From Argopecten irradians (taxonomy: Eukaryota; Mollusca; Bivalvia; Pectinida; Pectinidae): a DNA stretch of 64,000 nt. The position numbers and the translations under genes are program-made. Position 1 is the stretch's first letter. Every line of letters begins with the position of its first letter. The notes below the pieces were generated by a model. That model was given only the letters and a program-made list of their open reading frames with translations, ran no database searches and was not told the DNA's origin. Positions 1-64,000 of the stretch are shown here, piece after piece. Location: contig NC_091144.1 in assembly GCF_041381155.1 (NCBI RefSeq), forward strand, positions 31,242,980 through 31,306,979, in the 5' to 3' direction.

Positions 1-3000
1 GAACTGTTGTGTAGAGACTTCAGGTCATACTGTACGACATGAACTGTTGTGTAGAGACTTCAGGTCATACTGTACGACATGAACTGTTGTGTAGAGACTT
101 CAGGTCATACTGTACGACATGAACTGTTGTGTAGAGACTTCAGGTCATACTGTACGACATGAACTGTTGTGTAGAGACTTCAGGTCATACTGTACGACAT
201 GAACTGTTGTGTAGAGACTTCAGGTCATACTGTACGACATGAAACTGTTGTGTAGAGACTTCAGGTCATACTGTACGACATGAACTGTTGTGTAGAGACT
301 TCAGGTCATACTGTACGACATGAACTGTTGTGTAGAGACTTCAGGTCATACTGTACGACATGAACTGTTGTGTAGAGACTTCAGGTCATACTGTACGACA
401 TGAAATGTTGTGTAGAGACTTCAGGTCATACTGTACGACATGAAATGTTGTGTAGAGACTTCAGGTCATACTGTACGACATACTGAACATGAATGTTGTG
501 TAGAGACTTCAGGTCATACTGTACGACATGAAACTGTTGTGTAGAGACTTCAGGTCATACTGTACGACATGAAACTGTTGTGTAGAGACTTCAGGTCATA
601 CTGTACGACATGAAACTGTTGTGTAGAGACTTCAGGTCATACTGTACGACATGAACTGTTGTGTAGAGACTTCAGGTCATACTGTACGACATGAACTGTT
701 GTGTAGAGACTTCAGGTCATACTGTACGACATGAAACTGTTGTGTAGAGACTTCAGGTCATACTGTACGACATGAACTGTTGTGTAGAGACTTCAGGTCA
801 TACTGTACGACATGAACTGTTGTGTAGAGACTTCAGGTCATACTGTACGACATGAAATGTTGTGTAGAGACTTCAGGTCATACTGTACGACATGAACTGT
901 TGTGTAGAGACTTCAGGTCATACTGTACGACATGAACTGTTGTGTAGAGACTTCAGGTCATACTGTACGACATGAAATGTTGTGTAGAGACTTCAGGTCA
1001 TACTGTACGACATGAACTGTTGTGTAGAGACTTCAGGTCATACTGTACGACATGAACTGTTGTGTAGAGACTTCAGGTCATACTGTACGACATGAACTGT
1101 TGTGTAGAGACTTCAGGTCATACTGTACGACATGAAACTGTTGTGTAGAGACTTCAGGTCATACTGTACGACATGAACTGTTGTGTAGAGACTTCAGGTC
1201 ATACTGTACGACATGAAATGTTGTGTAGAGACTTCAGGTCATACTGTACGACATGAACTGTTGTGTAGAGACTTCAGGTCATACTGTACGACATGAAATG
1301 TTGTGTAGAGACTTCAGGTCATACTGTACGACATGAACTGTTGTGTAGAGACTTCAGGTCATACTGTACGACATGAACTGTTGTGTAGAGACTTCAGGTC
1401 ATACTGTACGACATGAACTGTTGTGTAGAGACTTCAGGTCATACTGTACGACATGAACTGTTGTGTAGAGACTTCAGGTCATACTGTACGACATGAAACT
1501 GTTGTGTAGAGACTTCAGGTCATACTGTACGACATGAACTGTTGTGTAGAGACTTCAGGTCATACTGTACGACATGAAATGTTGTGTAGAGACTTCAGGT
1601 CATACTGTACGACATGAAATGTTGTGTAGAGACTTCAGGTCATACTGTACGACATGAAATGTTGTGTAGAGACTTCAGGTCATACTGTACGACATGAACT
1701 GTTGTGTAGAGACTTCAGGTCATACTGTACGACATGAACTGTTGTGTAGAGACTTCAGGTCATACTGTACGACATGAAATGTTGTTGTGTAGAGACTTCA
1801 GGTCATACTGTACGACATGAAATGTTGTGTAGAGACTTCAGGTCATACTGTACGACATGAACTGTTGTGTAGAGACTTCAGGTCATACTGTACGACATGA
1901 AACTGTTGTGTAGAGACTTCAGGTCATACTGTACGACATGAACTGTTGTGTAGAGACTTCAGGTCATACTGTACGACATGAAATGTTGTGTAGAGACTTC
2001 AGGTCATACTGTACGACATGAACTGTTGTGTAGAGACTTCAGGTCATACTGTACGACATGAACTGTTGTGTAGAGACTTCAGGTCATACTGTACGACATG
2101 AACTGTTGTGTAGAGACTTCAGGTCATACTGTACGACATGAACTGTTGTGTAGAGACTTCAGGTCATACTGTACGACATGAACTGTTGTGTAGAGACTTC
2201 AGGTCATACTGTACGACATGAACTGTTGTGTAGAGACTTCAGGTCATACTGTACGACATGAACTGTTGTGTAGAGACTTCAGGTCATACTGTACGACATG
2301 AACTGTTGTGTAGAGACTTCAGGTCATACTGTACGACATGAACTGTTGTGTAGAGACTTCAGGTCATACTGTACGACATGAAATGTTGTGTAGAGACTTC
2401 AGGTCATACTGTACGACATGAACTGTTGTGTAGAGACTTCAGGTCATACTGTACGACATGAACTGTTGTGTAGAGACTTCAGGTCATACTGTACGACATG
2501 AACTGTTGTGTAGAGACTTCAAGTCATACTGTACGACATGAACTGTTGTGTAGAGACTTCAGGTCATACTGTACGACATGAAATGTTGTGTAGAGACTTC
2601 AGGTCATACTGTACGACATGAAACTGTTGTGTAGAGACTTCAGGTCATACTGTACGACATGAACTGTTGTGTAGAGACTTCAGGTCATACTGTACGACAT
2701 GAAATGTTGTGTAGAGACTTCAGGTCATACTGTACGACATGAACTGTTGTGTAGAGACTTCAGGTCATACTGTACGACATGAACTGTTGTGTAGAGACTT
2801 CAGGTCATACTGTACGACAAGAAATGTTGTGTAGAGACTTCAAGTCATACTGTACGACATGAACTGTTGTGTAGAGACTTCAGGTCATACTGTACGACAT
2901 GAACTGTTGTGTAGAGACTTCAGGTCATACTGTACGACATGAACTGTTGTGTAGAGACTTCAGGTCATACTGTACGACATGAACTGTTGTGTAGAGACTT

Positions 3001-6000
3001 CAGGTCATACTGTACGACATGAACTGTTGTGTAGAGACTTCAGGTCATACTTTACGACATGAACTGTTAATTGTGTAGAGACGACAGGTCATACTGTACG
3101 ACATGAATTGTTAATTGTGTAGAGACTTCAGGTCATACTGTACGACATGAATTGTTAATTGTGTAGAGACTTCAGGTCATACTGTACGACATGAACTGTT
3201 GTGTAGAGACTTCAGGTCATACTGTACGACATGAACTGTTGTGTAGAGACTTCAGGTCATACTGTACGACATGAACTGTTGTGTAGAGACTTCAGGTCAT
3301 ACTGTACGACATGAACTGTTGTGTAGAGACTTCAGGTCATACTGTACGACATGAAATGTTGTGTAGAGACTTCAGGTCATACTGTACGACATGAACTGTT
3401 GTGTAGAGACTTCAGGTCATACTGTACGACATGAAACTGTTGTGTAGAGACTTCAGGTCATACTGTACGACATGAAATGTTGTGTAGAGACTTCAGGTCA
3501 TACTGTACGACATGAACTGTTGTGTAGAGACTTCAGGTCATACTGTACGACATGAAACTGTTGTGTAGAGACTTCAGGTCATACTGTACGACATGAAACT
3601 GTTGTGTAGAGACTTCAGGTCATACTGTACGACATGAAATGTTGTGTAGAGACTTCAGGTCATACTGTACGACATGAACTGTTGTGTAGAGACTTCAGGT
3701 CATACTGTACGACATGAAAATGTTGTGTAGAGACTTCAGGTAATACTGTACGACATGAACTGTTGTGTAGAGACTTCAGGTCATACTGTACGACATGAAA
3801 TGTTGTGTAGAGACTTCAGGTCATACTGTACGACATGAACTGTTGTGTAGAGACTTCAGGTCATACTGTACGACATGAAATGTTGTGTAGAGACTTCAGG
3901 TCATACTGTACGACATGAACTGTTGTGTAGAGACTTCAGGTCATACTGTACGACATGAAATGTTGTGTAGAGACTTCAGGTCATACTGTACGACATGAAA
4001 TGTTGTGTAGAGACTTCAGGTCATACTGTACGACATGAAATGTTGTGTAGAGACTTCAGGTCATACTGTACGACATGAACTGTTGTGTAGAGACTTCAGG
4101 TCATACTGTACGACATGAACTGTTGTGTAGAGACTTCAGGTCATACTGTACGACATAAACTGTTGTGTAGAGACTTCAGGTCATACTGTACGACATGAAC
4201 TGTTGTGTAGAGACTTCAGGTCATACTGTACGACATGAACTGTTGTGTAGAGACTTCAGGTCATACTGTACGACATGAAATGTTGTGTAGAGACTTCAGG
4301 TCATACTGTACGACATGAACTGTTGTGTAGAGACTTCAGGTCATACTGTACGACATGAACTGTTGTGTAGAGACTTCAGGTCATACTGTACGACATGAAC
4401 TGTTGTGTAGAGACTTCAGGTCATACTGTACGACATGAACTGTTGTGTAGAGACTTCAGGTCATACTGTACGACATGAAATGTTGTGTAGAGACTTCAGG
4501 TCATACTGTACGACATGAAACTGTTGTGTAGAGACTTCAGGTCATACTGTACGACATGAAACTGTTGTGTAGAGACTTCAGGTCATACTGTACGACATGA
4601 AATGTTGTGTAGAGACTTCAGGTCATACTGTACGACATGAACTGTTGTGTAGAGACTTCAGGTCATACTGTACGACATGAACTGTTGTGTAGAGACTTCA
4701 GGTCATACTGTACGACATGAACTGTTGTGTAGAGACTTCAGGTCATACTGTACGACATGAAACTGTTGTGTAGAGACTTCAGGTCATACTGTACGACATG
4801 AACTGTTGTGTAGAGACTTCAGGTCATACTGTACGACATGAACTGTTGTGTAGAGACTTCAGGTCATACTGTACGACATGAACTGTTGTGTAGAGACTTC
4901 AGGTCATACTGTACGACATGAACTGTTGTGTAGAGACTTCAGGTCATACTGTACGACATGAACTGTTGTGTAGAGACTTCAAGTCATACTGTACGACATG
5001 AACTGTTGTGTAGAGACTTCAGGTCATACTGTACGACATGAACTGTTGTGTAGAGACTTCAGGTCATACTGTACGACATGAACTGTTGTGTAGAGACTTC
5101 AGGTCATACTGTACGACATGAAACTGTTGTGTAGAGACTTCAGGTCATACTGTACGACATGAACTGTTGTGTAGAGACTTCAGGTCATACTGTACGACTG
5201 ACATGAACTGTTGTGTAGAGACTTCAGGTCATACTGTACGACATGAAACTGTTGTGTAGAGACTTCAGGTCATACTGTACGACATGAAATGTTGTGTAGA
5301 GACTTCAGGTCATACTGTACGACATGAAATGTTGTGTAGAGACTTCAGGTCATACTGTACGACATGAAATGTTGTGTAGAGACTTCAGGTCATACTGTAC
5401 GACATGAACTGTTGTGTAGAGACTTCAGGTCATACTGTACGACATGAAATGTTGTGTAGAGACTTCAGGTCATACTGTACGACATGAAATGTTGTGTAGA
5501 GACTTCAGGTCATACTGTACGACATGAAATGTTGTGTAGAGACTTCAGGTCATACTGTACGACATGAAATGTTGTGTAGAGACTTCAGGTCATACTGTAC
5601 GACATGAACTGTTGTGTAGAGACTTCAGGTCATACTGTACGACATGAACTGTTAATTGTGTAGAGACTTCAGGTCATACTGTACGACATGAACTGTTGTG
5701 TAGAGACTTCAGGTCATACTGTACGACATGAAATGTTGTGTAGAGACTTCAGGTCATACTGTACGACATGAAATGTTGTGTAGAGACTTCAGGTCATACT
5801 GTACGACATGAACTGTTGTGTAGAGACTTCAGGTCATACTGTACGACATGAACTGTTGTGTAGAGACTTCAGGTCATACTGTACGACATGAACTGTTGTG
5901 TAGAGACTTCAGGTCATACTGTACGACATGAACTGTTGTGTAGAGACTTCAGGTCATACTGTACGACATGAACTGTTGTGTAGAGACTTCAGGTCATACT

Positions 6001-8656
6001 GTACGACATGAAATGTTGTGTAGAGACTTCAGGTCATACTGTACGACATGAACTGTTGTGTAGAGACTTCAGGTCATACTGTACGACATGAAACTGTTGT
6101 GTAGAGACTTCAGGTCATACTGTACGACATGAACTGTTTGTGTAGAGACTTCAGGTCATACTGTACGACATGAAATGTTGTGTAGAGACTTCAGGTCATA
6201 CTGTACGACATGAACTGTTGTGTAGAGACTTCAGGTCATACTGTACGACATGAACTGTTGTGTAGAGACTTCAGGTCATACTGTACGACATGAAACTGTT
6301 GTGTAGAGACTTCAGGTCATACTGTACGACATGAAATGTTAATTGTGTAGAGACTTCAGGTCATACTGTACGACATGAACTGTTGTGTAGAGACTTCAGG
6401 TCATACTGTACGACATGAAATGTTGTGTAGAGACTTCAGGTCATACTGTACGACATGAACTGTTGTGTAGAGACTTCAGGTCATACTGTACGACATGAAA
6501 CTGTTGTGTAGAGACTTCAGGTCATACTGTACGACATGAACTGTTGTGTAGAGACTTCAGGTCATACTGTACGACATGAACTGTTGTGTAGAGAGACTTC
6601 AGGTCATACTGTACGACATGAAACTGTTGTGTAGAGACTTCAGGTCATACTGTACGACATGAACTGTTGTGTAGAGACTTCAGGTCATACTGTACGACAT
6701 GAAATGTTGTGTAGAGACTTCAGGTCATACTGTACGACATGAACTGTTGTGTAGAGACTTCAGGTCATACTGTACGACATGAACTGTTGTGTAGAGACTT
6801 CAGGTCATACTGTACGACATGAAACTGTTGTGTAGAGACTTCAAGTCATACTGTACGACATGAACTGTTGTGTAGAGTTCAGGTCATGTAGACATGAATG
6901 TTGTTCAGAGACTTCAGGTCATACTGTACGACATGAACTGTTGTGTAGAGACTTCAGGTCATACTGTACGACATGAAACTGTTGTGTAGAGACTTCAGGT
7001 CATACTGTACGACATGAAACTGTTGTGTAGAGACTTCAGGTCATACTGTACGACATGAACTGTTGTGTAGAGACTTCAGTCATACTGTACGACATGAAAT
7101 GTTGTGTAGAGACTTCAGGTCATACTGTACGACATGAACTGTTGTGTAGAGACTTCAGGTCATACTGTACGACATGAAATGTTGTGTAGAGACTTCGTCA
7201 TACTGTACGACATGAATGTTGTGTAGAGACTTCAGGTCATACTGTACGACATGAACTGTTGTGTAGAGACTTCAGGTCATACTGTACGACATGAAATGTT
7301 GTGTAGAGACTTCAGGTCATACTGTACAACATGAAATGTTGTGTAGAGACTTCAGGTCATACTGTACGACATGAACTGTTGTGTAGAGACTTCAGGTCAT
7401 ACTGTACGACATGAAATGTTGTGTAGAGACTTCAGGTCATACTGTACGACATGAACTGTTGTGTAGAGACTTCAGGTCATACTGTACGACATGAACTGTT
7501 GTGTAGAGACTTCAGGTCATACTGTACGACATGAAATGTTGTGTAGAGACTTCAGGTCATACTGTACGACATGAACTGTTGTGTAGAGACTTCAGGTCAT
7601 ACTGTACGACATGAAACTGTTGTGTAGAGACTTCAGGTCATACTGTACGACATGAACTGTTGTGTAGAGACTTCAGGTCATACTGTACGACATGAACTGT
7701 TGTGTGTAGAGACTTCAGGTCATACTGTACGACATGAACTGTTGTGTAGAGACTTCAGGTCATACTGTACGACATGAACTGTTGTGTAGAGACTTCAGGT
7801 CATACTGTACGACATGAACTGTTATGTGTAGAGACTTCAGGTCATACTGTACGACATGAACTGTTGTGTAGAGACTTCAGGTCATACTGTACGACATGAA
7901 ATGTTGTGTAGAGACTTCAGGTCATACTGTACGACATGAACTGTTGTGTAGAGACTTCAGGTCATACTGTACGACATGAACTGTTGTGTAGAGACTTCAG
8001 GTCATACTGTACGACATGAACTGTTGTGTAGAGACTTCAGGTCATACTGTACGACATGAACTGTTGTGTAGAGACTTCAGGTCATACTGTACGACATGAA
8101 ACTGTTGTGTAGAGACTTCAGGTCATACTGTACGACATGAACTGTTGTGTAGAGACTTCAGGTCATACTGTACGAATGAACTGTTGTGTAGAGACTTCAG
8201 GTCATACTGTACGACATGAAATGTTGTGTAGAGACTTCAGGTCATACTGTACGACATGAAATGTTGTGTAGAGACTTCAGGTCATACTGTACGACATGAA
8301 CTGTTGTGTAGAGACTTCAGGTCATACTGTACGACATGAACTGTTGTGTAGAGACTTCAGGTCATACTGTACGACATGAAATGTTGTGTAGAGACTTCAG
8401 GTCATACTGTACGACATGAAATGTTGTGTAGAGACTTCAGGTCATACTGTACGACATGAACTGTTGTGTAGAGACTTCAGGTCATACTGTACGACATGAA
8501 CTGTTGTGTAGAGACTTCAGGTCATACTGTACGACATGAACTGTTGTGTAGAGACTTCAGTCATACTGTACGACATGAAATGTTGTGTAGAGACTTCAGG
8601 TCATACTGTACGACATGAAATGTTGTGTAGAGACTTCAGGTCATACTGTACGACAT
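1..8656. repeat. 40-bp satellite array, about 216 units
   Basis: Head-to-tail tandem array of a 40-bp unit running from the left edge of the window to 8656, so its true left end lies outside. The unit starts GAACTGTTGTGTAGAGACTT and continues through CAGGTCATACTGTACGACAT. Three forms intermix and differ only at the start: GAACTG, GAAACTG (41 bp) and GAAATG. Rarer variants carry TTAATTG (about 3066-3165, 5652, 6340) or small deletions (6866-6905, 7193). The rest of the unit is almost invariant, which points to strong homogenisation. Each unit contains an imperfect 15-bp dyad, GTCATACTGTACGAC. There is no open frame of note. A centromeric or heterochromatic role is possible but not shown. Confidence 0.98.
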
Positions 8657-9984
8657 GTATTAAAAGCAACAAAATAGCATTTAAAAGTTGTTCATTCTAA
8701 ATTTATTAGAATTAATAGAAGAATTGCTACGATTACAAGGCATCTGGTTTCTTTCGGATCTAAGTAAAGTTGTAGCGATAACCTCAGTATATTGTTCAAG
8801 AATCCATATAAATATAACTGATCCATTAAAGCTTCTTTGTCAGCCATCCTCATATACCATTTCACACAACAAAATGTTCTTTTATGTTGACAGCAGAACC
8901 AAATAACAGGTTAAGTTTCTGATTCCATAACTGGTATTATTCTCTGTTCTAGCCTACATCCGAACAAAAGACCAGTGCACGCCGAATAGCCGTCAAAGTT
9001 CAAAGGGCATTGAGGTGTTAGTGAGTAGTTGCAGCGTGATAATTGCAGTCTTACTTCTAGTTGTGGTACCCTGACCTGCTTGCACTGGTACGGCATGTGT
9101 CTAAACTGGGCAGACGACGTGTTCATGCTAAGACGAATCCGAACAGGGGTGGGTGGACATCGATGTTCAAAGTATGGCGATGTCTTCATAAAATTAATGA
9201 AGTTTTGAGCGAAAGATGAAACCAAACAGGGTGATGGGCGAATTCTGTTATAATATGACGATGTTTTCATGCCAAGATGATTCAGACAGGGTAAGGAGGA
9301 TTGAAGAATGACGAAGTCTTCATAATATGACGATGACGTTTTCACTCCGAGATAAATTCAGACATGGTGATGAACATACATTATAGATGTGTAAAGTCGT
9401 CTTTATGAGGAGATGAATGTAGAATTAGAGTTTAGTCTGAGAGGAATGTCAGTTCTTGGTGTGGTGTGGGGGGCGCGAGAACGTACAAAACGTGAATCCT
9501 GTAATACTTCTAGAAAGTAAGTGGTGCACTCATTGTAATGTGTTTCAAGGCTAGCTATAGTCGTCCAGATTGGTACTCACTCGGTACTGTAGCTCTACAA
9601 TACAGTCCTACAAATAACACAACAAACATTCAATTTGGTGAACTTTTTGAAAATATCAACATAGGACAGCATTCAACAGGAGATTCCAGAGGGATCTTGG
9701 AGTTCAACACGAAATGATCTATGTCAGTCAATAGAAATAACAGACATTAGTGAACTTTCAAAAATATCAAAACATATAACAGCATTCAATAGGAGATTCC
9801 AGAGGGATCTTTGAGTTCACCATAAAATGATATATGTCAGTGAACGGCAAGAAGGATTTTCTTCCCTGCTTTTCCCTTCCTTTGAAATATATATGGAGAA
9901 ACTTCACATAAGTCGGCATAGCACCAACAGATCTAACGACCATATAATGCTTGCAAAGATTTGTTTCAAAATGGATATGTAGAA
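8657..9984. other. Intergenic region with degenerate short tandem repeats
   Basis: No gene is supported here. About 9165-9375 is a degenerate tandem repeat: blocks of the type ATGACGATG..TTTTCAT..GATGATTCAGACAGGGT recur two to three times. About 9640-9850 contains a second duplication, in which the stretch GGAGATTCCAGAGGGATCTT occurs twice about 118 bp apart with similar flanks. A 144-codon open frame on the minus strand (8911-9345) runs over the first repeat and resembles no protein I know. Confidence 0.6.
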
Positions 9985-12900
9985 CTAAGAACCAAGCAAG
10001 CCCATCAAGTTTAATTTGAGGCAGACCCTTTCAGTACTTTTCTGTGAATGTGTCAAAGTCAAAGATGGCAATTATCAACCATGTTGTTTCCTGATCATTC
10101 ACAAATTAGAAATCGAAATAACTTTTACATAATAAAGAATTTTGATTGATAGTGACAGATGTGTGGGCATTTTATACATAGCCTATAGAAATAATGTAAA
10201 ATTTATCTAATTCTTCCTAATCTATAGCAGTGCAAACCTACCTGTCCTTGATAATATTCCTCTCTGATGTTTTGTAGTTTGTTGTCTGTTGTCATCAACG
10301 TTGTGTCCGATTCATGTGTTAGGAAAATGTCAACCTGTCAAAAGGAACAAGTTCAATTTAACATCCTATACAATAGTTGACTGGAACTGTGCCTGGGGAT
10401 AAAAAACTTTCCTTTTTAACTTATTTTTACCCATGGAATCCTGCATTTGTTTGTTGTTGCAACTTTATCTTTGACCATGAAAATACATTTTCTGATTAAA
10501 ATTATTGATTATTAAACTTTGAATTTTTGTTTTGTAAACATAGTTGGTATTGAAAGCTTATCGATACATATCTGATTTATTCAAAACCAGAAGAACTTAC
10601 ATTGCAGTGAGTTGTGAGATAAAGTTTTTTCCTTATAAAACTAATTAAATTCCCTATGGTCGCTTTGCCTGTCACTCGAAGAAAGTTTTTCGCCAAGGTA
10701 AGCTGAAAATAACCAAAACGTTGTTAGATACAAAAATAATGGAATTAATTTTAGATAGTTATGTCAAGTAAAGCAAATTAGGAACATATCATTTGTAATG
10801 GAATTTTATTTGCTAATAATAAGTCATTTAATCCAAGTTTTCATTTGTGAAAAATGGCTTAACAAGGACCTAACTTAGATGCAGAGTATATTGATTTATT
10901 GGCAATTGTTCTTAAAAAATGATGGAAAGTTTTCTTAATGTAAAACTGAGACATAAGAAAGATTGTTTTATATCTAACCACTGTTTTTACTCAAAAGAAA
11001 TAAAATTGAGATTGAAAGGTTAAATTTCTCACCTGGTCACCAAACTCATCCAAATCCCTGTAAATTAATACCAATATTAATAATATTAGGAGCACATTTT
11101 CACATGTAGTTAAAATAAAGATTTAGAGAAATTTATTCGAGAAAATATCCTATTAAAGGGAGACAATTGATTCATTATTCATTAAAAATAAATAAAATAG
11201 TATGTCCAATCGTGTAAATATCTAAATACAAAGGTTTCCAATAAAATAACAGATTCTGATAAGAAACACACATTTTCTATAAGCTAAATCCGCCCTGTAA
11301 ATGAAAATAATTAAAAAAATGTTCTACGATATATATATTGTTTAATTGACGTGATATATATCAATCATTTAAGAAAAAAAATGCTTTACTTCTCGTCATA
11401 ATTAATTTCTAGTCATCATTTTTAGAGGAAATTAGGTAAAAAAGACGCAAGTAAATTACCTAAAACATTCTCACCAAAATGAAAATAAATAAAAATTGTG
11501 AAGTTCAATTTTTATAGAAAAATAACAGACTAAAAAGTGACAAAGTTGCTTTTAATCAGTCAATTTTCAAGAAAATTGAACCACAATTTGTCAAGATAGA
11601 GCATTTCTAGCACCAAAAAACCTTCATTTTTCATTAAAAAAGACGGGATTCACAATAGAGTTATCTCCCCTATTATACATACTTTTTATACATTCACTGC
11701 AGAATTTTCTGTTACAATATAGCCTAGATGTCAATAGTTTTAGCTTAAAAATGATTAACAATGTTTAATCAATATATATTTACCATAAAAAAATATTTTA
11801 AGGATTTTAAGGGAGACAATTGATTCAGTTTTAATAGTGTATAAAATTAATCAAAATGATACGTACATTTGAATATCTAGATACAAAGAATTTCCTTACA
11901 ATAAACAGACATTGGATCTCTCTATCATGATCCGATTACAAAATAAAACATTACACTAACAGATTCTGATAAGAAACACACATTTTCTATGAAGGCTATT
12001 TAAGTAGACTATCATATGTATGCCTTATGATGTGAAAAATGAAATTATTACCCAATGTATTCGAGGAACAGCGATACACACTGTGACTTAAAGTTTCCAA
12101 GGTTACGTTGTTTTTGAGATTCTGCCTTTCTTGTTGGTGGCTTGACAGGCATCGGAGGAATGGAGTTTGGAGGCGGTGTCCGCGGTGGGGGTGGGGGCAG
12201 GGTTAGTTTTGGGGTTATTTGTACTAGAAATAAAACAAATGTGCACTAATTATATTGATTCATTAATGAAACATGAATTTATCATTATACAGATGGGCAT
12301 TTTTCAAAACAAAAATGACTCTTTGGCTGATGGATCTTGATATGACAATACGGCTGTCTGAATTTAATATACATCCATTTCATTAAATATTTACTGATTT
12401 ATAATTACAAAAAATATAGGACAATTATTACCTCCTGTTAATCTTTCATGTTCTTCATAAAACAATTTCTCTCTACGTTGTTCCTCTAAAACAAAACAAA
12501 AGATAATGTTCTGTAAACAAGAATTAATTGATCAATAATGGAGCAACAATTCTTATACATGTACATTGTGATATTCTCTTCAATTAGAATCAATGTATAA
12601 AAACACAATCTTTGGTTACACTGATAAAAAATAATTTTATTTATTTTCTTTATCTCATTTCTTAAGCCACAATTTTATACTGCATCAGTTCCTTATGATT
12701 ACAAGGACATACATGTAAAATAATAATTTAAAAGGAAGAATTAATGTTCACTCAATCACATTCAGAAAAAAATTAGGTCAACTTCATTCAATCTTTTACC
12801 TTCAGCAATACTTGGCAATAATCTATACACAATATCTTGAATCGTACTGTCATTTCTGCAAAAAAATTAAAACCTTAAAATGATACGTTGGATCTAAAAT

Positions 12901-15900
12901 CTCAACAAATGGTCAAGAGCTATTCAAGGTCACTTATCTGAATGAATTACTGTTGAATGAGGTCAGTAATCAAAGTTTTAGACAAATTAATGTTTACAAA
13001 TGCTGAATTGGCCCAAATATTTTACAAATTTTTTGCACATCTTATATATAAGCCATCAGTTCATTTGCAAAAGAGAAACCAACACAGATTTTATATCTTT
13101 CAATCTGCATTTAATTGAGATCTCAAAAAGAGGTAGAGTGCTCATAGGTACAACAGGGGTGCTTTTCGGGTCGAATCCGGTATATAGAACTTTGCCTGCA
13201 TGTAAGTGTAATCTTCTTCCTAGCCTTATCACCCTGACAGCATATAAATACTTTACTCTCCATCTATATGGACAAACTAATCAATAAGTGGACTTGCCTT
13301 ATATGGACAAAAGGATCTGTTGGATGGATAGCTGCATCACATGTTGGGCAGTTCAAATGTCTCTCTGTGTGACGTACAATACAGGTTTTACAAACTGCAA
13401 AAACAAAACAAAAAATTGGTGATTCATGGATTCTGTCCTGGTTACCATTCTCTTGTTGCAATAAACTGATAACTCTGCTCCTTCGAATGTTCAAATGTCA
13501 CCATCACCAATACAGTATAACCTGTCTAAACTTTATCTAATCCAGATCTTTGTTATAAAGAATATGGTGGATTCTAAATCCCAAAATGATGTGCGTGAAG
13601 TACAATTTACCATCGTCACTTTCAATTTAAGCGGTTTTGACATCATGTTTTGATGTGATTTAAGTGACGTCACAATCACCAGAAGGTGCGACTAATCAAC
13701 AGTAAATTGTGAATTCATCCAAGTCATTTTGGAATCTCGAAACTCCCATATTCTTTTTTTTATTATCAAAAATTTTACATAGTATAGATAAATGGACACC
13801 AACACACAAACACTTCCATACACTTTTACCACAACACTCAGACATCAAAGTGTATGTTATGTTCCCCATATTGAAAATGCAGTAAACACAATTTAACACT
13901 AGTCAACAGATGTGTTGGTCTCCCTATAGATATGCAATCTTTCAGCTATAACCATTGAAATAAGACACATGCATCCATCCTTTTTTGTATTGAATCTATG
14001 CCACGGGTTTTGTAACATTAAACCATAACATGGAAGTTCCCTCCATCAACTTGCTATAGCACATGTTTTGTATATATATGGCTTTATTCTGTCTGTTACA
14101 GTTCTGCTTCAAATTTAATAGCCCTTTAAATAAATAGAAATTTTATGCTATTCCATAAATTCAGCTTGAAACAAGAGGCCCATGGGCCTTAACGGTCATC
14201 TGACTATTAGCACAACACAATGTAGTCGTTTAAAGTTTTTAGCATATTTGACCTCTGTGACCTTGAATGAAGATCAAGGTCATTCATTTGAACAATTTTG
14301 GTAGCCCTTCATCCCAGCATGTCATAGGCCCAATATCAGGTCTCTAGGGCCCAATATCAGGTCTCTAGGCCTCCTAGTTATTCACAAGAAGTTGTTTAAA
14401 GATTTTAGCCTTTTTGACCCCTGTGACCTTGAATGAAGGTCAAGGTCATTCATTTGAACAAACGTGGTAGCCCTTCATCCCAGTGTGCTGCAGGCCTAAT
14501 ATGAGTATCCTGGGCCTTTTGGTTCTTGAGAAGAAGTTGTTTAAAGATTTAAGCCAATTTGACCCCTGTGACTTTGAATGAAGGTCAAGGTCATTCATTG
14601 TATCAAACTTGGTAGCCCTTCATCCAAGCATGCTGCAAGCCCAATATAAGTATCCTGGGCCTTTGGTTCTTGAGAAGATGTCATTTAAAGATTTAAGCCT
14701 ATTTGACCTCTGTGACCTCTAATGAAGGTAAATGTCATTCATTTGAACAAACTTGGTACCCTTCAGCCCAGCATGCTACATGCCCAATATCAGTACCCTG
14801 GGCCTACTAAGGGTTCTTGAGAAGAATTTTTTAAATCTGGGCTTTTTTAGTTTTTTTGCCTATTGACCCCTGTGACCTTGAATGAAGATCAAGGTCATTC
14901 ATTTGAACAAACTTGATAGCCCTTCATCCAAGCATGTTACGGGCCCAATATCAGGTCTCTAGGCCTCTTAGTTATTCACAAGAAGTTGTTTAAAGGATTT
15001 TTAGCCTATTTGACCCCTGTGATCTTGAATGAAGGTCAAGGTCATTTATTTGAACAAACTTGGTAGCCCTTCATCCCAGCATGCTACAGGCCAAATATCA
15101 GTACCCTGGGCCTTCTGGGTCTTGAGAAGAAGTTGTTTAAAGATTTTAGCCTTTTTGACCCCTGTGACCTTGAATGAAGGTCAAGGTCATTCATTTGAAC
15201 ATACTTGGTAGCCCTTTGTCCCAGCATGCTACAGGCCAAATATCAGTACCCTGGGGCCTTTTGGTTATTGAGAAGAAGTCGTTTCACGGTTTGAATGAAA
15301 AGTTTACGCACGGCCCACAGCGGACGCCGCGCGACAACGGACGTAGCATGATGACAATAGGTCATCTTGACCCTTCGGGTAAGATGACCTCAAAAACAAC
15401 ATGAATTTGGAATAAAAAGTTACTATTGACAATCATTTTCTAAATTTTCCTTATAAGACAATAACTTACATGAATGCATGCACTCTGTGATAGTTGATGC
15501 TTCATACAGGTATCCTCCACACAGACCACAGGTAATGTATGGATTTATATCACGAATCTGCACATTTATTGGTTCTTTTCTCCGACTAGGACTTTCAGGT
15601 AAAAGTGATAGCTAAAACACAGAACAGTTTGTTCTTCACTGGGGCACAGAATCGTATGTACTATTTATGATAAGGACAAACCAGGAGAAAGAATTCCTAC
15701 ATGTTAGTACTTGAAAATTGATAAATCAATTGCACTGAGTTTCATTTTGTATAGATTTATCACCAAATGTATCTTTTGCATGCATGGTGGTTGTTGGCTT
15801 AGACATAAAAGAAAACTTCTCAATACCATAAACATCAGGAAACAAATGAATTTTATTTTGTTATTTTTTAAATCTTTTTCTCTCACAGTAATCCTTTTCT

Positions 15901-16802
15901 TCTTGTGAATCATAGACCAAATTATTCTATTAAAATGTGCCTGTATCTAAAGTGTATCTAATAAAAAATTTCATCATATGACATAAAGGAGTTTGAAGAT
16001 GGCGGGACAAAATGACAGCCTCCGCTGGATTTTCGCTATACGGTACATTTTGACCTGAGACTCTTTGTGTTCCTTTCATAAGATCTATTGGGTTTATGAA
16101 ACTCGTCTCAAAGTTTTCATTTTTACTTGTCAAGGCTCCAAAAAATAAAACCTTCTAAGACTTGTTTCATAAATGAACACTCATTTAAGATCCTGTATTT
16201 ATAAAGTGCATACCTGATCCCGCAAGGAAGCAACTTTTGCTGGTGGTAATGGCTCTTGTGAATTTGAAACTGTTGATATAGGACTTTCTTCTGGCATTGG
16301 TAAACTGGTATCACTTGTAGAATGGTCCTCACTTGTCTGTTTAAACACACAACACAATCAACTGATTTATTAAACTGATATTCACTTGCTTATTATTTTT
16401 GAATACAATTAATTTAACTCAAGAGGAATTAAGCCAATATTGAATTAAATTTTCTTACCATTATTCAACAAGCAAACCCTTACCAGGTAATTAAGATAGA
16501 GTGATAATCCGATCATTATTTACAGTGGGTAGATTACTATAAATATAATAACTAATTCCAAAAAGATCTACATGTACATGTATCCTAATTATATATTATA
16601 AATTTGTAATTGATAATATGTTTATATCTGTATTTTATGAATTGTATACCTTATTATGTGGAACCAACATGTCTTTAGAATCAGTTGATTGGTTACATGT
16701 TTCGGAAGTGTCTAAGTCTTCTGTGGAATCATTAGGGGCTTCACTGACTTTGGACACATCTTTGAATGATGTGTCATCAGTGTTGTCAACTTCCATGTCC
16801 AT
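9985..16802 (-). CDS. PCGF6: Polycomb group RING finger protein, PCGF6-like (11 coding exons)
   Basis: Likely RING subunit of a variant PRC1 chromatin complex acting with RING1/RNF2 in H2A ubiquitination (family knowledge). Coding exons in transcript order: 16802-16650, 16336-16214, 15611-15470, 13394-13298, 12855-12800, 12485-12432, 12223-12052, 11057-11033, 10702-10601, 10334-10242 and probably 10041-9985; all phases agree and give about 357 residues, close to human PCGF6. Residues 1-92 are acidic and low complexity. A C3HC4 RING spans about 120-158 (C120, C123, C136, H138, C141, C144, C155, C158), followed by the family motif STIQDIVYRLLP. A proline-rich stretch lies at about 210-235. The RAWUL region starts near VSLFLEYIG, then FLRVTGKATIGNLI, which matches PCGF6 better than PCGF1, 3 or 5. 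The intron after the RING exon has a GC donor (GCAAGT), and one exon is only 25 nt. The last exon (ending ..VCLKLNLMG..) is the least certain. A non-coding 5' exon ends at 17260. Confidence 0.88.
14168..15400. repeat. Bivalve-type dispersed repeat with ~146-bp internal units
   Basis: This element lies in the PCGF6-like intron between the 15470 and 13394 exons. It begins with AGAGGCCCATGGGCCTTAAC and ends in ACCCTTCGGGTAAGATGACC. In between are about seven units with cores at about 14250, 14416, 14561, 14706, 14865, 15012 and 15158, each carrying TGACC(C)TGTGACCTTGAATGAAGG-like text followed by TCAAGGTCATTCATTTGAAC. It is common repeat sequence in bivalve genomes as I remember them. Class is unclear; it shows no coding capacity. 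A degenerate relative lies at 38400-38960. Confidence 0.85.
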
Positions 16803-17259
16803 TCTTCAGTTCAGTTAACTTTCTGTTATATGTCAGTTACACATAAGGGCTGAAAAGGAAACCTACATGTATGATATTTTTGAAACATATTAATGAACAA
16901 ATCTACTAAGGTTACAGACTAAAATAAGGTTTTTGGTGATAAATTATACCATTTTTCTTTTAACCCAAATGTGTCATCTGTTTCAACTTCGCTACCCAAG
17001 GTTACTAGTCACTTCTCTCTGTAGTAGGCCTAGAGAGAGAATTGGACTAGTACTCTTGGCTAGCGAAGTTTTGTTCTACTTACAGGATAAACTTCTGAAA
17101 TACACAGTAGTACAGACGTTTACAGTACACAGCAGATGATATTTTTTGTAAATTAAACTAAATTTACAGTAAAATAGATTGAATTTGTATTGAAACCTTA
17201 GCCTTTAAAAATAGTTCAAGTCATTTAACATATGATAAATTACATTTAAGAATGCTTAC

Positions 17260-17457
17260 CACAGTTTAAAATCACGGTCTTTCATAATCGTGCCAAAATT
17301 TACTTTTGTCGCCTTTTTGCTACTTTGTCAAGAAGTTGTCGCCCCTTTATAGTTTTCCGTGTCCCGCTTGTTAGCTGTCTGTTGATTGGCTAAGGATACA
17401 GCCTTCAACCAATCACCTCTGCCGTTAGAAATTTTCTTTAATGGCCGAAAACTGAAA
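17260..17457. promoter_or_regulatory. Bidirectional promoter between PCGF6-like and NOP56
   Basis: The two genes are divergent. On the minus strand a TATAAAG lies at 17351-17345, and a non-coding first exon ends at 17260 with donor GTAAGC; its acceptor is near 16824. Between the genes are two CCAAT boxes in opposite orientation: ATTGG at 17385-17389 and CCAAT at 17409-17413. They form an imperfect inverted repeat around 17382-17415. A pyrimidine-rich TTTTCTTT at 17432-17439 may be a 5'TOP-like NOP56 start, as is usual for snoRNA host genes; that start site is inference. Confidence 0.6.
17441..17455 (+). promoter_or_regulatory. Candidate four-codon uORF just upstream of the NOP56 start
   Basis: ATG GCC GAA AAC TGA ends two bases before the NOP56 ATG at 17458. 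If the mRNA starts upstream of 17441, this uORF would have to be bypassed or would allow reinitiation. If transcription starts inside the nearby pyrimidine tract it may still be included. Its presence in the mRNA is not shown by sequence alone. Confidence 0.4.
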
Positions 17458-20400
17458 ATGGTAGGTGCACGTGGGTTTTAGCGTGTTATTGAATTATTCG
17501 TTCAGTGTTATTTTTTGGCTTGTTGACGCACATTAATCAGATGTATTTGATGTTGCAACACATCAGCAATACTTAGATAAAAAAAATTGCGATACTGATG
17601 CTGCTCTTTCATGTCCACAACAAATGGAACGGAGTTGGGCAGCTGCCGTAATCAAAATATCTACAATATTTAGCACATTTGCAGCGTGCTGTAAAAATTA
17701 CAAAGAGCAAGTACAAGATTTCTCATTTTTATGCCATATTTTATCGATTGAATTTACTCTAATTTTGATTATTGATTAATAGTTTTTCATTTTACGACGT
17801 TTGTTTACCACGTTGTTTATACATTGTAATTTTTAAGTGGTGGGGAGGGGGGGGGGGTAATCCCTATTGAGATTCCTCCTCTAGACATTTTATATTCGGA
17901 CGTTGATAGATGTCTTCCGAGAGACATCTATCAAACGTCCGAATATAAATCAGTCTATTGGAATCTCAATAGGGATTAGGGGGGGGGGGGGGGGGGGGAT
18001 AAAAACGGAACCACTATTGGGGTAGGTATTTGCAAGTGTTATCTAGTCAAGGATTATAAATACATCAATTTGAGTTTGTTTTGTATTCTTAATATCTATA
18101 ATAACTTTAAATATTTGCATGCAATTTTGTTCTTTAATTTTTCAGGGAGTTCAAGTGCTCTTTGCTCTGTATGAGCATGCCTCAGGGTATGCGTTATTCA
18201 GGGTCAAAGAGTTTGAAGAGGTGGGCATGCAAATTCCCCAAGTTGAACAAAGCGTTACAGACCCAAGTAAATTCCAATCCATTGTCCAATTAGTAGCATT
18301 TTCTCCTTTTAAAAGTGGAACAAATGCCCTCGACAACATCAACAGCATCTCAGAAGGTAAATTTAATTGTCAAGCGAAGTGATTGCTTCGCTCATAAAAC
18401 ATTGCGAGCAGCAGATTGTGGCGAAAAGAAATATTGAAAAATATAATTCTGGACTGTTTAACCTAAAAATATAAACGGAAAAAATACTCATCATTCATTC
18501 AAAATAAATAAAAGAAACATTTAATTGCTGAAAGTGTTTGAATGAAAATTGAGTCATTGATTTGTTCTTTCATTAAAACTGCAGAGAAAATCATATTAAA
18601 CAATTCCTATGATTTGTGCATGAATTACTCGCTTATTTATTTATTAGGTCTGCTGCATGATGACCTCAAATTGTTCCTCGAAACACATGTCCCTAAGCCT
18701 GGTAAAAAAGAGAAAGTTGTGGTTGGAGTGGCAGACTCAAAGATTGGTGCCGCCATAACAGAAGAGCTAGGGTTCAAGACCAACCACATAGGCGTAGTAC
18801 CTGAAGTATTGAGAGGTATAATTAAAAAAGGCTAGAAGAAGAAATCAGGATTTCCTCTGATTGTATATAATAGTTATGAGAAACAAATTTTGTCAGATAT
18901 TTGTGTCAGATGTAATCTGACAATTGAACAGGATGCAAATTTAATAAACCTTATAAATAAATAATTGAACAGGATGCAAATTGAAATAGCAAATAGAACA
19001 GTCGAGTGATATACAGCATCATCTAATATACTTAGGTATTTATAATGAATAGAAGAAATCAATTGATATCAAAATTAATTATGGGGTATTGAATTGATTT
19101 CAAGAAATTAAATCCCCAAAACATGTATTGTTTGGTGAAAGTCAATTTTGATAGTCATCGATACGAGTAATGATGAAATTGGCTATATGGACTAGAGTCT
19201 CTGAACAGGATGTTGATAGCCATTTCTGAGTCTTGTATGAAGTTGCAATTAAATTAATTCTTTATGAATGATGTTACAAATTTAACAGTTAAGGGAGTAC
19301 ATTTGTAAAGGAAAATGGAGAAAACTGTAGTGTCACTCAACTACTTTCTACTGTATTTCTCAGTGGTTTCTCCTATCAGCAAAGGGAGGATATCTCTGGA
19401 CTATTGCCAGGAAACCTTTCCCTTAGGTCATTTAGACTAGGTTTCACTTTCAATCAATCATCAATCAATTGATCAGTTTTCTCCATTCTAGAACCATTAT
19501 CTCTAGAAAATCATTTGGTTCAATTATTTGAAATATTGCAAAATTCTGCCAAGTAAAACATATTATGCATATCATCTAAACACTTAGATTGAATCAATCA
19601 ATTATTAATGTTATTATCAACTTTTTGTTTAATATTGACAATATTTGGAAAATTAAAGGGAAAAGATGAGTTTTACAATTTGATATCATCTGATACATGT
19701 ATACCTTTAGGAATCCGGGTGCACTTCAGTAGAATGGTCAAGGGGCTAAATGAGAAGTCAGAAAGTAAGGCACAATTGGGACTTGGTCACAGCTACTCAA
19801 GAGCCAAGGTCAAATTCAATGTCAACCGACAGGACAACATGATCATACAGAGTATCAGCTTACTGGATCAGCTGGACAAAAACATCAACACATTTTCCAT
19901 GAGGATCAGGTACAATTCATATTAATATCAGGTCAAGATGAAAGAACTACCGAATATGAGCCTGATGATTTACTAGGTTAAATACTATTCTGACTCGCCT
20001 GTAAATTTTAAATCATCAATGCAAAGTTTATGATTAATTAGATTATCTTTTATAGATTAAATCGCTAAGAAAACATTTATTCCAAAACTACCAAAAACAG
20101 AAATCAATGATGAAATTGGCTTTATGGACTAGAGTCTCTGAACTCCAAATGCTGATAGCCATTTCTGAGAATGTAATAACATTTCAAAATAATATAATGA
20201 AAATTTAAAAAGTTGTCGTCATTGTTGAAATATAATGGTTAACTGTTAATTTTTCAGAGAATGGTACTCATACCACTTCCCAGAATTGGTGAAGATTGTC
20301 AATGACAACTACATGTTTGCCAAGGTAGCTCGATACATAGGGAACAGGAAAGAGTTTGATGATGACAAACTGGAAGGCCTAGAGGAGATTGTCATGGACA

Positions 20401-23400
20401 GTGGCAAGGCTTCAGCCATTCTGGACGCTTCAAGGTCATCCATGGGTTAGTATGGTTATCTAATTCTAACATAAATAACTGTGTAGAAGTTTACAGATCA
20501 AAATACAGATTGGCTAAATGCATTTCTAATGTCGATGTACACATTCATAAACTGCTTGAGTAACATCAACATCCCTCTGATTAAATTATTAAACATTCAA
20601 ACATTGGTTCATCATGACAGGCTGACACGTTTCCTTTCACTCCATTGCCAGTGTTCTGTCTAGACAACAGGGTCCACGTGCTTGAAAACATCAAAGGATT
20701 TTCGCTGGGAAACTCGCTATAGTCCGGTTTCAAAGTTGGTGGCAGTTCCCTTTGAAGTGACAACTGTCTAGCTACAAGCTTTTGGGCTATTGTCTGTTTC
20801 AAATAACTTCAGAAATAATGAACTTAATAAGGGCGCCCTCATCGCCAATTACCCACATCCTGCGCCCTCTTTAGGTTAAATACAGTATATAAGTGAAATG
20901 TATTGTAATATCACATGTGGTTAATCTATGTTATTAAATAATATTGTTTTGATTTTTTCCTAATTATGTGTATTGAAACATATTAACATACTGTGATGTA
21001 CTTTGTATTTTCACATTAGGAATGGACATCTCACCCATTGACTTGTTAAACATTGAGACGTTTGCCACCAAAGTTATCTCCCTTACTGAATACCGGATGA
21101 GCCTAGCCCAGTACCTCCACAGTAAAATGAGCCAGGTAGCTCCAAACCTTGCCACACTGATCGGTGAACAGGTAAATTATTAAGCTCAAGATAGAACAGT
21201 TGACCCTTGACTTTTAGTAGATTTAGACATCTTACTCTACTCGACACAGTACAGATATATAATTATCTCATGACTCGTGACCATAGATTGGAGACTGTCG
21301 AGAGTTACACAAGGTTGGAATGTATTCACAGGAAATGATGAAATTTGGCTTTATGGACTAGAGTCTCTGAAAATCATGTTGATAGCCACTTCTGAGTCTT
21401 GTGGATTTTATCGTTAAAAGTTATTTCTTAATCGCTGAAACTTGGAAAGAGAAATTAATTTTGAATTCTGAAATTAAACCTTTTTACAGATAACATGACA
21501 TTAACATATTTTAATCTTTGTCCTAAGCTCCTTCATGGCAATAGGATCTGTTTAAACGTAACCGTAATATAATACAATCTTAATGTTGTGCAATGTTTAG
21601 AAAGGTGAATATGAACAAAACCAATGACAAGAAATAAAAAACTGTAATAGTGTTTTAGAATTGTATTTCTATACCAGTCTTTTCAGTATAAAACAAGATT
21701 TATATCCCATTCAAAGAAAAATAATAAACTTGACTAAAAAACTCTAATCTTTAATGTAAAACATGTGATACTTATATAAGGAAATTGAACAGGATGCAAA
21801 TTCAAATAGCAAATAGAACAGTCGAGTGATATACAGCATCATCTAATATACCTAGGTATTTATATTTAATAAAAGAAATCAATTAATTATCAAAATTTAT
21901 TTTGGGGATTTGAATTTATTTCAAGAAATTAAAAGTCAATTTTGATAGTCACCGATACAAGTAATGATGAAATTGGCTTTATGGACTAGAGTCTCTGAAC
22001 TGAATGTTGATAGCCATTTCTGAGTCTTGTATGAAATTGCAGTTAAATTAAGTCTATATAAATAATATTGTAAATTTAACAGATACGGTAAGGGAGTACA
22101 TTTGTAAAGAGATCAGAACTCATTTATCATAGTTAGTATTCATAGAAATTATTTATGCTCAAAGCTGTATGGTCTATGACTTGCTGTCTTTCTGTTATAG
22201 AAAAAGCATTTAAACTGTTCTACATATTTTTCTCTGCCTCTCTAAGTTTTAAACTTTTCATATTTGCTGACATTGGTAGAGTTCATATTCAATAATTTAA
22301 TTTGAATATTGATTTTTCATGTGTACAAATTTAAAATAGCTTGGAAATCTCTGAACTGTTCAGATCTATTCCGATCTGTATGCGTTTTGCCGATGTTGGT
22401 CACATGATACAACTCTGGAGGTTCTGATCTATACCGGTATCACTGATGCAAGTCATGTAATGCAACTCAGTGTTTCAATATTACTCGATAGATTAAAACA
22501 TGACATTGATCTATGGCTGGTTTTCAAATATATGATGTTCTTTCCCTTTATCTGAATGGTATGTCTGTGATTTTATGGATATGAATCATCAAATATCTGT
22601 GCATTAATTTTCACACATTGTATGTTTAACAACAATTTATTAGAGTGGAAATTACATGAAATACAACTTAATCTGATTGGAGGGATTTCTCTCTGATCAA
22701 TTAATATTCTTGGGGTTTAGAAGAACGTATGTATTGGTCTAAGTATAGAAATAGAGATATTTGCTGGAGGTAATGTTTAGTCTTGTCATGATCAGTCAAT
22801 ATTGTAAATAGACTCAAAAAGAAATTTTTAAGTGAAATTTTAATTGTAAAATTTGATTGCTTATACTTGCTAAAACATTTACCATTGTTCTGCTGGGAAA
22901 GACAAGTAATGATGAAATTGGCTTTATGGACTAGAGTCTCTGAACTGAATGTTGATAGCCATTTCTGAGTCTTGTACAGTATGTGTCAAATTAAGTTGAG
23001 GATGGAAGGACAAAATTAAAAAAACAAATCTGTTATGGCAGCAGTGCTTCTATTACATACAAATTATTGTACCAGCGATTGTACATGTATGTATTACCCC
23101 CCCCCCCCCCCCCCCCCCCCCCCAATTTATTTTCTGGAATTCCTTTCATAATATCCATGTGTGTAAATATTATTTACAGTGGTGAAGAGTTTGACTTGTG
23201 TAGAATTTAAAGTAAACAAACTGAAAGTTTTTCACACAAAAATGTAAAAGCCTAGAAATGATGAAATTGGCTTCATGGACTAGAGTCTCTGAACTGAATG
23301 TTGATAGCCATTTCTGAGTCTTGTACAGTACATGTGTTCAATGTGGGAAATGAAAAACCAAAAACAAAATAACTGCAATTTAATATGACAGAAGTTCTAC

Positions 23401-26400
23401 TATTATAATACATAAATTAGTGCTACAAGTCATTGTAAAACTTGTATAAATTCTTTTTCTATTTATATCCTGACATTTTAGTATCAATAGCCATGTGTGT
23501 AAATACATCTACTATATAGTGGGTACATTTCCTGGGTGATACTTCTTTGTAGTGCCAGTGTAAATTTCCTGGGTGGTCTATCTTTGATAAACTAGGGCAC
23601 GGTTGTACTGAAACCTTCAAATTCAAAACCCTAGCAAATTATTTCTTCATTATCGTACCATTGTCAGTGGGCTTAAATTTGGTTACAGTATACCCTATCC
23701 AAATTCCACTGCAACCAATTATACTCAAAATTAACCAAAAAGAAAATATAACATGGACACCATTGAAACTTAATCGTATATATTGCATTTAGAAGAATTA
23801 TTGTACCTTGTAGTTAAACCCCTGTGCTCGCATCTTAGTCTATTAGAAGTTGTCTGTCAGTCAAACTTAGCTATATAAGTAGTTCTGTATACGAAACTAC
23901 GAAATATAAATGGTGCAAATTTTAAAGAGTTGTACTGGTAATAGCGGAGGATTGAATTGTGTAGGAAAGAACTTACAAAGTAAATGGTCTGAAAGCTTTT
24001 CACAACTTAACATAAAGCCTAGAAATGATGAAATTGGCTTTATGGACTAGAGTCTCTGAACTGAATGTTGATAGCCATTTCTGATAGGGCAGTTACCTAC
24101 AGTGGGTGTTTTTGTACAAATTAACATTGCTCGAAATGAGTGATCATCAGTCCTTTTAATTTCTATGTAACAATACAAACTTTATTCTTTTTCACTAAAA
24201 CTTGTATACCTAATAAAATGCTTATTCACAGTAATGGATCACTACCAGAAAGCATATTAGATACTTGTATGTAATATTTTCAATATACATGTATCTGTAA
24301 GATTTTCACATATGCATGCCTTTACTTGCTACTGTATCAACAAAAAAGGATGAAATTGGCTTCATGGACTAGAGTCTCTGAATTTTGTGATGATAGCCAT
24401 TTCTGATTTCATAAAACAGAACCAACAGGTACATTTATTGTAAATAGTACAAAAAGACGCAAGTAAGATAAACATTTTTGATTTGATATGTGTTCATTTT
24501 TTCAGTGGTATATAGACACTGCCTACTAAACTAACCTATGCCAGTATGGGTCATTAATTTGATTAAAATCATTCCTGATTGACATATATGGATCTAAGTT
24601 AAAAATGAAGAATCATAAATGTCAAATGAAGAACACATCAGGTCAATAAAACAACTCCATAAAATTTAAAAGATAATGGATTTGACAAGGAGTGAAAGCT
24701 TAAGACACACACAAAAAAAGCAAAACAGCGTCATTTAACTAATCCATAACAAATCCAATTTATTCAAAGTAATAAAAAACTCATGCATAACTGATCAGAT
24801 AAGTCTTTATAAGTGTATATATGATGTTGGGTTTGCTACAGGTTGGAGCCCGTTTGATAGCTCATGCAGGATCCTTAACAAACCTCGCCAAGTATCCAGC
24901 CTCCACAGTACAGATCCTTGGTGCAGAGAAAGCACTATTCAGGTAAAATCAATTAAAAACTAAATACGAAACAAATTTGATGCAGTATTATCTCATTCCC
25001 CGCTGAAATTTTATAATGGACTGGTCTAGTCTTTGATTTATAAGAGTTTCAATGTGTCTTTAGGGGTGACTGAGTTAATGTCTTTTCCCTAATTAGTTCA
25101 TTGAATTTGTGATATATTTTCATCAACTGATAATTTCTAAGAACATGTTTTGAATTATGTCACTGATAATTTCTAAGAACATGTTTTGAATTATGTCGCC
25201 ACAATGGCTTTGGGGAGAAGGAAACATATAAAATGTAACTCAAGTCAGTCCTATTTCATCCTGTCAAATTTCTCTGTCCTGTAAAGATTTGATGTGGAGA
25301 CAGGGCCATTTTATGATTTATGTCTCACATTATTTATAGTTCTGACGTAAGCTGCTAGATTACATTATTACACTGCTTGAAATGATCACTACGGGGGGTG
25401 GAGGCGCAACATCCTGGGTTATGGAAAATGTAGAAATTCTTGATGGAACCGGCCGTGGATTCAAAAGAATAAAGAGGCCTCACTTGTAATCCAGGTGAAT
25501 GTATAAAAGAGCGAGTCCAACACGGTAGTTCCTTCCAGTAAGCTGATTTTTTAATCAGATAGTTGTTGACATGTTTCGACTCTAAGCTTCGAGTCGAAAC
25601 ATGTAGTTGTTCTGGGCACGACTCGCTTATAGTCGAATCATGTCAACAACTATCTGATTAAAAAATTAGCTTACTGGAAGGAACTACCGTGTTGGACTCG
25701 CTCTTTTATACATTTAACTGCTGGAAAATGGTGTAACTTATGTGTGAGGGGGGGTGTATCTATTTAGCCACTTCAGAAACATCAGTAATGCAGACTTTTT
25801 AATCAGTATGTGTAATCAACAAAGTTGAGGGAGGAGGGTATACTGGAATCGGGTTGTTCATCTGTAGACACAACTTTGTCCGACAAACTCCTAAACTACA
25901 TGACAGATTTTTGAAGAGCTTCCAGAAGTAGAAGTGCTACAATCGAGTGAACGAAAGTTATATTCTGGAAGTAGAAGAGGGCAAATCGAGTTAGGCGCAG
26001 GACACATCCAGCAGAAACAATAAGAAACATTTATATGTCACATTTCACATCAAATATTTTACTTTACAGAGCTCTGAAGAGCAAAGGAAATACACCCAAA
26101 TATGGACTGATATTCCACTCAACATTCATCGGTCGTGCTGGCACACAGAACAAGGGACGTATTTCACGTTATTTGGCCAACAAGTGTTCCATTGCCTCCA
26201 GGATTGACTGCTTCTCAGGTGAGAAATAAATAAGATAAGGTGTAAGGATCTCTGTTAAATAAGTCGTAGATGGATTAACAAATGGATGATGACATTGCCT
26301 TTATGGACTAGAGTCTCTGAATACCATATGTTGATAGGCAATTCTGAATTTGTTAATCTTGTCTTCACATTTACAGTACTGCTTTCAGAAACATATTAAT

Positions 26401-29400
26401 TTCAGTGAAAATATTTTGATTGTTTAAAAGGCAAGATAGTATTCTTCTGGCTCTTTTTTTTATGTATTACTTCGAGTTCTGGAGTTACACAATTGATATC
26501 ATTATGAAAAGTTTGGGGAAATCATATGTAACTTTATGTAAAAGTTTGACTCCTTTTTTTATGTGTAAATAAAAACACTCACCAACCCTCCCTCACAGTA
26601 TTATCTGAATAATAGCCCAAAAAACAAGTTTTCAAGCCTGCCAACCATATCCCACAAGTGATTTTGGAAACCTCCTTCTAAAGCCTGCCATGATCTGATA
26701 TGTTACAGAGTATCCTACTTCCGTGTTCGGGGACCATCTCAGACAGCAGGTAGAGGACCGACTCAAGTTCTACGAGACTGGTGATGCACCTTCCAAAAAT
26801 GTGGATGTCATGAAGCTGGCAGTAGAAGAGGTTAGTTGTGGCATAGATGTCCTATTCTTGGTCAAGCTTTTGAGTTACACATACTGTGAAATCATTTATT
26901 TTCGTTGGGCTCAATTTTCGTGGATTCTAAAATTTTACAATCTCGTTGGCATTTAAATTCGTGGAGAAGACCACACTCAAGCGGAACTAAGCTCTACCAC
27001 ACAACACAGTTACAATCACAATCTAAAGTCGGTACTCAGCCAGTGTTTTTACAGATGTGTCCAACAAACAATTATCGTGTCATATAGATAGAGTCATGAT
27101 ATACCCAATCAATTATTTGTTGGTAAATGTAGATGAAGTCTATGAAATTCTGAAGACTATCTTTGTTTGAACAATATTTTCCAACTTTGAACTTGTCATG
27201 CTTGTCCCCGAAATAGACCTTATGTAGTGAGGTAATAATCATCCTACACTGTGTATTTCTGAAGGCATAAACTTACATGACATTGGTATAGGTATATATA
27301 CTTTCATGGGGATGTAAATTCGTTGATTTTGGTCAAAAAACGAAATCCACGAATATTAAACCCCCACGAAAATTAATGATTTCACAGTACTTACTTGCTT
27401 TGCGTTACTTAAAGTGGATGATCTATAATGCAGGTTCCCTCAGGACCCTCTATATTGCACTACGAATCATTTCTATTACAATTGATATCATCTCTGTGAC
27501 ATCTGGTGATGTTCATTGTGGCTATATAATCATCATGTACTAAATCTTGTTTTCCCAGTAGTTGTCAAGCCTAAGTTTGAAGGACTTACAGCTGTGCTAC
27601 CCCAACTGAGAATGTTGCGTGTATATTAACCCCTATCGCTCTACCGTTGACTTGTACAATTGAGGTAGCACGGCTGTAAAGTCTTTGTGCTTTAATACAA
27701 CCTCATCCGCTAAACTTTTATTTCTTGCCTCAAAGTGCTATTTTCAGTATAAAGATATGTTTTTAGTGTTTCGTGATGAGAGATCTTTCAAACTATTTTC
27801 AAGAGATCTTTTCGAAGCATTTGAGATAAAACGGATTTGTTTGGTAAAAATATTTGTAATTATGTTACTATATAGCTGGTTATTTTCCTATTAATTTCTA
27901 TTTTCACTAAAAATCAGATCTGTGAAATGTATGTTGAGAAATGATTAAACCATATATATCCTTATAGCCAGATAAGGAAAAAATTTGAGTTGCATAACTG
28001 GCTACGCAGAATGTAGGAAAAGCAGAAGTGCTTTCATAAAACATGAATTGTTACAATGCATCAATAAAATAAGATTTATCAAATTATTACCTACAATGTC
28101 ATTATCCCCCAGTTCTCAGTACCGTATTCGACCCAATAAGCGCCCGGGGCGTTAAAAAAATTGAAAAGGTGCTAATAAAACCGTAATTTTTGCCAAATCT
28201 ATACAGTTATGTGTATTTTTGGTCTTTCTTTATGCGTGGGCAATGGGGCGCTAATTTGGTCGAATACAGTACATCTAATTCCGTGATAATATGGAACTTA
28301 GGATGACCACGAAGAACTGTGAATCCCTCATAAAAATCTTTTTTTGACACTAATAATTAACACTTGAAATCGAGTGAATATAAAATTTTCAAGCTCTAAC
28401 CATATCCCAAATTGAAGAAGAAACCTCCTTCTAAAAACTTTGAATCTGATAGCTGTTAGATCCTTGTAGTTTGGAAGTGACCATCAGGAGAGTGATGGTG
28501 CTGGATGTGAAGAAAAAAAGAAGAAGAAAAATGAAAGATACTGCGAAATGATGCACCTTCTAAACCTGTGTGTTGATTTAAGCTATTCGTAAGATTTTGA
28601 GGTTACGATAAGATGTGCATAAAACATACTTTCTGGGATATCTTGGTCAATACTTACTTGCTTTTAGTTACAGTTACTGTGGAATGTTTATGCTTTATGA
28701 TCAGCAAGCTTTCCGTGGTTTCTAAAATGTTTTCTCGTTGGCATTTAATTATACAGTTACATGACCACATCAAGCGGATGTGCTTCATACCACACAACAC
28801 ATGGTGTAAAAATTCTAAAGTCGGTACTTAGCCAGTGAGACTTGTCCACAAACGGAACGGGTAAAAATGAATAAATTGTTAGATATTGATTGCTAAATCA
28901 ATTATTTCTTTATAAAAGTTGTAAAATAAAGACATGTTTTTTATATGTGTTAAATGTGATGAATGTGTCAAAAAAAATCTTTGAAATCTTTCGTTAAGCA
29001 TTTGAGATCTTTGAAATAGGATTTTAATAATCACCTAATATTTTCTGATTAAAATATTGTAATTAATAGGTATTACTCCACAATTAGCTGGTTAATAAAG
29101 TTTTATATTTTTATTTGCATAAAATCAGTCCCGATTTTTTCCCTGTGATATCTTTGTGGAAATCGTGTATTTGCATAGACATTTTACCTATTTATTTTGA
29201 ATCATATTTGGGAAATTCTAAAAAATAAATAATTTTTATAATTTTGCATAATTTTATTAGCGAAAATTACGCCGATTATTATGTTCAATAATTTTTTTGA
29301 AACTCACATTTCTTCATTACGTTAACTATGCTTTTTTTTTACATTTAATAAAATAAGAAATTGCTCAAAAATTATACCTACTTTGTCATTACGATTTAAT

Positions 29401-30039
29401 ATTTTCAGTATCCGTATTGACCCAAACTTTGTATATAACTGTCTTTGAAAACATCTAATTAAAAAAGCATTTGCACTTTAAATTGAAAATAACAATTAAA
29501 ATACACTATTCAGTTATGAGTGTGGGCAATTGAACTCGAGGCCTCGAAAAAGGGGGAGCGGGCGTTTAATAGGGACATGGGCGCTAATTTGTTTCGATAT
29601 ACAGTACATCTAATTCCCGTGAATTAATATGGATAACTTAGGATGACATTCGTAGACTGTGAAATCCCTCGATAGAATCTTTTTTGACACTAATAATTAA
29701 ACACTAAACCCAAACATTTTTCACAGGCTTCAGAGAGGTACAGAAAACAGCTAGCAAAGAAGTGTGAAAAGGAAAAAGAAGAAAAAAGACAAGAAGAGGA
29801 GAAATCGGAGGCTGAACTGACGAGAGTGGCTGCTGGAAACTCAATGGAGGCCCGATACAAAACGGCTGATAGATGGACTATGAAGAGGACATTGGCGCTG
29901 TCCACTCCTAAAAAGAAGAAGAAGAAGAAGTTCCAAGAGTGAAGAGGTAGAGGTAGCTAAGGAAGTAGATGAAGCAGGAGATGCTGGTGGTGAAGAAAAA
30001 AAGAAGAAGAAAAAGAAGAAGAAGAAGAATGACGACTAG
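17458..30039 (+). CDS. NOP56: Nucleolar protein 56, box C/D snoRNP core protein (10 coding exons)
   Basis: Core protein of box C/D snoRNPs with NOP58, fibrillarin and 15.5K; acts in rRNA 2'-O-methylation and pre-rRNA processing in the nucleolus (family knowledge). Exons: 17458-17460 (ATG only, donor GTAGGT), 18146-18356, 18648-18815, 19711-19909, 20258-20445, 21020-21171, 24842-24942, 26070-26218, 26709-26830 and 29727 to the end. Phases agree, and the frame gives 502 codons to a TGA at 29940. The NOP5NT-type N-terminus ([15 protein letters not shown]) is followed by [18 protein letters not shown] and the Nop domain ([47 protein letters not shown]). It matches NOP56 rather than NOP58 throughout. 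An extra T near 29931 appears to shift the frame; read in the next frame the tail is acidic, then poly-lysine, stopping at TAG 30037-30039, as expected for NOP56. Introns 3, 4, 6 and 8 host snoRNAs. Confidence 0.95.
17858..17978. repeat. Snapback inverted repeat flanked by G-runs (NOP56 intron 1)
   Basis: Arms AATCCCTATTGAGATTCC and GGAATCTCAATAGGGATT enclose a second nested pair, TATATTCGGACGTTGATAGA with its complement, and a 4-base loop near 17922. Runs of about 11 G and about 20 G sit immediately outside both ends. It looks like a small MITE or foldback element; the G-runs may form quadruplexes. Confidence 0.8.
18964..19310 (+). repeat. snoRNA-bearing duplicated segment, copy A (intron 3)
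   Basis: This ~350-bp stretch, starting ATTGAACAGGATGCAAATTG and ending AAGGGAGTACATTTGTAAAG, recurs with small differences at 21783-22109 in intron 6. Each copy carries one snoRNA. It shows that at least one snoRNA copy moved as part of a larger intragenic duplication. Confidence 0.85.
19161..19238 (+). ncRNA. Box C/D snoRNA, family copy 1 (intron 3)
   Basis: Box C ATGATGA 19170-19176, box D' CTGA 19201-19204, box C' TGTTGAT 19211-19217, box D CTGA 19226-19229. A 7-bp terminal stem (ATACGAG with CTTGTAT, one G-U) sits two bases outside the boxes. The guide upstream of D' is GGACTAGAGTCT, complementary to the conserved 28S rRNA segment GACTCTAGTCC. By the D+5 rule it would methylate the U of GAC(U)CUAG. 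This is structural prediction only. Confidence 0.88.
20107..20168 (+). ncRNA. Box C/D snoRNA, family copy 2 (intron 4)
   Basis: Box C ATGATGA 20107-20113, D' CTGA 20138-20141, C' TGCTGAT 20150-20156, D CTGA 20165-20168. The same 28S-directed guide lies before D'. No clear terminal stem. It is the copy best placed for splicing-coupled processing, with box D about 89 nt before the exon 5 acceptor. Confidence 0.82.
21324..21406 (+). ncRNA. Box C/D snoRNA, family copy 3 (intron 6)
   Basis: Box C ATGATGA 21335-21341, D' CTGA 21367-21370, C' TGTTGAT 21377-21383, D CTGA 21392-21395. The terminal stem ATTCACAGG with CTTGTGGAT gives 9 bp with two G-U pairs. Same guide. An extra T in the segment after box C and AGCCACTT before box D differ from the family consensus. 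Confidence 0.85.
21783..22109 (+). repeat. snoRNA-bearing duplicated segment, copy B (intron 6)
   Basis: Partner of 18964-19310, with the same boundaries and small indels; it contains snoRNA copy 4. Confidence 0.85.
21955..22032 (+). ncRNA. Box C/D snoRNA, family copy 4 (intron 6)
   Basis: Box C ATGATGA 21964-21970, D' CTGA 21995-21998, C' TGTTGAT 22005-22011, D CTGA 22020-22023. The terminal stem ATACAAG with CTTGTAT is a perfect 7 bp; copy 1 has a G-U at one of these pairs, so pairing is kept. Same guide. Confidence 0.88.
22901..22976 (+). ncRNA. Box C/D snoRNA, family copy 5 (intron 6)
   Basis: Box C ATGATGA 22909-22915, D' CTGA 22940-22943, C' TGTTGAT 22950-22956, D CTGA 22965-22968. 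The terminal stem is ACAAG with CTTGT. Same guide. The flanks resemble those of copy 6, suggesting a local duplication. Confidence 0.85.
23097..23123. repeat. Poly(C) run of 27 bases
   Basis: Homopolymer in NOP56 intron 6, between snoRNA copies 5 and 6. Its length is probably variable or uncertain in the assembly. Confidence 0.9.
23258..23317 (+). ncRNA. Box C/D snoRNA, family copy 6 (intron 6)
   Basis: Box C ATGATGA 23258-23264, D' CTGA 23289-23292, C' TGTTGAT 23299-23305, D CTGA 23314-23317. Same guide, with TTCATGG instead of TTTATGG ahead of it. The terminal stem is weak: the left flank has changed to CCTAG while the right flank keeps CTTGT. Confidence 0.8.
24025..24084 (+). ncRNA. Box C/D snoRNA, family copy 7 (intron 6)
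   Basis: Box C ATGATGA 24025-24031, D' CTGA 24056-24059, C' TGTTGAT 24066-24072, D CTGA 24081-24084. Same guide. The left flank (GCCTAGAA) is shared with copy 6, and the right flank (TAGGGC) can pair only imperfectly with it. Confidence 0.8.
24347..24406 (+). ncRNA. Degenerate box C/D snoRNA, family copy 8 (intron 6)
   Basis: Box C is AGGATGA (24347-24353), departing from RUGAUGA. D' CTGA 24378-24381, a C'-like GTGATGA 24387-24393 and D CTGA 24403-24406 remain, and the guide is intact. There is no terminal stem. Possibly a decaying copy. Confidence 0.65.
25499..25714. repeat. Long hairpin element with ~80-bp arms (NOP56 intron 7)
   Basis: The left arm, starting AATGTATAAAAGAGCGAG, and the right arm, ending CTCGCTCTTTTATACATT, are near-perfect complements over about 80 bp, one base differing near 25548. 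The centre holds a second small palindrome, TTTCGACTC..GAGTCGAAA. No coding potential. It looks like a recent foldback MITE and would form a long dsRNA stem in the pre-mRNA. Confidence 0.88.
26275..26366 (+). ncRNA. Box C/D snoRNA, divergent family copy 9 (intron 8)
   Basis: Box C ATGATGA 26286-26292, D' CTGA 26327-26330, C' TGTTGAT 26339-26345, D CTGA 26354-26357. The 9-bp terminal stem TTAACAAAT with ATTTGTTAA is perfect. The 28S guide GGACTAGAGTCT is unchanged although much of the rest differs. The segments after C and before D read ATTGCCT and AGGCAAT and pair perfectly, whereas other copies have ATTGGCT and AGCCATT. Confidence 0.88.
26882..27389. mobile_element. MITE with ~45-bp terminal inverted repeats (NOP56 intron 9)
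   Basis: Ends TACTGTGAAATCATTTATTT and AATTAATGATTTCACAGTA are complementary, and the similarity continues inward through TTTTCGTGG-type motifs. TA bases at both outer edges could be the target site. A truncated, error-rich relative of the left end lies near 28670. Confidence 0.8.
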
Positions 30040-30315
30040 AACCTGTGTGTTGTTAACTGAGGTTTAAGGGAAACAGATCAGATTGTGAAAATACTAAAGA
30101 CATACTTTAGAGGGATATCTGGAAAATATGATACAAGGAGAAGATTGGTATGGTTGTATAATATTAGATACCAACGGAAGTTGGTTTTTGGTTTATGAAA
30201 AGCAGCTGGTTTATGTTTCCATATTTATACAAGTTCATGTTCATAGTAAATGTGACTTACATGGGAAAAAATCATCAATTTTAAGATAGACTTTTACAAA
30301 GAAGGGGGGAAAATG

Positions 30316-30321
30316 AATAAA
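30316..30321 (+). terminator. Candidate NOP56 polyadenylation signal
   Basis: AATAAA lies about 280 bp after the TAG at 30037 in AT-rich 3'UTR sequence, and is repeated in degraded form near 31964 in the duplicated block. Choice among AATAAA motifs here is inference. Confidence 0.45.
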
Positions 30322-31421
30322 ATTGTTTATTTGATTTTTGAAATAATTTCTTTATTAAAAGCAAAAAAAAATCTACATTTGGGACAGTTGTGGAAGCTTT
30401 GTTAATATATCGTATGTGTACAATGTATAAAAAATATACATATAAACTCTTTGTTATTAGAGGGAGATTGATGAATAGTTTTAATAACTCAAATTTGCTC
30501 AGATAAAAAAGTATAAAATTCAGCGTATCAACAGCAAGATGAGCATAAAGTGCTGACACATTTGGTAGGGTATTAGGTAGTTCTTCATGTATGAGTGGAA
30601 ATCTGACAACTTTTGTGTTCATATGTGGATTTAATAATATCCATCTTTTTTCTAACTGGGAAACAATTTAGTAGTAAATTATTATTTCCTGTTATGCATG
30701 AATTTCATTTCGTTAAGCTTTCGCATACGACTTGTCACACATTTGTTAATACTCGCATTATAGTATACAATTAAAATGCATTTTAAAAATACTACTTTTG
30801 TTGTTATTGTGACGTGGTGAGTTAACTGTCTCTGTACCATCAAGAGCGGCTATCCTAGAATGCACCTTAGGCTGTTAGATATGGATGTATACGGGTACCA
30901 CCCTAGACCGAACCAGCCAACCTAAAGAGGGCTATTTTCAGTTAATGTTAGATATGTTTTTTGTGTTTCGTGATGCGAGATACTATGTACAAACTATTTT
31001 GTGAAGTGAAATCTTAGTTTACAATGCATCAATAAAATAAGAGCGTTTATCAAATTATTACCTACAATGTCATTACGCTCGCGGCCTTCAATTGTTACCC
31101 CATTCTCAGTACCCCCCCAGTTCCAGTACCATTATTCCGACCCAATAAGTGCCAAAGGGCGTTTAAAAAAATTGAAAAGGTGCTAATAAAACTTAATATT
31201 TTCAAATCTATACAGTTGCGTGGGCAATTGAAAGTCGATTCCTCAAAAAATGGGGAGGGGGTGCGTTAATTAGGGACATGGGCGCTAATTTGTTCGAATA
31301 CAGTACATCTAATGTCCGTGATAATATGGAACATTAGGATGACCATTAAGTAGACTGTGAATATCCCTCATAAATCTTTTTTGACACTAATCATTAACAC
31401 TTACCCAAACATTTTCACCAG

Positions 31422-31724
31422 GCTTCAGAGGTACAGAAACATCTAGCAAAGAAAGAAAAGAAAAAGAAGTAAAAAAGAACAAGAAGAGGAAATCGTGAGG
31501 CTGACGAGAGTGCTGCAGAAAAATCATTACAATGGAGGCGCTATACAAACGGCCTGATATGGACGATGAGACACTTGTCACCTCCTAAAAAGAGCAGAAG
31601 AAGAAGAAGTCCAAGAGTGAAGAGTAGAGGTAGCTATGGAAGTAAGATGAAGCAGGAGATGCTGGTGGGGTGAAGAAAAAAAGAAGAAGAAAAAGAAGAA
31701 GTGAAGAAGAAGAATGACGACTAG
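31422..31724 (+). pseudogene. Broken second copy of NOP56 last exon
   Basis: It follows an acceptor-like TTTTCACCAG and reads like exon 10 (GCTTCAGAG.., the lysine-rich AAGAAGAAG blocks, GACGACTAG at the end), but with many frameshifts and internal stops. It has AGTCCAAGAGTGAAG where the first copy has an extra T, so it helps identify the frameshift at 29931. Either a duplicated exon or an assembly artefact. Confidence 0.7.
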
Positions 31725-33127
31725 AACCTGTGTGTTGTTAACTGAGGATTTAAGGGGAAACAGATAAGATTGTGAAATACTAAAGACATACTTTTAGAGG
31801 GATATCTAAAGTAAATATAGATTCCAAGGAAGTTGGTATGCTCATTATGAAAAGCAGCTGGTTATTGTTTCATATTATACAAGTTCATGTTCATAGTAAA
31901 AAAATGTGCTTACATGGGAAAAAATCCATCAATTTTTAAGAGACTTTAAAAGGGGGGAAAATGTAATAAATTGTTAATATTGATTTTGAAATAAATTCTT
32001 ATAAAAGAAAAAAAAAAAAAAAAATCTACATTTGGGACAGTTTGTAGAAGCTTTGTTAATATATAGTATGTGTACAATGTAAAAAAAAATATACATATAA
32101 ACTCTTTGTTTAGAGGGGTGAAATGAGTTTTTAATAACTCAATATTGAATCGATATAAAACTGTATAATTCTGCGTATCAACAGCAAGATGACATAAGTC
32201 TGACAACATGTTGCCAGGGTATTGGTAGTTTCTTCTTGTAAGATTGGAAATACTGTAACAACGATTGTGTTTCATTATGTGGATGTAAATATCGCTAATC
32301 TTATTATTATAACTGAATCATATTAAATTCTTTAACTCGTGTTACATAATTTCATTTCAAAGCTCGCATAATTTTCACCATCTGTAGTACCCGATTTTAA
32401 CCATAAAATGAATTTAAAAAACTTTACTTTGGTGTTTTTTAACTTTTGATTAACTGTCTGTGTTCCAAAAAGGGGCCTCATCAAAATGGAACTTCATATT
32501 TTTATGACCGTTAATCCCGACCAAACCAACCTTGAGGGTAATATGATGTTAGTGGTAATATGATGTTACGACCTAACCAACCTAAAGAGGCAAAAGGGCT
32601 TATCCTAAAATGACCACTGTTAATGTTATTAATTTTTTTTGTCTTTGAAGCGCTAGTTTATGTACAGCACTAAATTTTGTGAAGTGTAAATCGGGTATTG
32701 AACCACTGAATATCCGCGCTAATAAATAATATTTTTTACATATTCGTATTTGCATCCTGTCTTTAACGACTTCCTTTGAAAGAATACAGAGACAGCGACG
32801 GTCATCTTGAAAGCCACACATTAAACCCTAGTGTACCGTTATGCGATTCTTTTGATGTATATCAAAGGGTCAAATTCAGCTGAAATTACATGTCTTATGT
32901 TGCCTTCAATTTTACTATGATATAATTCAGGGTTGGATATTAAGACAGCGATAATAATCCCCTTGTCCCCTTTAGAATCGAGGATGAAGTGATGTGACTT
33001 AAGTCTCAGGTTTCATATGTGGAATTTAGCCAGGATAACTTTGAACTGGTTAGAAACCTGCATGCATTAAGTTATCAAAAACTTAAATTACTTAAATCCT
33101 TTTAGATGAAGGTCAACAATTACTGCT

Positions 33128-34395
33128 TTACAGCCGTGCTATTGACGCGTATAAACCCTACCGCCGCTGACTTGATGTATTGAATGAGTGTAGCTAGTTA
33201 TTTATAGACTCGAGTACTGTCGCCAATCCACAGGTACTGCGTTAGCTATAACCAAACACAATTGTAATTATTACAAATACCGTAAAAACTTGTGTAACTT
33301 ACACACCAGTGTACTTTGCACATGTTCTTTTTTTCTTAGGGCTGAAAATGCTGAAAAAATCTACTATCGGTAGAAACCGCAAATTCAATGAAATGTTATA
33401 AAGGTGGTAATTTCATTACAAAACATTCACAATAAATGCTTGACAAGTTGCACAAAGAATTTTTAAGTGTTGTATTTAGAAGAAATAACATTATATAATT
33501 GCACTGTGTTTGTTTTCTTTTATTGGTCCACCGTAACTGAAACAGTGAAATATATCTTGGAGAACATGTCAAAAACAGTGGCAGTCCGCCGTACACATGT
33601 CAATGTCTGGAGATATTACACAGGAATAGTTATCAGAACTATTTGAAAATATTATAATCTAGTTAGTTAAAATTGCCACAATAAGTTATAAGTGTGTTTG
33701 AGATCATTAACAAACTAGAAAGAGAAATCGGATAGCAGATACGTTGGCTTGCAATAATCACATCGTGAGTAAACTCACTACCTATTCGGCATCAGATCCT
33801 TAAGCTGATGGCTAATTATATATAACAGTACGGCTAAAAATGCCACTAACCTAGTAACACTAATAATATTACGAACCACTTACTGAAAATCCTAAACATA
33901 GGACAGTTTTATATAAGGACTCGTCTTATAAATTCCACGTGTGTTTTGATTTTTGCACACGGCCTGCAGCCTGGACATGGTATGGCGGTTCGTTTCCTAT
34001 GCAATTTTACTAGAAATATGAAGATTTGTTAAAATATCTAAAGAAATTCTAGTCAAATGAATGTTGATGCAATTTGAAGAATATTTGTTTTGTTTTTAAG
34101 TAGATACAGACGCATTGTTGACGATATATAGATCGGTTAAGCTAACTAGCCGGAGCGTAGCATCCAGTACCAATTTACATGTGGATTTTGCGACAGTACT
34201 CGAGTCTATAAAGATTTGGCGACATTACTCGAGTCTATAAATAACACGGCTACAGTACACTTAAACGCGTGCCCAGAAACGATAACGTGACGGCACGTAA
34301 AACTCTTCAATTCATACACTCATTCAATACATCGATACAAGTCAGCGGCAGAGCGGTAGGGGTCACACTGTTTTATCCGACCCATGTTCACGGCT
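33128..34395. mobile_element. Non-autonomous TIR element, full copy
   Basis: Inverted termini: TATAGACTCGAGTACTGTCG at 33204 onward is complementary to CGACAGTACTCGAGTCTATA ending at 34211. Farther out, CCTACCGCCGCTGACTTG near 33160 is complementary to CAAGTCAGCGGCAGAGCGG near 34340. No transposase frame is visible. The interior is shared in inverted orientation with 36825-37600. Superfamily unknown. Confidence 0.7.
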
Positions 34396-34929
34396 GCAAT
34401 TAAGCGTTCAATGTAGAGCACTTTTATATCTAGATATGACTTTAAACATTCAAACCAGGCAGGAATACTTCATTGTAGCAGAAGCCAGGCTTCAGATGTT
34501 GGTTGGTGCTTTATAATGATGACATTACCCTACGTTCTTATTCACTTACTGTGATTATGTACGAAATGTATTATTGTGTAAAGCAAGGTGCGTTCGGAGT
34601 TCTGCCATTAGCAATCAATAGTTGGCAATAAACGCGTAATGATTAAATCGACGGCGATGACAAAAAGTCTAGGAATATCTATGTTTGGTGACTTTGCATA
34701 GCTAACATTATACTATACGAGCGACCGAGATGAAGCGTCTATGTTTATGCTTTTGTATGTTGTATGCCAAGTAATTTAGGACTTCACGAACGTACTCCAA
34801 TAACAAGGCCACATGCGCTTGCAGATCATATATGTAAAGGTGTTGTGAAAAATATAACGGGATATGGCTACTAGTAACGCAGTGCATTTTGGCTATGAAT
34901 GCTAACTGATCGAAGTTCAATGCTTAAAT

Positions 34930-35400
34930 TGATTTTCTTATTTCATTTATGTTTTTAAGAAACTTCATATTTGTTTCGAAAACATGATGGTCCTTTACTC
35001 CCAAAATTTAAAAAATTTAAAGGTTTCTTAAAAACATAATAACAAAAGAAAATATATAATCGATGGCTTAAGATGAGGTTACAACACCAAACATATGCAA
35101 GATTTACTAATTTACGATAAAAGTGGAGAATTGATTTCGCTGTTTTGCCGTCTGGCGCAGTGATAGTCAACTACCGCGCGGCATTTAGGACGACGGCGGG
35201 AAACATAAAACGACCCGCGTTATGAAAATTAACATTTTTTTAATTATTCTAATTAAAAACAGTTCTGAAGGGTGATGATAAGTGTGCTAGAAAGTAAACG
35301 TATAGTTAATAACTTCTGCGACTCTACAAAATTATTGATCTCGTTTTACATTTCCTATTTTAAAAATTAATAGCCGTTTCGGAAAGATAGTGGCCCTTTA
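34930..35400. repeat. Dispersed repeat, copy 1
   Basis: Marked by GATGAGGTTACAACACC, CGGCGGGAAACATAA and CCCGCGTTATG in order. The same order is found at about 60525-61050, and in inverted orientation at about 45170-45480. It ends near TTCGGAAAGATAGTGGCCC. No coding frame; transposon type unknown. Confidence 0.7.
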
Positions 35401-35458
35401 AAATACTAATTAATTAACGAAAAGTAAACACATACATAAATTACATAATAATACACTC

Positions 35459-36290
35459 AATCATACGGCATAGAAGTTAAATCAGGAGTTCCTCAAGGAA
35501 CCTGTTTGGGCCCTATTCTTTTCCTCATCTACATTGATAAGTGACTTTCTCGAATACTTTATATTAAGATTATTCGCAGACGACAGAATCATTTACGAGA
35601 TGGAACAAGAAAACTACAGCATGATTTGAAGCAGTATCACAATGCATGAGATACAAGACTGTCTAGGAACTTTTCACTCAGACAAGTACAACCTCATAAT
35701 ATTACACCAAAAATGTAGCAGAATACACCATGATGACTAACTACACTGTCCACAATCACATCAAACAATGTCACCATAAATGAAAACGAATCACTATAGA
35801 GTTCTTATAACACAGTCTAAGAGTAAATTAGCAACACAAAAAAGAATATGTACTTGAACGACCCAAATTTAATTAAATATTTCTCAGCTATATGGGACCC
35901 ACACAACATTAATTTCAATAGATCGAAGTATACATTATACAACGCAGAGTAGCTAGATACGTCAACAGTATATACGATTCAGTTACTGACAACAAACAAT
36001 AATATCACACTTCTACAAATTAATACACAAAACAATATCCACCGAACACAAATCCTTTCCCATACATGTACCAGTAGACACCCTCGGAAACTACACTACG
36101 TACATGTAGGCTCCGATTAACGTGGGTATACATAATCGACTATGACCAGCAGACCACAGAACTAGACACTCGCATCCTTACACCCTCAGACAAATATCGG
36201 CTTCAAATGACAAACAATGGAATATCCTCCCTGCAGCTCCGCACTCAGGGACTTTAAGGAACTCATTCCCTACGTAGCCCTTAAAGGCCC
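35459..36290 (+). pseudogene. Broken non-LTR (LINE) reverse transcriptase
   Basis: Frame fragments show the reverse transcriptase signature GVPQGTCLGPILFLIYID (about 35483-35536), then, after a shift, RLFADDRIIYE with the catalytic ADD at 35576-35584. A distal fragment IQRRVARYVNSIYDSVTD lies near 35938-35992, as in Jockey/CR1-like LINEs. Stops and frameshifts throughout show it is dead. No 5' half or endonuclease domain is visible. Confidence 0.85.
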
Positions 36291-36824
36291 ATGCACAGAC
36301 GACGTTAAGATTAATAAACCTCTGCTTTTTTCTTTTTCTCTAGGTACCACTTACGGCTTTCCCCCACCTTCTAAACATGACACCTCTGTATCCACCCTGG
36401 CTGTTTATAGGACGGGAAAAAATCAAATATCTAACACACATAAAACAATAACGGTGATGCCATTCACGTGACCGAATATGCGGATATGACTTAACAACTG
36501 CAGCATATTCCATTATAATGCGACAGATATCCAATCAACTTAGAAGTTATTGTGAGGAACTCTCGATATTGATTACCTGCTGATCTTTTAAGATAGATCT
36601 ACTCTTGTGTCAGTTCGCCAGTGAACTGTCGGTTGCATGGGAATCAACCGTTAGCACTGCATATTGGTAAAACACGCACCTTTTTAATGATGAATGTCTC
36701 GGACGTTATTCTTTTTGTTCGCACTACCGCTGACTGAATCGATTGTATTGAATGGAGTGTAATTTGATAGTTACAGTTAAATGTCTTGATGCGTCCTCTC
36801 TATACTACGGAAACACACATCAAT

Positions 36825-37600
36825 AAGTGGTTTGTAATGATTTCAGCCAAACTGACAAGCTAGAAGGTTAAGGCATTTTAACCGTACTGTTTTATATAAA
36901 TAGCCATCAGCTTGGATCTTGTGCCGTACAGATTAGTGAGTTTCACTCACGATGTGCTTTTTTTTTTTTTTTTGCAAGCCAACGTAAATGCTATCGGAAT
37001 GCTCTTTAAAGTTTGTTAATGATTCTCAAAACACACTTAAAACTTATTGTGGCAATATTAAAGTAACTAAAATTATAATATTTTCAAATAAGCTTTCTGA
37101 TAACTATTCATGTGTAATATCTCCAGACAATGACATGTGTACGGATCGAATACGGCGGACCTGCCAATGTTTTTGACATGTTCTGCAAGATATATTTCAC
37201 TGTTTCAGTTACGGTGGCCAATAAAAGAAAACAAGCACAGTGCAATTATATTATGTTATTTCTTCTCTAAATAACAACACTTTTTGTGCAAGTTGTCAAG
37301 GCATTTATAGTGCAAATGTTTTGCAATGAAATTTACCACCACTTGTAACTTATAACACTGAATTTGTGGTTCCCCGGACATCGTTTTTCCCCAAAATTTG
37401 AATGCGCAAAATATACCGATAGTAGATTTTTTTTCAGTATTTAAAGCCATAAGAAAAAATACATGTGCAAAGTACACTGGTGTGTAAGTAACACAAGATT
37501 TTACGGTATTTGTAACATTTACGATTGTGTTTGGTATAGCTGATGTAGCCAGAGCGCCCCGCGATTTACCTGTGGATTTGGCGACAGTACTCGAGTCTAA
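36825..37600. mobile_element. Inverted, truncated copy of the 33-kb TIR element
   Basis: The reverse complement of this stretch matches 33200-33885 (for example ACACACCAGTGTACTTTGCA, and AAAATCTACTATCGGTA). It ends at the TIR motif ACTCGAGTCT near 37588-37597 and lacks the other half. A run of 18 T (36959-36975 area) interrupts it. Confidence 0.75.
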
Positions 37601-38399
37601 AAATAGCCACGTTGTGTCGGTAGAAGTGTTAGCGTTTATCGCTACACGGTACAGAATTTCTCGCTGTGTTACAAATCAATCGATTGACGGTAAGGAACTT
37701 CATAATATTTATCATTCGCAGTTGGGGTGGACCCGGGTGTAATGATGAATGTCTCGGACGTTTATTCTTTTTGTCCAATTTGATAGTTACAGTTAAGTGT
37801 CTTGATACGTCCTCTCTATACTTACGGAAAACACATGAAAGTTTCATTTTATGAAAATGTTGGACGATATAGGACTTGCACGGTTGCGCACGTGCATGTG
37901 GCTCACCACTCTGGATTGCAAATCATTCAGTTTCCACATCCCCACTCTCAGATGCTTCATTTTTGATGTTAACGCCGCTCTAAATCCGACCCGCTTTTGT
38001 GTCTCGATCTCAGGATATATTTATGGAGAAGAAGGGGACAGCGCTTACCAAGTAAGTGATTTTTTATTTTGGAAAAAAAGTTTTTTGTACCTGCCAGCTG
38101 TACATTTTTTTTAGCAAAACCGTAACATGTGAAATCCATCTAAATTCAACGTGAAATTCAATTGTCGTAATGAATGTTGTGGTTTTTATGTGAAATTCAA
38201 ATGGAAATATTAACAATGATTATTTTTCCCGCCTCAAATCACGTGAATTCATAAGAAATAATGTTGGTTTTGTAACACTTGGTACAGATCTTCTGAAATG
38301 TCACTTTATCCCTTAATATTTACCTCTAACTTTATGCTTATGCAGACACTTCGCGCGCAAATTAAAACTATAAAATAAAATTAATTTTAACCAGAAATT
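37601..38399. other. Transposon-derived or unassigned sequence
   Basis: 37778-37830 repeats 36757-36815 (AATTTGATAGTTACAGTTAA, GTCCTCTCTATACT). An open frame at 37851-38114 ends in EGDSAYQVSDFLF, which vaguely recalls the GDSAY region of Harbinger-type transposases, but the rest does not match. The remainder shows no recognisable gene. Confidence 0.4.
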
Positions 38400-38960
38400 G
38401 TCACTGGATAATTTGACAGGCTTTCCACCAAACATGAATTTTGGTCAAGGTTATTCAACAAACTTGATAGCCCTTTTTCTCAACATGCTACAGATCCAAT
38501 TTTATGTATCTAGGCTTTTCTGCCTTTCAGTTCTCTAGGCCTTTCAAAACTTGACAATAAGTAAGTTTAAAGATTTTTGGATTTTTGGGCCATGTGTCCA
38601 TGAATCAATCATATTAACAAACTTGGTAGGCATTCATCTCAACATGCTACAAGCCAAATATAAGGTCTTTAAGCTTTCTAGAACTTTTGAAGATTTAGGA
38701 TTTTTCGAACTATGTAACCTTGAATGAAGGTCAATGTCATTCATATGACAAATTTGGTAGCCATTTATGTCAGTATCCTGCAGGCCAAATATCAAGTCTT
38801 TAGGCCTTCTAGAACTTCGCAAGAAGTCACTTGAAGATTAAAGGATTTTTGACCCATATGACCTTGAATGAAGTTCAAGGTCATTTACATTAACAAACTT
38901 GGTGCCATTTACATAAGCATGTTACAGACCTAATGTTGTAGGTCTCTGGGCCTTCTAGAA
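38400..38960. repeat. Degenerate copies of the ~146-bp bivalve repeat
   Basis: Three to four decayed units with cores TGACCTTGAATGAAG.TCAAGG (38858) and ACCTTGAATGAAGGTCAATG (38718), spaced about 140-150 bp; related to 14168-15400. Confidence 0.8.
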
Positions 38961-39840
38961 TTTGAGAAGAAGATTTTTAATGAACAATTGCACTTTTAAA
39001 CGTTAACCCTTATTTCTAACTTGAAGTGGACGTTTTACAGAAAAGTGTGTCATTAGATATTTGCTCCATATTGTATTCTACATAATATATCCAAAACAGA
39101 AAGAAATTTGTTAACGAGATATACTAACATAAGTTTAAAACCCGAAGTGAGTTCATAACGGCCATACTGGATTTGTGATCAACATAAAAATGCTGCTCTC
39201 ACACCTTCAACTCATGCACTACAATATTGGCTTGGCATATCTCTTACGATTTCGAAAATCATTTGTATAAAAATCTTTGCAGAATAATAACGACTATAAA
39301 AATAACAAAACCAATAGGTCTTTTCACCCATAGGTAAAAAGCCCTTAAACAATAAATCTTAGAAAAGGAGACCATCACGACGAATATTCCCCGTGAATAA
39401 TTGAATGAAGTTTTTGCCTACTTTTTTTTAATCTTGGACAGTGTCACATCATGTCATCACAACATATTGACAAAAGGCGGATCAGCCGTCCATCTCCGAG
39501 GGTATTAAGCAGGAGCAAAACAGCATTGTTATGGAGATTAGGGACCATAATCCAAAACCTTATTATTATGGGGACTAATGCTCAAGTGAAAGGGCGAACG
39601 TGCGGTATTTTCAAGTTAGATGTAAATATGTAACAAATAGACGTTAAGTCTAACAATTTTTATTTTTACATTTTTTGTTTGTTAATTATTTAAGTCAGTT
39701 TTCTGAAAAACACACGTATTTATGTTTACAAGCCTATAAATCACTCCCGTTGTGCGGATTGACAATAATACAGATAACTTGATTCATAGGTACAAATGAA
39801 GCCTGAGTTTCAAGGGTTTTTTTTCATCATGAAAACAACA
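38961..39840. other. Intergenic, no gene recognised
   Basis: AT-rich sequence with only short open frames (for example 39451-39633). The text around 39481-39620 (GAGCAAAACAGCATTG and following) matches nothing I recognise. Confidence 0.5.
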
Positions 39841-41233
39841 TTTCGACAAAAATCAAATAAGTTATGAGATTTCAAATACAATTTATCAATATCTGAAACA
39901 AGTTGCTAGTTGCAAATTTTGTCAAAAAATACATCTATATTCTTAGCAGATTTTTTATACAGGGATTTTAAGAAATGACCAATTTGGAAATTGTGTCTTT
40001 TTTCGCTTTGAGTAGAGCCACAGTTTTACCATTTTTTTTACTAAAATTGTTTTTACTTAAATCATCACTGCGCTAGCATTTTTAGCTGTATCCAGCTAAT
40101 TTTGCTGAAAATCTTTACTGGGTTCGTGGTTATTAAAATGTTAAGCATTAATGTGTGAAATGATACACTTTTGTCACTTTATTTTTACATTTAATGGTAA
40201 TTTGACCATTTTTATATTTACTTAAAATACTGAGAAATAACAAATATTCAAATGGTACAAAAAAGTAAGCACATATACCCCCATTTTTTGCAGTTTGATT
40301 TAGAAAAAATAACCCTTTCATTATTAACAAAAGTTTTATACCAGAACTATTTTCTATAAAGGGTTAAAGTTGGCAAAATAGCTGAAAATGGTGCATTTTG
40401 TAGCTCAAAATTAAGTGGTAGGGGCAGCATATGTTGTTTTTCTGAGAAAAAAATAATATTCTTATTCATCAAAACTGGTATATTTTTAAAGAGGACTAGT
40501 GGAAAATTAATTCCCAGTAAATCCAATATTTTGTCAACTAGGTATCTAGTACAATAGTTCAAAAACAAGCACACGGACATATGTTTTTTCTTCAATTTTC
40601 TTTTTTGGTATGAAGTCCTATTTCCAATAATCTATATGAGAAAAAAAGTTTAATACAAAAAAACGTTGACTTCTCAGAGTAGTACATCTTTAAGAAACTT
40701 TTTTTTTTGGTTCGGAAAAGTAGTGGGCCTTTAACGAAAACTGTCTAGTGCGAAAAGTGCTAAAATGATTACAGCTAAATATATCTAGGCTTACAGAAGT
40801 ATTATAGTAGATAATTTCAAGTCGTAATGTTGATTAGTACTTTGTCGATCTGTTTGAGAATTTCATCAAAATATGTAAGAAAACGTTTCAGGAGAATAGT
40901 CGTGGCTCGTGTTGATGTACTCAATATATGCACTACACCATTTAGTTACGTTCTTTTGATTACAAAAATCAATATCATGTGACGTATTTGACAGAATTTC
41001 GACAACTGAAGTATGTTTCTGGTACTTTTCAGAAACTCCTAAGGAATCTTTCTCAATTTGATGCAGGTTCTCATTGGTCCTTATTCATAAATGCTATATT
41101 CTGTGATGGAAATGTGATTCAGACATCTTGAATTTTTGACAAAATTATTAGTTTTAATGTATAGAGTCCCCGTGTTAAATTAACATTGGCGAAAAAAGGA
41201 GATAAAAAAGCGGATACAAGTTCCATATTTTAA

Positions 41234-41798
41234 AGGGACAATTCGGTCTAAGAGAACATTAAAATTTGTACATATATTGGAAACAAACCAGTTCTAATGG
41301 AAATTAGATCAGTCGGTTTTACTGTGATATGCCAGAAAAGCCCATGGTGTTGAAATGTGTGTGAAATATTAAACTCGCTCGCTGTCCGCCATTACACATT
41401 GTGGTCAAAAGTCTTGTATGCCGAACCCTGTCCCTTGCTCGTAAAGTAATGCAACTTTTGTATAGAACTGCTCAAATCGCTCTGACAGTAGTGCGTTTAC
41501 CTTATTAGGTGAATTGTCTTACCTAAAAATCATTTTATCACCTCCTCAGTGGTTATGTAGTTCATTTGTTTAGCGTGCGTGACTTTGGCTCGGGTAAGGG
41601 TACAACGTATACATGTACCTGCTTTATCGTATTGATCAACGATTTGTAATTTCAATGGTATCAATTAAAATACTTTACAATGACGGGGAATTTGTCAATA
41701 TTTTATGTTATATGTTTCATAAGAAATGTAGAACAATACATTTATGCCATTTTTGCTTCTTGGTTATGTAAAAGAATTAGCCTGAGTGAATTGTCCCT
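41234..41798. mobile_element. 565-bp TIR element with TTAA target sites
   Basis: Terminal inverted repeats AGGGACAATTC and GAATTGTCCCT are flanked by TTAA at 41230-41233 and 41799-41802. The duplicated copy has the empty site CCATATTTAAATTTC at 47672-47686, so insertion came after the duplication (or the element was lost from copy 2). A TTAA target is typical of piggyBac-like elements; no transposase is present, so this would be a non-autonomous member. Confidence 0.85.
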
Positions 41799-43058
41799 TT
41801 AATTTCATTTGACTGATAAAGATTTATCACTAATGGTCTTCTAGATCCATGTAGGATCTCTTGTGATATTTGTCGTTTCTAGCCGCCATTTTTCAGAAAG
41901 TCTTTAATTGTAGTTTTCGTTATCCTTGAACTTAAGTTGTGCATACCAACAGTTTGGTGGTCTGACAGGCTGGGTGATAGCTGTTTGGTACTATTAATTC
42001 TTCTCAGCAAGAACTGAAACTGAACTCTAAACTTTGTTACAGATATCTTGAATTTTCTCATTCTACAGATTTGTATACATGTATTTTCACGTAAGGATCC
42101 ATATTTCAAAGGACTGATATTTAAAAACAGGTTTAATAGTGGGCACCAAGAATACTCTGGGATTTGTTGTCTTTTTCAAAAGCCTCGGTAACCGAATGAT
42201 TCAGATGTCCCGATATTTACCAAAAGCCCTTCGCCTATGATTCGCGATTAAAAATCGCATGTGGAACAGTGGCCATGTACTAACTATTGATTGGTGTTTC
42301 TTCTCCAGATTTTCCGGCTTTCCTGACCCTGGCACGTCTTAAATGACCCTGCCTGGGTTTTTTGATAGGGCATTCAAAACACAAGCAATCTTTCAAAAGC
42401 TTAATTCGCAAACACTTCATATTAAACAGTTAGGAAAGTAAACTGTAAGGAAATGTTTGGGCTCTGTCCCATAGTCGTGGCACTATGCAGATCAAGCTTT
42501 AAGATTGAAAGTTATTGTCATCTATCCTCAATCACAGTATTTAGGAAGTGTGACAACCATACTGTGACTGTCGTGTGTACCATCCTCGTTTGCTGTGGGA
42601 AAATGTGTCAGTTACATGATATTCAACGTCTAACTACATTGTATTACAAAATATCATAGCAAGAACATTGGCATTGGGAGACCAACGCCAACCGGTTACA
42701 TATCATGGCTACCTCATACGAACACCATTGTACTCCACAATAAGAGAAAAGACAAAGAGACGTGACAAGATTAGTAAATGGAGGAAAGAAAGACTACCCG
42801 AGAAAACCACCAAGCAGTATATGGCAATTCCCTACATGGGATTCAGAGTTTAAGGGTATGTGGTAACATATCCGGACATCTTAACCGCGGTCTTGTAAAA
42901 CGTATTACTCACACCTCACTTATTTGTTATATGACTGTGAGTTTTGCCGTTTCCTGATTGGTCTAGACCGCTTGGACAGGTCTTGACAAAATGCAATGTC
43001 AACCTGAGACCGATGAACATCTGTTCAGAGGTTGACATCGCAAATCCGGTAACCTGGC

Positions 43059-43202
43059 TATAAATAGACACAGGGAATCCCCGGTCTCTTCTACATTTTT
43101 GACCAATCAAAAAAGAGCATTGCCGATCATCGGGCAATAGCCAAATCAAACATGGCTGACAACAGTGTGGTTGGATTAGGAAAGTTATTTTACACACGTT
43201 AA
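43059..43202 (+). promoter_or_regulatory. TATA-box plus 16-residue frame, duplication copy 1
   Basis: TATAAATA at 43059-43066 lies about 90 bp before an ATG at 43152 in good context (CAAACATGG) that opens MADNSVVGLGKLFYTR and stops at TAA 43200-43202. A CCAAT (GACCAATC) is at about 43101. The same arrangement is in copy 2. It resembles a promoter with a first exon, but no donor or downstream exon was found. Confidence 0.35.
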
Positions 43203-43388
43203 ATGTAGCTGTATATTCGAAGATTATATTATGAAAAATCATAATAGAAGTACTGAAAGTACCTACATTGTACTGAGGATACGTGGATGAAGATTTGCTT
43301 GACTTTTTGTCAAATTAGTCATTGCGTTGTCCTTGCTTCAAAAATATTTTAAATAACAAAACTTGTATCATTTCATATAACAAAACAA

Positions 43389-43588
43389 TTATTGACTTTT
43401 TGTAGGTTAATACGAGGAATTGTTAAACCTTTGAAAGGTGATATTTCCCTCGGCCTTCGGCCTCGGGGAATATCACCTTTCTCAGGTTTAACAATTCCTC
43501 GTATTAACATACAAAAAGTCAATAACTTCGGCCTCGGGGAATATCACCTTTCTCAGGTTTAACAATTCCTCGTATTAACCTACAAAAG
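43389..43588. repeat. Hairpin element with an extra right arm, copy 1
   Basis: The left arm TTATTGACTTTTTGTAGG.. pairs with the right arm ..ACAAAAAGTCAATAA (ends 43525) through TTAATACGAGGAATTGTTAA and its complement; the loop contains CCTCGGCCTTCGGCCTCGGG. A second right-arm fragment (43526-43588) follows directly. Also in the other duplication copy. Confidence 0.85.
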
Positions 43589-45169
43589 GTAAATATTTGT
43601 ATAATGTCGCACACGGGGGAGGTGCAAGAACGTTATTAAAAATAAAATACAGCAAAGAGGAAAAGGAAAAAATTGCACATCAATGTGTTTTGCTATCTTA
43701 ACAGCTATGAGAAAGCTTTGACATATTTTCGCATCCTTACCAATTGAGAACATTCTTACCAGACAAATGCACCAATTAAGCCTGGTTGATATTCCTTGAA
43801 GTTTGCACCTGAGTGGCCAAGCGACAGCTCGTTATATCCTTTAATCCCGTTGCAGTAATATAAATTAGTTGGGAAGGATAACGGAAATCTAGGAGGTGGC
43901 TTTTGTGTGCATGGTATTTTAACAGGATGTTATAACGGGATGGTGCTTTTGTTATACATAATAATGAAATACATATACTGGATTTTCTTATCCTAAACAC
44001 ACGTTACTAATGATTTCTATTGCTATGGTTCATGAAAGAAGAGATAAATTATGTAACAGACCGCCAAATGCTTAGAAATTCCAGTGACGTCATCTATTGT
44101 GTACAACAGATGTATAGTTTCACTATCCGATGATGGTCAGTTGGGTAATTTAATATCCAACAGTTTTACAGTTGGATAGTCAAATATCTAACAGTTCCAG
44201 TCTAGTGATAAATATGCATGCTTTTTAAGCATTGAGAACGATAAAAGACACTGTTTAGGCTCATTTTACTTTGTTAGACATATAACTAAATATACAATAC
44301 TTGTACATACATATATAGATATTATGTCAGAAAAGAAAATCCTAAAAATAACTTTTGCAAAGAAATCAATTAATTAATAAATATCTCTTTATCGCATATA
44401 TGTGTTATAAATGACCTTTCATGCACAAGGAACAGTTAGTACAAACCCGAAATGTTTTTGTTTGTTTGTTTGGAGTATCCATGATTTCAATATAAAGTCA
44501 CCTTCGATTTCCATTTAGAATAATCCAGTTTTTAGAATCGTTTAACTATTTCCTTTGTGTGTGAATGACACCTCTCCATAAGTGCATTGTCAAGGTGTCG
44601 AACATTTCCCATTTTAAAATTATATTTTACAACTCATTTTTTAATGTATGTTTTGTCATAAATATCTCTTAAAAATAGGACATTTCAATATATAAAACTC
44701 CATTTGATATTGATATTTATGACATGAACAAGCATTTATAAGATGATGAATTACAATATATTGATGAACTTACAAATGAATATAAGAGGTGTGATGACTA
44801 CAGAAGTAACATTGGTTCTGGTGACAAATAACCATGTAGAAAAGAACTAAAACAAATTTATCATTCAGTTACTTGCGAGGAGAGTTTTTTATTTTCTCTT
44901 CAGCACAAAACAAACATTTCATAACTTATTCTCGTGTAATATTTTTTACCAGAGAATAATTCGATATATTTCTGCACACTTGGTCGACGATAAAAATAAC
45001 TTTTGATGTATGTTGCTCTTAATTAGGAATATTCCGGGCAGAGAAGTGCTTAATGTTTTTCACCTTCAACTTAATTCGTATCACACAATGAAGCAGTGTG
45101 ACCGAGAACATGTGCCGGATAAAACAGTGTGACGGTAGATTTGTATACTTTAGACACACAAATTATTAT

Positions 45170-45480
45170 TTTTCCCGCCGTGGTACTAATAGTCCGCTAA
45201 ACCTGCCTACATCATTGGGCTTTTTAAATTTGGTTTGTCTAATATATTAGGCAAAAAATCCTAATAATATAGGCAGGTTTAGCGGACTAAAGTACTTATA
45301 ACTGCGGTTTAGTCGATTATCGCTGTGCTGGAAGACAAAACAGTGGAACGAATCTTCACTGTCAACATATTAAGCAGGAAATTTTGCAAGTTTTTTGGTG
45401 TTGTAACCTCATATTAGGCCATCGATATGATTTTGATGTTGTTATTGTTTTAAGGATGTATTTTTGTGAGGTTTCAGTCT
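45170..45480. repeat. Dispersed repeat, inverted copy interrupted by a hairpin
   Basis: Read on the minus strand this follows the repeat at 34930-35400 (GATGG..GAGGTTACAACACC.., then GGCGGGAAAAATAA). It is split by the 100-bp hairpin at 45190-45289. Confidence 0.6.
45190..45289. mobile_element. 100-bp snapback MITE
   Basis: Perfect 20-bp termini TAGTCCGCTAAACCTGCCTA and the complement at 45270-45289, with an internal CTAATATATTAGG-type palindrome. Inserted into an older dispersed repeat. Confidence 0.85.
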
Positions 45481-45746
45481 CGTTGAAGTCTCGTTTCGAC
45501 AAAAATCAAATAAGTTATGAGATTTCAAATACAATTTATCAATATCTGAAACAAGTTGCTAGTTGCAAATTTTGTCAAAAAATACATCTATATTCTTAGC
45601 AGATTTTTTATACAGGGATTTTAAGAAATGACCAATTTGGAAATTGTGTCTTTTCTCGCTTTGAGTAGAGCCACAGTTTTACCATTTTTTTTACTAAAAT
45701 TGTTTTTACTTAAATCATCACTGCGCTAGCATTTTTAGCTGTATCG

Positions 45747-46546
45747 AGCTAACTTTTGTCATAGAGAAATTTGGGATGTTCTTTGTTGTTATATAATTGT
45801 ATAGTTTACCTATAGATGTGTTGACAAGTTTAAAATCTACCCTAAGGCATTGTGGTCTAAGGAAGTTGTCATAGAGAAATTTGGGATGTTCTTTGTTGTT
45901 ATATAATTGTATAGTTTACTTATAGATGTGTTGACAAGTTTAAAATCTACCCTAAGGCATTGTGGTCTTATTTTTGTGGAATGACCACCAATTACATATA
46001 GTATTCACATGTCAAAGTGTTTATAACCTTCCTTGAGGCAATGGTGTCATTGATAAGCTTAAGTAGATATATTTCATATCAAACTGTCGATATATTGTCA
46101 AGTCGTTTAATTGTGATAATATCTTTATGCTATTAATCTTGATTACATCCGGGTTTACCTATTGGACAATGGTCATTTTATTATAATAACCCATGCCTGA
46201 TTTATGAACATCAGTTGGATTTCCAACCTTCAAGGCGGTCACTACGGATATTTCTTGGATTACCAGATAGTGAACTGTGTGTGAACATTATTCAAATTGT
46301 GGACTTTTATATGTTGGATCGCCATCTACGGACAAATAATTCAGTGTCTACATTGGATTACCAATACGAGTGAACTTTCATTTTATTTCTATGTAATGTG
46401 CCACATGTGTTTGATATATGGGAAAGAAATACAATACAAGAGAAAATCAAATACCAATTGAATTCTTCGTTTTGTGTCCTGTGATTTATACTCATTACCA
46501 ACGAACCGAACCCTCAATAACACAAACATTTTCTTTATTAAAATTT
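45747..46546. mobile_element. ~800-bp insertion present only in duplication copy 2
   Basis: Copy 1 reads straight from CAGCTAA to TTTGCTGAAAATC (40090-40105), but here the join is interrupted. The insert opens with a 110-bp tandem duplication (TGTCATAGAGAAATTTGGGA at 45757 and again at 45867) and ends in CTTTATTAAAA. No coding frame. Possibly a solo LTR or other retroelement remnant; class not determined. Confidence 0.7.
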
Positions 46547-48964
46547 GCTGAAAATCTTTACTGGGTTCGTGGTAATTAAAATACTAAGCATTGATGTGTG
46601 AAGTGATACACTTTTATCACATTATTTTTACATTTAATGTTAATTTGACCATTTTTATATTTACTTTAAAATACTGAGAAATAACAAATATTCAATTGGT
46701 ACAAAAAAGTAAGTACACATACCCCTATTTTTTCTGTTTGATTTAGAAAGAATAACCCTTTCACTATTAACAAAAGTTTTATACCAGAACATTTTGTATA
46801 AAGGGTTAAATTTGGCAAAAATAGCTGAAAATGGTGCATTATGTAGCTCAAAATTAAGGGGTAGGGGCAGCATATGTTGTTATTCTGAGAAAAAAATATA
46901 TTATTCTTATTAATCAAAACTGGTATATTTTTTAAAGAGGACTACTGGAAAATAAATTCCCAGTAAATCCAATATTTTGTCAACTAGGTATCTTTGAGTG
47001 ACAATTGTTCAAAAACAAGCACACGGACATCTGTTTTTTCTTCCATTATCTTTTTTTGGTATGAACTCCTATTTCCAATAATCTATATGAGAAAAAAGTT
47101 TAATACAAGAACATTTTGACTTCTCAGAGTAGTACATCTTTCAGAAACTTTTTGTTTTTTTTTCGGAAAAGTAGTGGGCCTTTAACGAAAACTATCTGGT
47201 GCAAAAAGCCCTAAAATGATTACAGCTAAATATATCTAGGCTTACAGAAGTATCATAGTAGATAATTTCAAGTCGTAATGTTGACAAGTACTTTGTCGAT
47301 CTGTTTGAGAATTTCATCAAAACATGTTAGAAAACGTTTCAGGAGAATAGTCGTGGCTCGTGTTGATATACTCAATATATGCACTACACCATTTAGTTAC
47401 GTTCTTTTGATAACAAAAATCAATATCATGTGTCGAATTTGACAGAATTTCGACAACTGAAGTATGTTTCTGCTACTTTTCAGAAACACCTAAAGAATCT
47501 TTCTCAATTTGATGCAGGTTCTTATTCATAAATGCTATATTTCATTATTTTGTGATGGAAAATGTGATTCAGACATCTTGAATTTTTGACAAAATTAAAA
47601 GTTTTAATGTGTAGAGTCTCCGTGTTAAATTAACAATGGCGAAAAAAGAGAGAAAAAAGCGGATACAAGTTCCATATTTAAATTTCATTTGACTAATAAA
47701 GATGTATCACTAATGGTCTTCTAGATCTATGTAGGATTTCTTGTGATATTTATCGTTTCTAGCCGCCATTTTTCAGAAAGTCTTTAATTGTAGTTTCCGT
47801 TATCCTTGAACTTTAGTTGTGTATACCAATTGGACAGTTTGGTGGTCTGACAGGCTGGGTGATAGCTGTTTGGTACTATTAATTCTTCTCAGCAAGAACT
47901 GAAACTGAACTCTAAACTTTGTAACAGATATCTTGAATTTTCTCATTCTACAGATTTGTATACATGTATTTTCACGTAAGGATCCATATTTCAAAGGACT
48001 GATATTTAAAAACAGGTTTAATAGTGGGCACCAAGTTTACTCTGATATATGTTGTCTTTTTTTCAAAAGCCGCGGTAACCGAGTGATTCAGACGTCCCGA
48101 TATATACCAAAAGCCCTTCGCCTATGATTCGCGATTAAAATTCGCATGTGGAACAGTAGCCATGTACTTACTATTGATTGGTGTTTCTACTCCAGATTTT
48201 CCGGCTTTTCTGACCCTGTCACGTCTTAACTGACCCTGTCTGGGTTTTTTGATAGGGCATTCTAAACACAAGCAATCTTTCAAAAGCTTAATTCGCAAAC
48301 ACTTCATATTAAACAGTTAGGAAAGTAAACTGTAAGGAAATGTTTGGGCTCTGTCCCATAGTCGTGGCACTATGCAGATCAAGCTTTAAGATTGAAAGTT
48401 ATTGTCATCTATCCTCAATCACAGTATTTAGGAAGTGTGACAACCATACTGTGACTGTCGTGTGTACCATCCTCGTTTGCTGTGGGAAAATGTGTCAGTT
48501 ACATGATATTCAACGTCTAACTACATTGTATTACAAAATATCATAGCAAGAACATTGGCATTGGGAGACCAACGCCAACCGGTAACATATCATCGCTACC
48601 TCATACGAACACCATTGTACTCCACAATAAGAGAAAAGACAAAGGGACGTGACAAGATTAGTAAATGGAGGAAAGAAAGATTACCCGAGAAAACCACCGA
48701 GCAGTATATGGCAATTCCCTACATGGGATTCAGAGTTTAAGGGTATGTGGTAACATATCCGGACATCTTAACCGCGGTCTTGTAAACCATATTACGTTAT
48801 ATGAGACCATGTACTCACACTACACTTATTTGTTATATGACTGTGAGTTTTGCCGTTTCCTGATTGGTCTAGACCGCTTGGACAGGTCTCGACAAAATGC
48901 AATGTCAACCTGAGACCGATGAAAATCTGTTCAGAGGTTGACATCGCAAATCCGGTAACCTGGC

Positions 48965-49108
48965 TATAAATAGACACAGGGAATCCCCGGTCTCTTCTAC
49001 ATTTTTGACCAATCAAAAAAGAGCATTGCCGATCATCGGGCAATAGCCAAATCAAACATGGCTGACAACAGTGTGGTTGGATTAGGAAAGTTATTTTACA
49101 CACGTTAA
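48965..49108 (+). promoter_or_regulatory. TATA-box plus 16-residue frame, duplication copy 2
   Basis: TATAAATA at 48965-48972 and ATG at 49058 open the same 16-codon frame as in copy 1, with unchanged sequence between them. See the entry at 43059. Confidence 0.35.
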
Positions 49109-49294
49109 ATGTAGCTGTATATTCGAAGATTATATTATGAAAAATCATAATAGAAGTACTGAAAGTACCTACATTGTACTGAGGATACGTGGATGAAGAT
49201 TTGCTTGACTTTTTGTCAAATTAGTCATTGCGCTGTCCTTGCTTCAAACTTATTTTAAATAACAAAACTTGTATCATTTCATATAACAAAACAA

Positions 49295-49490
49295 TTATTG
49301 ACTTATTGTAGGTTAATACGAGGAATTGTTAAACCTTTGAAAGGTGATATTTCCCTCGGCCTTCGGCCTCGGGGAATATCACCTTTCTCAGGTTTAACAA
49401 TTCCTCGTATTAACATACAAAAAGTCAATAACTTCGGCCTCGGGGAATATCACCTTTCTCAGGTTTAACAATTCCTCCTACAAAAGGTAA
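49295..49490. repeat. Hairpin element with an extra right arm, copy 2
   Basis: Same structure as 43389-43588; the outer end of the second right arm has lost about 12 bp. Confidence 0.85.
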
Positions 49491-49512
49491 ATATTTGTAT
49501 AATGTCGCACAC

Positions 49513-49537
49513 GGGGGGGGGGGGGGGGGGGGGGGGG
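49513..49537. repeat. Poly(G) run of 25 bases
   Basis: Expanded relative to the matching site in copy 1 (near 43614), which has only GGGGGAGG. Confidence 0.9.
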
Positions 49538-49995
49538 TGCAAGAACGTTATTAAAAATAAAATACAGCAAAGAGGAAAAGGAAAAAATTGCACATCAATG
49601 TGTTTGCTATCTTAACAGCTATGAGAAAGCCTTTGACATATTTTCACATCCTTACCAATTGAGAACATTCTTACCAGGCAAATGCAGCCAATTAAGCCTG
49701 GTTGATAGTCCTTGAAGTTTACACCTGAGTGGCCAAGCGACAGCTCGTTATATCCTATAATCCCGTTGCAGTAATGTAAATTAGTTGGGAAGGATTATAG
49801 ACATCTAGGAGGTGGCTTTTGTGTGCATGGTATTTTAACAGGATGTTATAACGGGATAGTGCTTTTGTTATACATAATAATAAAATACATACACTGGATT
49901 TTCTTATCCTCAACACACGCCCCTAATGATTTCTATTGCTATGGTTCATGAAAGAAGAGATAAATTATGTAACAGACCGCTGAATGCTTAGCAAT

Positions 49996-51965
49996 TCCAG
50001 TGACGTCATCTATTGTGTACAACAGATGTATAGTTTCACTATCCAATGATGGTCAGTTGGGTAATTTAATATCCAACAGTTTTACAGTTGGATAGTCAAA
50101 TATCCAACAGTTCCAGTCTAGTGATAGATATGCATGCTTTTTAAGCATTGAGAACGATAAAAGACACTGACAAGGCTCATTTTACTTTGTTAGACATATA
50201 ACTAAATATACAATACTTGTACATACATATATAGATATTATGTCAGAAAAGAAAATCCTAAAAATAACTTTTGCAAAGAAATCAATTAATTAATAAATAT
50301 CTCTTTATCGCATATATGTGTTATAAATGACCTTTCATGCACAAGGAACAGTTAGTACAAACCCGAAATGTTTTTGTTTGTTTGTTTGGAGTATCCATGA
50401 TTTCAAAATGAAGTCACCTTCGATTTCCATTTAGAATAATCCAGGTTTTAGAATCGTTTAACAATTTCCTTTGTGTCTGAATGACACCTCTCCATAAGTG
50501 CATTGTCAAGGTGTCGAATATTTCCCATTTTAGAGTTATATTTTACAACTCATTGTTTAATGTATGTTTTGTCATAAATATCTCTTAAAAATAGGGCATT
50601 TCAATATAAAAATCTCCATTTGATATTGACAAAAATAAAATTCCAGGAAACATTTTGGGGTCTTTGTGTGATTTAATATTGATATAGCTGTACCTTAATG
50701 GAATGCACGTGCACCTATATATAAACCTTAACTGTATGTGTTCATTACACTATAAAATAAGCTCAATTTACCTGTGTAACTAAGAATTCTATTTAATTAT
50801 CCAACAGTTGGATGGTTGAATTGTTGTAATGTTTGATGGGGCTCCAAAGGGGATGTGAATTATTACGTAGAATACACCTCTCGTTGGTGTAGAATTGACC
50901 AGAGGAAAAAACCCTATCTCGGGCCTTTGGCCTTCGATATCTGTGTTTTCTATAGCCTATTCTACACCAACAAGTGGTTAATCCAACTTGAAAAATTCCC
51001 ATCCCCTTTTGAACCCATTCAAGTATTGCAACAATTCAACTATCCAACTGTTGGATAGTTGAATAGAACTTAATGGTTACACAGGTAAATCATGTTTATT
51101 CTATTGTCTAATGACCACATACAGGTAAAGTGTAGATATAGGTACAAATGCATTCCATTTGCCATATCACAGATAAATGGTCATCGAATTAGAATGAATT
51201 TAACATGCAGTTATAGTGATAATCAATAATTCGTTACACACAACGATCCCAAAAAGTTTTCGTGAATTTTATTCCTGTGGATATCAAATGGCGATTTTAC
51301 ATTGAAATAACATATTGTCAGAGATTTTTATAATGAGGAAATTATGAATTCCAAAGGAGTAACAGTGTTCCTGGAATTCAATTCATGATTGGGAACGAAA
51401 CACAACTTTAAAGAAGAGTTGCAAAAGATAATTTGGATATAATTCGACAACTTTATAACCCACTTATGGAGTGTAGAGGTGTCATGCAAACACAAAGGAA
51501 AATGGTTCAGGATACTAAAACCTGGATTATTCTAAATGGAAATCGAACATGACTTCATATTGAAACTTGAAATCATCGATATTCCAAACAAAAATCTTTT
51601 GGATTTGCTTTATTCAGAACACTGAATGTACGGAACGAATGGACGAATAAATGATGTCTTTTCTTTCTTTTTTTCCTTTTTTTTCCCCAAAAGTAATTTA
51701 TGTGATTTTCTTTACTAACACACTATCTATACGTACATGTATCAGTATTATATATTTTACTTATATTGTACAGGATATGTTTACCACAGTAACATGGACC
51801 TTTGTCTCATGGTCTTTTATTGTTTTCAGTGCTTATAAATCATGCATATTTATTACTGGATTGGAACCGTTGGATATTTGACTATCCAACAGTAAACAAT
51901 CCAACTGACCATCATCGGATAGTGAAACTATACATAAGCTGTACACAATGGATGACGTCACATGA
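49996..51965. repeat. Large palindrome, arms about 0.9 kb
   Basis: The left arm runs from CAGTGACGTCATCTATTGTG near 49998; the right arm returns to CACAATGGATGACGTCAC near 51962. Inner parts pair closely (CAACAGTTGGAT at both 50801 and 51045; TTGGTGTAGAATTGACC against the complement of TATTCTACACCAA). The spacer is about 60 bp (50897-50956) with GGGCCTTTGGCCTTCG. Divergence between arms is higher than between the two copies of the segmental duplication, so the palindrome is older or faster evolving. Confidence 0.8.
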
Positions 51966-52780
51966 TTGTTTTCACCTATACTGATATGACTGACCAATGC
52001 CAAATGCAGTTGGGTGGTATCTTTTAACGCATGTTGTACACTATGGATAACGTCACAGGAATTTTAAAAATAAACATAATTACTGTCCCCGCTAGTATGT
52101 CGATCTCAATACCTCTGGATTATTAGCTTGATGCTGAATCGATCAAGCTGCTGTTGATATCTCGGTAAAAAAAATGAACATTTTTCTGGTTCAAAAACGA
52201 ATTTTGTCAATTCTTCAGAACATAATATACAATAGTATCCTTGCACAAGAGGAATCCATTCAACATACACCATATCAACTCTTTTATCATACTTTATCAC
52301 ACATTCCTTCTAATCTTACTCCTCATTTTGATTTTCAAATAAATAAATGTGCATTAAACTTCCAACTATAGGAGGATTCAAGACAACGTACGTTTGCTAA
52401 TAAGCATTGTTTCGCCTAACCTTATGCTTTCCGCTACATTTTCTCCCCTCCTGTTAAACTCTTCTAGCGAGAAGAAATTATAATGTGGAAAAAAAACCGC
52501 AATCAATAGCAAAGATCAAACAAATACATGACAAGGTTTCATCCACACTAGCACTATGTGTACAACATGTTACCGTTTTTATATCGATTTGACGATTCAA
52601 TTTTCTTTAATGATTTAATTGAAAAAGGACTTCATTGATTATGAGCAAAATGCCGTTTCGTTCATTTATAATTCGTTTATAAGCGGAGGTTTTACATTTT
52701 GCTGACTACCTCTTTTAATATTCAATTACATCGTTGGTAGAACCATTTGTTTACCATGTTAGTTGTTTTTGTTTACATTT
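51966..52780. other. Intergenic, no gene recognised
   Basis: AT-rich; a second TGTACACTATGGATAACGTCAC near 52032 echoes the palindrome end. No coding exon supported. Confidence 0.5.
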
Positions 52781-53355
52781 AGTATGTATCATTGATGTGC
52801 AGGGCTATGTTAACCATGGTACAGTACTTCTTTTTGATATTATTTAGGATACATCATTTTATGAGATCCTGTGCTAACCATTCAACCTCTTTATATTTAG
52901 GACACATCATTAATGGTTCCCGTGTTAAAGATACTACCTCTTTTTTATTTAGGATACATCATTGATAGTCCCTGTGTTAACCATACTACCTCTGTTTTAT
53001 TTCGGACACATCGCTGATGCTTCACTGATAAAGCACTGTTAAAAGGGCAAGAGTTCCACTATACAAGAAGACACAACGCGAATATACCGCAGTCTCCCAA
53101 AACATGCACCACACAATTCATACACGCATCACATCCGATACATGGGAGGCCGTCCTTACATGACCCTGGCTTGTAATAAGACGGAAAAAAATAAAACAAA
53201 CCAAACAATACCAAACCATATTAACCATTCTAACAATTTTTGTTTATATTTAGGATACGCCATTTTCATGGATTCCTGTGCTTACGATGCTACCTCTTTT
53301 TCATTTAGGATACATCGTTGATGGGCCCGTGTGCTAACCACGCCTGTTCAGAACA
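52781..53355 (+). repeat. ~52-bp minisatellite of splice-acceptor-like units
   Basis: Units near 52846, 52898, 52950, 53002, 53252 and 53307 carry CCTCTTTTT.ATTTAGGATAC followed by ATCATTGATGG.CCCTGTG and TTAACCA. A 180-bp non-repeat block containing a SINE tail (about 53155-53215: TGACCCTGGCTTGTAATAAG) interrupts them. The last unit leads into the exon at 53309. Confidence 0.75.
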
Positions 53356-53405
53356 CTCCGCTTGCGTTGTGCTGCAATCACTTCAGACTGTGTGTATACC
53401 AACTG
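53309..53405 (+). CDS. Putative cysteine-rich (EGF/follistatin-like) exon
   Basis: Open frame in phase 0 after acceptor TTTTTCATTTAG, ending with donor G|GTAAGT in phase 1. It encodes GPCANHACSEHSACVVLQ, then TVCIPTG, with four cysteines spaced like the first part of an EGF or follistatin-type module. The missing cysteines would lie in a following exon, not identified. It may belong to the same extracellular protein as the sushi exon at 63306, which is also on the plus strand and starts in phase 1, but 9.9 kb lies between them. The exon's first bases are a minisatellite unit, which weakens the call. Confidence 0.4.
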
Positions 53406-53703
53406 GTAAGTCGTGATGGACCACTGTACGAGCACAATGAAATGATCAAATTAGGTTTTATTTAATTAATTTATTAACGTTAACCTTTCAAAGTACTCCT
53501 AGTTGAGAATTTACGACAAACAAAACAAATTTCCCATCGTTTTGTTTTAGATTTATAAACAAACATATTTACTAAAGTGATTGTTGTTTAACAACTTAAA
53601 CATCATGTAAACGTGCTTGAATACTCCAAACCTATTACGTTGTTGTGTGCACTACAGACATTGCAGATAACTTGATTATTGTCAAAGAAACACCTGGTCC
53701 TGA

Positions 53704-53815
53704 TTTCTCGAAACAAACTTAAGTCCAAAACTGACTTAAGTCTAAAGTTTTCATATAAGTTACATAAGGAGAAAAAATTAAGTTTTGCCGTAGTCTGCAC
53801 TTTTCTTTCGAGAAA
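53704..53815. repeat. Short inverted-repeat element
   Basis: TTTCTCGAAA at the left and TTTCGAGAAA at the right, enclosing GACTTAAGTC-type palindromes. Small MITE-like sequence. Confidence 0.5.
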
Positions 53816-55502
53816 TGTCACCGTTCCGCACGAAGATGCTTTTTTTGAGATCCTGACGTAATTTTACACTTGGAGAACTCTAGACGGATTAGTCGTAGAT
53901 CGGCGATCGATGTAATCTTATTTTGCCTTACTGCCGATATAACATACAACAATGATATTCCATGAACAAAGCTACCATTAAAATGATCAATGATTTTGTA
54001 TGTTATGGAGACACAACTAAAACAACCGAGCTAATGATGAGAATGCACCTTTTTTCTGTTCTAAATCCATTTCATAATGGAAATCGTCTTATTTCAAAAT
54101 AAAAATTCTGACCAATATTTCATTTTTTAACAAAATGTAACTCAATGTGCGAATAAATTTTGAATATTTCACATGGAATAATGAATGAGGATAATCAATC
54201 ATTGAAAAAATGAATCAATCAGGATAATCAATCATTGAAAAAGTGAATCAAAATTTAAATCACAAAATGAAATTTTCAGGAAAAAGAGTTGTATTATTTA
54301 AGAAGGCATGTCAATTCAAAATTTAGTAGCAACACAGATAGGTTGGTACATGTACTTGAAAACATGATGTTTGACAACAAATTTTGACTGAACAGTAAGA
54401 TATTTTCTCCATCAAAATAATTAATCTGTGATTTAAATCTAACGTAGACCATTCCTTCTGTGACGTCATATATTTGAAACGTCACTCTCTGGATCACAGT
54501 AAACGTATTTCGTTCTCCGTACCCATATCTATTATAACTCGATTCTGTTGTATTGACCAATCAAAGGTGGCGTTACAAATGACGACGTCAGTTGTACGTT
54601 ATATCTGAAAAGTAGAATATTAATTAGTTAACTGGTATTAGAGGAAAACATTGAATTATTACAACATCTAATGCATGGCGAAATTTGCTCAGTTAAGGGT
54701 ATATTATTTCACAGTCTATCCTCTTCTGTAATCAGGTCTATGATAACCCAAATAAATGTAGATGCTTATTGAAATGTTATTTAGCGATTCATATAAAATG
54801 GCGATTCAAGGTAGATCACATGAATGTTTCAATATTCTTTTTTCTCCTATTCACAATTATCGGTTAATCCTTATATGACTGTTCAATTGTTAAAAGATAC
54901 GATATAATTTTATTTCCATTGTTATCAACAGTCCTATTCCTATAAAATGTCTCGATCGATACAATACCACTATGGGTATTCCGTTTTTCAAAGTCTGTCA
55001 CTACTTCCCATAACATAATGATCTCGCGGATCAGCTAACATACAAATATAAAGCAGTACATGCAGATACATGTATATATAAAATACGGTGAGATTTCATC
55101 AGGTCGGAAATAATGGTGTTTAATATTAAATGTTTTAATTAATTTTCTTTTCAAAATGACAATGATTTATTTAACACTAGGTAACTTCAACGACGCAAGT
55201 GATATATTAAAACAAACAAAATGAGAGGACCAAACCTTTAGAGAATAGATCATGCTTAACTGCTAATGTGTTAAGTTTGGCATCATTAAAGAATACATTT
55301 CAAGGTTAACTTTTTATGTCCGATGGTATCTGTCACTAATTTTAGGTACAATCAATTATTTATATATATATATATATAAGATAAATGAGACCTCTTGGGA
55401 ATTCCTTTGGATAAGTAGTACATTTATTCAGTTCATTATCATTCGAAACAAAAACTTACCCGCTTGGTTGATTTTACTCGCAATCTTCTTGTTAGCAATG
55501 TT
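53816..55502. other. Intergenic or intronic, no gene recognised
   Basis: AT-rich. Contains a two-unit ~38-bp tandem repeat (GATAATCAATCATTGAAAAA at 54191 and 54223) and a (TA)n run at about 55362-55379. No exon supported. Confidence 0.5.
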
Positions 55503-55729
55503 GGGCTGTAGTGGCCGAATGGTTATCAACTAAGGTGTTCCGACAAACTACCACTAGCCCTCTATTTCAGGGTTTCATGTTCGAACTCCACATGGGAAAA
55601 TTTACTGGTTTATGCTGTAGCTGGGTGTTTTGTGCTCTCCAATACTTTGACTTTGGTGTCCACCTTCCAAGTCTGGGACGTTCTTAAATGACCATAGCTG
55701 TACATAGACCTTAAACCAAAATCAAACAC
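55503..55729 (+). mobile_element. tRNA-derived SINE
   Basis: The head resembles tRNA: A-box-like GTGGCCGAATGG at 55511-55522 and B box GTTCGAACTCC at 55579-55589. The body continues through CTGGGACGTTCTTAAATGACC and ends ACCTTAAACCAAAATCAAAC. This matches the general plan of bivalve SINEs as I know it. Tails or right halves of the same family appear near 53155-53215, 62320-62410 and inside both duplication copies (about 42295-42380 and 48180-48270). Confidence 0.85.
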
Positions 55730-58636
55730 ATTAGCAACTTCTTCGACAGAAGCTTATACTATTATACGCTTCTTTCTAACTCCTTCAATAAAAATGAAAA
55801 TAAATGAATCACTTACTACCGATTTCCATTACATACCCACACCTCGTCTCTTCTGAGACCATTACGGTTTACATGACGATGACAATAACATTTATATTAT
55901 CTTTCCGTTTAAGTAGAAGTACTATAGTAGCAGCGGTTAAGTTGCGGTATAGTTGCTTTCATTCGCGAGAAATTAAATTTCGCTATGTGGTTACGATTAA
56001 GATTTTATCTGCAAATAAAATGGAAGCAATGACAAGAAAAAGATTGCCAGTATGATTTATCTTTGTTAGAAGTTGATTAAGAGAAATTTTTTATCCGCAA
56101 AATTAAAACAAAAAACTGCAGTACTTTGTAGCCTACTATGATATAATTATCATAGTAAATGATAGTCGAAGAAAAACTAATATAGCGTTGCGTTCCATAC
56201 AACATTTAGTTCTTGACTATATTAATGTTAAACTGAAACATACCCGTGTATTTGTATTTACTGATTGCGACGGAAATAAAGCGACGGGTCCTATGAATAC
56301 ATACCAAAACCTATCTCTGCCACAGTAAATATTTATATGATTTTTTATTCATATACATTCTTATTTTTTCTGATATTCGATATTTGATAAAACACAAATA
56401 TTTTCTTACTAAACTTTGCCCAACAGTCTTATTATCCAATGATTGGTGATATGCCCTTTGCTGTTATACCAGGACCCTTAATATTACCAGGTACTTAGAC
56501 GGACTCTACATGATAATATCTAAACAAACTGTCAAACGTTCAAACTTTATTCAAACAGGAAACAAAAAAGATGTATAGGGATGAAAAGATTGACCTTTTC
56601 ACTTCGTATCTTCTAGGCTTAGCACCATGCAGTTAGCCAGATATCATGGATATAACATGTCTCGTCCTTTAGTTTTCTATATTTCCCGTTTTTAGGTAGA
56701 TCTAGAACGAAGCATGAAACCGAGGCCCGTCAAATCAGGGGTCGAGTAAAATCCTGTTGAAATTCAAAATAATTTATCATTTTTGATAAAAACTGATTTG
56801 AAGGCATTTAAGAAGAAAAAAAATCAATTAGGGGCGAACAAGTGATTTCCTTTGACATTTACAGACAACTTCTAAGCCACAGACTGTACTGTTATTATTT
56901 TTTATGTACATCAAATACATACCTGTGTCATTTGTTGTTGTACACAGAGCCCTCAGTTTTATAACAATTGTCGTGCCAACAATTACAGAAAATAGCTGTT
57001 AAAATCGCTGCTCAATCTTTGACGATAACGCTTGATTTATTCATTATATATGCAAAATTCCTCGTGATTTCAACCAAAAGTTGTAACAGAATGTAAATAT
57101 AGGCATTGAACATTTTTCAGTTGACATTTATTGCCAATATGAATGCCAAATGAATAAAGGCAAATTTAACATGAAGCGCTAGGGCGTTTCATTGAATTTG
57201 CCTCTGTCGACTTGGCATTCATTTCGGCTATGAATACCAGCTGAAAGATGTCCAATGCTTAAATGATAAGAAAAGAAGTTATTATGTATAATTTCCCTGA
57301 TGACACGCGCTTCGCTCAGGTTAAACTTAAAATGAGAAATGCCTATTACACCTTCATTGTGCTCGGACGATGCCATCCCATAATTCATTGTGCTCGGACG
57401 ATGCCATCCCATAATACTTAGAAACCATGCACTGGAACATGCAATGTTAGTATGAATAATTGCTTAAAGTATGGGCAATTTACATATTAACATGAGATGC
57501 ATAAACGTAAATAAAGATTATGAATTTGATGATCAATATCTATATTAAATAGTTTTGATGCCCAGTCCGCAAAGAAGTATACTATCTACAGCATGTAAAT
57601 TGGTATCAATGGAGCAGATTGAACATGTTATGTACGTAGAAGCTTTTACTTGAAGCATTAATTCAAACCTGTCTATAAAAACAACTCCATGGTCACACCC
57701 AAAAACTGTTTTTTTGGACAGTTGACCTGTATTCGCAGGTCAGAAAAGTGTCTTTGTTGAAATAAAAATTTGAGTTAACATATACTGCACTCTTAGCCGT
57801 CCGGGAGGACTTTTAGGATTCCCATAGATATTATTATTTTCTTCGCATGTACAGCGATTTTGACGGAAAGTTTTATTTTTCTAATTCATAAGAAATTATA
57901 CCGGATATATATTAATACCATTTTTACCGATTTTACAGTCACTTGCCCGACTATTCGCTTTAACATATTGTGCAATATTCTATAAATTTGAAGACATGCC
58001 TCTATAAGTTGAAATAGTCATGTGTGGAAACAAAAAGTGCAGAGCGGTTTTTTTTGCTCTATTTAAATATGTATACCCGGTAAATCAGGTCCGTGTTAGT
58101 GATATTAACAGTATGTTCAAAAGATGTGTTGGTTAGAGAAAATTGAATAAGTCCAGTGGTGTTTTACTGGTAAAAATCCTTGCCGCAATTGTAGAAATTG
58201 AAAGGATTTTCCAGCGAAATCAGTTTCCATATAGTTTTTGTGTATTACCCTTTGTTTTACTATTATTAGATCGATAATGCAAAATTTTCTAGGTATGCAC
58301 AACTGTAGATCTATTGTTGGACAAATATCAGAACATGTATTTTCTCTCCATTAGTTCTTTTTTCCTTATAACCTTACCCATATCAATACATTGGTTTTCT
58401 AAGTTGTATTCTATTTCAGAACACATGATGTCGACTATTACTATGGTTAATAATGCAATTCCACCCATACGTTGGTTATTAGCTTTAACACCAAATACTC
58501 ATAGACCCTTGGGTATTATCATTTCTTTCCAAATTTGGTATTATTATTTTTTATATATATATTTTTTTTTTCTTTTTTTCACGTGCAATATACAACATAA
58601 CAACTAAATACTGTCATTCTCAAACATCTTACTCAT

Positions 58637-58675
<39 letters not shown>

Positions 58676-60524
58676 TTCATGTCATCATCATCATCATCAT
58701 CATCATCAGTCATCACCATCATCACAACCAACATCAATACTTTACTTTTTTAAATTTGGCTTTACTTTTATGTTTTATATGAGCTTTTTTATTGACTTTT
58801 AATTTTTGGTATTTTCATGGCTTTTTAACTTCGGATATTATCATCATTCTCTACCTTTGAGCATATGTATTGCTTTTCTAGTTCCTATTTTCTTTTTGCT
58901 TTCACTATGTGTATAACAAGGTGTTACCGTTTTGGGTATTAGTATTACTCTTTTATTTTAACTTTGATATATAATTTGGGATTTTGACACAGCTTAGAAA
59001 AAAAGACATACGGTAAAACGGTTATCGTCAAAACATTCGCGATAAAATGAGAAAACTTAATCTCAACTATCTAGATGCAGCTTTCAGTGTATATTTAAAT
59101 TAAGCATTTACCGATATTTCGCAGATCAAATATTTGCGGTAATATCATTGGCTCTCTCGAAATTGCAAAATGGCATGTATCATCGCGGAGGCTACCAGTT
59201 ACTGTAAGCCGCACTGTTATTCGCGTATCCAATGATTAGCGTCTTCGTTATTTCCAAGATATTCACAAATACATCAATTGGTGATTGAGGGCTCTTACTG
59301 ACAATTGTGCATCCATATATCCGTTAATTGATAATTCTTCAAACATTTGAAATATCGAAAATTACGTCATGAACGGTCGGAACGACGTCACAAAACAAGT
59401 TCCACATATCACTACACCAACGGGAGTTATAGGAGAATTATGATATCATAAATTCCCTTTTTGGTTGGTAAGGTTATATTGTGTCAGTCCCGAGCAAATG
59501 GAAATTTTATACAAATTAGTAATTTAAAAATAGCAAAATCCTTTATATGATATGTGATGAAAGGCGATCAAAGACAGACTTAGAAGAAAAAGAAAAACAT
59601 CAATCAAAAGCAAAATTACATACATTGTATTATAATGAAAAAATTCCCAACAATGTCAGAGTCAGATGGCATATACAAAAGAAACGCAAAAAAATCTTTG
59701 TAAGCTTTTTGATATAAATACATTACATTAGTCGATAGTCGATCAAATGTTTGTCTCCAAGACAAGTTCACTAATTAGTTACTGTCATTATTGGCTTTAG
59801 TCGACTTGTTCTATTAAAGGTAGCAAAGGGCCTAGTTAAAGACAAGGTTTATCAACGTTTTATTGAAAACACAATACTAATTCCATTATTGAACGCCTTT
59901 CCTTACATCTCGTTTTACGTCGATAGACTCATTAACGCATCATTTTACTCTATTGATGCGATAGGCCCACACAACAAGACCAGACACAATTTCATTGGAC
60001 CATCTCTTCAATGGTCTATTTCAAAATATCTTTTCGAGATTCTAAGAAATTGACTTATCAATTACGGTCATGTATATGTTTAAATACAATATGTGGAAGT
60101 AGGAGGATTTCATTAATTCTCGGAGTCGGTCTTTTTTATGGCGAAGCTTTGATTCGAATGATTTAATATTGTTTTAACAACGCTTAGAATCAAAAGTGCC
60201 AAAAACCTTTGAGTGAGTGATATTAATTATAAGCAAGATTACCACTAAAAGGTACGTAACCTTTTAATAAATATCCCATTAACATCAGAGACAAATATTA
60301 CCGCAAAAATTCCCATAATCGTTAGTCAAACTGCAGAACAGGGTAACAAGGACATTACATGTTACATAAATATAGATTTGTACAGAGATACCAGAAAGGT
60401 TCAAGGAGATAAATCTATAAGCAGTTCTAGTCTACATACGCCGTTACATTGTCTATTTAAACGAGGGCCAACGACGTAGGATCAATCAACTTGATAAGTT
60501 AAATGCCTGTCCTATATATTGATA
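55730..60524. other. Intergenic or intronic, simple repeats only
   Basis: 57362-57418 holds a 29-bp direct duplication (TGTGCTCGGACGATGCCATC twice). 58636-58725 is an (ATC)n microsatellite with two interruptions. Short open frames look random. No exon, RNA gene or recognisable element otherwise. Confidence 0.5.
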
Positions 60525-61050
60525 AACTAAGATGAGGTTACAACACCAGCCATAGGTAACATTCTGCGGCGAAAATTTACAATGGAGATTAATTGTTGGC
60601 CGTTTTGCCGTGAATCGCAATGATAGTCAAGTAACGCGCGGTAACTAAGACGTCGGCGGGAAACATAAGACGGCCCGCGTTATGGAAAGTAACATTTTAT
60701 TTATTTCAATTATTATTATATACATATGTATATAGAATGTAAGCTGTTTGTAATATCTTGGGTTCCGTCGAAACTCGAAACAAAATCAGTCATGCAAATG
60801 GCGGTGGTCCAAGGACTACTTTTATTCTAAGAGAAAACCTCGAACCGGATAAGGAGTTCCGGACGTCACACTAAATGCTGACAACAACATTAAACATGAT
60901 GCAGCGAGAGCACACATTGAACTATTAATGTCAATACACTACACTGCTAATAATGTAGTAAGTGTAGAATTAACGGTAAGCTAATGACGTTTACCACTCC
61001 ACAACATGATCAATCTCGTTTTACATTCCAATTTTATTACTTTAGTATGT
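60525..61050. repeat. Dispersed repeat, copy 3
   Basis: Contains GATGAGGTTACAACACC, GTCGGCGGGAAACATAAGAC and GGCCCGCGTTATGG in the same order as 34930-35400, later ATCTCGTTTTACATTCC; an extra block about 60720-61000 is absent from the first copy. Confidence 0.7.
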
Positions 61051-63069
61051 ACCTTTAGATACATATGTAATGAACATGGCGTATGACCTATATAGCTCGT
61101 TATTTAGGCGGGATTAATTTTTGTGATTTTTACTGAAAACGAGAAAATTTCGTAGTTTGACATTTTCGTGGTCTGGCTTTTAGTGTATGTGTGCTTCAAT
61201 CATTTCTCAATATTTTGCAGATCAAACCTTTGCGACCAAATTCGTCCTTGGTTACGTTTCGTTAGGTTAAATCATCCCGTTACCTTATCTTACGAAATAT
61301 GATTGTAGGCCGTTTCCTAAAAACCTTTTTGTTATGTCAACATACACGGTATCAAACATCCGTCGTGTCAATTCATGAGAAAATCGACAATTTTGATCCA
61401 TATGAGGCGAAAAAATTTTGCGTACGTCTCTTTTAATGTTGATTGTTTTTGTTTTACGATATCTTAAGTTATTCAAACTGTACACAAATGGAATACAAAT
61501 ATATTTTGTTTTGAACGTTCACCCATGACACAAGAAGACCTGCCGTACCACTATATTTTGTGATCTCAGTCTGCTTACAATTTTTCTCAAAAGATACCGA
61601 ACAGGGAAGAATTCAAAATAGGTACATCTCCGTTTAACTCATATCGGCATATTTCTGCAATCGTGTTAGCTGAAGTCGCGTTATGTTATCTCGACTTTGC
61701 TAAGATAATTACGTCGACCAGTCGCCTTATATAGCGAATCATTGAGTTATATCCTGCAATGTCGACTTCGCTTATTACGACGAGGTCCATGATAGTCAGG
61801 AAACGATAATATAACTCAACTTTCAAGGTGAATATGCCGTGTTTTAACTTAATTTGTCGACATAAATACCACAACTAGTTATGTTATTACTCGACATGTC
61901 AACAAAATTATATCTGCAAGTCCGTAACGTGACCTAAAATAATACGTCGGCAGTAATATGCTACCTTATTATGGGAACTACACACGGGAAGATCCGTTTT
62001 AAAGCTAGCGGGGAATGATTTGGAGTCTTATCATTTAAACAACGCTAATTCTGCGTAGATGATTATTTTTCAGTGATGTTGATGATGGTCAAATAATGAC
62101 GATACCTCTCCCGATGAAAACGGCGTGACTGTTATTAATCACCCACCACATATCACAAAATACAGGAGAACAAAACTGGAATTGTATTGTTTTCTCATTT
62201 GATACCTTAAAATATCGAATTGAAACCGCATTAACAGAGAGTTTCGACATATTACCAAAAATCCTCTGGATCACATGTTCGGATATAAGGTAGAGTAGAT
62301 GCAATGTATTGACCGCTGGTCGGTGGTTTTTCTAGATGTTCTCCGGCTTTCCGGCATCTCCTAAACCTGACACGTTCGCAAATGACTCCGCGCTGTTAAA
62401 CAAGCATAACGAAATGAAACCTTTATCATTTAGGCACAAATCGTCACTGCCTTTGATGACATCCTATGGTCAAGGCGAACATGATAAAAACGTCATGCAG
62501 ACACATTTTACATAGTTCTCTATGGTATGGTATCATTTCGTCTAGGGAAAATTTTTAATAATGACTTCTGGATTATATCATGAAAAATAATTCAGTACTT
62601 CATTAGCCAAACGAAAATTAATATATTCGTTAATGTTGATAGACATACTATCAATGCATTGATGTCCAATCTGATTCTTTAAGGTTAAAGTTGAAACTAC
62701 AGGCATGTTAGGATGTCAAAGCTTTACCAGCATTAAATCATGATAGAACCTAATGTTTCTACAGATACCCGTATTTGCCGTTGCAAATACCAGGTATCTG
62801 TTTGTCTGTCTTGTTAAGTGGTTATATGCACAAGAGCTTTAACAGAGTTTTTCATCCCATGCAGGTCATATCAAGATCAACATGCACTGCTTTATATGAT
62901 AGTGATTCTGTGATAATTTGTTTATTTTGCGTCCAAGTATTATATTATGAATTCAACTTTATTGTCAACATATTCGTAATGTTACTAAGGGGCGTCTGAA
63001 AGACAACAGTAAGGAATTTTACATCAATGTCTCTTGTGACATTTGTTAAAAGTGTAACTCTACATACTT
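61051..63069. other. Probable intron sequence, no gene recognised
   Basis: AT-rich; contains a decayed SINE right half near 62320-62410 and a small palindrome at 62764-62796 (GTATTTGC..GCAAATAC). No exon supported. Confidence 0.5.
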
Positions 63070-63242
63070 AAACCAACTTTCTTTCGCGGCTACTTAATTT
63101 CGCGATTTCCATTTCAAAAAGTTAGTCTAAATTGTAAGTAATATTCTCCATGTAGATATCCGTTCACGTAGATAAACTTTCGCAAATTTTCATGGAACGC
63201 GAAATTCGCGAAGGTAAATCGCACACGAAAGAAAGTTGGTTT
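63070..63242. mobile_element. 173-bp MITE just upstream of the sushi exon
   Basis: Perfect termini AAACCAACTTTCTTTCG and its complement CGAAAGAAAGTTGGTTT, with inner TTCGCGATTT/AATTCGCGAA motifs. It ends about 63 bp before the exon acceptor. Confidence 0.85.
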
Positions 63243-63305
63243 CCATTATTAATTTAAGTAATGTTCTTGTCAATCTAACTCCGGAATCTATTATTTATAT
63301 TTCAG

Positions 63306-63488
63306 CTTGCAGTTATCCTCCACAATTAGCTGGGACAAACCTGGTGGTCAATTCTACCATACCTGTGGGGGGCATCTATACCTACACATGTGATCAGACC
63401 CTGTTCACAATGGTGGGAGGGCCTGCTACACTCACCTGTCAGGGAAACGGACAGTGGTCATCTCCGGCATTTCAGTGTGACTATATAG
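63306..63488 (+). CDS. Sushi (CCP/SCR) domain exon of an extracellular protein
   Basis: One complete sushi module in a 183-nt exon, entering and leaving in phase 1 (acceptor TATATTTCAG, donor G|GTAAGT). The four cysteines and the tryptophan are in place: CSYPPQL, then YTC, then TLTC, then GQWSSPAFQC. Symmetric phase 1-1 exons are usual for shuffled extracellular modules such as CUB/sushi, selectin-like or complement-type proteins. The parent protein cannot be named from one domain. The next exon is beyond the window; 63489-64000 shows no further exon. The cysteine-rich exon at 53309 may be an earlier exon of the same gene. Confidence 0.85.
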
Positions 63489-64000
63489 GTAAGTTCTTCA
63501 GCTAGGTAAAAATCTCAACAATTCGTGTTATTACTCGACTGGTCGACATAATTGTCTCATTATGTTGAGCTACCATAAATCAATATATGCATACTGTTGG
63601 TGTCACCATACTACTGTTGTATAGGAAATGTTCAAAAGCTTAAATTGTTCTCAAAAGTTATTTTGGTCAAACTCAAACCCATGAGTTATTATCACTATCG
63701 TTTTATCCTCTCTTGGACAATATAGCAAAACCTGAAGGAATTCAGGAAAAACCACCGACCAATCACAGGCCTTCTTTGAAAGGTTACAAAGAACTTCGCC
63801 TGACTGCAAAGTCTTAGAATATACCGCAATAATTGTTTGGTGTACACCAAAGTGCTAACCTGTCTCGTCTGTCGTTGCACGTAGAGCCTTCAGTTGTGTT
63901 TGCTTTATCATAGTCCTGTGATGGATATATATTACCACAGTGAGAGTAACTTTAGAATATTGAGGATTAGCCCAATGATCTAAACCTACATATTCTATCG

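Follow-up and report, generated by a model that had tools for sequence, protein, structure and literature searches.

Nine putative SNORD52-type box C/D snoRNAs within the introns of a scallop NOP56 gene

Introduction

The SNORD58, SNORD12, SNORD50 and SNORD53/92 families, with two or three expressed members, have been ascribed to local recombination, and a human study argues that multiple snoRNA copies do not answer to total rRNA demand. SNORD52 (also called U52, snR78 and snoR37) is cited there, in favour of this view, as a highly expressed human singleton; its target is 28S U3904 (Um3904), a site near the catalytic centre of the ribosome. SNORD86 is described as an orphan snoRNA and a splicing sensor in human NOP56. 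This background is drawn from the following sources: PMC11028025, PMC8178906, PMC3511168, PMC10324135, PMC13228274, PMC12309372, PMC10234308, PMC8817022, PMC6461891, PMC9892063 and PMC8162545.

We analysed a 64,000-nt stretch of Argopecten irradians DNA (the window), in which the introns of NOP56 contain nine copies of one box C/D element. The reading we favour, with a probability of about 0.78, is that these copies would be cis-duplicated, partly redundant canonical snoRNAs with a SNORD52 guide, supplied together with NOP56. The SNORD52 naming, the presence of six copies in one intron and the extended stem II are new with respect to the first-pass annotation of this DNA.

Results

Nine copies in four introns of NOP56

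The frame of the host gene was open across exons 1-9, with GT/AG borders throughout, and gave 431 aa in the gene model, exon 1 probably being a coding exon of ATG alone. Residues 5-429 of this frame matched human NOP56 (7mq8_SA, E 3.4e-202), and 422 of the 431 residues (98%) were identical to NOP56 of Pecten maximus, confirming the host named in the first-pass annotation. The 3' end of the gene was disordered: the last-exon region was present twice, with an indel-rich second copy (29506-30839 vs 31208-32467, 114 mismatches and 89 gap openings).

17458..26830, + strand: NOP56, the host gene, exons 1 to 9 with the eight introns between them; the remaining exons lie past 26830
21172..24841, + strand: intron 6 of NOP56, 3670 nt, holding six snoRNA copies

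The search with ATGGACTAGAGTCTCTGA permitted up to 3 mismatches and found the sequence exactly in all nine copies, every match having 0 mismatches (shuffle expectation, 0.05 matches). The copies, of 60-62 nt, lay on the + strand within 19170-26347, and their assignment to introns 3, 4, 6 and 8 stood up to both the pattern search and the gene model: six copies in intron 6, and one each in introns 3, 4 (ending at 20257) and 8.

19170..19229, + strand: copy 1, intron 3; the limits are those of box C and box D, and ATACGAG/CTTGTAT forms the terminal stem
20107..20168, + strand: copy 2, intron 4; 89 nt from the end of the D box to the 3' splice site; without an adjacent terminal stem
21335..21395, + strand: copy 3, intron 6; terminal stem ATTCACAGGA/TCTTGTGGAT, 10 positions
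21964..22023, + strand: copy 4, intron 6; same core as copies 5 and 7
22909..22968, + strand: copy 5, intron 6
23258..23317, + strand: copy 6, intron 6; weak terminal stem
24025..24084, + strand: copy 7, intron 6
24347..24406, + strand: copy 8, intron 6; C' GTGATGA, C box degenerate (AGGATGA) and terminal stem weak
26286..26347, + strand: copy 9, intron 8; terminal stem ATTAACAAAT/ATTTGTTAAT; internal helix with a compensatory change

Searching the 846-Mb genome for the exact guide plus D', a pattern blind to copies with an altered guide, gave 9 forward and 0 reverse matches, every one of them in the NOP56 cluster (about 0.19 matches predicted from base composition), and a looser pattern recovered the same nine loci genome-wide. 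The first-pass annotation had named scattering as an ordinary interspersed repeat among the outcomes that would refute its proposal; guide plus D' showed no such scattering, and a dispersed repeat was rejected for this sequence, neither the exact nor the looser pattern having matched outside the nine NOP56 loci. The disordered 3' end, with its duplicated last-exon region and many indels, and the low-quality label of the Pecten NOP56 record would suit a misassembly that multiplied the copies. We find this hardly credible, given the open frame and GT/AG borders over 17458-26830, the differences between the flanks of the copies (scattered substitutions in the unit of copies 1 and 4) and their spread over four introns.

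Box and guide anatomy

The elements of a representative copy, copy 4, were as follows.

21964..21970, + strand: box C, ATGATGA, alignment columns 17-23
21974..21978, + strand: internal helix that lengthens stem II, 5' arm, TGGCT, columns 28-32
21983..21994, + strand: guide, GGACTAGAGTCT, 12 nt, invariant in 9/9 copies
21995..21998, + strand: box D', CTGA
22004..22010, + strand: box C', ATGTTGA, one mismatch vs RTGATGA
22012..22016, + strand: 3' arm of the internal helix, AGCCA, columns 68-72
22020..22023, + strand: box D, CTGA

Box C matched RTGATGA exactly in eight of the nine copies (the exception being AGGATGA in copy 8) and box D was CTGA in all nine, which, with bodies of 60-62 nt, bears out the box C/D anatomy first annotated. 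The proposal of a single family with a constant 12-nt guide held as well: no alignment column varied among the nine copies in the guide (0/12) or in D' (0/4), variable columns numbering 6/7 in the D'-C' loop (gap columns included) and 2/7 in box C'. Stem II is lengthened in these copies by an added internal helix, absent from the Rfam SNORD52 model. Covariation for this helix came from one pair in one copy (copy 9), a result equalled by 53 of 500 shuffles, and the consensus fold of the naked RNA pairs the guide with itself as well.

Terminal stems were above background by both stem score and RNAcofold in copies 3 and 9, by stem score (2.4% and 1.5%) but not RNAcofold (15.6%) in copies 1 and 4, by RNAcofold but not stem score in copy 5, and by neither measure in copies 2, 6, 7 and 8. 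A scan of 17461-29800 for C/D boxes plus a terminal stem recovered six of the nine copies, missing 2, 6 and 8. Its candidates at 19935-19993, 27093-27153 and 27506-27609 were too weak to be accepted as further C/D snoRNAs; two more candidates overran copy 6.

A SNORD52-type guide

The nine copies carry what we identify, from the guide letters, as a SNORD52-type guide, that for human 28S U3904; the family name was missed in the first-pass annotation. In the alignments of copies 3 and 8 to SNORD52 (RF00276), the D' guide GACUAGAGUCU and the following CUGA agreed letter for letter. Since the D' guide GACUAGAGUCUCUGA is common to SNORD52, the expected target would be 28S Um3904. The best copy (copy 3) scored 32.5 bits, below the Rfam gathering threshold of 45 bits; consequently, we speak of SNORD52-type copies and do not file them as members of the Rfam family. 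The E-values of the model were weak (0.0012 to 0.38 for the 18 kb searched; genome-wide best 0.013) and, at E up to 10, it also found matches in 14/14 prokaryote controls. With such scores, E-values and control matches, the identity rests on the guide, D' and boxes.

The genome-wide RF00276 search, in which 64 of 431,336 candidates were scored, gave 20 matches at E up to 10 (copies 1-8 and 12 loci elsewhere, copy 9 being absent); given this fraction scored and the 14/14 controls matched, weak matches to the model mean little. Four of the 12 loci outside NOP56 were inspected, and three (L015-L017) lacked the guide. The fourth, L012 on contig C1, scored 30.7 bits, above six of the eight listed copies, and has boxes C and D, a 7-bp terminal stem by eye and a degenerate D', making it a possible tenth, divergent relative; its intron presumably belongs to an ARID1-like gene. 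Searching the scallop assembly for the target, with patterns for a 79-nt 28S segment, the 16-nt target and a 17-nt sarcin-ricin sequence, gave no match. As all three rRNA patterns were absent, rDNA seems to be missing from this assembly, and the result is no evidence against the target.

Duplication and divergence of the copies

Two of the copies lie in a longer duplicated unit, present once in intron 3 and once in intron 6, the two occurrences differing by scattered substitutions.

18963..19310, + strand: duplicated unit with copy 1, 83% over 354 columns to its partner 21783..22109
21783..22109, + strand: duplicated unit with copy 4, partner of 18963..19310

Flanks were also common, in series, to neighbouring copies of intron 6. 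The cores of copies 4, 5 and 7 were identical, and the most divergent copies were 8 and 9, in which guide and D' were nevertheless unchanged. Of three pairs compared, two showed slower change in the cores than in the flanks, and both include copy 6: 5-6 (flanks differing at 29/123 aligned positions, cores at 1/60) and 6-7 (9/64 and 1/60, respectively). The contrast was absent from pair 1-4 (p 0.59).

These values bear on a mostly neutral duplication, in which one or two copies would work, the others being passengers or young pseudogenes, and some would be alike through recent origin or gene conversion. The identical cores of copies 4, 5 and 7, the damaged C box of copy 8, the lack of core-flank contrast in pair 1-4 and the background-level terminal stems of 4/9 copies are consistent with it; in one paper, human expressed C/D snoRNAs have stabler stems than non-expressed ones, whereas the trend is reversed in mouse, a reversal put down there to a single host with 204 silent copies. 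The diverged flanks around almost unchanged cores in pairs 5-6 and 6-7, and a guide and D' constant in 9/9 copies, including the divergent 8 and 9, argue against it. We regard neutral duplication as possible, at odds clearly short of even; it overlaps with the favoured reading of partly redundant SNORD52-guide snoRNAs, and the odds of the two therefore need not sum to one.

NOP56 splicing and the fate of intron 6

The first-pass annotation suggested that the copies might act as a sponge or sensor feeding back on NOP56, an idea that gained no support, donor-like sites being near background and the tested snoRNA-intron pairing within shuffles. In a SNORD86-like form (the SNORD86 study is reportedly that of Lykke-Andersen in 2018), one or more copies bound by core proteins would turn NOP56 splicing towards an unproductive form, thereby setting the NOP56 level. 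Host gene and protein complex are the same as for human SNORD86, the 5' splice site of intron 8 scores highly and copy 9 starts 67 nt past it, and a high-scoring donor-like site lies 64 nt downstream of copy 4. Nevertheless, SNORD86 is described as acting through competing donors on both sides, and donor-like sites up to 150 nt downstream of the copies numbered 5 (about 3.7 expected), with 0 for copies 1, 2, 3, 6 and 9; thus copy 1, the duplicate of copy 4, has none within this distance. No duplex between a snoRNA and neighbouring intron beat shuffles in the 7 regions tested, which covered copies 1, 2, 3, 8 and 9 (lowest fraction 0.105), and introns 4 and 8 did not exceed shuffled sequences in stability (z 0.49 and 2.74). 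A sensor would, moreover, have no need of an invariant rRNA-type guide, and we consider it very unlikely.

Another reading concerns intron 6, which, if trimmed at its ends alone, would leave an RNA of ~3.1 kb (21335-24406), a sno-lncRNA studded with C/D snoRNPs that would sequester NOP56, NOP58, fibrillarin and SNU13, thereby buffering the snoRNP supply. Six putative C/D elements lie within this one 3670-nt intron, at least two snoRNAs per intron being the mark of a sno-lncRNA, although their expression is presumed. According to reviews, two snoRNAs in one intron can give a sno-lncRNA, animals mostly having one per intron; both the SNORD86 transcript and LoNA have been proposed to act as snoRNA-bearing decoys for core proteins. 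On the other hand, endonuclease cuts between copies, or the splicing of small internal exons, would yield separate snoRNAs, and the three copies alone in their own introns would be unnecessary for a sponge. Four of the five gaps between intron 6 copies contain weak splice-site pairs, which speaks neither for nor against separate release. We judge the sno-lncRNA improbable, and a shade more so that intron 6 gives a long RNA with up to six like C/D snoRNPs, able to soak up NOP56 and its partners at many sites; if it did, NOP56 transcription would yield the protein plus its own buffer.

Discussion

Under the favoured SNORD52-guide reading, the nine elements would be transcribed within NOP56 pre-mRNA and then freed from the introns, and the D' guide would direct 2'-O-methylation of the 28S uridine equivalent to human U3904 (yeast Um2421), in a target predicted as the complement of GGACTAGAGTC. 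The family would have expanded by local (cis) duplication within one host, as the unit common to introns 3 and 6 suggests, its boxes and guide being kept near-constant by selection, with gene conversion possibly helping. Housing in NOP56 would couple the supply of the guide to a core snoRNP protein, and copy number would represent redundancy or dosage, with weak or silent copies possible (likeliest 2, 6 and 8). Dosage control of one modification was also suggested by the first-pass annotation; the human study speaks against rRNA demand as what drives multiple copies. Processing, the target in scallop and dosage are the steps that we infer. Six copies in a single intron sit awkwardly with the end-trimming of one snoRNA per intron.

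Nine putative SNORD52 guides, housed together in NOP56 with six sharing an intron, offer a direct test of dosage vs drift; if drift alone were at work, the cluster would be an ordinary cis duplication. The cluster would also test how animals process many snoRNAs out of one intron, and the copies whether an extended stem II substitutes for the terminal stem.

Among the literature matches listed, none described such an arrangement in molluscs. The copies resemble SNORD86 as predicted C/D snoRNAs within a NOP56 intron, and differ from that orphan in their conserved rRNA-type guide, no matching splice-site arrangement having been seen. They resemble the sno-lncRNAs described for the Prader-Willi locus and SLERT in having more than one snoRNA per intron, here as judged by sequence. 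With SNORD52 they share the box C/D layout and the D' guide GACUAGAGUCUCUGA, and differ in being nine copies in NOP56 vs one human gene, in the internal helix and in falling below the gathering score. Many C/D copies per host locus are also described for the SNORD115/SNORD116 arrays and mouse Snhg14, whose hosts are non-coding and whose families are large; they hold far more than nine copies, so the number found here sets no record by itself, and the host here, unlike theirs, is a protein-coding snoRNP gene with an rRNA-type guide. As in the cis-duplicated SNORD58 (RPL17), SNORD12, SNORD50 and SNORD53/92 families, the members lie within one host; unlike those families, this locus holds nine putative snoRNAs, six of them in a single intron.

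Nine SNORD52-type snoRNA copies in NOP56 introns

A pattern search of the window with up to 3 mismatches permitted (0.05 matches expected) returned 9 zero-mismatch matches to ATGGACTAGAGTCTCTGA, all on the + strand, from 19187 to 26320. Each is surrounded by an element of 60-62 nt (n = 9) containing box C, the D' guide, D', C' and D. The elements (copies 1 to 9, numbered 5' to 3') lie in a gene whose model matches human NOP56 by protein comparison and shares 422 of 431 residues with Pecten maximus NOP56, a likeness that makes a scallop the probable source of the DNA:

17458-26830, + strand, NOP56 exons 1-9, gene model with GT/AG borders
Intron 3, one copy (1); intron 4, one copy (2)
Intron 6, six copies (3-8); intron 8, one copy (9)

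Exact matches, boxes and gene model together bear out the nine-copy family described in the first-pass annotation; that observation is sound, the family can now be named (SNORD52-type), and its target, the 28S uridine equivalent to human U3904, is probable.

Conservation and origin of the copies

Guide, D' and D contain 0 variable columns across all nine copies, and 6 of 7 columns vary in the D'-C' loop. Only three copy pairs have alignable flanks (1-4, 5-6, 6-7); pooled, they show substitutions at 5/180 core positions vs 60/448 flank positions, and 0 vs 56 gap columns. This signal comes from intron 6, since it is given by pairs 5-6 (p = 7e-5) and 6-7 (p = 0.017), which have copy 6 in common, but not by pair 1-4 (p = 0.59). 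The contrast fits purifying selection on the cores; gene conversion could also have kept them uniform. Duplicated units (18963-19310 in intron 3 and 21783-22109 in intron 6) and flanks common to neighbours in series (copies 5-6 and 6-7) fit the cis duplication route described in published accounts of C/D snoRNA families.

Internal helix and terminal stems

TGGCT after box C can pair with AGCCA before box D (TGCCT with AGGCA in copy 9), so that 45/45 cells are paired in the alignment: four pairs are invariant, and the fifth, G-C in the other eight copies, is flipped to C-G in copy 9. The evidence is modest because 53/500 shuffles equalled this covariation. In the consensus fold, additional G-C and A-U pairs extend the helix toward the C/D motif, where stem II of a kink-turn starts; in this fold the guide is self-paired as well and would thus be hidden in naked RNA. 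The Rfam SNORD52 model has no helix at this position, and the copies therefore look like an old guide in a changed snoRNA body.

The share of intron background reaching the terminal stem score was 0.14% for copies 3 and 9 each, 1.5% for copy 4, 2.4% for copy 1, 8.2% for copy 5 and 16-61% for copies 2, 6, 7 and 8. RNAcofold singles out copies 9, 3 and 5 (0.5-1.3%) and leaves copies 1 and 4 unremarkable (15.6%), the two measures being at odds for copies 1, 4 and 5.

Genome-wide distribution

Across 845.8 Mb in 1508 contigs, the guide plus D' 16-mer (~0.19 matches expected from base composition) is matched 9 times on the forward strand and never on the reverse, every time in NOP56. Guide plus D' thus does not form the genome-wide interspersed repeat that the first-pass annotation had named as the contrary outcome. 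A looser pattern (GATGA, 6-22 bases, GACTAGAGT, 0-3 bases, CTGA) has 10 forward and 0 reverse matches, namely the nine NOP56 loci with copy 9 counted twice; read backwards, it gave 0 and 1. Further copies with an altered guide may exist, an example candidate being one locus (L012) matched by the SNORD52 model:

L012 1505-1579 (genome G000, contig C1, ~35.62 Mb), intronic C/D-like RNA with a host gene other than NOP56

It scores 30.7 bits, exceeding 6 of the 8 copies among the matches listed, and carries boxes C and D, a 7-bp terminal stem by eye and a degenerate D'. Its guide, by eye, could pair with the same 28S site if two G-U pairs are allowed. L012 is a possible divergent relative.

Neighbouring sequence and assembly quality

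Intron 6 holds a 27-C run (23097-23123) between copies 5 and 6. Long MITE-like inverted repeats in intron 7 (25492-25720, arms 95% complementary) and intron 1 (17858-17978) attract sub-threshold microRNA matches. A tandem array of 40-bp units (1-8657, ~215 copies, 97% matches) lies ~9 kb upstream of NOP56. The last-exon region of NOP56 occurs twice (29506-30839 and 31208-32467; 114 mismatches, 89 gap openings), its many small indels probably reflecting unpolished assembly; the Pecten maximus NOP56 record carries a low quality label. There is also a direct duplication of ~2.9 kb at 95% (41798-44713 and 47678-50629), with further matching blocks beside it (40098-41233 and 46541-47682).

Canonical guides or regulators of NOP56

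The best reading, at a probability of about 0.78, is that the copies act as redundant canonical guides released from NOP56 introns; the figure allows for the conflict between the two stem measures in three copies and for the L012 score. The first-pass annotation had proposed feedback on, or sensing of, NOP56 by the copies, and this regulatory role is unproven. Several observations speak against it: donor-like sites downstream of the copies are near background, snoRNA-intron duplexes do not beat shuffles for five copies, and the guide is intact.

Intron 6 is unusual, with six C/D elements vs the one-snoRNA-per-intron rule that published accounts give as predominant in animals. As a sno-lncRNA route is published for introns with several snoRNAs, intron 6 could, in our boldest reading, leave a long remnant bearing several snoRNPs. 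Nine copies alone are no record, since the single-host arrays described for SNORD115/116 and Snhg14 are larger than that of NOP56, and the NOP56 arrangement is an unusual variant on a known snoRNA theme.
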